Positions 1 to 37,321 of a DNA stretch of 37,321 nucleotides are shown piece after piece. Source of the stretch: a virus; IMG/VR virus record IMGVR_UViG_3300023094_000025, positions 1-37,321 of that record; one strand, given 5' to 3'. The translations under genes were made by a program, and so were the position numbers. Numbering within the stretch: the first letter of the stretch is position 1; each line of letters opens with the position of its first letter. The notes below the pieces were generated by a model that was not told the DNA's origin, did not search any database, and saw only the letters and a list, made by a program, of their open reading frames with translations.

Positions 1-55
1 AGGTCGGCACCGCCCAGGTCGGCACCGCGCAGGTCGGCACCGCCCAGGTTGGTCT
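1..55. repeat. 15-bp tandem repeats encoding pentapeptides
   Basis: Near-identical 15-base units of the form AGGTCGGCACCGCSC follow each other at the left end, and one and a half related units end the window at about 37298-37321. Each unit encodes one pentapeptide on the minus strand. A short exact tandem repeat is a typical place for a circular phage assembly to break or collapse. Confidence 0.85.
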
Positions 56-173
56 TAGCAGCCACAGCTTGCTCCAATGCGTGACGCAGATGCAGGCCAC
101 TCTCCAGGCCATCAGGCGCAGCGCATTCGAACAGAGCAGCATCGGTGAAACGGTGTTTGATTTGGATTTGCAT
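1..173 (-). CDS. Pentapeptide-repeat protein, N-terminal part (cut by window edge)
   Basis: The ATG at 173-171 has an upstream TGGAG. It opens a frame that reads MQIQIKHRFTDAALF, then a short linker, then three and a half pentapeptides of A-D-L-x-x type (TNLGG, ADLRG, ADLGG, ADL) before the window ends with two bases of a codon. Pentapeptide repeats form a right-handed quadrilateral beta helix. The C-terminal part of the same gene is at the other end of the window (36961-37321), so this is the first gene of the leftward early operon behind the promoter at 215-242. Joining the ends directly keeps the frame but gives ADL-ANL, two residues short of the five-residue period, so 6 bases (or 6 plus a multiple of 15) are probably missing. 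Function in the phage is unknown. Confidence 0.85.
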   Translation of the reverse strand, partial: MQIQIKHRFTDAALFECAAPDGLESGLHLRHALEQAVAAKTNLGGADLRGADLGGAD

Positions 174-214
174 TTTCTCGCTCCAGTGGTCGGCTCGGGT
201 GAGCTGTTGGAGTA

Positions 215-242
215 ACTTTACCATAAAGATAAACAAACACAA
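215..242 (-). promoter_or_regulatory. Putative leftward early promoter (pL-like)
   Basis: On the minus strand a TTGTGT (242-237) lies 16 bp from TAAAGT (220-215), giving a predicted start near 208 and a leader of about 35 nt before the ATG at 173. The operator at 217-233 covers the -10 and spacer, and a second operator (249-265) lies just upstream of the -35, so bound repressor would block it. The -35 match is only partial; the assignment rests mainly on overlap with the operators and on the leftward operon that starts here. Confidence 0.55.
217..233. promoter_or_regulatory. Repressor/Cro operator, left copy 1
   Basis: TTTACC-ATAAA-GATAAA is a 17-bp imperfect palindrome with half-site TTTA(C/T)C. 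It is the exact reverse complement of the site at 2194-2210 beside the rightward promoter. The same operator flanking both ends of the repressor operon is the hallmark of a lambdoid OL/OR pair. Confidence 0.78.
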
Positions 243-248
243 GATAAA

Positions 249-265
249 TTTACCCAAAAGATAAA
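249..265. promoter_or_regulatory. Repressor/Cro operator, left copy 2
   Basis: TTTACC-CAAAA-GATAAA shows the same 17-bp pattern, starting 32 bp from the first copy. A weaker match ending in GATAAA lies between them (232-248, first half-site degenerate), giving a possible three-site array as in lambda OL. Confidence 0.72.
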
Positions 266-296
266 TATAAAATGTGCCGAGGAAATGTTGAGGCAT

Positions 297-318
297 AAAA
301 AAACCGCCCGAAGGCGGC
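297..318 (-). terminator. Rho-independent terminator of the lysogeny operon
   Basis: Read on the minus strand, GC-rich arms CCGCC and GGCGG enclose a TTCG tetraloop and are followed directly by seven T. It lies 27 bp after the stop of the distal lipoprotein gene and before the leftward promoter. It therefore separates the lysogeny operon from the early left operon, the position of t-imm in lambda. Confidence 0.9.
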
Positions 319-344
319 TCATTTGGAGAGTGGTGATCAGGCCA

Positions 345-575
345 TCATCCTGATCGCTTTTCCCATCCCTTTCCCATCATGCAGTTCTGCAGAACGATTA
401 CGCGTTGAATCATCGGCGCGCCGACTAGTGAAAACGCTTGAGCTCGGCATTGAGCGTCATCCATGTTGAAATCTTGTTGCGTCGATCCCGCCTTGTACCA
501 ATGCCAATTATCGTTTTGGGTTGCGCAGGCTGAGAGGAGGTAGCTGCAAATAATCAAAATCGAGATATTTTTCAT
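345..575 (-). CDS. Small lipoprotein in the lysogeny operon
   Basis: The protein is 76 aa. A short basic N-terminus and hydrophobic core lead to a lipobox L14-S-A-C17 followed by Ala, so an outer-membrane-type lipoprotein is predicted. The mature part is small and has two further Cys (in DDAQC and LQNCMMGKGW), a pattern found in short phage and prophage lipoproteins that I recognise only as hypothetical. The start at 575 was chosen because it places the signal peptide at the N-terminus; an upstream in-frame ATG at 626 would add a non-signal extension. It lies 8 bp after the previous lipoprotein gene and is the last gene before the terminator, so it should be made in lysogens with the repressor. 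Surface exclusion is possible but unproven. Confidence 0.75.
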   Translation of the reverse strand: MKNISILIICSYLLSACATQNDNWHWYKAGSTQQDFNMDDAQCRAQAFSLVGAPMIQRVIVLQNCMMGKGWEKRSG

Positions 576-583
576 ATTTATTT

Positions 584-1195
584 TTATCGAGTTGTGCAAT
601 TCACTTGGCCGGCAATCGTCGTGCAATTCGTCGTCACGGTAGGGCGCGTTGGGATCATGTACGGCATTGGTGCCGGCGTAGGAGTCGGTTTGTTCTGGAG
701 CGCCTGCAGTTGCATCAGGAGGACTTGGCGCTCATTTGCGGACTGTTCGTCGACGGCCTTTCCAGCAATTTCCAAGCGAGCTTGTTGATCAGCATCTTCG
801 TTCAATTGCCGCCCTTCGGCATATTGCCCGTATGTGATTTTTCCCTCATAAAGGCGCGAGGTAAGCGTTTTTGCGTTTGCTCTGGTTTGTAGAATCAAAG
901 CATAGACCTTCGGATGCATGCTCTTTTGAATGACAGGGTCCACGGCGGAAAAGCATTGTTGACGGTCGGACGCCCAAGACGAAATTAGCGGTTTATCTGA
1001 ATCAGACGCTACGCTGTTGTTAGCTCTCATCTCAAGTGTTTGGCTCGATACCTTCCCAAGCGCCAATTTCTTTTCGAGAGGAGCATATTTCGGGTTTGTA
1101 GCGACTGCGTCCATGCATTTTGCAAATTGATCGTCAGGTTTTGTAGCGCACGCTGAAAGTGCAACTACAATTGTGCAAAGAGTGATTATTTTCAT
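584..1195 (-). CDS. Lipoprotein in the lysogeny operon
   Basis: The protein is 203 aa. An N-terminal signal ends in the lipobox L13-S-A-C16 followed by Ala. The body is helical and Lys/Gln/Ala-rich, a Pro/Thr-rich stretch follows near residue 170, and two NCTT motifs sit at the extreme C-terminus, possibly disulphide linked. The start has a strong AGGAGG five bases before ATG. It lies 13 bp downstream of the 140-aa gene and in the repressor operon, so it is predicted to be expressed in the prophage state and placed in the cell envelope. I do not recognise a function. Its position corresponds to lambda rexB, and phage lipoproteins made in lysogens often block superinfection; that role is inference. 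Confidence 0.78.
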   Translation of the reverse strand: MKIITLCTIVVALSACATKPDDQFAKCMDAVATNPKYAPLEKKLALGKVSSQTLEMRANNSVASDSDKPLISSWASDRQQCFSAVDPVIQKSMHPKVYALILQTRANAKTLTSRLYEGKITYGQYAEGRQLNEDADQQARLEIAGKAVDEQSANERQVLLMQLQALQNKPTPTPAPMPYMIPTRPTVTTNCTTIAGQVNCTTR

Positions 1196-1208
1196 GATTT
1201 CCTCCTGA

Positions 1209-1631
1209 TCAAGAGTGGGCGCGCTCTGTCGGTGGCCGCAGCAATTCTTTCTCGGCCAGGCGCAGCGATGTGTTCGGCATCATCTGGTCATACAGGGCTT
1301 TGTGCGGGTTGGCGCCGTCGATGTTCAACGTCGGGATTGCCATGCCGAGGCAGGCGACCATCATCCCGAGCGTACCCAACTTGCGCGCGATGGCCGGCGC
1401 CGACTGCGCGCTGTACTTATTGAAGAAAGCCGCGGCGATCATGCAGATCTCAATCGGCTTTGTCTTGTATTCGCCGGTGACGCCCCATTGATGGCCGCCG
1501 TTGCGACGAATGGCGAACATCATGCCGGAGGCGTTGCCACTTTTCACCAAGTCAATGATTTCTTGGCATACCGCAATCGTGTCGCTCCCACGAATGGCAT
1601 TGATTCCGAAAACCTTAGATTCTCCGGGCAT
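1209..1631 (-). CDS. Unknown 140-aa protein next to the repressor
   Basis: The ATG is preceded by GGAGG-TTGG, a strong ribosome binding site, 21 bp after the repressor stop codon. An N-terminal region (about residues 12-60) with VKSGNASGMMFAIRRNG resembles short phage proteins that carry a GxxxGMxFA pattern in a small alpha/beta domain. A hydrophobic Ala/Met/Gly-rich stretch (about residues 85-105) could be one membrane segment. It is second in the lysogeny operon, in the position of lambda rexA. The plus-strand frames over it are shadows without ribosome binding sites. Function unknown; immunity or exclusion is a contextual guess. Confidence 0.68.
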   Translation of the reverse strand: MPGESKVFGINAIRGSDTIAVCQEIIDLVKSGNASGMMFAIRRNGGHQWGVTGEYKTKPIEICMIAAAFFNKYSAQSAPAIARKLGTLGMMVACLGMAIPTLNIDGANPHKALYDQMMPNTSLRLAEKELLRPPTERAHS

Positions 1632-1652
1632 CCAACCTCCAATGATGGTCGG

Positions 1653-2126
1653 TTACCCGACGTTTTTCTTGTTGTCGACCTGCAAAAAACCGTCCGTGTG
1701 CTTGTCGATCGCGCTTTCTTTTTTGAGTGTGCCGTGTGTCTGCTTGTGCCTCCACTCCATCACAGTATAGGAAACATACCGGTCAAGCGGTGCTAGCTCC
1801 TCAGGCGGCAACTGCAAAATATCTTGAAGCGACATCGTAAACGGCCAATTGGAAGATGCGGTATCGGATGTTGGCTCGTTAGAAATGCCCATTGGGATTG
1901 AGGTTGCCACCACAGCCCGGTCTCGATCCAGCCAGCCCGCAGGCTTCCGGAACGCAAGTTCTATCCGCTCGGCAATTTTATTCCCTATGTTTTTGACGGG
2001 GTTCTTGCCGATGATCTGATTCACCTGGGAATCGGACATATCCAGAGCCTTCCCAAATGCTGTGAGGCTGCCGGCTTCCTTTGCGAGCAATCGAGCGTTC
2101 TGACGTCTTGTTTCTTCTCGTGTCAT
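1653..2126 (-). CDS. CI-like prophage repressor, HTH only, no S24 domain
   Basis: The 157-aa protein has an N-terminal Cro/C1-type helix-turn-helix (about residues 20-42, LTAFGKALDMSDSQVNQIIGK) like the DNA-binding half of betaproteobacterial phage repressors. Where most such proteins carry a LexA/S24 peptidase domain with an Ala/Cys-Gly cleavage site and Ser/Lys dyad, only about 85 residues remain (NWPFTMSLQDILQLPPEEL) with no visible catalytic motif. It is transcribed away from the operators at 2145-2210 and divergently from the Cro-like gene, as expected for cI. The in-frame extension up to 2357 overlaps operators and promoter, so the ATG at 2126 was chosen. Repressor role is well supported by context; insensitivity to RecA-stimulated self-cleavage is inferred. 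Confidence 0.82.
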   Translation of the reverse strand: MTREETRRQNARLLAKEAGSLTAFGKALDMSDSQVNQIIGKNPVKNIGNKIAERIELAFRKPAGWLDRDRAVVATSIPMGISNEPTSDTASSNWPFTMSLQDILQLPPEELAPLDRYVSYTVMEWRHKQTHGTLKKESAIDKHTDGFLQVDNKKNVG

Positions 2127-2144
2127 TTTTCGATCATCGCTTTT

Positions 2145-2161
2145 TTTACCAAGTAGATAAA
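2145..2161. promoter_or_regulatory. Repressor/Cro operator, right copy 1
   Basis: TTTACC-AAGTA-GATAAA fits the same 17-bp pattern as the two left operators. It sits 19 bp before the repressor start codon, so it probably also controls the repressor's own promoter. A weaker site, ATATCC-AAAAA-GGTAAA, follows at 2161-2177. Confidence 0.72.
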
Positions 2162-2178
2162 TATCCAAAAAGGTAAAG

Positions 2179-2207
2179 TTGACCTTCCATTTCTTTATCT
2201 TTATGGT
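2179..2207 (+). promoter_or_regulatory. Putative rightward early promoter (pR-like)
   Basis: TTGACC (2179-2184) and TATGGT (2202-2207) are separated by exactly 17 bp. The -10 lies inside the operator at 2194-2210, and another half-site ends two bases before the -35. Transcription would start near 2214, only about 5-11 nt before the first codons of the Cro-like gene. Confidence 0.6.
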
Positions 2208-2210
2208 AAA
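2194..2210. promoter_or_regulatory. Repressor/Cro operator, right copy 2
   Basis: TTTATC-TTTAT-GGTAAA is the exact reverse complement of the operator at 217-233. It overlaps the predicted -10 element of the rightward promoter, so occupancy would silence cro and the early right operon. Confidence 0.78.
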
Positions 2211-2218
2211 GTAAAGAT

Positions 2219-2455
2219 ATGGACATGAAAACTTTCTTGAGACAAGCAACCGACGAAGAGCGCCAGAAGCTGGCCGCTCAAGTCGATTCCTCTGTCGGTT
2301 ATTTCTATCTGATCGCCGGTGGCCATCGGAATCCCAGCACTTCACTGTGCAAATCACTGGTAGCGGCAGAGCCGAAGTTGAGCCTCTGTGAGCTCAGGCC
2401 GGATATTTGGGAGCCGGCAGTGCCGACCGAACCCGCCGCCGAGGCCGCGCCGTGA
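2219..2455 (+). CDS. Cro-like (YdaS-type) DNA-binding protein
   Basis: A 78-aa product divergent from the repressor and directly behind the rightward promoter. MKTFLRQATDEERQKLAAQVDSS followed by GYFYLIAGGHRNPS matches the layout of YdaS/Cro-type helix-turn-helix proteins, in which the recognition helix follows an AxxxGSSxxYLxQIAxGxR-like pattern. The C-terminal tail is Pro/Ala/Glu-rich. Start may be 2219 (MDMKTF) or 2225 (MKTF); neither has a Shine-Dalgarno, and the predicted transcript begins only a few bases upstream, so translation may be nearly leaderless. Expected role: early repressor of the lysogeny promoter in the lytic switch. Confidence 0.78.
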   Translation: MDMKTFLRQATDEERQKLAAQVDSSVGYFYLIAGGHRNPSTSLCKSLVAAEPKLSLCELRPDIWEPAVPTEPAAEAAP

Positions 2456-2551
2456 AGTGCGGGCGGATCATCGGGCGCATTCGGCGCCGGGATAGGGCGC
2501 GGCAGATCGCTGATTGCCGCGTTCAGTACGAGCACGATGCGTTTGATCGCT

Positions 2552-2926
2552 TCACTGCGAGACAGGCGGAGGTTTATAACCGTCTGGCAAGCGTGGCGGG
2601 TCCGTGGGGTCAGAACCCAGCAGCTCAAGTAGGTCTGCGGAGTGCCGTTCGCTCTCATTCAGATTCACATCTGGTACAGCAATCCCTCCTTGCACAGCTG
2701 CAGTCTGCTCCAGGAAAAACCGAATCACAGTCGCCAGCTGAGAATCCTTCGTCGTCTGCTGGCACAGGGCAAACGCCACCGCGTACAGTGGTCGGAAAGC
2801 TCCATCGTGCTGTTGAAGCTGGTCTGAAAAAGATTTTCCAAGGGCGGACATGATGAATTTCGTCCGCTCAAGTTCCTTCTCTAAATATGCCACGCGCTGC
2901 TCCAGCGTCGGTTCTTCGTTTTCCAT
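2552..2926 (-). CDS. Unknown coiled-coil protein facing cro
   Basis: The 124-aa product opens with a charged heptad-like segment (LEQRVAYLEKELERTKFIM, about residues 8-26) predicted as coiled coil. An Ala/Leu-rich helical part follows, then a Pro-rich C-terminus. The start at 2926 has AAAGGA six bases upstream; the longer in-frame start at 2974 lacks one. It is convergent with the Cro-like gene (96 bp apart) and divergent from the CII-like gene, so it must have its own promoter in 2927-3060. The overlapping plus-strand frame at 2407-2853 is Arg/Ser/Gln-rich and looks like a shadow. Function unknown; read-through would run antisense to cro. Confidence 0.62.
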   Translation of the reverse strand: MENEEPTLEQRVAYLEKELERTKFIMSALGKSFSDQLQQHDGAFRPLYAVAFALCQQTTKDSQLATVIRFFLEQTAAVQGGIAVPDVNLNESERHSADLLELLGSDPTDPPRLPDGYKPPPVSQ

Positions 2927-3060
2927 GCGCATTCCTTTCGTGTCCATCGGGTGTGAGAACCACGATTGTGTCACGGCTGTGAATGCGCGCCCTTATTCCA
3001 TGGCTTCACTTTAGCTGCGCCGCATCAATTGCGCATTAGAAATCAAACAGGGGTTTTTCC

Positions 3061-3597
3061 ATGACATACAAATACGGCGAGACGGATCAGGGCGATTGCC
3101 TCTACAACACGGCGCGCGCCTATCCTGGCGGCATCGAAGCGCTGGCGCACCGCATGGGCGTGAACGCCGGCACGTTGCAGAAGAAGCTGAGTCCGATGAT
3201 CAAGAGCTACATCGCCAGCGATGAGGATGCTACCGTAGTGATGGAGCTCTGCCACAGCGCCGGCGTGCCGGATTCGTTTGCGGCGCACCATGCGCGATCG
3301 TACCGCCTCGGCTTCATCTGCGTGCCGGTGCCGAACATCGAGAACGGCGACATCAGCGACAAGGAACTGCAGCGTCTGGTCATGGCCTCGGTAGCTCAGC
3401 TTGGCGAAGCCGTCGCGGCATCGACCGACGCGCTGCTCGATGGCCATATCTCCGAGCAGGAAGTCGAGCGCATCGAGCCGCGTATTCGCGCGCTGATGCG
3501 CACCGCACACATGCTCATCCACGGCATGCGCGCTCGCGCCAAATCCGACGCCAGCAAGTTGATCAACAAGTTTCGGCGGCAGAAGGAGGCGGCATGA
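3061..3597 (+). CDS. CII-like phage regulatory protein (Phage_CP76 type)
   Basis: The 178-aa protein starts with an AGGGG seven bases before ATG. The N-terminal half (YNTARAYPGGIEALAHRMG, then NAGTLQKKL, then a region ending VMELCHSAG) follows the pattern of the Phage_CP76 family, annotated as phage regulatory protein CII and found in P2-like and betaproteobacterial phages. The first part forms a helix-turn-helix. The C-terminal half is an alpha-helical, Ala/Arg-rich segment. As first gene of the early right operon after the immunity region it occupies the cII position. Whether it promotes lysogeny or replication control is not visible from sequence. Confidence 0.72.
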   Translation: MTYKYGETDQGDCLYNTARAYPGGIEALAHRMGVNAGTLQKKLSPMIKSYIASDEDATVVMELCHSAGVPDSFAAHHARSYRLGFICVPVPNIENGDISDKELQRLVMASVAQLGEAVAASTDALLDGHISEQEVERIEPRIRALMRTAHMLIHGMRARAKSDASKLINKFRRQKEAA

Positions 3598-3728
3598 TTA
3601 CGCACGCATCCGAAAATAATCTTTCCAGTGCTGGCGCGGCTTTGCGGACGATAGCGGCGCCTATAGGTACCTTGGCACTCGCGCGCAATCCTAAAATTAA
3701 GTCTCTTGAAAACTGGAGACTGGCATGA
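3594..3728 (+). CDS. Small 44-aa ORF coupled to the CII-like gene
   Basis: The ATG overlaps the previous stop codon (ATGA) and is preceded by a near-perfect AAGGAGG. Its own stop overlaps the next start in the same way (ATGA at 3725). The peptide reads MITHASENNLSSAGAAL and continues with Ala/Ile/Leu-rich residues; no domain recognised. The double coupling and strong ribosome binding site are the evidence that it is translated. Confidence 0.6.
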   Translation: MITHASENNLSSAGAALRTIAAPIGTLALARNPKIKSLENWRLA

Positions 3729-4051
3729 GCAACATTTCCGGCATGCGCCTCACCATCCTCGACACACTCAGGACGAACGGGCCGCTGACCACTCGGCAGA
3801 TTTGCGACCTGATCTACGGCAAGCCGGGCGTGAGTTCGGTCCGCGTCAAAAAATATCTCGAATACATGGGCAAGACTGGTGTCATCAGCTCGGTGAGGCC
3901 TGAGCGCGGCCACGCCGTGCACACGTTGCTGGACGACCCCGAAGGAAGGCCAATCAGGCAAGTGCGAAATTATGCGCTGCCGACCCATCTCAAAGGCTCG
4001 AATCTGTCGCCGATGGCCTGGTCGATGGTGCATTTGCTGGGGATAAATTAG
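3725..4051 (+). CDS. Winged helix-turn-helix phage protein
   Basis: The 108-aa product contains an N-terminal winged-helix-like segment: MRLTILDTLRTNGPLTTRQICDLI is the first two helices and SVRVKKYLEYMGKTGVI the recognition helix and start of the wing. This is the usual arrangement of small phage transcription regulators and of DNA-binding proteins next to replication genes. The start is coupled (ATGA) to the 44-aa ORF with TGGAG upstream; the stop TAG abuts the initiator ATG at 4052. It may regulate the early operon or assist replication initiation; the specific role is unknown. Confidence 0.65.
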   Translation: MSNISGMRLTILDTLRTNGPLTTRQICDLIYGKPGVSSVRVKKYLEYMGKTGVISSVRPERGHAVHTLLDDPEGRPIRQVRNYALPTHLKGSNLSPMAWSMVHLLGIN

Positions 4052-4738
4052 ATGGCACGCATTCGCACGATCAAGCCGGATTTCTGGACCGATGAGAAGG
4101 TCGTCGAGCTTTCCATGGAAGCCCGACTGTTCTTTATTGGCTCATGGAATTTCGCGGACGACTACGGAAACATCCAACGTTCGGCCAAAAAATTGAAGAT
4201 GCAAATTTTCCCGGCGGATGCAATTGACTGCGAACCGCTGATTCAATCACTGATTACTCACGGATTGTTCACTGAGTATGACGTGAATGGCGAAAAGTAC
4301 TTACACATCAAGGGTTTCAAGTCGCATCAGGTCATCAACCGACCATCGAAATCAGGCCTTCCAGCACCGGAATCCGTGCAAGTTCAGTTGCCACTCACTG
4401 AGCCCTCATTGACGGAAGGGAAGGGAAGGGAAGGGAAAGGAAAGGAAAAGGATATGTCCGGTTCACCGGACGTCATCGCAATCCTGGAGCACCTGAACGA
4501 AAAAGCGGGGAAGTCGTACCGACCAGTCGAAGCAAACCTGCGGGTGATCGCTGCAAGACTCGGGGAATCGTCGGTTGCCGAATGCATGGCCGTCATCGAC
4601 GCCAAGGTCAGCGAGTGGCTGCACGACGACAAGATGGCGCAGTACCTGCGTCCGGAGACGCTGTTCGGTGCCACCAAGTTCGCGCAGTACGTCGGCCAGC
4701 TGGGTGCCGGTGGCAACGGCGGAAACGCCTTCGCATGA
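4052..4738 (+). CDS. Phage replication initiator (O-like, Phg_2220_C C-terminus)
   Basis: The 228-aa protein has three parts. The N-terminal domain (1-110) has the winged-helix look of phage replisome organisers (ARIRTIKPDFWTDEKVVELS, then LFFIGSWNFADDYGN). The linker (about 118-135) is low complexity, Gly/Lys/Glu/Arg-rich. The C-terminal domain (about 143-220, ILEHLNEKAGKSYRP and YLRPETLFGATKFAQYV) matches the conserved phage C-terminal domain Phg_2220_C. Such proteins bind the phage origin and load a helicase. The next genes encode a small conserved protein and a RecA-fold helicase, completing a replication module. The DNA coding for the linker is a purine repeat that may itself be the origin, as in lambda O. 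Confidence 0.82.
   Translation: MARIRTIKPDFWTDEKVVELSMEARLFFIGSWNFADDYGNIQRSAKKLKMQIFPADAIDCEPLIQSLITHGLFTEYDVNGEKYLHIKGFKSHQVINRPSKSGLPAPESVQVQLPLTEPSLTEGKGREGKGKEKDMSGSPDVIAILEHLNEKAGKSYRPVEANLRVIAARLGESSVAECMAVIDAKVSEWLHDDKMAQYLRPETLFGATKFAQYVGQLGAGGNGGNAFA
4416..4452 (+). repeat. Purine repeat with four GGG tracts (possible G-quadruplex/origin)
   Basis: GGG runs at 4418-4420, 4423-4425, 4428-4430 and 4433-4435 are each separated by AA, and the purine run continues with GGAAAGG-type units to about 4451. Four G3 tracts with 2-base loops fit the classical intramolecular quadruplex rule. The tract lies in the interdomain linker of the initiator gene, where lambda carries its ori iterons. Confidence 0.55.
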
Positions 4739-5091
4739 TGCGCGGCCATCGCCAAATCATTCGCGCACGCATGGACGGATTGAAGCCGGCGGCGGTGTTC
4801 GTGGATTTGGTCGACGTCGAAACGCCGGTGACGAACCGGTTTGATGATCCGGAGAACCGCCTCAGCTTCGGCCTGTACCCGAACGTTGAGGTGACCCGCG
4901 ACGACATGCGCAGAGCGCTCGACCTGCGCTTCCTGGTGAACTGCCTGGTGCATGTGCACGGCAAGGTGATGGATGACGACTTCGGCCGGCTGGTCGACAA
5001 GATCGCCGAGAAGGCAGCGCACGTCGTGGCATGCGCCGGCGACGAACTCATGGAATTCAAAAATGGAGAGTGGCAAGCATGGACGTTCTGA
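4735..5091 (+). CDS. Conserved phage protein of unknown function in the replication module
   Basis: The 118-aa product begins MMRGHRQIIRARMDGLKPAAVFVDL, an N-terminus I recognise from a widespread family of hypothetical phage proteins encoded between replication genes. The first ATG overlaps the initiator's stop codon (ATGATG). The C-terminus overlaps the helicase start by 13 bp, so all three are translationally coupled. The C-terminal half contains MDDDFGRLVDKIAEKAAHVVACAGDELMEF, predicted helical. No catalytic motif is visible. Confidence 0.68.
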   Translation: MMRGHRQIIRARMDGLKPAAVFVDLVDVETPVTNRFDDPENRLSFGLYPNVEVTRDDMRRALDLRFLVNCLVHVHGKVMDDDFGRLVDKIAEKAAHVVACAGDELMEFKNGEWQAWTF

Positions 5092-5993
5092 CCGCAGACG
5101 ACATTGATTTTCAGCATTACCAGCAGGATTCGGATCCGCAGGAAAAGGTGCGCAGCGTGGGCGCCTTCGAAGCCGAGGTGCTGGCCGAGCTGACGCAGGA
5201 CGCAGCGAACTCGCCGAAGCATCCGAAGATGCCGTTCGCCAATTTCTGGCTCTACTTCGCACCAGGCGAGGTGACGCTATGGGGCGGCTTCAACGGCTCC
5301 GGCAAGTCGATGCTGCAGGGGCAGGTGCTGTCGCAGTTTGCGCAAGAGGGACATCGCTGTTGCGTCGCCAGCTTCGAGATGAAGCCGGGCAAGACGATCT
5401 CTCGGATGATCCGGCAGCACACCGGCCTGCGCTGGCCGAAGCCGGACCAGGTGTCGGCGTTCATCAAGCGCACCGACAAGACCATGTGGGTGTACGACCA
5501 GCAGGGTGACGTGCATTCAGCCAAGCTGCGCGCCGTGATCCGCTACTGCGCCGAGAAACTGGGTGTTCAGCACTTTGCCGTCGACTCGCTCATGAAGTGC
5601 GTCAAGGGCACAGACGACTACAACGGCCAGAAAGACTTCGTCAACATGCTGACCGTGCTCGCGCGCGACCTGAACATCCACATTCACCTGGTCGCCCACC
5701 TCAAGAAAGGCGAGGGCGACGAAAAGCAGCCGACCCGCATGGACATCAGCGGCAGCGGCGCGATCGCCGACCTGGTAGACAACGTGGTGCTCGCGTGGCG
5801 CAACAAGCGCAAGGAGCGCGATGCGGCCGCCGGCAAGGTAGTCGCCGACTCCGATGCCGACACGCTGCTGATCTGCGACAAGTCGCGCAATGGCGAGTGG
5901 GAAGGCCGCGTCAAGCTCTGGTTCGACGGCGACTCTCAAAAGTTTACTGATTACAACACGAACGAGCGCCGAGGTCTGGCGCGCGCTCTGTAA
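5079..5993 (+). CDS. Replicative helicase, DnaB/RecA-fold (gp4-like C-domain)
   Basis: The 304-aa protein has a Walker A motif G-G-F-N-G-S-G-K-S (about 69-77), a catalytic Glu after beta-strand 2 (about E100, CCVASFEM), a Walker B-like HFAVDSLMK (D169), and a motif with H207 (HLVAHLKK) followed by SGSGAIADLVDN, all in the order of DnaB-family hexameric helicases. It lacks a primase/TOPRIM domain and the full DnaB N-terminal domain; only about 60 residues precede the ATPase core. It should unwind the fork and be loaded by the initiator encoded upstream. Start at 5079 is preceded by GGAGAG; an upstream in-frame start at 5031 would overlap the previous gene further. Confidence 0.87.
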   Translation: MDVLTADDIDFQHYQQDSDPQEKVRSVGAFEAEVLAELTQDAANSPKHPKMPFANFWLYFAPGEVTLWGGFNGSGKSMLQGQVLSQFAQEGHRCCVASFEMKPGKTISRMIRQHTGLRWPKPDQVSAFIKRTDKTMWVYDQQGDVHSAKLRAVIRYCAEKLGVQHFAVDSLMKCVKGTDDYNGQKDFVNMLTVLARDLNIHIHLVAHLKKGEGDEKQPTRMDISGSGAIADLVDNVVLAWRNKRKERDAAAGKVVADSDADTLLICDKSRNGEWEGRVKLWFDGDSQKFTDYNTNERRGLARAL

Positions 5994-6040
5994 CCCTCGC
6001 GCACGCGCGCGTTTGCAGCACCAACCACAGGAGAAGTGAA

Positions 6041-6370
6041 ATGTACGCTCAGCAACAAGGCAATTCTATTCGCACAGGCAGCATTTTGGGAGCTGGCACT
6101 ATTGGCTGCGACGTCGCCCCGAAATCGGATGTTCAGACCGCAGTTGATCGACTCAGCAGCGCCATTGCCGCTGTCGGTGACCGTGCCAATTTACTGCACA
6201 CCCGGCTCTCTCCAGTCCTCTGCGCTCCGGGGCCGTCGTCTGTAGGCGCATCACTGGCACAAAGCAGTTCCTCCGTGCCGCTGGTGGACCAGTTGAACCG
6301 TTTGGCGGACGAAATCGACGGCATTCGCCTCAACACAGTTCAGGACGCACTGGACCGCTTGAGCGTCTGA
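6041..6370 (+). CDS. Unknown 109-aa phage protein
   Basis: The ATG has a clear AGGAG eight bases upstream. The product (MYAQQQGNSIRTGSILGAGTI, then a Ser/Ala/Leu-rich helical region ending in VDQLNRLADEIDGIRLNTVQDALDRL) has a likely coiled-coil C-terminus of amphipathic heptads. The C-terminal segment resembles short helical oligomerisation regions of phage accessory proteins. No family recognised. It lies between helicase and resolvase in the early right operon, separated from the next gene by a stem-loop. Confidence 0.62.
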   Translation: MYAQQQGNSIRTGSILGAGTIGCDVAPKSDVQTAVDRLSSAIAAVGDRANLLHTRLSPVLCAPGPSSVGASLAQSSSSVPLVDQLNRLADEIDGIRLNTVQDALDRLSV

Positions 6371-6381
6371 AACACCCCGTA

Positions 6382-6403
6382 ACGCCCGGCTTCGGTCGGG
6401 CGT
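6382..6403 (+). terminator. Intergenic stem-loop
   Basis: ACGCCCG and CGGGCGT form a perfect 7-bp stem around an 8-base loop containing TTCG. No T-tract follows, so it is better seen as an attenuator or mRNA-stabilising hairpin than as a full terminator. Confidence 0.5.
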
Positions 6404-6423
6404 GAATCGAATAGGAGAGAAGC

Positions 6424-6666
6424 ATGCAAATTTACCAATGCCACAAGCGCGTCAAGGCGTTCAAGATCGAAGCGGTGAACCACGACGAGTCCGGCACGAT
6501 TGCGCTCCTGAGCGACTCGCTGGGCAACGCTGTCGAGGTCTCCGAGAACTTCCTCAGCAAGCACAATCCAGCTGTCGGCGGCTACTACGTTGAGTACGAC
6601 GACGGCTATGCCTCGTTCTCCCCGGCAGCAGCGTTCGAGGCTGGCTATGCACCGGTGACCGCATGA
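6424..6666 (+). CDS. Unknown 80-aa phage protein
   Basis: The frame starts MQIYQCHKRVKAFKIEAV with an AGGAGAG upstream and ends with PAAAFEAGYAPVTA. The pattern, a beta-rich start with KAFKI and a final EYDDGYASFSPAAAFEAGY, is that of a small conserved phage family that I know only as hypothetical (typically 'MKTYQCHKRVKAAKI…SYSPADAFEEGYTPV'). The stop overlaps the start of the resolvase (ATGA), coupling the two. Function unknown. Confidence 0.68.
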   Translation: MQIYQCHKRVKAFKIEAVNHDESGTIALLSDSLGNAVEVSENFLSKHNPAVGGYYVEYDDGYASFSPAAAFEAGYAPVTA

Positions 6667-7139
6667 ACATCCTCGCCCTAGACCTCGGCACGAAATGCGG
6701 CTGGTCGCTACACCTGCGCGGCGGCGCGATCAGCGGCGGCTCGGTGAACTGCGCGCCGGGCGGCGTACCGGGCCAGCGCTGGCTGACCTTCCGAAACCAC
6801 CTCACGGAGATGAAGCGCGCGGCGGGTGAGATTCACGTCGTTTATTTCGAGGATGTTCGCCGCCACCCTCCCGGCCAAGTTCTTGCGGCCCACTGCTACG
6901 GCGGCTTCCGCGCGCATCTCGAAACGTGGTGCGCACTGAACAACATCCGCATGGTTCCGGTGGGCGTCGGCGAGATCAAAAAGCACTGGACCGGCAAGGG
7001 CAACGCTGACAAGGCCATGATGATCGCCGAGGCACGCGCTCGAAAGTTCGTCCCTGTCGACGACAACCACGCCGACGCGCTGGCCATCCTGGCGCTGGCG
7101 CTCGACACCGAGGGGCTGGTGCGGAAGGAGGCGGCGTGA
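6663..7139 (+). CDS. RuvC-like Holliday junction resolvase
   Basis: The 158-aa protein carries the RNase H-fold acidic residues of RuvC in order: D7 in ILALDLGTKCGW, E63 in VVYFEDV, and D134/D138 in VDDNHADALAIL. Spacing and length fit phage and bacterial RuvC-type resolvases. It would cut four-way junctions in replicating or recombining phage DNA before packaging, complementing the RecT/exonuclease pair of the left operon. The start is coupled to the upstream gene (ATGA) and the stop overlaps the next start (GTGATG). No clear Shine-Dalgarno of its own. Confidence 0.83.
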   Translation: MNILALDLGTKCGWSLHLRGGAISGGSVNCAPGGVPGQRWLTFRNHLTEMKRAAGEIHVVYFEDVRRHPPGQVLAAHCYGGFRAHLETWCALNNIRMVPVGVGEIKKHWTGKGNADKAMMIAEARARKFVPVDDNHADALAILALALDTEGLVRKEAA

Positions 7140-7327
7140 TGTTCTGGGCTTTCGGAATTATCGTAGGCGCAGCAATCTTGGCTGCGGTCATCGTGATCTA
7201 CTGGATCGTGTGCATCCTGCTGATCCCGTTTCAGTTGCGGGATGCAATGCAGCAGGCGGCAGAGGAGGCGGGCATGGTGGAACGCGCGGCAGAGGACGCT
7301 GAACGCGCATGCAGGTGGAAGCCATGA
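7139..7327 (+). CDS. Small single-pass membrane protein
   Basis: The 62-aa product begins with a long hydrophobic segment (MFWAFGIIVGAAILAAVIV and on to about residue 30), then a short acidic/Ala-rich cytoplasmic tail (QQAAEEAGMVERAAEDAERACRW). AAGGAGG lies 7 bases before the ATG at 7139; a GTG at 7136 overlapping the resolvase stop is an alternative start. Function unknown; tiny membrane proteins are common in this part of phage early operons. Confidence 0.62.
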   Translation: MFWAFGIIVGAAILAAVIVIYWIVCILLIPFQLRDAMQQAAEEAGMVERAAEDAERACRWKP

Positions 7328-7401
7328 GCACCGGATACCTACGCAAGCGCACGCGGCAGCAGAAGCCGGTACCGCCGCCTCAACCGGTGCCGTGGCCATG
7401 A
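7324..7401 (+). CDS. Tiny 25-aa ORF (possible)
   Basis: ATGA overlaps at both ends link it to the genes on either side. The peptide is basic and then Pro-rich (STGYLRKRTRQQKPVPPP). There is no strong ribosome binding site, so it may simply be the coupling frame between 7139-7327 and 7398-7517. Confidence 0.35.
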   Translation: MSTGYLRKRTRQQKPVPPPQPVPWP

Positions 7402-7517
7402 GCACGACACTAATCGCAGTCGGGATCGTGCTCGGCCTGATCCGTCTCGCGCATGCCGCCGTAGCAGCAGGATGCGCAGTTCTGGAAGCCGAGGAATTCA
7501 ATCGGAGGCATCAATGA
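7398..7517 (+). CDS. Tiny 39-aa membrane-like ORF
   Basis: Reads MSTTLIAVGIVLGLIRLAHA then Ala/Val-rich and ends VLEAEEFNRRHQ. A single hydrophobic stretch covers most of the peptide. It is coupled by ATGA on both sides. No family recognised. Confidence 0.5.
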   Translation: MSTTLIAVGIVLGLIRLAHAAVAAGCAVLEAEEFNRRHQ

Positions 7518-7612
7518 ACCGCCGCCGCACCCGCGCCTACATCGGCGCCAAGACCAAGCTGTATTACGGGCGCATTCGGCGCGCAGCCGTTGGACTTGAC
7601 CATGATCACTGA
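7514..7612 (+). CDS. Tiny 32-aa basic ORF
   Basis: CGGAGG lies five bases before the ATG, which overlaps the previous stop. The peptide is strongly basic (MNRRRTRAYIGAKTKLYYGR). The strong ribosome binding site is the main support. Its end overlaps the next gene by 11 bp. Confidence 0.5.
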   Translation: MNRRRTRAYIGAKTKLYYGRIRRAAVGLDHDH

Positions 7613-7886
7613 AACCGATTGGGAGATCGGCCTGCCGCCGCCATACGTCGACGTCGAGGTGTTCATCTACGGCCAGGTCCGCAGCGGCCGGATCGCCGAC
7701 GGCTTCTTCCGTTTCTCCGACACGGCGCCCGGCATGCGCGGAGGTCATCCGCTGCAGAACATGGTTGGCGATGTCGATCGGATCACGGCGTGGCGGTATC
7801 GCATTCATCCAGCGCCAGATTTTATTGCGCCGGTTCTACTTGGCATGGGCATCGAATTCTTAATTTCTTACTTGAGGCAAGCATGA
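7602..7886 (+). CDS. Unknown 94-aa phage protein
   Basis: The frame starts MITETDWEIGLPPPYVDVEVFIYGQVRSGRIADGF and reads through a compact beta-rich region to RITAWRYRIHP, a pattern common in short 'modification of the working environment' phage ORFs with no assigned function. The ATG at 7602 was preferred over a TTG at 7590. The stop overlaps the next start (ATGA). The last residues (VLLGMGIEFLISYLRQA) are hydrophobic. Confidence 0.6.
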   Translation: MITETDWEIGLPPPYVDVEVFIYGQVRSGRIADGFFRFSDTAPGMRGGHPLQNMVGDVDRITAWRYRIHPAPDFIAPVLLGMGIEFLISYLRQA

Positions 7887-8113
7887 ACGACGAAACCAAA
7901 TACAAAATCACCACCGAATACGGCAGCGGCTTCATCCGGCAGACGCTGGAGAAGCCGGAGGGCGAAACGCAGCAGGTGCTGCTCAACCTCTGCGACATGC
8001 AAGTGCAGCACGCCCTGGTCGCGCTCGGCTGGAAGCTGCCGAAGAACAAACCGGCGCCGGAACGTCTACCGCGCCAGAAGAAGCTCGCGAAGGCCGTAGC
8101 CAAGGTCCACTAG
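7883..8113 (+). CDS. Unknown 76-aa phage protein
   Basis: The product starts MNDETKYKITTEYGSGFIRQTLEKPEG and ends in a basic tail (RLPRQKKLAKAVAKVH). The ATG follows TTGAGG and overlaps the upstream stop. Charged, soluble, no domain recognised. Good coding character and coupling support it. Confidence 0.62.
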   Translation: MNDETKYKITTEYGSGFIRQTLEKPEGETQQVLLNLCDMQVQHALVALGWKLPKNKPAPERLPRQKKLAKAVAKVH

Positions 8114-8116
8114 CAC

Positions 8117-8410
8117 ATGCTCACGCAGATCAAAGACGAGCCCATCGACTTCTCGCGCCTGATCACCGATCTGTGCGCGGGCGGGTTCTCTTTCTCTGCC
8201 ATCGCCGCCTGCACCGGCATTCCCAAAACGACCGTCAAGTCGTATCGTAACGAGGGCGTCGAGCCTTCGCACTCCAAGGGGAACAGGCTAATTCACCTCT
8301 GGTCTGTCCTGCATCAAAGCAACACGCCACCCACGATCAAGACCCCTCCAAAACGGACGCCATATCGTCCGGACAATTCCATACAGTTGAGCCTGTTCGA
8401 AGCCAACTGA
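8117..8410 (+). CDS. Helix-turn-helix protein upstream of terminase
   Basis: The 97-aa product has a clear HTH (residues about 20-42: LCAGGFSFSAIAACTGIPKTTVK, with the typical IA-x4-I/V-x3-TV pattern). The C-terminal half is basic and ends in a Pro-rich tail with SLFEAN. The position, last in the early right operon and immediately before the terminase genes, suggests a regulator of late transcription or a DNA-binding partner of packaging, but I cannot tell which. No Shine-Dalgarno close to the ATG; the previous stop is 3 bp away. Confidence 0.65.
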   Translation: MLTQIKDEPIDFSRLITDLCAGGFSFSAIAACTGIPKTTVKSYRNEGVEPSHSKGNRLIHLWSVLHQSNTPPTIKTPPKRTPYRPDNSIQLSLFEAN

Positions 8411-8419
8411 TGTGGAAAT

Positions 8420-8950
8420 GTGACCGACCAAACCGCCAAGCCGACTGTTGACTGGGAGCGCATCGAGACCGACTACCGCGCCGGCATCTTGTCGCTGCGC
8501 GAGATCGCAGCGGCCAATCCTGGCAGTAACCACGTGGCGATCAAGCGCCGCGCTGATCGGGAGGGCTGGACCAAGGATCTGTCCTCAAAGATCGCAGCCG
8601 AGGCCGAGCGAGTTGTTACACGAAAAGCCGTAACAGACGGCCGCGTTGTAACAGACAAGGTCGTTGTCGAGGTCAATGCAAGCGCCGTGGCTCAGGTCCG
8701 GTTGCAGCACCGCGAAGACATCAACCGGTACCGCAACCTTGCGACCGGAATGCTGGCCAAGCTTGAGGGCGAGATGAGCGCTGAGAAGCCGCCTGCCATC
8801 GGAACCTGCATCACCAACTTGAAGGCTGCGTCGGACACGCTGAAAGTCCTGATCGCGCTGGAGCGTGAAGCATGGGGCTTGGTCGACGTGAACAAGGCCG
8901 GCGGCGGAGTGGGCGCAACCGATCACAGCATCGAAGTCTCGTTCGTCTGA
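8420..8950 (+). CDS. terS: Terminase small subunit
   Basis: The 176-aa protein starts at GTG (no in-frame ATG nearby). The N-terminal region (ETDYRAGILSLREIAAANPGSNHVAIKRRADREGW) is the HTH/DNA-binding domain typical of phage small terminases. A helical oligomerisation region follows (VRLQHREDINRYRNLATGMLAKLE), then a short C-terminal tail. It lies 1 bp before the large terminase subunit. It should recognise the packaging start site (pac) on phage DNA. Confidence 0.78.
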   Translation: MTDQTAKPTVDWERIETDYRAGILSLREIAAANPGSNHVAIKRRADREGWTKDLSSKIAAEAERVVTRKAVTDGRVVTDKVVVEVNASAVAQVRLQHREDINRYRNLATGMLAKLEGEMSAEKPPAIGTCITNLKAASDTLKVLIALEREAWGLVDVNKAGGGVGATDHSIEVSFV

Positions 8951-8951
8951 T

Positions 8952-10226
8952 ATGGCCGCCAGGGCTGAATTTCCTGAAAAGTTGAAGTTCCTGTTTTCTC
9001 CGATGCGCTACAAGGGAGCAAAAGGAGGGCGGGGCAGCGCGAAGAGCTGGTCTTACGCCCGCGCACTGCTGATCAAGGGCGCCGGCAAGAAGCTCCGCAT
9101 TCTCTGCGCACGTGAAGTCCAGAAGTCAATCAAGCAGTCGGTGCACAAGTTATTGAGGGACCAGATTTCGGCGCTCGGCCTCGGGGACTTTTACGACGTT
9201 CTGGAAACCGAGATCCGCGGCAAGAACGGTACCGAGTTCAGTTTTGCCGGCCTGGCCGACCACACGGTGGACTCGATCAAGTCGTTTGAAGGTTGCGACA
9301 TCGTCTGGATTGAAGAGGCGCACAGCGTCAGCAAACGATCGTGGGATGTGCTCCTCCCAACGATTCGGAAGGACGGATCGGAAATCTGGTTCACGTTCAA
9401 CCCTGAGCTGGAGACCGACGCCACTTACGAAATGTTCGTGACGCAAAAGCCGGAAGACGCAGTCGTGGTGCACGTGAACTGGTCGGATAACCCATGGTTC
9501 CCGGCGGTTCTGGAGAAAGAGCGGCTGCGCGCCAAGCAGACTATGACCGATGTGGACTACCAGAACATCTGGGAAGGCAAGTGCCGGCCGACAGTGTCAG
9601 GGGCTATCTACTCGGATGAGGTGGCAGCAGCGGAGGCTGGCGGCAGGATTTGCAACGCGCCCTACGACCCGACGCTGAAAGTGCACGTGGTCTTCGATTT
9701 GGGCTGGAACGACGCCATGTCGATCAGCCTGGTTCAGCGGCACGCATCGGAAGTACGCGTGATCGAGAACATCGAAGACAGCTTCAAGACGCTGGACCAC
9801 TACTCGGCGGAATTGAAGAAAAAGAACATGAATTGGGGCAACGTCTATCTCCCCCACGACGGCCGGACGAAGAACTACCAGACCGGAAAGAGCGCAGAAC
9901 AGGTAATGCAGGAGCTGGGCTGGACGGTGCGGATCACGCCGAACATGGCTCTCGAAGATGGAATCCGTATGACGCGCATGGTTTTCGGGCGCTTCTACTT
10001 CGACAAAACGAAAGCCGGCAGGTTGGTGCAGTGCGCGAAGAGATACCGGCGTCGCATCAACAGCCAGACGAAAGAGCCGGAAGAGCCTTTGCACGATGAG
10101 TGGTCGCATGGCGCCGACAACCTGCGCTACATCGCGGTCAACGCGCAAGACATGACGAACGACGACTGGAAATCCATGCCGCCGTTGCAGCAAGAGACAC
10201 CTGACGAATACGGCATCTACTTTTAA
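8952..10226 (+). CDS. terL: Terminase large subunit
   Basis: The 424-aa protein fits the PBSX/Terminase_3 type. It has a Walker A-like GGRGSAKS (25-32), a Walker B CDIVWIEE with catalytic Glu (D116, E121/E122), a coupling region FTFNPE (about 148-152), and an RNase H-fold nuclease domain starting VVFDLGWNDAMS (D249, D254). It powers DNA translocation into the capsid and cuts the concatemer. The circularly permuted shape of the contig suggests headful packaging. The start follows the small subunit stop by one base. Confidence 0.9.
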   Translation: MAARAEFPEKLKFLFSPMRYKGAKGGRGSAKSWSYARALLIKGAGKKLRILCAREVQKSIKQSVHKLLRDQISALGLGDFYDVLETEIRGKNGTEFSFAGLADHTVDSIKSFEGCDIVWIEEAHSVSKRSWDVLLPTIRKDGSEIWFTFNPELETDATYEMFVTQKPEDAVVVHVNWSDNPWFPAVLEKERLRAKQTMTDVDYQNIWEGKCRPTVSGAIYSDEVAAAEAGGRICNAPYDPTLKVHVVFDLGWNDAMSISLVQRHASEVRVIENIEDSFKTLDHYSAELKKKNMNWGNVYLPHDGRTKNYQTGKSAEQVMQELGWTVRITPNMALEDGIRMTRMVFGRFYFDKTKAGRLVQCAKRYRRRINSQTKEPEEPLHDEWSHGADNLRYIAVNAQDMTNDDWKSMPPLQQETPDEYGIYF

Positions 10227-10235
10227 GGCGCACAC

Positions 10236-12440
10236 ATGATTGATTCCCAAGCATCCTCCTCCGGCCTGGCGCAGTTACTGTGCGCACGGCTGACGGACTG
10301 GGATCAGGCGCGTAAGCCGCAGGAGTTGAAGCTGCTGCAGTGCTATCAGGATGTGATGCGTATCCCCCGTGAGGACGATACCAAGGGTACCGGCGCAGCG
10401 CGCGCTCGCAAGGCTGCCGGCCTGTTCATGGGATCGAGCCGCAACAAGGTACGCGCAGCACGCGCCAAGATCAACGATGCGCTGTTCGGCAACGGCAAGA
10501 TGCCTTTCGACACCAACCCGACGAACGAAGAGCTCAAGGGCTTTGCGGACACGGTGGAAGACATCATCACCGAGCAGTTGGAGCGCATGGGCTTCCGCAA
10601 AATGTTGAAGCTCGGCACCAACGTGCTGTGCAAATACGGCACCGGTTTCGTTTTCGGCCCGTTCGTGCGCAAGGAATCGCTGACTGAGACGTCCGTCGAC
10701 AACTCCGCCGGCGTCCCTGTTCTCACAGAAAACAAATACCAGTACGACTTCCCATATTTCGAGCTCGGTAACACGCTCGATGTGTATCCGGACCCTGAGG
10801 CGCGCGATATTTGCAAGGGCCTCGGTACCTTCTGGGTGACCATGGAGAGCAAGCACACGGTCGCCGCGTGGAAGTTCGACGATTCTTACACGAACGTCGA
10901 CGAGGCGCTGCAAGGCGGCGGCGATAACGGCAATGAAACCGGATCGGACCGTGCGCATGAAGAGCGCGGCAACATCGACTACTGGCGCAAGGGTGACCGG
11001 ATCAAGGTCGCGCGCTTCTTCGGCAAGGTGCCGAAAAACCTGTTGCCGCCGGAAGCCCCAGAAGAGCAGGCCGAGCCTATCAGCTATGACACCGGCAATG
11101 ATCTGCCAAACACCGTTTTGGCCGATCAGGAAGACGATGGCCAGATGGTTGACGTCGTGGCCATCGTGGCCGGCGGGGTGGTGGTCAAAATCAGCCCCAG
11201 CCCATGGACTGATCGCGGCGCCACGCACCGCTGCACCTATGAGGACGAAGAGGAGGAGATTTGGGGCATCGGCGTGGCCGAGAACAACATCCCCTATCAG
11301 AAGGTCGTCAACGCGGCCTTCCGCCTGTTCCTCGAAGGCAAGGGCATGGCGCTGCTCGGCACCAAGAGCGTTGACCGCTCCAAATTCCTGCCGACCGAGG
11401 ATTTCAAGAAATACCCGGGCAAGGTCTACCAGTTCAAGCCGGGCCTGTCGCCCGATGACCGCAAGAATGCGCTGATCGATCATATCGAGCCGGACGTCAC
11501 CGACGGCTGGCAGAGCGTGATGGCCGCCGCGCAGCAGTTCAGCGACGACGACACGGCCATTACCAAATACACGCAGGGCGACGACTCCAGCAACCTCAAC
11601 AAGACCGCGACCGGCATCAGCATGATCATGTCCGCATCCTCGATGCCGCTCAAGGAAGTGATCCAGAACATCGATGAGAACTGGATCGAGCCGATTGTCG
11701 AGTGCCTGATTGACTGGAACCTGAAATATCTGGACCCGGAGACGGTGAAAAAGATTCACGGCGAAAAGGCCGCTCAGATTTGGCAGGCGATCAAGACCTT
11801 CGGCAAGACATCCTTCATGGAATGGAAGGCCACCGGCACGAAGTCCTTCATGTTGAAGGAAGTGCTCACGAACAAGATTCGCGCCTTCGCGCAGTTCGCC
11901 CTGGGCACGCCCGACGCCGCCAAGTTGATCGACGTCCGCGAACTGCTGGAGCAGGTCTGGGACGCCATGGAGATCGGCAAGGAAAGCCCGATCCTCAAGG
12001 ACGCCGACGGCCAGAAGGTGCCGCCACAGATTCAGGCGCAGATGGAACAGTTGCAGGCGCATGCCAAGGAGCTTGAGGCGGCCCTGCAGAACGCAGCCGC
12101 AGAGGTCGAGAAGCTCGAAAGCAAGCACCACCTCGAAATGACCAAGACCGTCATGCAGGCGCAGGTCGATCAGTACAACGCCGTGACCAAGCGCCTCGAC
12201 CTGGTCGTTGACCGACTATCGAGCCAGGCTGTGCAGGTCATCGCCGACAGCGCTGCCGCTGCCGAGCCAGATCTGTCGGGCGGCGTTCCGGAAGCCTTGG
12301 CGGAGCCAGAGATGCCAGCACCGTCAGTTATGCCGGACAGCGCGCCTATTCAACCTGAAATGAACGAGCCGCCGCAACCTCCAGCGCCACCGACCGAGAT
12401 GCCACCGATCAATCCGCAACCACAGGACGCGCTGCAATGA
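10236..12440 (+). CDS. Portal protein
   Basis: At 734 aa it has the length of P22-class portals and follows the terminase. The N-terminal part contains a long basic helix region (SSRNKVRAARAKINDALFG), then a beta-rich wing. Central stretches FRLFLEGKGMALLGTKSVDR and DDSSNLNKTATGISMIMSASS fit the stem and clip region of podovirus portals. The C-terminus (about 590-734) is coiled coil and then a Pro-rich tail (EMNEPPQPPAPPTEMPP), longer than usual. It forms the dodecameric ring through which DNA enters and leaves. The start follows AAGG; the stop overlaps the next gene (ATGA). Confidence 0.85.
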   Translation: MIDSQASSSGLAQLLCARLTDWDQARKPQELKLLQCYQDVMRIPREDDTKGTGAARARKAAGLFMGSSRNKVRAARAKINDALFGNGKMPFDTNPTNEELKGFADTVEDIITEQLERMGFRKMLKLGTNVLCKYGTGFVFGPFVRKESLTETSVDNSAGVPVLTENKYQYDFPYFELGNTLDVYPDPEARDICKGLGTFWVTMESKHTVAAWKFDDSYTNVDEALQGGGDNGNETGSDRAHEERGNIDYWRKGDRIKVARFFGKVPKNLLPPEAPEEQAEPISYDTGNDLPNTVLADQEDDGQMVDVVAIVAGGVVVKISPSPWTDRGATHRCTYEDEEEEIWGIGVAENNIPYQKVVNAAFRLFLEGKGMALLGTKSVDRSKFLPTEDFKKYPGKVYQFKPGLSPDDRKNALIDHIEPDVTDGWQSVMAAAQQFSDDDTAITKYTQGDDSSNLNKTATGISMIMSASSMPLKEVIQNIDENWIEPIVECLIDWNLKYLDPETVKKIHGEKAAQIWQAIKTFGKTSFMEWKATGTKSFMLKEVLTNKIRAFAQFALGTPDAAKLIDVRELLEQVWDAMEIGKESPILKDADGQKVPPQIQAQMEQLQAHAKELEAALQNAAAEVEKLESKHHLEMTKTVMQAQVDQYNAVTKRLDLVVDRLSSQAVQVIADSAAAAEPDLSGGVPEALAEPEMPAPSVMPDSAPIQPEMNEPPQPPAPPTEMPPINPQPQDALQ

Positions 12441-12703
12441 CGGTCGAGCTATCAATCTCCGGCGAGCAGTACATGGCGTCACTCGTCGAGTCGATGCCGC
12501 GTGTGGCGGCCGGCGTTGAGCGACTGCAGCCAGAGATCGCCAAAAAGATCGCGGAGCTCACTCAGGCGCTGATCGCCGTCAACGACGAAAACGCGCGTGG
12601 CGGCATCAAGGCGCTGCAGTGGCTACTCGAATTACCGGTTCAGTTGCAGTCCGAACTGGATCACCTGAAAGCCGGACTCTCCGACACCTCGGACCCGGAT
12701 TGA
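12437..12703 (+). CDS. Unknown 88-aa protein between portal and scaffold
   Basis: Coupled to the portal gene by ATGA. The predicted product is all-helical (YMASLVESMPRVAAGVERLQPEIAKKIAELTQALIAVND) with a short acidic tail. Position suggests a head-assembly accessory, but no family is recognised. Confidence 0.62.
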   Translation: MTVELSISGEQYMASLVESMPRVAAGVERLQPEIAKKIAELTQALIAVNDENARGGIKALQWLLELPVQLQSELDHLKAGLSDTSDPD

Positions 12704-12746
12704 TAAATGGACTCTCGGTATATCCGACCCATAGGAGCAAAAGCAC

Positions 12747-13544
12747 ATGTCTGACCTGACACCCGAAGAGCAGTACCAGAAGGAATACAACGAAGCAATG
12801 GAGGCGATGGACGCGGCCGCCGCAGGTAAAACTGTGCCGACTCCCGCAGCAGCGGCAGAACCTAAGCCAGTAGAACCGGCGCCGGAACCCGTTGAACCAA
12901 AACCTGATGCCGAGCCTATTCCGGCTGAACCAGCAGAACCCGAAGAAACCGTTGAGCAGTTGCGTCAGCGTTTGGCTCGGGCAGAGAAAGAGGCGCGCGA
13001 CAACAAGGCTTTTGCGACCCGCAAGTCGCAAGAAAATGCCGAGTTGAAGCGCAAGCAGCATGAGGCATCGCGTCCAGAAATCTTGGAGATGAACCCAGGT
13101 CTCGAAGACGCCATCCGTCACGTGACTACAGCCCCAGATCCTGTCCAGCAAGACCCGGAAGCAATTCAACAGCAAAGACATCAGCAATATCTGAGCATCG
13201 TGGAGGCTGCCCATCCAGGCATTTTCGCGATGGATGCAGATAAAGAGCTGGTGGATAAGCTGGCAAAGCGCATGGAATCCCTGGGCAATGAGTGGTTTGA
13301 CCCTCTGGTGGCGATTCGCGAAATCAGCGAGGCAAAACTTGAGCTTGCGACGAAAAACGCTGAAAAGCGCGCTTCTGCCGCGGCCCTGACCAAGACAAAA
13401 ATGAGCGCGATGAGCATTCCCGGCGCAGGTGGCAGCGGCACACAAAAGCAGCCCACCAACGCCGATCAGGAAGAAGTGAATCGCATCCGAAATATGTCAC
13501 GCGAAGACTTTGATAAAGAGCGACGTCGCGTGATGGGTTACTAA
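12747..13544 (+). CDS. Putative scaffolding protein
   Basis: The 265-aa product begins MSDLTPEEQYQKEYNEAM with AGGAG upstream. The N-terminal third is acidic and Pro/Ala/Glu-repetitive (EPKPVEPAPEPVEPKPD), followed by coiled coil (EQLRQRLARAEKEARDNKAF) and a basic helical C-terminus (REDFDKERRRVMGY). Acidic, disordered N-terminus plus helical basic C-terminus, located directly before the major capsid gene, is the classical scaffold signature. No protease domain is visible, so it is probably released rather than fused to a protease. Confidence 0.75.
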   Translation: MSDLTPEEQYQKEYNEAMEAMDAAAAGKTVPTPAAAAEPKPVEPAPEPVEPKPDAEPIPAEPAEPEETVEQLRQRLARAEKEARDNKAFATRKSQENAELKRKQHEASRPEILEMNPGLEDAIRHVTTAPDPVQQDPEAIQQQRHQQYLSIVEAAHPGIFAMDADKELVDKLAKRMESLGNEWFDPLVAIREISEAKLELATKNAEKRASAAALTKTKMSAMSIPGAGGSGTQKQPTNADQEEVNRIRNMSREDFDKERRRVMGY

Positions 13545-13562
13545 ATCCGATAGGAGCTACAA

Positions 13563-14552
13563 ATGGCACTGACCAATCTCTCCGTTTTGCCACCAGGCGT
13601 ACAGGCGTTCTACGACCGCAACCTGCTGGAGCGCGCACAACCGTCCGAAGTTCACGGCCGTTTCGGCCAACAACGTCCGATTGCCACGCGCAACGGCAAT
13701 CAGATCAAGATGCGCCGCTACTCCCAACTGGCGCCGGCCGCAATTCCGCTGTCCGAAGGTGTCACACCGTCCGGCTCGAGCCTGACGGTCACCGACATTC
13801 TGGCGACGCTGGCGCAGTATGGCGATTTCGTCACGCTGACCGACATGGTGTCGATGACCAACCAGGACGCGGTTGTCACCGAAGCCACTGACGTCCTCGG
13901 CGACCAGGCCGGCACCACCATCGATCAAGCGCGTCGTGACGTACTGGTCGCCGGCACGAACGTGGCCTATGCCAACGGCGTTGCCAACCGCGCGGCAGTG
14001 AACGTGGCCATCAGCGCGGCAGACCTGAACAAAGCCAGCCGCTTCCTGAAGGTGCAGAACGCCAAGTTCGTCAAGGAAGGCATCATGCCATCCGTGAAGA
14101 TCAGCACTGCTGCCGTGCGTAAGGGCTTCATCGCCCTGGTTCACCCGGATGTCGAGTTCGATCTGGAAACCATCACCGGTTACCGCTCGGTCTCCGACTA
14201 CGCCAGTCAAGACGGCGTGATCGAGGACGAAATCGGCTCCTACAAGAACATCCGTTTCGTGTCCTCGACGAACTGCAAGATTTTCCCCGGCGCCGGCGCA
14301 GCAGGCACGACCGTCTATAAAAACAACGGTGCGAACTTCGACGTCTACGTGACGCTGGTCATTGCAGCAAATGCCTATGGCGTCTGCCCGCTGGCTGGTA
14401 ACGCGATGAACACCTACGTCAAGCCGCTGGGCTCGGCCGGCTCTGCCGACCCGTTGGAGCAGCGTTCGACCGTCGGCTGGAAGGCCACCACGACCACGAA
14501 GATTCTGAATGATTCGTGGATGATCCGCATCGAATCGGCAGCATCTCTGTAA
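13563..14552 (+). CDS. Major capsid protein (N4 gp56-like family, HK97 fold expected)
   Basis: The 329-aa protein starts MALTNLSVLPPGVQAFYDRNLLERA after TAGGAG. The N-terminus with FYDRNLLERAQP, the pattern GNQIKMRRYSQL, and the later HPDVEFDLETITGY and EDEIGSYKNIRFV segments match N4-gp56-family major capsid proteins. It is preceded by scaffold and followed by a hairpin and a small head gene. The long minus-strand frame over it is a shadow of GC-rich codon usage. Confidence 0.86.
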   Translation: MALTNLSVLPPGVQAFYDRNLLERAQPSEVHGRFGQQRPIATRNGNQIKMRRYSQLAPAAIPLSEGVTPSGSSLTVTDILATLAQYGDFVTLTDMVSMTNQDAVVTEATDVLGDQAGTTIDQARRDVLVAGTNVAYANGVANRAAVNVAISAADLNKASRFLKVQNAKFVKEGIMPSVKISTAAVRKGFIALVHPDVEFDLETITGYRSVSDYASQDGVIEDEIGSYKNIRFVSSTNCKIFPGAGAAGTTVYKNNGANFDVYVTLVIAANAYGVCPLAGNAMNTYVKPLGSAGSADPLEQRSTVGWKATTTTKILNDSWMIRIESAASL

Positions 14553-14559
14553 TGCGCCA

Positions 14560-14579
14560 GGGCCGGATAATTCCGGCCC
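14560..14579 (+). terminator. Stem-loop after the major capsid gene
   Basis: GGGCCGG and CCGGCCC form a perfect 7-bp stem around ATAATT. No T-run follows. Such hairpins behind capsid genes can stabilise the abundant capsid mRNA or attenuate transcription. Confidence 0.55.
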
Positions 14580-14587
14580 GCTGACCC

Positions 14588-14608
14588 CTTCAATTTCAGG
14601 AGAAATCA
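14588..14608 (+). repeat. Duplicated ribosome-binding leader, copy 1
   Basis: A 21-bp stretch containing CAATTTCAGGAGAAATCA is repeated exactly at 14966-14986, ahead of the next gene. Each copy carries AGGAG and ends at or just before a start codon. Confidence 0.85.
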
Positions 14609-14931
14609 TGGCACTCACCACCAATACCCAGTCCTTCAACCAGGTGCGCAATCAGGCCGTCGGCCAGATCGTCACCGATGCTGGCGCCGCTGCTGCGGTC
14701 ACTATCAACTGCGGCTTCAATCCGCGCGTCGTGCGCTTCCACAACCTGACCGACCGCATCAGTGATGAGTGGTTCGAGGGCATGGCGGCAGCATCTTCGC
14801 TGCACACCATCGCCGCCGGCACGCGCACTCTGGAAACCACCAACGGCATCACCGTGGGAAGTAACGGCTTCACGGTCAATGCCACTACCGCCCTAGCCTC
14901 CAAGTCGTTCTACTGGGAAGCCATCGGCTAA
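14608..14931 (+). CDS. Small head protein (decoration or fibre candidate)
   Basis: The 107-aa product begins MALTTNTQSFNQVRNQAVGQIVTDAG with AGGAG upstream. The rest is beta-rich with Gly/Thr (GTRTLETTNGITVGSNGFTVNATTALASKSFYWEAIG), similar to small phage head proteins that directly follow the major capsid gene. It may decorate capsomers. No direct match named. Confidence 0.65.
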   Translation: MALTTNTQSFNQVRNQAVGQIVTDAGAAAAVTINCGFNPRVVRFHNLTDRISDEWFEGMAAASSLHTIAAGTRTLETTNGITVGSNGFTVNATTALASKSFYWEAIG

Positions 14932-14965
14932 TTCGCAACAGGATGCCTCGCCGAAAGGTGGGGCT

Positions 14966-14986
14966 CTTCAATTTCAGGAGAAATCA
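14966..14986 (+). repeat. Duplicated ribosome-binding leader, copy 2
   Basis: Exact second copy of the leader at 14588-14608. The start codon ATG is at 14988, so the spacing from AGGAG is two bases longer than in copy 1. Confidence 0.85.
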
Positions 14987-14987
14987 C

Positions 14988-15326
14988 ATGCAAGACGAAG
15001 CCTTGAATCAGGACGGCGCCCAAGAGCCGAAAAAGGAAGCCGCGAAGCCGAAAAGCGCCGGCGAGAAAAAGGAAGCCGCGAAGCCGGTCAAGAAAGTCCG
15101 TGTGACTATCCATGCCGGCGGCGACCAGGAAGAAGACAAGGCCGATGTCGTGCTGGTGCACAACTACAACCAGATCGTCATCCAGCGCAACAAGGAAGTG
15201 CTGATCCCTGAGCATTTCGTCGAGGTTCTGGAAAACGCGGCCATCGACACGACCACACAGGACGAAAACGGCGTCAAAAGCGGCATCCGGATCCCGCGTT
15301 TCGCGTTCACGGTCAAGCCTGAATAA
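14988..15326 (+). CDS. Lys/Ala-rich structural accessory protein
   Basis: The 112-aa product has a charged, repetitive N-terminus (EPKKEAAKPKSAGEKKEAAKP) and a folded C-terminal part from about residue 45 (VTIHAGGDQEEDKADVVLVHNYNQIVIQRNKEVLIP) that resembles short virion-associated phage proteins. Start at 14988 follows the duplicated AGGAG leader; the upstream in-frame ATG at 14943 reads through that leader and was rejected. The stop TAA shares one base with the next ATG. Confidence 0.65.
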   Translation: MQDEALNQDGAQEPKKEAAKPKSAGEKKEAAKPVKKVRVTIHAGGDQEEDKADVVLVHNYNQIVIQRNKEVLIPEHFVEVLENAAIDTTTQDENGVKSGIRIPRFAFTVKPE

Positions 15327-15988
15327 TGTCGACTGCCTGGACACTGCCGGCGAGGGATATCTGCCAGGACGCGGCTGAGCACATGAACGCCAACGGCGCG
15401 GACGAAACTCTGTCGGCCGAAGACTTCGATGTGCTGTTCCGCGGCTTGCAGGGCATCCTCAAGGAGCTTCCTGTGCACGGCTTTTCCTGGCCGCAAGTGA
15501 CAGTCGATCCTGTCGCTCTCACATGGAGTTCGGGCAGTCCAAGCGTTGTCACGCTGCCGACCGATTATTTCGGCGTGCCGCAGGTGACTTACACGGTGAA
15601 TGGCCAGGATGTGCCGGTTCGCGTCGTGCCGAAGGTGCAATACGACTACCTCAAGAGCCAGTCACTGGTGCCGCCGTTTCCCCGAGTGCAAAGCATTTAC
15701 ATAGCACCGGACTTCTCTGCGCATCTGTGGCCAGTTCCGAGCGTTGATCCGGGCCTGAAATTGACGTATCAGGCCATCGTTCCGGACGCCGTGCAGACAC
15801 AGGCACCGAAACTGCCGCAAACGTGGGTGCTTTTCATCGGGCTGTGGCTGGCTTGGGAATGCTCCAACAAATTCTCGGTGCCAGCGGATCGCCGGGCCGA
15901 TATCCAAGCGCGCTACATGATGAAGCGCGAGTTGATGCTGGGATATGCGACCGAAACCGCGCCAATTCATTTTGAAGTTCGCGACTGA
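15326..15988 (+). CDS. Head-tail connector / tail accessory factor (P22 gp4-like role)
   Basis: The 220-aa product has a helical N-terminus ([16 protein letters not shown], then [20 protein letters not shown]), a central beta-rich part, and a helical C-terminus with a Trp-rich segment ([18 protein letters not shown]). This is the profile of podovirus adaptor proteins that extend the portal. Genomic position after capsid accessory genes agrees. The assignment is by pattern and context. Confidence 0.68.
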
Positions 15989-16010
15989 TAAAACCAAGGA
16001 GAACAAAACC

Positions 16011-16934
16011 ATGAAACGCCTGATTTTCCCCATCCTGCTGATCCTGGCGCTGTTTGCGCAGTCGGCCCAAGCTGTCCCGTATCAACTCCGCGTGAATCAG
16101 CGCGACGCCGGCGACACCTTCTTCAACGCGCGCGACATCGTGAATCCTGCCGGCGGCGCAAATGGCATTTTCGTCTACGACGGCACCGCTCAGCTGCCCA
16201 AATTCTTCACCATCGGCACCGGCCTGCAATGGAATGGCTCGACGCTGGAAGCGCCCGGCGGCGTCGGCCCACAGGGACCCAAGGGTGACCAAGGCGATGT
16301 TGGTCCGCAAGGCCCAGCCGGCCCGACAGGAGCAACCGGTGCCACTGGTTCCCAAGGTCCGCAGGGTGACGTCGGCCCCGCTGGTGCTGCTGGCGCAAAG
16401 GGCGATCAGGGTATTCAAGGAATCCAGGGCATTCAAGGCGTGAAGGGCGACACCGGCGCGACCGGTGCTCAAGGCCCCAAAGGCGATACGGGCGCAACTG
16501 GCTTGCAGGGCTCGACTGGCGCTACGGGCTCTACCGGATCCACCGGGCCTACCGGCGCGACTGGTCCGAAAGGTGATCCCGGCCTGACCGCATTCAGCTT
16601 CCCCGCTGCCCGCACGCTTGCCGTCTCGACCTCCTATCAGGCCAGCGACAACACGAAACCATCGATCCTGACGGTGAGTGCCGGCTGCACCAATGCAACG
16701 ACCGTTGTTGCCGCCAGCGCCTGCACATTGCAAATCCGCATGCATACGTCGGCGGTGACTTGCTCGACCGGCACCGTCTATGCGACATGGAGCAGCACGT
16801 ATGCCCTCGGCCTGCTGCTGACGAATGCCTCGATCTCGCCGATCGACATCAAGCTTCCAGCTGGAGCGTTCTTCATTCTCTGCCCGACGGCCGGCACCTT
16901 CACGATCAACGCTGTTGAGCAGGCGGTGAACTGA
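16011..16934 (+). CDS. Secreted collagen-like (Gly-X-Y) protein
   Basis: The 307-aa product has a clear Sec signal peptide ([21 protein letters not shown], cleavage after AQA), then a short folded region ([17 protein letters not shown]), a collagen-like stretch of about 35 Gly-X-Y triplets (about residues 83-190, [19 protein letters not shown] and on), and a C-terminal domain of about 115 residues with four Cys. Start at 16011 is preceded by AAGGAG. Triple-helical fibres are known on phage heads and tails, but a Sec signal on a virion protein is unusual and Cys in the C-domain fits periplasmic or extracellular folding. It may be a head fibre or a surface moron inside the late operon. Confidence 0.78.
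16255..16585 (+). repeat. Collagen-like triplet repeat region
   Basis: Repeated 9-bp units encoding Gly-X-Y, rich in GGC/GGT codons, with short exact repeats such as the three GIQ-type units near 16407-16440. Regions like this are prone to copy-number change. Confidence 0.75.
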
Positions 16935-16935
16935 A

Positions 16936-17457
16936 ATGTTCAAGGTCAACTACACCGGCCTGTTTGAACTGTCAGCGCGCGCTCCGGCGCCGCTGGTCAG
17001 GATGCGCGGCAGTGAGTTGATCTTCAACACGCACCCAGATCCTGCGGTCATGCGTGCACGAATCACAGATTTTGAGAAGCGCCTGAATGCGCTGTCGGAC
17101 GCCGAAAAGGTGGAATTCGACACAGAAAACACGTTTGTCGACGGCATGCTGGTGCGCAAAATGTTCGCCGAGAAAGACAAGGTAATCGTCGGCAAGGTTC
17201 ACCGGAAGGCGTGCGTCAATTTCGTCGAGTCCGGGGACATGTCGATCATCACTGAGAGCGGCTTTGCCAGGGTCAGGGCCGGCTTCAACGTCATCTCGCC
17301 GGCTGGATTGCAGAAAGTCGGAATCGCGCATGAGGACACCATTTTTATCAACGTCTTTCGCGTCGACGCAACCAATATCGAGGACGCCTTGAAAGAGGTC
17401 GCCTGTGATACCCACGAAGAACTGCACGCGCTTGCAATTGAAGGAGAAAAATCATGA
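16936..17457 (+). CDS. Cupin-like phage protein
   Basis: The 173-aa product has a central beta-barrel pattern: VDGMLVRKMFAEKDKVIVGKVHR, CVNFVESGDMSIITESG, RVRAGFNVISPAGLQKV and HEDTIFINVFR. This is the sequence rhythm of a cupin-fold family I recall as conserved in podovirus genomes, usually annotated hypothetical. Two His (in KVHRK and AHEDT) sit where cupins bind metal, but the full metal set is not complete. Between structural genes it may be a virion component or assembly factor. ATGA couples it to the next gene. Confidence 0.66.
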   Translation: MFKVNYTGLFELSARAPAPLVRMRGSELIFNTHPDPAVMRARITDFEKRLNALSDAEKVEFDTENTFVDGMLVRKMFAEKDKVIVGKVHRKACVNFVESGDMSIITESGFARVRAGFNVISPAGLQKVGIAHEDTIFINVFRVDATNIEDALKEVACDTHEELHALAIEGEKS

Positions 17458-18311
17458 CGGTAACTGCAGTTGCAACTGGGTTAGGCGCGGCCGCTACGGT
17501 TTATGGAGCCAGCCAGGCAGGCAAGGGGGGCGGTGCGCAAGTTGATGCCTCCAATGCCGCCAACCAAGTCTCGCAAGATCAGTACAACCAGACGCGCGCC
17601 GACAACGCAGGAACGATGCTGCGCGGCGAGATGGCGGGCAACAAGCTGCAGGATTTGCTCGGCCTCAGCAGCGAGGCGCAGCGCGCCTATATCCGCGATC
17701 TCAACGACCACGGCTTTGTTATGCCGGAGGGCTGGGTTCCTTATGCAGACAAGCTGCAGGCGTTCATTGATGCCAATCCGCAGTATGACCAAGGTGGCAG
17801 CCTTCTCAAGAACTTCGACGCCAACGACCTTGCCGCTGACCCCATCTACCAGAGCACGTTTCAGACGGCCCTGGAAAACGGCAATGCCGGCATCAACCGA
17901 CTCGGCGCCGCACAAGGCAATTTGAACTCCGGTGCAACGTTGAAAGCCCTGACTAAGTTCGGCGCGAATACAGCGGCGACGTATGGCGCGGATGCCTATA
18001 GCCGCTACACGGCGAATCAGAACAACCAATATAACAAGCTGGCCGGAGTCTCTGGTGCTGGTCAGCAGGCCGTGGGCGCTGTTGGAAGCGCCGGCGCAGC
18101 AAACGCATCCACCATCGGCAACAACCTGATCGGTGCCGGCAATGCGCGCGCGGCCAGCGCCGTCGGTTCAGGCAATGCGCTGACCGGCGGTCTTAGCTCC
18201 ATTGCCAATTACTATCAGCAGAATAAGTTGTTGGATGCGCTGAAAAATAACAATGCCGCTCCCCAGATATTTGGCGCTTCGGGTGGCACAGGATCTTTCA
18301 GCGGCTATTAA
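17454..18311 (+). CDS. DNA ejection/internal virion protein (P22 gp7-like role)
   Basis: The 285-aa product has an N-terminal Gly/Ala-rich hydrophobic segment (VTAVATGLGAAATVYGASQAGKGGG), the hallmark of phage DNA-transfer proteins that insert into membranes. The rest is Asn/Gln/Ala-rich and helical, ending in a Gly/Ser-rich tail (FGASGGTGSFSGY). It starts a block of three large ejection-type genes as in P22 (7-20-16). GAAGGAG precedes the ATG, and the upstream stop overlaps it. Confidence 0.75.
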   Translation: MTVTAVATGLGAAATVYGASQAGKGGGAQVDASNAANQVSQDQYNQTRADNAGTMLRGEMAGNKLQDLLGLSSEAQRAYIRDLNDHGFVMPEGWVPYADKLQAFIDANPQYDQGGSLLKNFDANDLAADPIYQSTFQTALENGNAGINRLGAAQGNLNSGATLKALTKFGANTAATYGADAYSRYTANQNNQYNKLAGVSGAGQQAVGAVGSAGAANASTIGNNLIGAGNARAASAVGSGNALTGGLSSIANYYQQNKLLDALKNNNAAPQIFGASGGTGSFSGY

Positions 18312-18320
18312 GGAAAAATC

Positions 18321-19550
18321 ATGCCAATCGACGCAAATATCCTTCTCCAGCAGCAGCCAATCCAGCTGCCGAACGTGCTCGCCGGCGCAGGCCAAATCGC
18401 GCAGATCCAAGGCGCGCAGCAACAGAACCGGCTGGCTCAGTTGCAGTACGACCAGGCGCAGCGTACCGAGCAGCAGCAGATCGGGCTGGGCAACGCATAC
18501 AAAGACGCCTTCGATCAAGACACCGGAAAGCTGGACTCGACAAAGTTGATCGGCTCGCTGGCGACCGGCGGCTACGGCGCAGCTATTCCCGGCGTACAGA
18601 AGAGCCTGAACGAGCAGCAAAAGGCTCAGGCGGAATCGCAGAAAGCGCAGCTTGAGGTACACGGTCAGCAACTTGGCCTCATCGGCCAGGTTATGGGCGC
18701 CGTGAAGGATCAGGGCAGCTACGATGCTGCCGTATCGTATCTTCGCAGCCATATCCCGGATGGAGGCAAGGACTTGCCAACCGTCTACGATCCCAACACA
18801 GTGCAGCAAGTGGTTACGCGTGCGCTGACGACTCAGCAGCAGGTCGCTAAGCAGCAGAAGGATCTTGACTACGCGCTGAACGTGCGTCAACAGACAGAGG
18901 TTGAGCGCAACAACCAGGCCAACAACAAGGTGGCGCAGGGTCAACTCGGCGTCGCGCAGGGCCAGCTTGGCGTGTCCCGCGATCGCCTCAACTTCGATAA
19001 AGACCAGCCAAAGGGTATTTACGACAAGGATAGCGCAATCATTGTGGATCCGCGCACCGGCCAGTCTCGTCCTGTCACGGATCAGAATGGTAATCCGATC
19101 ACACCAGCCGGCGGCAAGCCATCGGGCGAATATCTAAAGCAAGCGACAGCCTATCGAAACATGGATGACGCGCTGACGAATTACAAGAATGTTCTCGGCA
19201 ACTTCACCAAAGTGGATGCACTCAGCCCTGAAAAACGCGCCGGGTTGAATACCGCCTACCAAAATATGATGCTGCAGGCAAAAGAGATGTACAACCTGGG
19301 CGTACTGAATGGCGGCGATGAGCGAATTCTGACGTCGATCGTCAACAATCCTCTCGATCTATCCAAGGCACTCGTCCCAACGCAGGCGCTGCTTAAGCAA
19401 GCAAGCGACTTGCAAGGCATCGTCAAAAAGAACAATGAGAATTTGGCGACCGTGAATAAGCAGAAGGCGATTCCGCTGAAATCGGAGGCCACTCAGCCAG
19501 CCAGCGTCCCGGACGACATCAACAGTCTGCTCAACAAATACGGGAAGTAA
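18321..19550 (+). CDS. Internal virion/ejection protein, Gln-rich
   Basis: The 409-aa protein starts MPIDANILLQQQPIQLPNVLAGAGQ after AAGGA. It is Gln/Ala/Leu-rich and helical, with repeated QLGVAQGQLGVSRDRL-type segments near the middle (about residues 205-225). The C-terminal part has alternating charged helices. Composition and the position between two hydrophobic ejection proteins match the second ejection protein of P22-like phages (gp20-like role). Confidence 0.72.
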   Translation: MPIDANILLQQQPIQLPNVLAGAGQIAQIQGAQQQNRLAQLQYDQAQRTEQQQIGLGNAYKDAFDQDTGKLDSTKLIGSLATGGYGAAIPGVQKSLNEQQKAQAESQKAQLEVHGQQLGLIGQVMGAVKDQGSYDAAVSYLRSHIPDGGKDLPTVYDPNTVQQVVTRALTTQQQVAKQQKDLDYALNVRQQTEVERNNQANNKVAQGQLGVAQGQLGVSRDRLNFDKDQPKGIYDKDSAIIVDPRTGQSRPVTDQNGNPITPAGGKPSGEYLKQATAYRNMDDALTNYKNVLGNFTKVDALSPEKRAGLNTAYQNMMLQAKEMYNLGVLNGGDERILTSIVNNPLDLSKALVPTQALLKQASDLQGIVKKNNENLATVNKQKAIPLKSEATQPASVPDDINSLLNKYGK

Positions 19551-19552
19551 CC

Positions 19553-21250
19553 ATGGCCGACCGCGATCAGCTTTACACGGCTTTGCGCAACGCAGATGCT
19601 GCCGGCGACGTAGAAGGTGCGCGCAAGCTGGCGGCGTATATCCAGTCGATGCCGGCGGATGCCGCGCCGAAGACGCCAGAGAAATCGTTTCTTCGTCAGG
19701 CCGGCGACGCTGTGGTCAATACCGGAATGGGCGTCGCGCGCGGCGTCAAGGATGTCATCGACACCGGTGCGCAGCTGCTTTCCAGCGGATTCGATAAGGT
19801 TGCTGGAACCAATGAGGGCGAGCGCGTGCGCGCCATGAATACCGCCGGCAATCAAGAATTCAACCGTGATTACGGCGACAGCACGGCAGCAAGCGTCGGG
19901 CGGGTGGGCGGTAACGTGCTCGCCACGCTGCCTGTTGGCCCTGCGCTCGGTGCCGCAGTGCGCATTGCTGCACCGGCAGCATCTGGCTTGGCAAGCGCAC
20001 TGGCAACCAGTGGCATGCGTGCCGGTAGCACACCTGGCGCCCTCAACATGCTCACACGTATTGCGGGCGGCGCAGGCACGGGCGCGGCTTCGGCGGCGCT
20101 GGTGAACCCAGATGATGCGGGAACCGGGGCGGTCATTGGTGGCGCGTTGCCTCCTGTTCTGGGTGCTGTCGGAAAGATCGGCAGCAAGATCGGCCAGGTC
20201 ATCGCGGGCCCAGGCGTGACGCCTGATGCTCGCGCAGGTATCGACGCCGCACGCGCTTCCGGCTATGTCATCCCCCCATCTCAAGCGAACCCTACATTGG
20301 CAAATCGTTTGCTCGAAGGGTTCTCAGGAAAAATTTCTACTGCGCAGAATGCGAGCGCGAAGAATCAGGAAGTGACAAACGGCATGGTGAAGCAAGCACT
20401 CCAACTGCCGGCCGATGCCCCTATCACGCTCGATGCGTTGAAGGCGGCACGCCAGCAGGCCGGTGCTGCATACGATGCCATTGGCAGCACCGGCACGATT
20501 ACGCCTACGCAGGCATACAGCGATGCGCTGGATCAGATTGTCGCGCAGTCGAAGAAAGCGGCATCAGGCTTCCCGAACGCGAAGCCTAGCCCAATTATTT
20601 CCGAGATCGATTCATTGCGTAGCCCGCAGTTCGATGCCGATTCTGCATTGTCGAAAATCAAGGAATTGCGCGGCATGGCTGACTCGGCATACGCCAAGGG
20701 CGACAAGGATCTCGGGAAGGCACTGAAATCTGGCGCTTCGGCACTTGAGGATGCCGTCGACACCCACCTGCAAACGATCGGTGCGCCGGCAGACATGCTC
20801 GACCAGTTCCGGCAGGCGCGGCAGTTGATCGCAAAAACTTACAGCGTTGAGAAGGCGCTGAATCCGGCGTCCGGAAACATTGACGCGGCGAAACTGGCCG
20901 CAGACCTGAAAAAAGGTAGGCCACTCACAGGCCAACTGCGCGACGTCGCTGAATTCAGCTCTCAGTTCCCGAAGGCTGCTCAGTCGGTAGACAAAATGGG
21001 GAGTTTGCCACAGGTATCGCCATTGGACTTTTTTGGCGCTGGAACCGCAAGTGTAGCTACCGGGAATCCCTTGGCTATGGCAGCGGTAGCGGCGCGGCCT
21101 GCTGCGCGTGCGGCGGCTCTATCACCATTCGTGCAAAACCGCTTAGCGGCCCAACCGACGGCGCCAGGCATCGTCAATCAGTTGGCGACTTCGCCCGCTC
21201 TGCAGCAGCTTCTGTATCGCGGCGCACCTCTTCAAGCGAACGGCCGGTAA
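19553..21250 (+). CDS. Ejection protein with glycine-zipper membrane segments (gp16-like role)
   Basis: The 565-aa protein has a soluble N-terminus (MADRDQLYTALRNADAAGD) and, from about residue 120 to 225, Gly/Ala-rich hydrophobic segments (VLATLPVGPALGAAV, AGGAGTGAASAALVNP, AVIGGALPPVLGAVGK) that look like membrane-inserting glycine zippers. A long helical C-terminal part follows. The expected role is to enter the host envelope with the DNA. The last 25 codons overlap a convincing minus-strand gene. Confidence 0.75.
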   Translation: MADRDQLYTALRNADAAGDVEGARKLAAYIQSMPADAAPKTPEKSFLRQAGDAVVNTGMGVARGVKDVIDTGAQLLSSGFDKVAGTNEGERVRAMNTAGNQEFNRDYGDSTAASVGRVGGNVLATLPVGPALGAAVRIAAPAASGLASALATSGMRAGSTPGALNMLTRIAGGAGTGAASAALVNPDDAGTGAVIGGALPPVLGAVGKIGSKIGQVIAGPGVTPDARAGIDAARASGYVIPPSQANPTLANRLLEGFSGKISTAQNASAKNQEVTNGMVKQALQLPADAPITLDALKAARQQAGAAYDAIGSTGTITPTQAYSDALDQIVAQSKKAASGFPNAKPSPIISEIDSLRSPQFDADSALSKIKELRGMADSAYAKGDKDLGKALKSGASALEDAVDTHLQTIGAPADMLDQFRQARQLIAKTYSVEKALNPASGNIDAAKLAADLKKGRPLTGQLRDVAEFSSQFPKAAQSVDKMGSLPQVSPLDFFGAGTASVATGNPLAMAAVAARPAARAAALSPFVQNRLAAQPTAPGIVNQLATSPALQQLLYRGAPLQANGR

Positions 21251-21332
21251 TTGCGGAAAAGATGAGATTGCCGAAGAAGGCAAGCAGCACCAACACGATG
21301 AACTTAGCAACCATGTAACCAGTGAAGTCCAT
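21174..21332 (-). CDS. Antisense small membrane protein inside the late operon
   Basis: A 52-aa frame on the minus strand starts with ATG at 21332, seven bases after AGGTGG. It encodes a textbook single-pass membrane protein: a short N-terminus (MDFTGYMVAK), a hydrophobic helix (FIVLVLLAFFGNLIFSA), then a charged helical tail (RSLEEVRRDTEAAAERAK). Its last 77 bp overlap the end of the ejection-protein gene on the other strand. It fills the otherwise empty gap 21251-21355. It is the only minus-strand gene in the late region. A TATGAT at 21373-21368 could be its -10. Role unknown; a lysogen-expressed exclusion or antisense control function is possible. Confidence 0.62.
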   Translation of the reverse strand: MDFTGYMVAKFIVLVLLAFFGNLIFSAITGRSLEEVRRDTEAAAERAKSPTD

Positions 21333-21355
21333 GCCGGGCCACCTGAAAGAGAAAA

Positions 21356-22993
21356 TTGGATAGCCAGATCATACCGCTTTTCGGTCTTGGAAACAGCAGC
21401 CGGTCACCATATGTGAGCGCGCAGCGGCGCATCGGCTGCTATGCCGAGGTGTCCGCGCAACCGGATAAGACGAATGTGGCGTTCTACAGCATGCCTGGCA
21501 TGACCCTGTTCACCGATTTTGGCGACACGCCACCGCGCGGCATGCTGGGATACAAGGACTTCATGTACGTGGTGCATCGCGGCACCTTCTACGAGGTCAA
21601 CAACGCCGGCGTGCGCACACCGCGCGGCACGATCGGCACTACCTCCGGACGCGTGCAGATGTCGCAGAATGGGCAGCAGATCGGCCTGGCGGACGGCGCC
21701 AACGGCTACATGTACACGCTTGACCGGGGCGCCCGCACGATCCTGTCGCTGACCAACGTGGGAACGACTGCAACGCTCAAGACGACCGCCCCGCATGGGC
21801 GCCATACCGGTGAGACGATCATCATGACCGGCGCCACGCCAGCGGCATATAACGGCTCCTTCGCGGTAACCGTGGTCGACGCCACCACGATGACCTACAC
21901 GATGCTGTCGAATCCTGGTGGCAGTGCTACGGTGCTTGGTGCGTATGCCGTGGATTCTTCCTTCACCCGCGTAACATCAGGGCTGTTCGTGACTCCGTTC
22001 GACATCACCTGGGGCAAGCACGTATTCATCTGGGGCTTTAATGACAGCGGCGTCTTCCAGTTGTCGGCCATCGATGACGGCACGCAGGCGGATGCTCTTG
22101 ACTTCGCCGAGGCTGAGTCTGAGCCGGACAAGTTGATGCGCGTCATGTTCGATCATGGCGAGCTGGTGCTCCCGGGTACCGATACATGCGAATACTGGGG
22201 CGCGAGCAGCGGTGATTTCCTGTTTTCGAATCAGCCAGGCTCAGAGTCAGAATTCGGATTGGCCGCCTCTTTCTCGCTGACCAAATACAACGATTCGTTG
22301 ACCGGCCTGATGCGCAACAAGCTCGGGCAGGTCCAAGTGATGATGCTGCAGGGGCATACGTGGACGCCGATAAACGGGACCGACCTCAATTTCGTCAACG
22401 AAATCAACAGCTACGCGGCCGTATCCGACGCAACGGCATTCGCCTACAACCTGGGCGGCCATCCGATGTATCAGATCAACTTCCCGACAGCCGGCAAGAG
22501 CTGGTTTTACGATGCCGCAAGCGGGGACTGGTCCGAGATTCAGTCAGGTCTGAGTGGCGGCCGGCACCGTGGCGAGATGTGCGTCAACTATCTGAACAAG
22601 CCGCGCATCAGCGACTACCAGAACGGCAAGATTTACACGTTGGATCCGACTGTCCCGACTGATAACGGCATGCCGCGCCCTTGGGAGATGACCAGCCGCC
22701 ACCTGTTCCGCGATCTGAACGACTTCCGCACCGGCGCGATCTTCCTCGACTTCGAGGTCGGCGTCGGCCTGATCAGCGGGCAGGGCAGCGACCCGCAGGT
22801 GATGTTGCAGGTCTCGCGCGACAACGGCAAGACATGGGGCAATGAGCTCTGGCGCTCGCTGGGCAAAATTGGCCAGTACCGGCGCCGCGTGGTGTTCCGC
22901 CGCCTCGGTCGTGGCCGCGACTTTGTATTCCGGCTGCGCGTCACCGATCCGGTGAATGTCGTGCTGGCTGCTGCAGGAGTGATGGCCGAATGA
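21356..22993 (+). CDS. Packaged-DNA stabilisation / tail protein (P22 gp10-like role)
   Basis: The 545-aa protein begins at a TTG (21356) after GAAAGAG; the next in-frame ATG is 45 codons later and would remove a conserved-looking start (DSQIIPLFGLGNSSRSPYVSAQRRIGCYAE). The body is a beta-propeller-like series of FGDTPPRGML, VVHRGTFYEV, GLADGANGYMYTL and HPMYQINFPTAGKSWFYD segments, matching phage stabilisation proteins that plug the portal and form the tail hub. The C-terminus (VGLISGQGSDPQVMLQVSRD, then NELWRSLGKIGQYRRR) is typical for this family. Confidence 0.83.
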   Translation: MDSQIIPLFGLGNSSRSPYVSAQRRIGCYAEVSAQPDKTNVAFYSMPGMTLFTDFGDTPPRGMLGYKDFMYVVHRGTFYEVNNAGVRTPRGTIGTTSGRVQMSQNGQQIGLADGANGYMYTLDRGARTILSLTNVGTTATLKTTAPHGRHTGETIIMTGATPAAYNGSFAVTVVDATTMTYTMLSNPGGSATVLGAYAVDSSFTRVTSGLFVTPFDITWGKHVFIWGFNDSGVFQLSAIDDGTQADALDFAEAESEPDKLMRVMFDHGELVLPGTDTCEYWGASSGDFLFSNQPGSESEFGLAASFSLTKYNDSLTGLMRNKLGQVQVMMLQGHTWTPINGTDLNFVNEINSYAAVSDATAFAYNLGGHPMYQINFPTAGKSWFYDAASGDWSEIQSGLSGGRHRGEMCVNYLNKPRISDYQNGKIYTLDPTVPTDNGMPRPWEMTSRHLFRDLNDFRTGAIFLDFEVGVGLISGQGSDPQVMLQVSRDNGKTWGNELWRSLGKIGQYRRRVVFRRLGRGRDFVFRLRVTDPVNVVLAAAGVMAE

Positions 22994-23370
22994 TCAGTCA
23001 ACCACGCAACCAAGAAGACTTGCCGGTAGCTGGCAACTTCGCCAAGTTCACCAACGGCTGGATCCAGTGGTTCAAGGAAGTCAGGGAAGGGCTGAATGGG
23101 CTGCTGGGCGGAATGAGCGCCACCGCGCGCGCCTCGTTCACCCTCACGTTCATCAACGTGCCGCTCGGCAGCAATTTGGCGATGACGGCCGATGCAGCAG
23201 GTGCCAAGGTCGGAGATTTCGTAGTGCTGATGCCGTCCATGTCAACCGTCGGGCTGATATTCAGCGGCACCGTGCTGACAGATGACGTGGTCACCGTCTA
23301 CGCCCAGAACTACACAACAGACACCGTATCGAGCCCGGCTATTTCGTTCGATGCACTTTTCATCCGATAG
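22990..23370 (+). CDS. Small tail-associated protein
   Basis: The 126-aa product starts MISQPRNQEDLPVAGNFAKFTNGWIQWFKEV, a helical start, followed by a beta-rich region (FTLTFINVPLGSNLAMTADAAGAKVGDFVVLMP) common in short podovirus proteins encoded between gp10-like and fibre genes. ATGA overlaps the upstream stop. It may attach the fibre or cap the tail. Confidence 0.65.
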   Translation: MISQPRNQEDLPVAGNFAKFTNGWIQWFKEVREGLNGLLGGMSATARASFTLTFINVPLGSNLAMTADAAGAKVGDFVVLMPSMSTVGLIFSGTVLTDDVVTVYAQNYTTDTVSSPAISFDALFIR

Positions 23371-23378
23371 GGGGCATC

Positions 23379-25163
23379 ATGCCAGCAGTGAAATTCAGCC
23401 CGGTCCTCAATGACCAGATCATTACCGCAACCGGTGCGCCGGCGGTCGGGTGGAAGATTCTGTCCTACCAGGCCGGGACATCAACGCCACTGGCGACTTA
23501 CACCACCAGCACCGGGAATGTCGCGCATGGTAACCCAGAGCAAATTGACACGCTCGGATACGTCCAGCAAGGCCCTCTGTGGCTGGAGTCCGGCAAGTCC
23601 TACAAGCTGGTTCTGACTGACGCGAACGACGCCGTGCAAAAGACGATCGACAACGTCTCTGGCGTCAACGACACCTCGACCAGCACATCCGAATGGATCG
23701 ATACCGGGCTGACGCCGACCTACATTTCCGTCAATTCCTTCTCCGTCCAAGGCGACCAGACCAGCACGTACCATGTTGGCCGCCGTATGAAGTTTCAGAC
23801 GACCGGCGGCACCGTCTACGGCCGCATCGTGACATCGCTGTTTGCGAGCAGCATTACCACTGTCACGATGAAGATGGACGGCACGCAGGTACTCGATTCC
23901 GGCCTATCAGTGGCACAGCCGTCATTCCTGCGCGCTGACGTCCTGGCGCTCCCTGAGCGCATCGCCACGACGGCCGGCACAGACGCCTACACTGCCACCA
24001 TCGGTATCGCGCGCAACGTGCAGGGAGCCGAATACAAGATCAAGTTTGCGAACTCGAACAGAATCATCAACCCGACGCTACAGCTCGATGCCGGCGGCGC
24101 GCTCCCCATCGTTTCTACGAGCGGGAGCGCACTGAGCATCGGCGCGTTGAACGGCGAGCACATTATTCGAGATGACGGCGGCACCAATTACATTCTGCTG
24201 AACCCGGCCATCAGTTACGTGCCGCGAGGCTTCATCGATGGCCTGACGCTTTCGACGGCCGGCGCGTCTGCCACGATGGGTATTTCAGCCGGCGCGGCGC
24301 TGGATAGCACCAACCTGGCGCTCATGGTGCTGGGTACTGCTATGACCAAGACGGCAGCGGTATGGGCGCTCGGCACCGGTGTCGGCGCATTGGATGCCGG
24401 CACGATCCGCAATTCCGCCCTCGGTGCGACATGCTCGTTTGCGACCAACATCATGACTTGTACGGTCGCACCGACGTCCGGCACCTTTCAGGTTGGGCAG
24501 GAGATCAAGGCTGAAGGTATTCCTCCGGGGACAACGATCTCTTCGCTCGGTACAGGCGTCGGTGGCACAGGCACCTACAACCTGTCTACATCTCCCGGGA
24601 CGCTTGCCGCGCGCCCAGCAGAGGGTATGAGCTGGTATCACTGGTTCCTGATCAGAAACTTGGTTTCGAATATTGTTGATCTTCTTTTTTCTCTATCACC
24701 GACCGCCCCAACACTGCCACCCAATTACACCGTGTCACGCCGGATCGGCTCTGCAAAGACAAACGGATTATCGCAATGGACGAAATTCATTCAAAACGGT
24801 GACTACTTCGAGTTGGATGTGCCGACGATTGATATTTCCGCGAGCGTGTTGGGCGCAGGATCAAGAACGCTGGTCAACAGCGGGGCTCCGACCGGCATTA
24901 CAGCGGAAGCCTTGTTTTACTTTCAATTGGTCAGCTCCGGTAGCAATGTGCGTGCACTCTTGAGCAATCCAGCGACTACCGACAACGCAGTCGGCAACAA
25001 CAATGCATCAATGACGACCGCCAATACCTCGAATGCCATCGGCGGCGGACAAGTCCGATGCCGGACAAATAGCAGCGCTCAGGTTGGCGTGCGCGGGGAT
25101 TCGGGCGCCACATATTTCCTTTCAACTTTGGGCTGGACTGACCAGCGCGGTAAGAACGCATAA
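23379..25163 (+). CDS. Tail fibre / receptor-binding protein
   Basis: The 594-aa product has the typical N-terminal fibre anchoring domain (MPAVKFSPVLNDQIITATGAP, GWKILSYQAGTSTPLATYT, GKSYKLVLTDAND). A beta-rich shaft follows, then a C-terminal receptor-binding part with WYHWFLIRN and a Gly/Asn/Ser-rich tail. A module of about 73 residues (about 345-417, CSFATNIMTCT and GTGVGGTGTYNLS) appears inserted into a motif that normally reads as one unit (GTIRNS…WYHWFLI). No endosialidase or pectate-lyase-like catalytic pattern is obvious. The AT content rises near 24660-24700, fitting mosaic exchange of host-range modules. Confidence 0.8.
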   Translation: MPAVKFSPVLNDQIITATGAPAVGWKILSYQAGTSTPLATYTTSTGNVAHGNPEQIDTLGYVQQGPLWLESGKSYKLVLTDANDAVQKTIDNVSGVNDTSTSTSEWIDTGLTPTYISVNSFSVQGDQTSTYHVGRRMKFQTTGGTVYGRIVTSLFASSITTVTMKMDGTQVLDSGLSVAQPSFLRADVLALPERIATTAGTDAYTATIGIARNVQGAEYKIKFANSNRIINPTLQLDAGGALPIVSTSGSALSIGALNGEHIIRDDGGTNYILLNPAISYVPRGFIDGLTLSTAGASATMGISAGAALDSTNLALMVLGTAMTKTAAVWALGTGVGALDAGTIRNSALGATCSFATNIMTCTVAPTSGTFQVGQEIKAEGIPPGTTISSLGTGVGGTGTYNLSTSPGTLAARPAEGMSWYHWFLIRNLVSNIVDLLFSLSPTAPTLPPNYTVSRRIGSAKTNGLSQWTKFIQNGDYFELDVPTIDISASVLGAGSRTLVNSGAPTGITAEALFYFQLVSSGSNVRALLSNPATTDNAVGNNNASMTTANTSNAIGGGQVRCRTNSSAQVGVRGDSGATYFLSTLGWTDQRGKNA

Positions 25164-25172
25164 GGGAGCGCC

Positions 25173-25487
25173 ATGGCAACGGGGGATAAAAAAAGCTGGT
25201 TCGATCCGAAGATCAGTTGGCAAACGGTGATAGCTGCGGTGCTGGCCGCATCAAGCGCTGCTGGCTGCGTGAATTCAAGCTACTCAAGCGCGGTTGAGCG
25301 CATCACCAAACTTGAGCAGCATGACGCATCTCAGGATCAGCACTTTCAGCAGATCGAAAAAACGATCGACCAGCAGCGCGGGGACATGAAGGAGCAGCTC
25401 GGGACCATCGCGGGCGACGTGAAGGATATCCGGAAATATTTGATGGACCGGCAGCAGCCAGCCGCACTTGGAAGGTGGACGAAATGA
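25173..25487 (+). CDS. Membrane-anchored coiled-coil protein of the lysis cassette
   Basis: The 104-aa product has one N-terminal hydrophobic segment (ISWQTVIAAVLAASSAAGC) followed by coiled coil (SAVERITKLEQHDASQDQHFQQIEKTI). This signal-anchor plus coiled-coil layout occurs in phage lysis accessory proteins and antiholins. A Cys after SAAG gives a weak lipobox-like ending. GGGAG precedes the ATG; ATGA couples it to the holin gene. A role in holin control or as spanin-like partner is possible but unproven. Confidence 0.66.
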   Translation: MATGDKKSWFDPKISWQTVIAAVLAASSAAGCVNSSYSSAVERITKLEQHDASQDQHFQQIEKTIDQQRGDMKEQLGTIAGDVKDIRKYLMDRQQPAALGRWTK

Positions 25488-25753
25488 AGAATCTGCTCAT
25501 AGGTGGTTGGGGCGAGATCAAGAAACTGTGGTCGGTTTGGATTGGCGTGATCGGCGCCGCGGCATTGGCCGGCATCCCGGCGCTTGATGCGCAATGGCCG
25601 AACCTGGCGCCGAGCCTGATCGCCTTCTTCCCGAAGAACGGTCAGCAGTGGGTACCGGTCATCGGCGCGGTGGTCGCTATCCTGGCCCGCATCGTCAGCC
25701 AGAGCGCGGTGATCGATCTGATCAAGAAGGCATTTTCGAAGGAGTCGCCATGA
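25484..25753 (+). CDS. Putative holin, two membrane segments
   Basis: The 89-aa protein has two hydrophobic segments (SVWIGVIGAAALAGIPAL, about residues 18-35, and VPVIGAVVAILARIVSQ, about 57-73), with a charged C-terminus (DLIKKAFSKESP). Size, topology and position directly before a lysis-type gene and Rz/Rz1 fit a class II or pinholin-type holin that permeabilises the inner membrane at the end of infection. The start overlaps the previous stop (ATGA). A longer in-frame start at 25475 is possible. Confidence 0.75.
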   Translation: MKNLLIGGWGEIKKLWSVWIGVIGAAALAGIPALDAQWPNLAPSLIAFFPKNGQQWVPVIGAVVAILARIVSQSAVIDLIKKAFSKESP

Positions 25754-26151
25754 GACTCGTCCTACAGCGAGGCGTCAGCACCAGCAAGAGCACGCCCGGA
25801 AAGCTATTCGTGGATGGAAAATTCGAATGCCACACGCTGGAAGATGTGGTGCGGCCGGCGGGCGTGAAGGTCTACCGCAAGACCGCCATACCGGCCGGAT
25901 CCTACTCGGTTCTGCTGACCGAATCGCCGCGTTTCAAGCGCGTGCTGCCGTACCTGGCCAAGGTGCCGAACTTCGAAGGCATCCGCATTCACCCGGGCAA
26001 CAAGGCCGAGGACACCGATGGTTGCATCCTGGTCGGCGACGCACCGGCGCCGGACTGGTTGGGGCAGAGCAAGGTCGCCTTTGATAGGCTGTTCGCCAAG
26101 CTGCTGGCAGCCAAGGACGGCATCGTCATCGACGTGCTGGCGGCATCATGA
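25750..26151 (+). CDS. DUF5675-type protein, lysis-gene candidate
   Basis: The 133-aa protein opens MRLVLQRGVSTSKSTPGKLF and contains CHTLED, PAGSYSVLLTESPRF, IRIHPGN (H81) and DTDGCILVG (C92). These are the diagnostic segments of DUF5675 phage proteins. His and Cys in the order IxIHxGN…DTxGCIxxG resemble the active-site layout of YkuD L,D-transpeptidases (HG…S/HxGC). It sits exactly where the endolysin lies in a holin-endolysin-Rz-Rz1 cassette, and no lysozyme, amidase or transglycosylase is found elsewhere. A peptidoglycan-active enzyme is therefore a good hypothesis, not a demonstrated function. It has no signal peptide. Confidence 0.72.
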   Translation: MRLVLQRGVSTSKSTPGKLFVDGKFECHTLEDVVRPAGVKVYRKTAIPAGSYSVLLTESPRFKRVLPYLAKVPNFEGIRIHPGNKAEDTDGCILVGDAPAPDWLGQSKVAFDRLFAKLLAAKDGIVIDVLAAS

Positions 26152-26420
26152 TGACCCTGATCCTACAGTTCGGCCCATGGCTGCTGGGCATCCTCGGGCT
26201 GGTGTTCGGGCTGTTCAAGCACCAGCAAACCAAGACCGTCAAGGCCGAGGCAAAGCAGCAGGTCGCCGAGGCGAACGCCAAGATCGATCAGGGCAATACC
26301 GCTGCCGCGCAATCTGGCGCCGCCGCCGTTCAGGAGAGAATCCATGTTGAAAACGATATTGCTGCCCGGCCTGCTGACGACTCTGCTCAGCGCCTGCGCG
26401 ACAACTGGTCCCGCGACTGA
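26148..26420 (+). CDS. Rz: Rz-like inner-membrane spanin subunit
   Basis: The 90-aa product has an N-terminal hydrophobic helix (LILQFGPWLLGILGLVFGLF) followed by a helical periplasmic region rich in Lys/Ala/Gln (TKTVKAEAKQQVAEANAKIDQG). Such an i-spanin would span the inner membrane and pair with the outer-membrane lipoprotein encoded by the gene overlapping its 3' end. The start overlaps the upstream stop (ATGATG). Sequence identity of spanins is low, so the call is by topology and cassette position. Confidence 0.75.
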   Translation: MMTLILQFGPWLLGILGLVFGLFKHQQTKTVKAEAKQQVAEANAKIDQGNTAAAQSGAAAVQERIHVENDIAARPADDSAQRLRDNWSRD

Positions 26421-26571
26421 GCCGCAGACCCGGATCATCGACACCGGCTGCGACTGGACCAGGCCAATCTACATCAGCAAGCAGGACATCATGACCGATG
26501 GGACCGCCGACGCCATCCTGGCGCACAACCTGACCGGCGCCGCCCGCTGTGGCTGGAAGCCAAAAAAATAA
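26344..26571 (+). CDS. Rz1: Rz1-like outer-membrane lipoprotein, overlapping Rz
   Basis: The 75-aa product starts inside the Rz-like gene in the +1 frame (77 bp overlap), the typical Rz/Rz1 arrangement. The signal peptide MLKTILLPGLLTTLLSAC ends in lipobox L15-S-A-C18 with Ala at +2. The mature part has two more Cys and TGCDWTRPIYISKQDI, a motif I know from small proteins at the end of phage lysis cassettes and not the Pro-rich Rz1 of lambda. Spanin role is likely but the mature domain is atypical. GGAGAG precedes the ATG. Confidence 0.72.
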   Translation: MLKTILLPGLLTTLLSACATTGPATEPQTRIIDTGCDWTRPIYISKQDIMTDGTADAILAHNLTGAARCGWKPKK

Positions 26572-26581
26572 AGGTGGAAAT

Positions 26582-27037
26582 ATGGCATCGAACGACGGTT
26601 TGAACTTACTCGCTATGCTGTCAACGCAGCCGCAAGTGGACTCCGGTGTAAATTATCTGGCAAGAAATCGCCTCTACTCTCAACCCGCGCCCGTGATGTC
26701 CGGGTATTTGACGAAACTGGACCCTTTGCAAGAATTGGCCTTTCAGCAATGGGTGAAAGAAAATAAAATTCCTTTCGACCCCACCCCCACAGCAGACTAC
26801 GACATGCGCGGATATTACAAATCCATCCAAGGCATGAACAAACTGGCGCAGGCCAGCATCAATGCCAACGATGGCCAAATCCATTTCCCCGATACATTCA
26901 AGACCCCGTACCATGAATCATTCTCCGCCGAGAGTAAATTTGCAGCACCAGGCGCACCCACATGGAATGATCTCGACCAGCTCGTAACGCCAAACGCAAA
27001 AATTGTGTACGACGAGCGGAAAGCAAACGGAAAGTAA
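26582..27037 (+). CDS. Conserved late phage protein of unknown function
   Basis: The 151-aa product contains LQELAFQQWVKENKIPFDP, DYDMRGYYKSIQ, IHFPDTFKTPYHESFSAESKFA and PTWNDLDQLV, segments I recognise as conserved in a family of podovirus virion-associated or late proteins of unknown function. The start at 26582 follows GGTGG; an upstream in-frame ATG at 26549 overlaps the Rz1-like gene. It is the last gene of the late operon before the LexA box. Confidence 0.73.
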   Translation: MASNDGLNLLAMLSTQPQVDSGVNYLARNRLYSQPAPVMSGYLTKLDPLQELAFQQWVKENKIPFDPTPTADYDMRGYYKSIQGMNKLAQASINANDGQIHFPDTFKTPYHESFSAESKFAAPGAPTWNDLDQLVTPNAKIVYDERKANGK

Positions 27038-27044
27038 GCTGCGC

Positions 27045-27066
27045 TATACTGTATCTCCATACAGTG
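27045..27066 (+). promoter_or_regulatory. LexA (SOS) box over a -10 element
   Basis: CTGT (27049-27052), eight bases and ACAG (27061-27064) form CTGT-N8-ACAG inside a 20-bp palindrome (27047-27066) that agrees with the E. coli/betaproteobacterial LexA consensus at all core positions. A TATACT at 27045-27050 overlaps it and fits a -10 element, so bound LexA would block transcription of the gene at 27074. No good -35 is visible. Confidence 0.85.
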
Positions 27067-27073
27067 AAACGCC

Positions 27074-27331
27074 ATGAAAAAGCTGCGCCCACCGATCGAG
27101 TACAAACGCCTGAGAGACCTGGCTGCCGAGAATAAAGACCCGGTGGTGCAGGAGCTTCTTTGGGAAATTAAGCGGCTGCACCACATGCTGGCTCTCGACC
27201 TGCGCGGCATCGAGCAGATCCGGGATATCTGGGCAAAGGAAGTCGGCGGCAACTTGGCGGCAATTCATGAGATGCGTATGCGGCTGAAAGAGGAGCCGGC
27301 GGCGATTGAGTGGAAGAGCGACGAAAAATAG
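27074..27331 (+). CDS. LexA-controlled 85-aa protein, antirepressor candidate
   Basis: The product starts MKKLRPPIEYKRLRDLAAEN and continues with helical, charged segments (PVVQELLWEIKRLHHMLALD, AAIHEMRMRLKEEP). It resembles a small conserved phage family without assigned function. It lies alone between the late operon and the attachment site, directly behind a consensus LexA box, so it should be induced by DNA damage. The repressor of this phage lacks a visible autocleavage domain, so a LexA-controlled antirepressor (the role of Tum in coliphage 186) is an attractive hypothesis. No Shine-Dalgarno is visible; the predicted leader is about 17 nt. Confidence 0.72.
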   Translation: MKKLRPPIEYKRLRDLAAENKDPVVQELLWEIKRLHHMLALDLRGIEQIRDIWAKEVGGNLAAIHEMRMRLKEEPAAIEWKSDEK

Positions 27332-27583
27332 ATCGTCCAAAATACAGGTGTAAGTCGTTGTTTTGTATAGTGCCGTACAGTGCTGTATAGACAATCAATC
27401 AGGTCGAATAAAATCTAACTAAATACCTGATTTATTTGAAGAAACTGGCGTTCATCCTACGTTGCGACGGGTTGAACATCGGTATGCCGGAAAGCCTTTA
27501 CTGGTGCGGGCGTTTTGGATTCTTCCAAAATTCGTCCAAAATTATTCCAAAGAGACGAGGTGTCGACGCTGACCTCGACACCT
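27332..27583. other. Probable attP region with integrase-type repeats
   Basis: This non-coding stretch of about 250 bp lies between the last rightward gene and the 3' end of int, the usual attP place. The 11-bp TCGTCCAAAAT occurs at 27333-27343 and 27532-27542, with related TTCCAAAAT and ATTCCAAAG copies at 27523-27550; these look like arm-type integrase sites. TGTATAG is directly repeated 20 bp apart (27364-27370, 27384-27390). AATCAGGT (27397-27404) and ACCTGATT (27425-27432) form an inverted repeat. The crossover core cannot be identified without the host attB, and no tRNA 3' end is obvious. Confidence 0.62.
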
Positions 27584-27590
27584 CTATTTT
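27557..27590 (+). terminator. Terminator between late operon and int
   Basis: GAGGTGTCGA (27557-27566) and TCGACACCTC (27575-27584) form a perfect 10-bp stem with an 8-base loop, followed by TATTTT on the plus strand. It would stop rightward late or SOS transcription before it runs antisense into int. The int stop codon TAG lies in the base of the stem. Confidence 0.8.
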
Positions 27591-28690
27591 ACCGAAACTT
27601 CGAGATACCCTGTTCCGCGCAAGTCATCGTAGATCGCGGTTGTCTTTGCTTCCTTGTGGCCCAGCAGCGCTTGGACGAAGTCGCCGTCGTGTTGCTCCTT
27701 GTACAATCTTTCAGCGAGTGACCGGATTTCGTGGAACGTCACTGGCGTCTTTTCTGTGCCGGGTACGACACCGGCGAACTTCCGTGCCGCCCGGAATGCA
27801 TCCGTGATCCCTTGCGGCGTCGCAGGATCGCCTGGCTTGTTCATCCCGCGCGTGCGGACATGGTGAACCATATGCTTGCTCAGGACGCTATCCCGGCATA
27901 AGCGGATAGCCTCATCGATCGACATCCCGAACTTGTCCAGCCGAATGCTGGTGTTGATTTTCAGCTTGGTCTTGCCGCCGCCCTTCCTCTGCGCAACCAA
28001 CAGATAGCCGTCGGCCACATCAGAAAATAGCATATTTGCAATATCGTCCCGGCGCTGGCCGGTGGTCAGGGCAAGGTTCATGGCGTTTTTCAACCACGGA
28101 ACAGCCTTTTCCCTGATCGCCAAGAATGCCTCCAGCGTCAGCCGGTCGCGCGTCGGCTCGTATTCCGGCGTGTACGTGACCAGCACGGGATTCGAACCGT
28201 TGGGGATCAGTCCCTTGGTCTCCGCGGTGCGGAATGCATCGGAGATCCGCGAGCGGATATTGATGATGGTGCTGGTGCCGCGCACGCCGTCGAGCGAATC
28301 CAGGTGGTCCGAAATAATCTGCGATGTGATCTCTCGTAGCGGCATCCAGGCCCATTTCGTTTCCTTGAGCTCGGCGATATACATCCGCCCGATGCGCAGG
28401 GTATTTGCGGCCGGCTTCTCGCGCTTGATCCAGATCGGCTCATACTCGACCAACCAGTCCTTGAACGACAACTGCGGCTTGTTCGTGATCCAGTCGATCA
28501 GGCTGGTTTCCGCAATCTTGTCCAGTTCGGCGTTGGCGGCTCGCGCCTGACGAAATGCATCAGCGCGGTCCCGGCCAAGACCCTTAGTCTTCCCGTTGCG
28601 CGGATTCCGGTACCAGAAATATCCGTCAGCCTTGCAATACAGGTTGTCGGGAAATCCTTTGCGCGATGAAATGCGTCGACGTGCGTTCAT
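27584..28690 (-). CDS. int: Tyrosine-recombinase integrase
   Basis: The 368-aa protein has an N-terminal arm-binding domain (SSRKGFPDNLYCKADGYFWY and GKTKGLGRDRADAFRQA), a core-binding SAM-like domain (about 75-165), and a catalytic domain. The catalytic residues are all present: R213 (TGQRRDDI), K236 (QRKGGGK), H320 and R323 (FHEIRSLAERLY), H345 (LLGHKEAKT) and Y354 (AIYDD). It is last in the early left operon and points into the probable attP. The ATG overlaps the excisionase stop (ATGA), so the two are translated together. Confidence 0.92.
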   Translation of the reverse strand: MNARRRISSRKGFPDNLYCKADGYFWYRNPRNGKTKGLGRDRADAFRQARAANAELDKIAETSLIDWITNKPQLSFKDWLVEYEPIWIKREKPAANTLRIGRMYIAELKETKWAWMPLREITSQIISDHLDSLDGVRGTSTIINIRSRISDAFRTAETKGLIPNGSNPVLVTYTPEYEPTRDRLTLEAFLAIREKAVPWLKNAMNLALTTGQRRDDIANMLFSDVADGYLLVAQRKGGGKTKLKINTSIRLDKFGMSIDEAIRLCRDSVLSKHMVHHVRTRGMNKPGDPATPQGITDAFRAARKFAGVVPGTEKTPVTFHEIRSLAERLYKEQHDGDFVQALLGHKEAKTTAIYDDLRGTGYLEVSVK

Positions 28691-28863
28691 TTATTGCCTT
28701 GATATTCGGCCGTGGGCGCCACGAACCAGTTCTTTCCGACCATCTTCGGCTGCGGGTAGATACGGCCATCATGCACCCAACGGCGCAACGTGTTCCGGTG
28801 TGGGGCGAAATCGCCGAAAACGATCTTGGCCCACTCGCTAATTGGTATCAGTCTTGGCATCAT
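28687..28863 (-). CDS. xis: Excisionase (Xis-like, winged-helix)
   Basis: The 58-aa protein carries PRLIPISEWAKIVFGDFAPH followed by NTLRRWVHDGRIYPQPKMVG and NWFVAP, the short winged-helix layout of lambda-type excisionases (xWAxxxFG…TLRRWxRxGxIxPxPxKxGRxxxV). It is directly upstream of int and overlaps it. Both first codons are ATG (28863 and 28860); the first overlaps the previous stop. It should bind attP and direct excision. Confidence 0.85.
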   Translation of the reverse strand: MMPRLIPISEWAKIVFGDFAPHRNTLRRWVHDGRIYPQPKMVGKNWFVAPTAEYQGNK

Positions 28864-29042
28864 GCTTTCCCCTCAATTACCACAAACGCGCCTGCGCTCC
28901 CGGAAAGTCCGTCAACGCGCTCAACAAAATGATGGTCAATATCGAAGCCACCGCCATTCTCAAGCGGCGAAGGTGTTGCCAGAACCACCGGATGGTGCTG
29001 CGGCATCTTCTTCAATTCCTCAATCAGTTCAGATACTGTCAC
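28860..29042 (-). CDS. Small unknown early protein, GTG start
   Basis: The reading frame starting at GTG (29042) has GGGAG six bases upstream. The 60-aa product reads TVSELIEELKKMPQHHPVVLATP, then GGGFDIDHHFVERVDG and ends AGAFVVIEGKA. Short proteins beginning TVxELIExLxxxPxDxxVV are common in phages and usually hypothetical. The in-frame ATG at 29087 would overlap the upstream gene and lacks a ribosome site. The stop overlaps xis (ATGA). Confidence 0.7.
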   Translation of the reverse strand: MTVSELIEELKKMPQHHPVVLATPSPLENGGGFDIDHHFVERVDGLSGSAGAFVVIEGKA

Positions 29043-29043
29043 T

Positions 29044-29326
29044 TCACTCTCCCTCAGTGCCTGGTGCTGGTGGCGTTTGAAAATCAATCGGCACGATCAG
29101 CGTTTTATGAGTCTTGGCGCAGTCTTCGCAGATAACAGCCCAATCGCCCAGATAGCCGAGACGGCTTGCCAATTTTTTTTAAGGCTGGATCTTCGTATTG
29201 CTCCTTACCGGCCACGCGATATGGCGTGCTTTCATGGGCGTCGCTCCCATCTTCATAACTCAGGTTCGAGTCATAGAATACTTTTCCGTCGCATACGTCG
29301 CACAGCTTGTAATCAGCGTAGGCCAT
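29044..29326 (-). pseudogene. Small Cys-motif phage protein, frameshifted at a poly-A tract
   Basis: The first frame reads MAYADYKLCDVCDGKVFYDS with CxxC and runs to DPALKKI, where a run of eight A on the minus strand (29180-29173) occurs. In the ORF as sequenced it then becomes Arg-rich nonsense. One base later the frame continues LASRLGYLGDWAVICEDCAKTHKTL and LIVPIDFQTP, with a second CxxC, ending at TGA 29046-29044, one base from the next gene's GTG. With seven A the whole frame is open (93 aa). It is therefore either a one-base homopolymer error, a true mutation or a slippage site. The intact protein would be a small zinc-ribbon-like protein. Confidence 0.75.
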
Positions 29327-29751
29327 TATTCTTTCTCCCTGCTGGCAGTAGTAGCGGTGACTGGTGGTGGCGTCAGCAGCATGTAGTAGAGCGGTTCTTC
29401 ATCAGTGGGCATGATGAATTCATGCGTTTCTGATTCTTCGTACCATCCTTCCTTTGCGTAGCCTTCCTCGTCGCATTGGTCTTCGTCAGCATCGTCAGCT
29501 GCCGCAAGCGTGCCGGGCAGGTAGTATCTGGCAATGATCGTGCGCCAGTTGCCGAGCTTGTTAAAATAGCCGACGATCAATTTCCGGCCCTTCGGCGCAC
29601 TCTCAATCGGCAGCCACTGCGGCTCCCGCTTCACGCTGGCAATGGCGAGTTCGGCGTAGGCGCGCATTTGGTCGGCAGAATAAAATGCGCCGATACCGAA
29701 CACTGGCGATGGGGTTGGCAATTCAGGCAATTGGCTAGACTGGTTGCTCAT
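29326..29751 (-). CDS. Phage protein with DUF551-like segment
   Basis: The 141-aa product contains PQWLPIESAPKGRKLIVGYFNKLGNW and a terminal PLYYMLLTPPP, the pattern of DUF551-type mosaic phage proteins (WxPIxxAPxDGxxVLxxx…HWMPLPxPP). The N-terminus (PVFGIGAFYSADQMRAYAELA) is of the 'SADQMRAYA' type seen in phage mosaic proteins. An acidic insert (AAADDADEDQCDEEGYAKEG) lies in the middle. The stop shares one base with the next start. Function unknown. Confidence 0.72.
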   Translation of the reverse strand: MSNQSSQLPELPTPSPVFGIGAFYSADQMRAYAELAIASVKREPQWLPIESAPKGRKLIVGYFNKLGNWRTIIARYYLPGTLAAADDADEDQCDEEGYAKEGWYEESETHEFIMPTDEEPLYYMLLTPPPVTATTASREKE

Positions 29752-29879
29752 GGGGATTCCTTCTTAAAAAGACTCTTCAACCAAATAACTGGATGAATAA
29801 GAAATAAGGGCCAGTCAGATGGCTTTCCATAAAAATCGTCTAAGTTCATGGGCTGATCAAGCCATTCCGGTTTATTCAC
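29748..29879 (-). CDS. Small 43-aa ORF with GTG start
   Basis: AAGGAG lies five bases before GTG 29879, which overlaps the previous stop (GTGA); its own TGA overlaps the next ATG (ATGA at 29751). The peptide reads NKPEWLDQPMNLDDFYGKPSD and continues WPLFLIHPVIWLKSLFKKESP. It fills a gap that would otherwise be empty. The double coupling and strong ribosome site support translation. Function unknown. Confidence 0.68.
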   Translation of the reverse strand: MNKPEWLDQPMNLDDFYGKPSDWPLFLIHPVIWLKSLFKKESP

Positions 29880-30637
29880 TTCGTCTCCTTAGCCGCGATA
29901 GCTGCGTCGTGGAACTGTTGCGATACCATCGCTTTGTATGCCTCAGTAAGCGCCGACTCTTTATCGCCTTTGCGCATATGTTGGAAGTGGATAAGCCATT
30001 TCATTCCGGCGTTGATCATTTTCTGAGAGATGACGTAAGTTTTATCGCTGTCCTTCGCATTTGTGGATGGCGGGGCGACGTAGCCGCTGTGCTTGTCGCC
30101 ATCGTAGTCAAGGATGAAAGGTTTCTTGTCAATCTCGCCGATCAGGTAGCGCACGCAGTCGGCGTCGTACCTGACACGTTCTGGATACTCCGACCGAGCA
30201 ATGGTGAATCCGTCTGTGTCAAACATCGACGCACCCTTACGGCGCAGAATCGCCGTGAAGTTCGACCTCCCATTGCTTTCGGGCATCGAGCCATACCAGA
30301 CTTCCATCAGCACCGGCTCCGCACTTACAGGCGCTGGAGGGGCGGTGTAGAGCAACGGCGCATTGCCGAAGTGCGGCATGGCGTAGAGTTCGCAGTCGTT
30401 GATCTTGCGCCCGGTCATCCAGCGCAGAACGCCATTTTCGGCGACGGCCATGTGGTGAAGGCGAACCGGCTCCGCGCTCCCCACGGCGGCGCGCTTGGCG
30501 AGTAGCCACATGGTGAATGCGAAGCTTGTCGCGTCACCGCCACAAATCTCAATCATGTCTTCCTCGGAAATAGGCGGCATGTCGTTAATTGCCGCCTCAA
30601 ACTCCCGGCGCTCCTTTTCGATGTTCAATTCGGTCAT
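29876..30637 (-). CDS. Mosaic early phage protein, 253 aa
   Basis: Product has an N-terminal helical segment (EKERREFEAAINDMP), a central LLYTAPPAPVSAEPV linker of the kind that joins exchangeable modules in phage 'ASCH/DUF' mosaics, and a C-terminal region (ISQKMINAGMKWLIHFQHMRKGDKESALTEAYKAM) of about 60 residues that resembles another module. Coupled at both ends by ATGA/GTGA. No enzyme motif seen. Confidence 0.68.
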   Translation of the reverse strand: MTELNIEKERREFEAAINDMPPISEEDMIEICGGDATSFAFTMWLLAKRAAVGSAEPVRLHHMAVAENGVLRWMTGRKINDCELYAMPHFGNAPLLYTAPPAPVSAEPVLMEVWYGSMPESNGRSNFTAILRRKGASMFDTDGFTIARSEYPERVRYDADCVRYLIGEIDKKPFILDYDGDKHSGYVAPPSTNAKDSDKTYVISQKMINAGMKWLIHFQHMRKGDKESALTEAYKAMVSQQFHDAAIAAKETK

Positions 30638-30732
30638 GTCTTACTTTCTGGTGGGGTTGCTGGCTTGCGCGCTTCTGCCAATGCTGCGGCAAGAATCGCA
30701 GCTATCAATTTGATTCGTTCTGATCGCGTCAT
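30634..30732 (-). CDS. Small 32-aa ORF
   Basis: Coding frame MTRSERIKLIAAILAAALAE, then a short Pro-rich tail. It starts one base after the upstream stop and its TGA overlaps the next start (ATGA). The region between two neighbouring genes has no other frame. Ribosome site is weak. Confidence 0.5.
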   Translation of the reverse strand: MTRSERIKLIAAILAAALAEARKPATPPESKT

Positions 30733-30733
30733 A

Positions 30734-31363
30734 TCAGCCCCATTGCTCTGCAAATGCGTTTGCAATATGAGGGTGCGTCCTGCTTCTCTCTCTCTCTCGA
30801 TTTTCACCAGGCGGCATCATGTGGCACTCGGCAAAAATCTCTTCGTAATCAGATTTTTCGTGAGTTGGAACCAGCTTCGGCAATCCCTTCAACCAAAGTG
30901 CAGCGCCTTTTGTGTACGGATCGCCGAACATCCAAGGCTGCACAATTTGGTCTGGCTTCCCGATATGAGACATCGCAAGACCATGCGGCTTAGAATTTTC
31001 AAGAACGATTTTTGGGATACCACAATCACGCAACTTCTTGAAAAATTCGATGCCTTCTAAAAAATCGCGCATACGGTTTGGCCAATTCGGATGGCGCCTG
31101 CGTTGCTCAGCAGGGAGAGGCGTATCCTCCGGGTGGTACATCCACCGTATTCCAGCGATATTGTTGTAGGTGCAATACGGGTGACCGATCATCATGTCCC
31201 AGCTTTCCCAGCCGCTGGCGATCACCTGGAGAACGTCGCCCTTGATATGCCATCCATGTGGCGATTCGCTCTCACGGAGATCGCAAGACACAGCTGTATG
31301 ACCGCGCCGGGAGAACGCATCACGTACGCGGCCGCTGTATTCGCAGGCAACCAAAACTTTCAT
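30734..31363 (-). CDS. Small cytosine-methyltransferase-like protein
   Basis: The 209-aa product starts MKVLVACEYSGRVRDAF (Rossmann motif I-like), then GHTAVSCDLRESE, WDMMIGHPYCTYNN (motif IV-like, with Cys after HPY instead of the usual PPC), and IVLENSKPHGL (motif VI ENV-like). It is shorter than bacterial C5 methyltransferases and shows no clear target-recognition domain. It could methylate phage DNA to evade restriction or act on nucleotides. The ATG at 31363 overlaps the upstream stop; the longer frame to 31414 reads back into the previous gene. A (TC)7 run at 30785-30798 lies near its 3' end. Confidence 0.72.
   Translation of the reverse strand: MKVLVACEYSGRVRDAFSRRGHTAVSCDLRESESPHGWHIKGDVLQVIASGWESWDMMIGHPYCTYNNIAGIRWMYHPEDTPLPAEQRRRHPNWPNRMRDFLEGIEFFKKLRDCGIPKIVLENSKPHGLAMSHIGKPDQIVQPWMFGDPYTKGAALWLKGLPKLVPTHEKSDYEEIFAECHMMPPGENRERERSRTHPHIANAFAEQWG
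30785..30798. repeat. (TC)7 dinucleotide repeat in a coding region
   Basis: Seven consecutive TC units on the plus strand encode alternating Arg-Glu on the minus strand (RERER) about 22 codons before the methyltransferase stop. Gain or loss of one unit would shift the frame of the C-terminus. Confidence 0.75.
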
Positions 31364-32394
31364 CCCGTCACCTGCTGCGGTTGGGATTGCAGGGCGCGGA
31401 TAGCGTTTGCGCATGTTGCGTAATGACCGGAAATACCGATTGCCGCGACCATCCGCTTATCTGGATTGGCGCGCAAACAGACTTCGATTGCTTCATCAAG
31501 CGCTGCATTGCGGATCGCATCCTTATCAGCTGGCGCTTGTTCCTGCGCGGCGGAGGCGACAGAAAACATCCCGTAATTGCAGAGTTCATCGTAGTTGTGA
31601 TCCGGCCACTCGTCGTATTCCGGCGTTCCATCAGCGGGACGCTTTCTGACATCGAATTGTTTGCATACGTGCGTGACAATCCCGCAAACAACATTTTCCA
31701 CTTCGACATCCCATCCGTCGTCGAGATAGTTTGCAATCGCGTCTTCTGCCGCTTTGTCACGCTGTTCTGATGTGCTGAACGTCTCAAGGTAATTTCCTTG
31801 AGGGTCATAGACAAAATAGCAATCAGCAGATATTTCAGCCGCTACCGTCTTAGCCTCTTGGGGCGCTGCTGCACGAAGGCGATTAACCTCCTGCACCAAC
31901 CCCACAACAGGATTGCCATCACAAAGAACATGGCGCTGCATGACTTGCAGATGCTCTGCATAGCCCTGCTGCACAAGCGAATCGTGCACACCCTTGGCGT
32001 CCCATGTCACGGGGCTTGTAACTGTCATGAACCATTCTTCGCCGCTGAATACGTCCCAAACAGCGCAGATCATTTCTGGCGTTGCAGGAGTTGCTGCGAT
32101 GGCTATCGGCGTCTCTGCTGCTGGCGGTGCTGAGAGGGCGAGAATTCCCTCGACCAGCGCATTGCAAGGAACCACTGGCAAGCCATCGTTGTACGGTGCT
32201 TCCTCGAATTCTCTCTCGATGAAGGCAGCGGCGGCTTTCAATGCGGCACGCCAGATCTGCTCATCCGTTACTTGCGGCGATGCCGGGCTGTTGATGTGCG
32301 CGAGCAGGGCGCGGCCGACGAGCGCGGATGGACCGGCAGCCTTCTCGGCTTCCCATTTCTGCGCGGTGGCGATTGCTTGGTCTGCGGTAATCAT
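31360..32394 (-). CDS. Mosaic early phage protein, 344 aa
   Basis: The 344-aa product is made of loosely joined pieces. The N-terminus (MITADQAIATAQKWEAEKAAG) is followed by helical IWRAALKAAAAFIEREFEEAPYN. A linker rich in Ala/Pro (SAPPAAETPIAIAATPATPE) follows, then a middle with WYFVYDPQGN-like CYFVYDPQGNYLETF. The C-terminus (IRNAALDEAIEVCLRAN) resembles end modules of other phage mosaics. No catalytic motif found. Coupled by ATGA to its neighbours. Confidence 0.68.
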   Translation of the reverse strand: MITADQAIATAQKWEAEKAAGPSALVGRALLAHINSPASPQVTDEQIWRAALKAAAAFIEREFEEAPYNDGLPVVPCNALVEGILALSAPPAAETPIAIAATPATPEMICAVWDVFSGEEWFMTVTSPVTWDAKGVHDSLVQQGYAEHLQVMQRHVLCDGNPVVGLVQEVNRLRAAAPQEAKTVAAEISADCYFVYDPQGNYLETFSTSEQRDKAAEDAIANYLDDGWDVEVENVVCGIVTHVCKQFDVRKRPADGTPEYDEWPDHNYDELCNYGMFSVASAAQEQAPADKDAIRNAALDEAIEVCLRANPDKRMVAAIGISGHYATCANAIRALQSQPQQVTG

Positions 32395-32564
32395 GTCTTC
32401 ACCTTGATGGTTGTCGGATCAATCTGCTGCACGCGCTGTGCGATCTCCGGCGCGTCGGCGAGCAGGGCGACGATGCGCTCCTGCATCTGCCGCGCGCCTT
32501 CGACTGCGCCGAACCGCAGGCCTTCGCGGTTCGCTTGCAGGAGCTTTTGTGCTTCGCTGGCCAT
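32391..32564 (-). CDS. Unknown 57-aa early protein
   Basis: Reads MASEAQKLLQANREGLRFGA and continues VEGARQMQERIVALLADAPE, a helical protein common in phage early regions, without known function. ATGA overlaps the next gene. The plus-strand frames here are GC-rich shadows. It lies 2 bp after the next upstream gene. Confidence 0.65.
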   Translation of the reverse strand: MASEAQKLLQANREGLRFGAVEGARQMQERIVALLADAPEIAQRVQQIDPTTIKVKT

Positions 32565-32566
32565 GG

Positions 32567-33163
32567 TCAGGCGGTAGCTTCGCCGGCCTGCACGAACGCG
32601 GCTTCTGCGGCAGCACGCGCAGCTTCTTGTTTCTCGGCCTTGGTCAGCCGCTTCGGCGCCAGCATGTCGGCTTGCGGAGCTTCCGGCGCAGTGAAAATCA
32701 TCTTGGTCTTGAGGTCAGGGTTGTCGTACAGCCATCCGGCGGTGTCGCTGTCGGGATGCGTGCTGATCATCCATGCCAGATTTGCCGAGCCGCCTTCGAG
32801 GAATGCCGCGGTGAATTTGTGAATCTTGCAGTCGTGCAGCTTCTTATTGCTGTCACCGCCGAGGCCATAGTCAATCTCGACGCCGAAGTTCAGGAATTCC
32901 TTGCCGATCTTGAGCGGCATTTCCAGCGCGGAGTAGCGCAGCGCGGTGGCCGCTGGCTTCTCGTCAACCTGGTCGATCAGATCGGGCTCATCCGGAATCT
33001 TGTAGACCAGATCGCAGATGCCCGGCAGCAGAGTCTCCACCAGCGATGCAGGAACGACGGCGCGGCAGGAGATATCAGCGGCCGGCACGCGTCCATCGCC
33101 GTGCGCCTCGGAACGTGCATTGAAGTTGACCAGCGTTACCGGGATTTCTTTGGTGTCAAACAT
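32567..33163 (-). CDS. Conserved phage protein of the recombination module
   Basis: The 198-aa protein starts MFDTKEIPVTLVNFNARSEAHGDGRVPAADI, an N-terminus conserved in many phages next to RecT/exonuclease genes. It continues with LETLLPGICDLVYK and CKIHKFTAAFLEGGSANLAWMIS and ends in a Lys/Ala-rich tail. The start overlaps the upstream gene (ATG within the last codons); the longer frame to 33289 would lie inside that gene. A role in DNA recombination is suggested by neighbours only. Confidence 0.72.
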   Translation of the reverse strand: MFDTKEIPVTLVNFNARSEAHGDGRVPAADISCRAVVPASLVETLLPGICDLVYKIPDEPDLIDQVDEKPAATALRYSALEMPLKIGKEFLNFGVEIDYGLGGDSNKKLHDCKIHKFTAAFLEGGSANLAWMISTHPDSDTAGWLYDNPDLKTKMIFTAPEAPQADMLAPKRLTKAEKQEAARAAAEAAFVQAGEATA

Positions 33164-33386
33164 GGGTGATGCTCCTTTCGTGGATAAATGCGGCATAGGG
33201 CTTGCGGATGAGGCTATGGCAGCGTTCGGCTGCTTTCGGGTCGCTATCCACCTCGGCGCGTGATTGGATGTCGCACAGGGCGCGTACAACGCGGACAGCC
33301 GTCGGCTCGTCGGGGACGCGCAGGAACTCGCGGAATTCGGGCTCCTTGCAGCGGAGGGCGAGCCAGGTGGATAGGCGGATGGTCAT
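33156..33386 (-). CDS. Unknown 76-aa early protein
   Basis: The product starts MTIRLSTWLALRCKEPEFREFL and has helical AVRVVRALCDIQSRAEVDSDP with the end RKPYAAFIHER. It overlaps the exonuclease stop by 4 bp and the next gene by 8 bp. Short proteins that read CxxPxFxxFLxxxxEExAxxxxRxxCxIxSRxEID are widespread in phage recombination modules; function unknown. Confidence 0.7.
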   Translation of the reverse strand: MTIRLSTWLALRCKEPEFREFLRVPDEPTAVRVVRALCDIQSRAEVDSDPKAAERCHSLIRKPYAAFIHERSITHV

Positions 33387-34150
33387 GCTGGCGCGCGCAG
33401 TTGCGTTTCGTACTGATCGACCAGCCCTTTGAACTCCATCAGGTCGGCCTCCAGCTTTTCGATGTACTGCTCGTCGCGCTCGACGCGCCGGCGCCAGAGC
33501 TGTTTATTGATCGACTTGAGGGCAGGGCAGTACAGGCAGAATTCCCAATACTTGCGGCCAGTCAGCCAGAGGCCGCCCTGAACTTGGTCGGTGAACTTGC
33601 TCCAGTCTTCGCCGAACCAGATGCGGCGGATTTCCTCTGGCGAGATCAGGCACTTGTATTCGCTGCCGCCGTCGTCTTCGACCAGACCGTCGGCGCTGAT
33701 CCCGAACAGCCGGTCATCGGTGGTGATGAAGCCGCAAGGCTGGATCATCAGGCCGGTCTGGACTTCATGTTCCATGCGCGCCTCCGGCTCCATCTCGCGG
33801 CCCCGGCGCATGGCGTATGTTTCGAAGCCGGCATCGTCCAGAGGTGCGCCGCTGATGCGCTCAATCGCCAGCCGGAAGGCATAATCCTTGGCGGCGTCTG
33901 AATATTCGCCGACCTTCTCTCCGTCCAGAGCGCGCTGAATTCCTTCGGCCTTCGGTGCGGCCTTGTAACCGGCCAGCGCCATCGCCTCTGCCGACGACTT
34001 GCCGGCGAGGATCGCGTCGACATACGCCTGCTGCCGGTCATCGAGGCAATTCACCTTCGTGCGCGCGACGCGAAACATGCTGCCGGTGATCACGCTGGCC
34101 CGGGCAGAATGCCATTCCGGTGAACCCTGCTCGCTGGTGTGGATGATCAT
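33383..34150 (-). CDS. YqaJ/lambda-type 5'-3' exonuclease
   Basis: The 255-aa protein has the motifs of the lambda-exonuclease/YqaJ family in order: WHSARASVITGS at the N-terminus, RRGREMEPEAR (E121), GISADGLVEDD (D154), SEYKC (E164, K166) and DQVQGGLWLTG (Q189/Q191). It degrades one strand of double-stranded ends to make 3' overhangs for the RecT protein encoded 2 bp upstream. Together they form a Red-like recombination pair. Confidence 0.9.
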   Translation of the reverse strand: MIIHTSEQGSPEWHSARASVITGSMFRVARTKVNCLDDRQQAYVDAILAGKSSAEAMALAGYKAAPKAEGIQRALDGEKVGEYSDAAKDYAFRLAIERISGAPLDDAGFETYAMRRGREMEPEARMEHEVQTGLMIQPCGFITTDDRLFGISADGLVEDDGGSEYKCLISPEEIRRIWFGEDWSKFTDQVQGGLWLTGRKYWEFCLYCPALKSINKQLWRRRVERDEQYIEKLEADLMEFKGLVDQYETQLRAPA

Positions 34151-34152
34151 GA

Positions 34153-35202
34153 TCAGCTCGGCACGTAATCGTCGCCACGATCCAGCCCGGCGGCGAACTC
34201 AGGGTCAATCGGTGGCGCTGGCGGCGCGTCGGCACGAGGTGTACCGGCATCGCCGTTGTCGATGACGTCGGCACCGGCAGCCGCTGCCGCTTCCTTCATT
34301 GCGGCGCGGTGGCGCGAGATGGCTTCCTTCAATTTGGCGTGATCGGCCGGCTGCTTGGAGAGCTGCGCGTTGTTGGCCTTCCAGAACGCCAAGGCGTCGG
34401 CATCCGTGGTGGTCTGCAGCGCAGCCACAATCAGCGGCTTGACGTCGATACGGCTCGCGTCCGGCGGTTCGTTGATGTCGCGCATGCCTTCGCCGCCGTC
34501 GGTGTTCAGGTAGTGGATCGCAGCGTCCAGACGGTCAGTCTTCGGCCAATACTTGTACGCCTGCTTGACGCACGTTTTCTTGATCATTTCTTCGGCGTCG
34601 CTCACCCATGGGCAAGATTTGATCTTCTTGGCGACATACGATTTCCAGGCTTCGGAGCGGTCGCGGATGTCGTTGACCTTGCCGATTTCCATTGTGTGGG
34701 TCAGGTAGTCACCGTCGACCGTCTTCACGACCACGTAGACGCCGACGATATCGCCGCGATCATCGGGTGGCGCGAACTCTTCGAACTCATGCACCGGCAG
34801 TTGATCCATGCGGCCACGAATGAACTTGTCATTGCGGCGCACGATCTGGGCCTGCGCCCACTTGATGGAGCCGGATTCGACAGCAAGGTCGATCAGGCCC
34901 ATATAGCTGATGTCGAGGCAAATCGCAGCATCTGCACCAGCGTTCGGGCGGCGCGGCACCAGGTAGGCCTGCTTCTTCGCCGGGTTCAGGCTGATGCCGA
35001 TGGCGGCGATGTTCGTCACGGCGTTGATCACCGATTGCCGGTTCTTGTTGGCGACGCTGAGAATGTAGTCACCGCTGCCGATGATCTGAATTGCGAAGCC
35101 TGCTTCACGTTCGAAGTTCAGCGACTTATCTGCCAGCACGGCCATGAAAGAGGCGCGCGTGCCGTAGATTTCATCCGTAATCAGTGCGAGTGCATTGCTC
35201 AT
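34153..35202 (-). CDS. recT: RecT-family ssDNA annealing protein
   Basis: The 349-aa protein has the conserved RecT core: [66 protein letters not shown] and [17 protein letters not shown] followed by [16 protein letters not shown]. The C-terminal part (about 270-349) is variable and Ala/Pro-rich. It anneals complementary single strands made by the exonuclease in the next gene. The start overlaps the upstream stop (ATGA). Confidence 0.9.
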
Positions 35203-35417
35203 TTCTCATCCTCAGAATAAGCCGCGACAGGAAACGTGAATGCCTCGGCGTTGGTGTAAAGTTTCTTGAACAGGCGCTTGTTCTGCTCGACCTTGGCGCG
35301 CTGCTGGGCCTTGGCGTAGCGCTCGTCGGCTTCCGCATCGCGGATCGGCTGTGTGATCCACAGCAAGCCGACGATGGTCATGCCGAGCAGGGCTCCGTAG
35401 GGGTAGGCGGTGGTCAT
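35199..35417 (-). CDS. Small membrane-anchored protein
   Basis: The 72-aa product has one hydrophobic N-terminal segment (YGALLGMTIVGLLWITQP) followed by a charged helix (RDAEADERYAKAQQRAKVEQNKRLFKKLY). Start at 35417 overlaps the previous stop; longer upstream frame in the HNH gene is not used. Function unknown. Location between RecT and an HNH gene suggests no clear role. Confidence 0.65.
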   Translation of the reverse strand: MTTAYPYGALLGMTIVGLLWITQPIRDAEADERYAKAQQRAKVEQNKRLFKKLYTNAEAFTFPVAAYSEDEK

Positions 35418-35926
35418 TTGACAGACTCCAAATTGGCGCGCGCCAGTATGGCCTTCACACGGATGGCAATCTTTTCGGACGCGCTCAGGTGGCCGGCGCG
35501 GGAATTGCAATCCGGATGCGCGAGGACGAAATTGCTGATGTGATTGGGGCCGCCGTGCGTGACCGCCACCAGGTGCTCGACGCTCTCGAAGCCGCGGGCA
35601 ACAGGATCCAGGCAAAAGAAGCACTCTCTCCCGTCACGGGAGAGCAGCGTGGCGACCACCGGGCTATTCGGCTTACGCGGCTGGCGTTTCGTCGGCGCGA
35701 CCGCGCGCCAGGCGTGATTGCCACGGAAGGCGTCGAATGCGGACAGTGAGTCGCCGGTGAACGTCAGCTTGCAGGCCTTGTTCGTGTAAATCACCGATGT
35801 GACGGCGCCGGATTTGAAGCGCACGACTTCCCATTCGCTGGTCGGCTCGAGCACTTGCGCACCATTCGCAGACAGCCACATGCGGAATGCGGTCAGGCGT
35901 TTTTTGCTGATCGCTTCCTGGCTCAT
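35414..35926 (-). CDS. HNH endonuclease-like protein
   Basis: The 170-aa protein ends in an HNH domain: zinc Cys pair C102 and C105 (RECFFC), SVEHLVAV (E117-H118), GGPNHISNFVLAH (N128, H129, N132, H137) and CN (C140). An N-terminal region of about 90 residues (FRMWLSANGAQVLEPTSEWEV and GDSLSAFDAFRGN) is of a type I do not recognise. Here it lies in the early operon, so it is more likely a DNA-metabolism or homing-type nuclease than a packaging nuclease. Confidence 0.85.
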   Translation of the reverse strand: MSQEAISKKRLTAFRMWLSANGAQVLEPTSEWEVVRFKSGAVTSVIYTNKACKLTFTGDSLSAFDAFRGNHAWRAVAPTKRQPRKPNSPVVATLLSRDGRECFFCLDPVARGFESVEHLVAVTHGGPNHISNFVLAHPDCNSRAGHLSASEKIAIRVKAILARANLESVK

Positions 35927-36186
35927 GTCATCCTCCGCAGCGGCTGCGCATGTACCTTCGCCGGTGCGCTGACTGGTTGCGCTGCGTCGCCGGATTCGTC
36001 AGCAGGCAGCACCGCCGCCAGGATAACGAGGCAGAACAGGCCGAAGGCGGCCAGCAGCCAGAAGACGGTAGCCGGGCCGTAGCGGAACAGACGGCGACGC
36101 AGGCGACGCACAGCAGGGCGCGCAGGGCGGTCGATATCGCCCAGCCATTGACGACGCGCGCGGCCGTTCACGCAATGGCCGATCAT
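35923..36186 (-). CDS. Small basic membrane protein
   Basis: The 87-aa product has a strongly basic N-terminus (GRARRQWLGDIDRPARPAVRR) and one membrane segment (ATVFWLLAAFGLFCLVILAAV), then a short tail. Coupled by ATGA to both neighbours. Topology is positive-inside with the N-terminus cytoplasmic. Function unknown. Confidence 0.65.
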   Translation of the reverse strand: MIGHCVNGRARRQWLGDIDRPARPAVRRLRRRLFRYGPATVFWLLAAFGLFCLVILAAVLPADESGDAAQPVSAPAKVHAQPLRRMT

Positions 36187-36626
36187 GCTTGAGCCCCTTG
36201 CTTTACAAGATCCTTAAAACTCGCACCCCACATCTTGGAGGCGCTATAACCAAGTTCTTTTGCAAGATCGGCAAGCGCTTCCAGGCCGGTATCACCAAAA
36301 CCGGCAGGCGATTCCTGTAAATTGGTAAATCCTTGGACTGTCGCGCAGTACTGATCGCCATCAACAGTAAGGGCTGCACCGATACGTTCCGCGTAGCGCT
36401 CCGCATCGTCTGAACTGCACCCCCACTTATCTGCCAATTCTTTTATGCGAGCGTGAGATGCTCCAAGTGCAGATGCTTCAACCAAAATGGTCCATGCCGT
36501 TTCTCGGTTCGAAGTGTCCATAAACCAGAACGCACGGACGAAATCCGAATCACGTAGGTCGCACACTTCTGCATGCGGCTTATAGATCAAGTCGCCGTTT
36601 TCGTGGAGATAGTAGATTGCGCTCAT
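36183..36626 (-). CDS. Unknown 147-aa early protein
   Basis: Starts MSAIYYLHENGDLIYKPHAEV and includes DLRDSDFVRAFWFMDTSNRE, ADKWGCSSDDAERYAERIG and a C-terminal QGFTNLQESPAGFGDTGLEAL. The segment RDSDFVRAFWxxDxxDRExAWxILVEALALGA is a pattern I know from phage early proteins with unknown function. Coupled at both ends. AT content is higher than that of the neighbours, suggesting separate acquisition. Confidence 0.7.
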   Translation of the reverse strand: MSAIYYLHENGDLIYKPHAEVCDLRDSDFVRAFWFMDTSNRETAWTILVEASALGASHARIKELADKWGCSSDDAERYAERIGAALTVDGDQYCATVQGFTNLQESPAGFGDTGLEALADLAKELGYSASKMWGASFKDLVKQGAQA

Positions 36627-36958
36627 GCCCCCACCCCCAGCGGCTCATCGTTGTAGCGGGCGTCGCAACGCGCTTGCGCGGCGATCTCGGCACCGCTCTC
36701 AAGGTTCTCTTCGCAGTACGCCGAGAAGTCGCGCAGCTGGGTCGAACTCAGGATCTCGAACAGGCTGACGGTCGTGCCGGCCAGCGCGGCATCGGTGACG
36801 ATGTATTCGTCGCCAGCCATGCGCGGACGCTCGCCGTAGAGGTCGAGTTTCAGGCCGTTGTATTCGTAGCCGGGCAGGATCAGGTCGGCGGAGACTTGCG
36901 GCTGCACGGACAGCGCGGCGAGTAGCGCCTGCTGGGTGTAATGGGCGAGAGCGGTCAT
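36623..36958 (-). CDS. Unknown 111-aa early protein
   Basis: The product starts MTALAHYTQQALLAALSVQPQ and has a beta-rich centre (LILPGYEYNGLKLDLYGERPR). It starts 2 bp after the pentapeptide gene stop and overlaps the next gene by 4 bp. No domain recognised. Confidence 0.68.
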   Translation of the reverse strand: MTALAHYTQQALLAALSVQPQVSADLILPGYEYNGLKLDLYGERPRMAGDEYIVTDAALAGTTVSLFEILSSTQLRDFSAYCEENLESGAEIAAQARCDARYNDEPLGVGA

Positions 36959-36960
36959 GA

Positions 36961-37321
36961 TCAGGCCTCGGCTACAGCCGCAGCGTTGGCCAGCAACGCG
37001 GCGAATTCATCAATCCACTCGACAGTCATTTTCACGACGCTGCTGCTGTCCGGCGTGTCGCCCGTGTTGATCTGCATAAACCATTGCTCAGCTGGACGCG
37101 AAGAATTCGGCTCGATGCCGTTGCCCAAAGTGCGGTGCGATACGCCGCGTGCGATGGCGATGGTTCCGACCAAGCAAGCGCAAGCACCCTCATATACGCT
37201 GCCATTGACACGACCAGCAACAAGTGCGGCGCGGACTGCCGCAACTTCCTTCGGTGCGCGAAGAAGAATGTCGAAAAGATCGGCTTTGAAGAAGCCCAGG
37301 TCGGCATCGCGCAGGTTGGCA
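36961..37321 (-). CDS. Pentapeptide-repeat protein, C-terminal part (cut by window edge)
   Basis: Read from the window end, the frame begins with two pentapeptide-like units (ANLRD, ADLGF) and then a C-terminal domain: FKADLFDILLRAPKEVAAVR, GRVNGSVYEGACACLVGTIA and MTVEWIDEFAALLANAAAV. This C-terminal domain behind pentapeptide repeats is common in phage early proteins of unknown function. Its N-terminal half is at 173-1, so the gene spans the closing point of a circular genome. The joined protein would have about 178-180 residues (or more if further repeats are missing). Confidence 0.85.
   Translation of the reverse strand, partial: ANLRDADLGFFKADLFDILLRAPKEVAAVRAALVAGRVNGSVYEGACACLVGTIAIARGVSHRTLGNGIEPNSSRPAEQWFMQINTGDTPDSSSVVKMTVEWIDEFAALLANAAAVAEA

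Follow-up and report, generated by a model that had tools for sequence, protein, structure and literature searches.

Lipoprotein genes in the rex slot of a temperate phage: a candidate envelope-exclusion cassette between OL and cI

Do three genes that follow the repressor gene of a temperate phage occupy the position held in lambda by the rex genes, and if so, what might their products do for the lysogen? In lambda, the rex slot is a known site for accessory genes, and its known occupants are mostly intracellular defence or inner-membrane proteins. The window analyzed here, a virus record of 37,321 bases, has a temperate-phage layout and encodes a terminase and a podovirus-type portal in addition to the features of Table 1. 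The first-pass annotation had proposed that the three genes, here called x1, x2, and x3, form an exclusion or lysogenic-conversion operon in the rex position. The components of this proposal are already known, namely the rex slot itself, exclusion by lipoproteins, and the presence of lipoproteins in the lysogeny module of Gram-positive phages. Among the open-licence papers searched, we found none reporting that Gram-negative phages recurrently carry lipoprotein genes linked to the repressor in the OL–cI interval.

A lambda-type immunity region with three genes behind the repressor

The three minus-strand reading frames are all present at the place and on the strand originally annotated, in the order cI, x1, x2, and x3, separated by gaps of 21, 13, and 8 nt, and are followed by a terminator. 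Each has the highest codon score of the six possible frames (+46.9 versus +10.0 for the next frame for x1, +1.4 versus -88 for x2, and +1.9 versus -26.6 for x3). The annotation had also credited the operon with good ribosome sites and a strong terminator, and both statements hold in part. Ribosome sites precede x1 (GGAGG) and x2 (AGGAGG), but there is none in the sequence upstream of x3, AAAUAAAU, and its translation would therefore depend on coupling to x2; a longer x3 frame that begins with a TTG start at 626 overlaps x2. The terminator, read from 320 to 301, looks real, with an 8-bp stem and a U run, but its strength is only moderate (-14.7 kcal/mol, z -1.4). The lack of a ribosome site before x3 would suit a reading in which x1–x3 do nothing for the lysogen and are either cargo of the lytic phase or decaying. 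We regard this as very improbable: no frame is interrupted and each outscores its alternatives in codon usage, x1 and x2 have strong ribosome sites, the genes follow cI at close spacing as far as the terminator that precedes OL, and related phages have a similarly filled slot.

Table 1. Positions of the immunity-region features and of other phage genes in the window
Feature	Position	Strand	Evidence or remark
Start of pentapeptide-repeat gene, first gene of the leftward (pL) operon	1..173	-	PF00805, 2.4e-4
OL operator	217..233	-	identical to the OR site at 2194
OL operator	249..265	-	TTTATCTTTTGGGTAAA
Intrinsic terminator closing the cI-x1-x2-x3 operon	301..320	-	8-bp stem and U run
x3, 76-aa lipoprotein	345..575	-	LSAC-A; two further invariant Cys (C43, C65); GW motif
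x2, 203-aa lipoprotein	584..1195	-	LSAC-A; chromosomal family LY.G..TYGQ
x1, 140-aa soluble protein	1209..1631	-	ORF; GGAGG; best codon score; relative in L215
cI-type repressor, 157 aa	1653..2126	-	PHROG 12107, 1.5e-11; N-termini related to phage repressors
OR operator adjoining the cI start	2145..2161	-	TTTATCTACTTGGTAAA
Weak third OR-like site	2161..2177	.	score 11.2; background best 5.7
OR operator	2194..2210	+	TTTATCTTTATGGTAAA; overlaps putative pR -10 (TTGACC 2179 / TATGGT 2202)
Cro-like regulator, divergent from cI	2219..2455	+	PHROG 35 transcriptional repressor, 3e-7
CII-type activator	3061-3597		PF06892, 5.9e-21
Integrase	27584-28690
RecT	34153-35202

The strongest support for the proposed layout comes from the operators, which the first-pass annotation did not contain. 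A 17-bp dyad, TTTATC(N5)GGTAAA, occurs on both sides of the module, twice on the left and two or three times on the right. The window holds four matches to this pattern, whereas 100 shuffled sequences held none, and with a position weight matrix these four main operators score 24.5-28.2 and a weak fifth site 11.2, compared with 5.7 for the best site elsewhere. Thus, the same operator flanks both ends of the repressor operon, as OL and OR do in lambda, with a divergent cro and a CII-type activator gene opposite, and x1–x3 therefore sit in a lambda-type OL–genes–cI–OR cassette, exactly in the rex slot. The order pL–terminator–three genes–cI–pR, which had been read as that of lambda, is backed both by these flanking operators and by relatives with the same slot. 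The spacing of the genes and the position of the terminator support the prediction that x1–x3 are expressed from the cI promoters in the lysogen.

The region resembles lambda cI-rexA-rexB in that the genes lie between cI and a terminator before OL/pL, in the operators on both sides, and in the expected expression from pRM and pRE in a lysogen. It differs from lambda in that none of the three proteins matches the RexA or RexB families in Pfam, PHROGs, NCBIfam, or PADLOC, and in that two of the three products are lipoproteins. A second parallel is phage BTP1, in which cI and the accessory defence gene bstA are cotranscribed in the lysogen as one transcript and the region from the repressor to n is a common site for morons (PMC7067206); x1–x3 would be cotranscribed with cI in the same way. 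BstA, however, acts inside the cell, at sites of phage DNA replication.

Two further features of the surrounding region were observed. The pentapeptide-repeat reading frame (1-221 and 36961-37321) continues in frame across both ends of the record, and the linear record therefore probably represents a complete, circularly permuted phage genome that was opened within a repeat. In that case, the leftward operon would extend from about 300 across the joined record ends in the direction of the integrase. A pentapeptide gene likewise lies left of the repressor operon in two of the related loci described below (L157 and L015). On the other side of the module, the interval from cro to cII contains a well-scored gene for a 124-aa protein with a coiled-coil-like start (2552-2926, minus strand). 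It runs antisense to the pR transcript, and pRE could drive its expression along with that of cI. L082 has a minus-strand gene (4586-4849) in the corresponding position ahead of its CII gene; the two genes appear to be unrelated.

Sequence relatives and origin of x1, x2, and x3

As had been annotated, the signal peptides of x2 and x3 both end in LSAC, and in both proteins the residue after the lipobox Cys is Ala. Under the Lol sorting rules, Ala after the lipidated Cys specifies the outer membrane, by which x2 and x3 are predicted to be outer-membrane lipoproteins. Direct relatives of x1–x3 were found neither in 50,697 annotated phages nor by an exact-peptide scan of viral contigs, and searches of Pfam, PHROGs, NCBIfam, PADLOC, and the PDB placed none of the three in a curated family, returning weak or signal-peptide matches only. 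Two candidate assignments were rejected. Membership of x3 in the Cor family (PHROG 1119, E 0.14) involves residues 3-22 only, which are the signal peptide, and in hhalign comparisons with the Cor proteins of N15 and HK022 the similarity is again carried by the signal peptide; glycyl-tRNA synthetase-like matches to x1 were judged to be chance, as they are to long, unrelated enzymes with low scores and no motif in common. AlphaFold2 models from single sequences were uninformative (pLDDT 40 for x1 and 51 for x2).

On Burkholderiales chromosomes, by contrast with the annotated phages, x2 and x3 do have relatives. Those of x2 occur in 13 of 399 genomes (E<=0.01; best 1.2e-18, over residues 16-203) and share with it full-length similarity, the lipobox, the LY.G..TYGQ motif, and an NCT-type C-terminus. 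Relatives of x3 occur in 22 of the 399 at the same threshold (best 2.9e-10), a count in which a few of the weakest are spurious; in addition to the lipidated Cys, all eight aligned members of the family have another two Cys, which may form a disulphide, as well as a terminal GW. From a reading of neighbouring frames, eno and ftsB are close to the best x2 relative, and x3 relatives have a TRAP-transporter gene, a glucokinase, or a copper oxidase nearby. Because they have these chromosomal relatives and a G+C content of 0.48-0.49, which is lower than that of the phage genome (0.58; x1 also 0.58), x2 and x3 look captured from Burkholderiales chromosomal lipoprotein families. Moreover, since the relatives sit on chromosomes (at eno-ftsB and beside a TRAP-transporter gene), the ancestral role of x2 and x3 was probably not exclusion.

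This origin bears on a different account of the cassette, which we consider possible but rather unlikely: lysogenic conversion without exclusion, in which captured host lipoproteins alter envelope stability, permeability, stress signalling, or niche fitness. Lambda bor provides a precedent for conversion of a lysogen without exclusion. In favour of this account, Burkholderiales maintain members of both lipoprotein families on their chromosomes, away from recognisable prophage genes, and slot contents vary among related phages and include a secreted nuclease. However, an arms race would explain equally well why unrelated proteins replace one another at a single position, and most known precedents for genes in this position are in phage defence (rexAB; bstA, PMC7067206; ltp, PMC3952083).

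The small protein x1 has a different distribution. It has no relative in genome contigs and no credible match in the 399 Burkholderiales genomes, but a relative (E 8e-5) is encoded in the viral contig L215, directly behind the L215 repressor. A second pair of small proteins, from L019 and L216 (E 1e-23), occupies the same place, with genes overlapping the end of cI, and a kinship of this pair with x1 is suggestive (x1/L215 versus p117/L216, hhalign E 5e-4, probability 30%). The window's cI is without an S24 peptidase domain match in the Pfam search, and several other repressors are likewise short and without the S24 autocleavage motif (L019, L021, L157, L160, L215, and L216); their induction must therefore work in some other way. 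All four x1-like genes lie directly behind such repressors, and in phage 434 the Hex gene overlaps the repressor gene and acts on the repressor (PMC3564112). The module might accordingly serve mainly the switch, with x1 as a repressor accessory (a stabiliser, antirepressor, or induction sensor) that replaces the S24 domain and with the lipoproteins as passengers. We consider this improbable: the cases number only four, the two small-protein pairs are joined weakly, other repressors without S24 (L021, L157, and L160) have no x1, and the enrichment of lipoproteins in the slot would be left unexplained.

The slot in related prophages

Related prophages were gathered through their terminase, without reference to the immunity region (L082 through its CII), and their repressors were located by sequence. 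Behind the repressor lies a lipoprotein gene in L004 (gap of 19 nt), L015 (12), L082 (34), L157, and L160; genes for a small protein and two lipoproteins in L019 and L155; a small protein and one lipoprotein in L216; and a secreted protein in L006 (gap of 16), L020 (24), and L179 (18). The L082 lipoprotein belongs to PHROG 890, a phage lipoprotein family of 63 phage records of which x2 and x3 are not members. The examined sequences of L021 and L215, relatives without the S24 motif, contain no lipoprotein. The slot lipoproteins of a Variovorax prophage (L019, 2021-2296) and a viral contig (L157, 2338-2610), both on the minus strand, are homologous (37% identity, 5e-15), and at least one lipoprotein family therefore recurs in the slot.

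Other kinds of occupant were also seen. In L020, a Pseudomonas prophage, the gene directly behind the repressor (2826-3533, minus) encodes a secreted staphylococcal-nuclease-type enzyme (SNase, PF00565, 1.7e-25) with an Excalibur domain; a periplasmic nuclease of this type could destroy incoming phage DNA. In a Vogesella prophage (L010, 2205-2857, minus), apparent HigB/HigA-type toxin–antitoxin genes stand behind the repressor.

The left border of the slot can be located in most of these loci by its operators. On the left side of the slot genes, palindromes from the cI-cro gap recur in L004, L006, L015, L019, L082, L155, L160, L179, and L215, with 0-2 mismatches in 16, compared with 2-4 for composition-shuffled gaps; the search revealed no left operator in L157, L020, or L216, the sequence of the last being incomplete. 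In L016, L022, and L025, an operator follows about 90-150 nt beyond cI with no gene between them. The slot genes are therefore dispensable, and an empty slot is what accessory insertion predicts. L004 (365, 1732) and L215 (301, 1297), which are otherwise different phages, have a common operator core, TAGCGAATCGCTA, suggesting that they have the same immunity specificity.

When genes and signal peptides were called by a single automatic rule (both caller and rule home-made), in a comparison framed after the first cases had been seen and over loci that are not fully independent (L004 and L215 share an operator type), exported products were encoded by 15 of the 57 slot genes, as against 16 of 309 genes in the rightward early regions of these loci (p 6e-6), and lipoproteins by 9 of 57 versus 2 of 309 (p 1e-6), or 7 of 54 slot genes without the window (p 3e-5). 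The rule missed three real cases (two in L019 and one in L216) and is therefore conservative. The slot is thus shared among the relatives, but its content is not. Conserved association with repressors, on which the first-pass annotation had staked its proposal, is found for position and protein class in about a dozen related prophages; the sequences themselves differ.

Envelope exclusion as a possible function

Among known systems, the lysogeny module of Streptococcus thermophilus phage TP-J34 (int-ltp-orf-cI) encodes Ltp, which blocks DNA injection, and comprises, in this order, a repressor, a soluble protein of about 120 aa, and an exported lipoprotein in one transcribed module (PMC3952083). 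It differs in that the host is Gram-positive and Ltp is anchored outside the cytoplasmic membrane, in that orf3 has a metalloproteinase motif not seen in x1, and in that no sequence similarity was found between Ltp and x2 or x3, compared by way of Pfam families (no match to the Ltp/host-surface lipoprotein family at E<=1). Llp of T5, Cor of N15, HK022, and T1, and Rtp45 of Rtp are likewise small outer-membrane lipoproteins, of 60-80 residues. Llp reshapes FhuA (PMC9586334) and Rtp45 reshapes LptD (PMC12685063), both from the periplasm. Cor and Rtp45 have two further cysteines, as does x3, and a disulphide has been reported for Llp and Rtp45. Unlike x1–x3, the genes of these proteins do not follow a repressor gene and are found instead in late or tail regions.

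The analogy with Llp, Rtp45, and Ltp makes exclusion at the envelope the most likely role of the cassette, and we favour it because small outer-membrane lipoproteins of like build are proven exclusion factors. The reading that best explains the whole, to which we assign a probability of about one half, is that x1-x2-x3 form an accessory (moron) cassette in the OL-to-cI interval of a lambda-type immunity region, are expressed in the lysogen, and exclude other phages at the envelope through their lipoproteins. In this mechanism, with pL and pR repressed, x1–x3 would be made from the pRM promoter of the repressor, and additionally from pRE during establishment, on a transcript that would stop at the terminator before OL. 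After export and lipidation, the x2 and x3 proteins would be placed on the inner face of the outer membrane, where one or both may bind an outer-membrane receptor or a DNA-entry channel from the periplasm. Such binding would stop superinfecting phages from adsorbing or injecting, in the manner of Llp on FhuA and Rtp45 on LptD, while x1 would act as a cytoplasmic partner.

In the related beta- and gammaproteobacterial phages, the slot is enriched for exported proteins, mostly lipoproteins, without a common sequence, and it is probably where the prophage arms the envelope of its host against rival phages. More tentatively, and with less confidence than for the cassette of the window itself, we propose that in a broad set of temperate phages infecting Burkholderiales and pseudomonads the rex slot may be reserved for envelope exclusion. 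Its position between OL and cI would be fixed and its expression repressor-driven, its occupants would be interchangeable lipoproteins or secreted proteins with no relation to one another, including even a secreted nuclease, and repressors without an autocleavage domain would be accompanied by a small protein of the x1 type. If this is true, then operators rather than homology could be used to find envelope-exclusion proteins, by reading whatever stands between OL and cI, and hence would offer a route to phage receptors in hosts for which few are known. It would also explain the recruitment of host outer-membrane lipoproteins by prophages.

Follow-up and report, generated by a model that had tools for sequence, protein, structure and literature searches.

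The endolysin of a temperate phage is very probably a DUF5675 protein, predicted to be a soluble, cytoplasmic cysteine enzyme of the YkuD fold that a holin releases and that would cut peptidoglycan cross-links. The protein lies between a holin and a pair of spanins, takes the place that a lambda R-type endolysin or a lysozyme-like protein holds in sibling phages, and is predicted to share its fold with L,D-transpeptidases.

A DUF5675 gene in a phage lysis cassette

The phage is temperate and of the short-tailed type. The window, meaning the whole stretch of DNA analysed here, is a 37,321-base IMG/VR virus record that encodes an SU10-type portal and adaptor, a P22-type head-closure protein, an ejection protein, RecT and an integrase. 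A DNA-level megablast of window positions 17000-27500 matched no phage. The window also holds a collagen-repeat tail-fibre gene at 15945-16931 on the + strand (PF01391, E 1.1e-16). The lysis cassette and the integrase are placed as follows.

25173..25487, + strand: protein of 104 aa, possibly a second lysis protein of the membrane, weakly XhlA-like (PF10779, E 0.0026, below the cut-off; phrog_1296 holin, E 0.0047)
25475..25753, + strand: holin, 92 aa (phrog_1356 holin, E 2.4e-13; PF25612 DUF7940, E 3.8e-11; hydrophobic segments)
25739..25744, + strand: AAGGAG, probable ribosome-binding site for DUF5675 translation (from the sequence)
25750..26151, + strand: DUF5675 protein, 133 aa, likely endolysin, predicted to hydrolyse peptidoglycan and to have the YkuD fold (PF18925, E 5.8e-32; AlphaFold2 model; VIA-align; no hydrophobic segment over threshold)
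25990..25992, + strand: codon of H81, predicted catalytic histidine (119 of 120 family sequences; hhalign pairing with the YkuD His)
26023..26025, + strand: codon of C92, predicted catalytic cysteine (120 of 120 family sequences; hhalign pairing with the YkuD Cys)
26148..26420, + strand: Rz-like inner-membrane spanin, 90 aa (phrog_1026, E 9.6e-9; N-terminal hydrophobic segment)
26344..26571, + strand: Rz1-like outer-membrane lipoprotein spanin, 75 aa, in another frame and overlapping Rz (phrog_1275, E 2.4e-24; lipobox LSAC in the translation)
27587-28690, - strand: integrase

The 133-aa protein is a clear member of a family named for its lack of assigned function. It scores 110.4 bits against the Pfam profile PF18925 (DUF5675; cut-off 26.7) and also matches phrog_1501, labelled 'unknown function' (E 1.3e-20); NCBIfam has no family for it or for three other DUF5675 proteins. 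The translation of 25750-26151 contains both IRIHPGN and DTDGCILVG. Translation likely starts at 25750, judging by the AAGGAG close upstream; a longer in-frame ORF from 25594 runs into the holin gene, out of frame with it. The start overlaps the holin stop by four bases (ATGA), and the same ATGA overlap joins the end of the DUF5675 gene to the start of the Rz-like gene. The closest relatives in bacterial genomes, at 65-74% identity (L093-L096), are from Herbaspirillum, which suggests a Burkholderiales host. These homologues, the profile match and the conserved start signals rule out a chance ORF in this position.

The protein has the traits of a holin-dependent endolysin. None of its 19-residue segments exceeds 1.6 on the Kyte-Doolittle scale, so it should stay in the cytoplasm until the holin acts. 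Solubility without a signal peptide is canonical for such endolysins, and so is a place in a lysis cassette with a holin and spanins.

No other wall enzyme was found in the window. A Pfam scan of all 131 ORFs of at least 90 aa returned, among the matches listed, no candidate peptidoglycan enzyme except the DUF5675 ORF; 129 of the 131 were scanned together with 25 families listed, and a family matching less well than E 0.0095 may have gone unlisted. Whole-record searches of the window for GH24, amidase_2, phrog_90, M15_4, GH108, phrog_3108 and SLT gave no match. The DUF5675 protein itself matched none of the known endolysin families GH24, lambda R-type phrog_90, amidase_2, M15_4 and GH108; the only family over its cut-off was DUF5675. 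On the ORF scans, as far as their matches were listed, and these seven whole-record searches, we reject the idea that the window encodes a canonical endolysin at some other position.

Wall enzymes replace DUF5675 in sibling phages

Sibling phages carry other proteins at the same position. Searches of viral contigs for relatives of the Rz1 and holin genes yielded seven sibling loci, none of which contains DUF5675. One of them, L185, has the order 104-aa gene, holin, X, Rz, Rz1, with every flanking gene related to its counterpart in the window; here the X position is held by a lambda R-type endolysin (PDB 1am7, E 1.4e-39; phrog_90, E 2.8e-48). L184 begins like L185, and its contig ends after X. 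Four further loci, L179-L182, have phrog_3108, labelled 'unknown function', as X in the slot, the holin match in L179 being weak (E 0.0011). Relatives of the 104-aa gene precede the holin in L180, L181, L182, L184 and L185. The L183 record also encodes phrog_3108, far from the Rz1 match and outside the slot.

Structure prediction places phrog_3108 among the glycosidases. Its model (pLDDT 90.1) gave 36 VIA-align rows, 35 of them lysozyme-superfamily enzymes or close glycosidases and the last a chitosanase at Z 2.3. The 35 include a muramidase (Z 10.1, 118 residues, 2.7 Å), GH19 enzymes, MltE and phiKZ gp144. On this model, phrog_3108 is probably an unnamed endolysin family. Its members (L182:5287-5778, and the same slot in L179-L181) have an invariant Glu in a QES motif.

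Comparing the cassettes of the window, L185 and L179-L182 reveals three unrelated proteins alternating in one slot, the other two of which are wall enzymes or resemble them. DUF5675 thus stands where related cassettes have a lambda R-type endolysin (L185) or phrog_3108 (L179-L182). The first-pass annotation had described a protein with IRIHPGN and DTDGCILVG motifs between holin-like and Rz/Rz1-like genes, had assigned it the endolysin slot, and had seen no other endolysin in the window. The translation, the PF18925 match and the PHROG matches of the flanking genes bear out the first point; the second is upheld by the slot swap and by the failure to find other families of endolysin; and the third agrees with the scan of 131 ORFs, among the matches listed, and with the whole-record searches.

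Records with DUF5675 lack the canonical endolysin families searched for. We compared 44 virus records of at least 30 kb that carry DUF5675 (the window and 43 of 46 IMG/VR records, with L019, L020 and L056 left out) with 26 records of 30-90 kb picked irrespective of DUF5675 content from 31 listed records of at least 30 kb (five above 90 kb were left out, and L243 and L264 are equal in length and may be duplicates). DUF5675 occurs in 44 of the 44 chosen records and in none of six sibling records. GH24, amidase_2, phrog_90, M15_4 and phrog_3108 were each found in 0 of the 44, and GH108 exceeded its cut-off in none, with one sub-threshold match. Five of the six siblings carry phrog_3108 and the remaining one phrog_90; in one of the six, a 1558-aa ORF matches GH24 as well. 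GH24 appears in five of the 26 arbitrary records and amidase_2 in three others, giving 0/44 versus 8/26 for these two families (Fisher P 1.7e-4) in records that may be incomplete. SLT domains occur in four of the 44 DUF5675 records, within ORFs of 782-824 aa that are probably virion enzymes, with a helper role possible.

A predicted YkuD fold with a His/Cys motif

The predicted structure of the DUF5675 protein is that of a YkuD-fold enzyme. AlphaFold2, given an alignment of 120 family members, produced a model with a mean pLDDT of 96.7 and a pTM of 0.89. Foldseek against the PDB found no match at E 0.001, and its top rows were unrelated (RNase E, E 0.03); the fold assignment rests on VIA-align realignment of Foldseek's top 1000 PDB chains, not on the Foldseek ranking. 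Of 40 VIA-align entries listed, 39 are YkuD-fold L,D-transpeptidases or L,D-carboxypeptidases at Z 6.3-10.4 (8.0-10.4 in 33 rows and 6.3-7.9 in six more), and the last is unrelated (Z 2.0). Pgp2 is the best match (Z 10.4, 110 residues, 2.7 Å). The others include Tlde1a (Z 9.3, 99 residues, 2.4 Å, 23% identity), Csd6 (Z 9.2, 109 residues, 2.9 Å), Bacillus subtilis YkuD (Z 8.8, 95 residues, 2.9 Å), DpaA (Z 8.7, 108 residues, 2.6 Å) and LdtMt2 (Z 8.5, 99 residues, 3.2 Å). Several of these best matches use the same fold to hydrolyse rather than to cross-link. Pgp2 is a hydrolytic L,D-carboxypeptidase; Csd6 and Tlde1a are described as such in published work.

At the level of sequence, homology to YkuD is weak. 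The YkuD profile PF03734 does not match the DUF5675 protein at E up to 1, the Tlde1 domain PF10908 reaches 13 bits over the HPGN...GC region (E 0.15; cut-off 30.1), and a PDB sequence search with the first DUF5675 alignment returned no relevant relative. An hhalign comparison with 13 host YkuD domains pairs IRIHPGN...DTDGCI with YIHG...SHGCV at P 0.018; among 60 column-shuffled controls, one equalled the score of the real pairing. Candidates for the His...(S/T)-x-Gly-Cys motif are H81 and T-D-G-C92, with the second His mostly replaced by Glu or Asp. The two residues are 11 apart, a shorter spacing than in YkuD, for which PMC9638812 gives the motif HXX14-17(S/T)HGC.

The two predicted catalytic residues are conserved in nearly all of the family sequences collected. 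Of 120 sequences, 119 have H81 and 120 have C92, counts that are partly biased by searches using patterns around these residues. Because those patterns contained the His/Cys region, named-phage proteins found without them provide a fairer check: His and Gly-Cys are kept in all six, from crAss001, VA7, PCA1, phi39:1, VA-RY-3 and Dulem virus 260. The initial remark that the His/Cys spacing recalls YkuD is supported by the predicted fold, with 39 of the 40 listed chains YkuD-like in the comparison that the first-pass annotation had called for. The hhalign motif pairing is weak, the PF03734 match is missing and the spacing is shorter.

DUF5675 adjoins lysis-type genes in diverse phages

Lysis-type neighbours are enriched around DUF5675 genes in viruses. 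Across 78 viral loci (13 of 91 were dropped for missing flanks, and loci were not dereplicated), 57 have a small membrane ORF immediately before the gene and 52 an Rz-like ORF immediately after it; 39 have both, and 13 have an overlapping ORF for a lipoprotein. The corresponding counts for 171 size-matched control ORFs from the same loci are 35, 19, 7 and 0. Among 72 bacterial-genome loci (8 of 80 dropped for the same reason, again without dereplication) they are 26, 25, 15 and 5, and for 121 genome-locus controls 19, 12, 3 and 1. The pattern is thus absent from most genome loci, 57 of the 72 being without paired holin-like and Rz-like neighbours.

Isolated phages show the same arrangement. 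The gene adjoins membrane lysis-type genes in crAss001, VA7, PCA1, phi39:1 and the Mu-like martha 12B12. VA7 has a 3-TM ORF before DUF5675 and an N-terminal-TM ORF after it; in PCA1 and phi39:1 the gene is preceded by small membrane-type ORFs and followed by Rz-like ones. Our scan of 98 of the 99 annotated CDS of phi39:1 and VA-RY-3 covered the best 25 of 44 families, and weaker wall-enzyme matches are possible there.

Beyond these cassettes, DUF5675 appears in several other settings. Nitrosospira and Nitrosovibrio genes (L099, L101, L102, L105, L106, L112) sit in a chromosomal neighbourhood that is no phage lysis cassette; in most of these loci a kinase-like gene precedes DUF5675, and signal-peptide and multi-TM ORFs follow it. 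Perhaps these genes encode a wall enzyme that has been domesticated, or part of a pair resembling effector and immunity protein. In Hymenobacter (L098, L107, L111, L116, L126), inspection by eye places DUF5675 near S49/ClpP-type head-protease-like ORFs and a conserved protein of about 400 aa with a GRGGLGRQ motif, with a lipoprotein-like ORF downstream in some; these loci look more like prophages or phage-tail-like elements than plain chromosome. DUF5675-like domains are also present in large phage proteins of BFVD, namely A0A1L7N1E2 (a 1251-aa piece from Ralstonia phage RP31) and A0A8S5VTR0 (868 aa), which are possibly virion-associated lysins. Microviruses usually lyse their hosts without a wall enzyme of this kind. 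Dulem virus 260 (L178), a 6405-base ssDNA microvirus with seven genes, has a DUF5675 gene at 3649-4041, followed directly by a 71-aa ORF at 4038-4253 with a membrane segment and a lipobox-like site.

A proposed route to lysis

We propose that the DUF5675 protein is an L,D-endopeptidase-type endolysin. We hold its endolysin role to be highly probable and, granted that role, YkuD-type cysteine chemistry as predicted from the model to be more probable still; cleavage of cross-links rather than trimming of stems is the somewhat favoured activity. Most likely the enzyme cuts L,D peptide bonds in cross-links, the exact bond being a prediction. At the end of infection, the holin would let the soluble enzyme into the periplasm, a step for which it is presumably needed. 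C92, activated by H81, would attack stem peptides at the carbonyl on the L-centre of diaminopimelate-3, the position at which YkuD enzymes form their acyl-enzyme. Where the leaving group is D-Ala4 (or diaminopimelate) of a neighbouring stem, the same chemistry would cut a 4-3 (or 3-3) cross-link. Water rather than a second stem would resolve the acyl-enzyme, favouring hydrolysis over transpeptidation, and in a wall deprived of its cross-links the Rz/Rz1 spanins could disrupt the outer membrane. For Clostridioides difficile LdtCd2/3, PMC12729407 reports L,D-endopeptidase activity. Set against cross-link cutting is pure L,D-carboxypeptidase activity, which would trim stems only and would not lyse the cell.

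Alternative explanations

Two alternatives keep the protein in lysis and give the cutting of the wall to others. The DUF5675 protein might be an L,D-carboxypeptidase or D-amino-acid exchanger like Tlde1a or Csd6, trimming or poisoning stems while host synthesis and hydrolases finish lysis and leaving the cross-links uncut itself. Its nearest structures, Pgp2, Tlde1a and Csd6, are L,D-carboxypeptidases, crAss members are annotated as L,D-carboxypeptidase/transpeptidase, and Tlde1a is described as acting on cells through carboxypeptidase and exchange activity. We nevertheless judge this account unlikely: DUF5675 replaces glycosidase endolysins in the same cassette, the window has no second wall enzyme among the matches listed, and mere trimming would leave the spanins caught in the peptidoglycan meshwork, from which the established model of lysis demands their release. 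A role like that of DpaA, detaching outer-membrane anchors from peptidoglycan and working with the spanins while another enzyme cuts the wall, would suit both the gene's place beside Rz/Rz1 and the structural comparison, in which DpaA (Z 8.7, 108 residues) is one of the best matches. It is very improbable, however, given that the listed matches include no other wall enzyme in the window, that wall glycosidases fill the slot in siblings, and that DUF5675 is also found in Bacteroides phages and ssDNA microviruses.

Other accounts remove the protein from lysis. Several ORFs of the window belong to no family, and the SLT domains mentioned above lie in large ORFs of 4 of the 44 DUF5675 records; the real endolysin might be such an unrecognised protein (26549-27037, for example, or a virion protein), with DUF5675 an accessory gene in the cassette by chance. 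Two different wall enzymes nevertheless take the exact slot in siblings and never coincide with DUF5675 (0 of 44 records), and lysis neighbours recur in unrelated phages, which makes a hidden endolysin quite unlikely. That DUF5675 is a general peptidoglycan-modifying gene, serving superinfection exclusion or wall remodelling and found in lysis cassettes only secondarily, would fit the Nitrosospira and Nitrosovibrio copies beside a kinase-like gene and secreted or membrane ORFs, as well as the 57 of 72 genome loci that fail the neighbour test. We give it hardly any weight against the viral loci, where both lysis-type neighbours occur in 39 of 78 cases as opposed to 7 of 171 controls. A holin-dependent endolysin remains our preferred reading.

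Relation to known enzymes and earlier proposals

DUF5675 combines features of several known systems. With the YkuD L,D-transpeptidases (PF03734) it has in common the predicted fold (B. subtilis YkuD and the Ldt enzymes of mycobacteria score Z 8-8.8) and, going by the weak hhalign pairing, perhaps a His followed by [S/T]-x-G-Cys; it differs in having no profile match, signal peptide or anchor, in its phage cassette and in its predicted hydrolytic action. Csd6 of Helicobacter pylori and Pgp2 of Campylobacter jejuni, best or near-best matches to the model, likewise put the fold to hydrolytic use, but they are secreted, shape-determining cell enzymes with extra domains and strip D-Ala, whereas the DUF5675 protein by our proposal lyses the cell. 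Tlde1 (PF10908) effectors, L,D-carboxypeptidase/exchange enzymes of type VI secretion, have a similar His-Cys spacing (H121 and C131) and differ in their delivery by a secretion system; DUF5675 falls below the Pfam cut-off of their family. The canonical endolysins of Gram-negative phages (lambda R, T4 e/GH24, amidase_2, M15, GH108) occupy the same slot between holin and Rz/Rz1, with folds unrelated to the DUF5675 model.

The idea of such an endolysin already existed for single phages. A phage Mu paper (PMC9239132, mBio 2022) proposed, from synteny, that the endolysin of Vibrio phage martha 12B12 is a soluble protein weakly similar to L,D-transpeptidases; that proposal concerns a single Mu-like phage, and the available text contains neither a link to DUF5675 nor an activity test. 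VPCG_00031 (L335:23132-23554) is the only DUF5675-profile match in the martha 12B12 record (E 5.8e-10), so the proposed endolysin very probably belongs to the same family. In GenBank, crAss-like and Bacteroides phage homologues are named L,D-carboxypeptidase/transpeptidase, by annotation only. One of them, crAss001 gp30, is homologous to the window protein (tblastn E 2e-21) and is encoded a short way behind two genes whose annotations read 'lysis regulatory protein' and 'lysis regulatory protein/holin'. The crAss001 paper assigns three genes to lytic functions, and the main text, as available, does not name the L,D-carboxypeptidase/transpeptidase (PMC6235969). Within the open-licence literature searched, the passages retrieved mention DUF5675 only as a listed domain in genome papers; we found no paper there on PF18925 or phrog_1501, and none joining crAss-like phages, carboxypeptidase/transpeptidase and lysis. 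The suggestion in the first-pass annotation of a distinct class of phage lysis enzyme is a fair description of an idea that is half in print for crAss-like phages and martha 12B12. What we add is the identity of the family, a test at the level of the fold, the swap in the slot and the statistics on mutual exclusion.

DUF5675 may be a large, unnamed class of endolysins. To our knowledge, all other endolysins belong to the glycosidases, the amidases or the peptidases of metallo or NlpC type; we are aware of no characterised endolysin class with the L,D-transpeptidase fold and of no characterised endolysin inactivated by carbapenems. More tentatively than for the single protein, we suggest that the family as a whole uses this fold and a catalytic cysteine to cut 4-3 and 3-3 cross-links, serves tailed phages of Proteobacteria and Bacteroidota as well as some ssDNA microviruses, and is inactivated by carbapenems. 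If so, a fold that normally makes cross-links would have been put to use for lysis, a new chemical solution to the problem, and PF18925, still called a family of unknown function, and phrog_1501 would gain a function. The proposal would also explain how crAss-like phages and many Vibrio and Bacteroides phages lyse their hosts, and it predicts lysis enzymes that are sensitive to carbapenems. The slot held by DUF5675 and its predicted fold point to a little-studied route by which viruses leave the cell.
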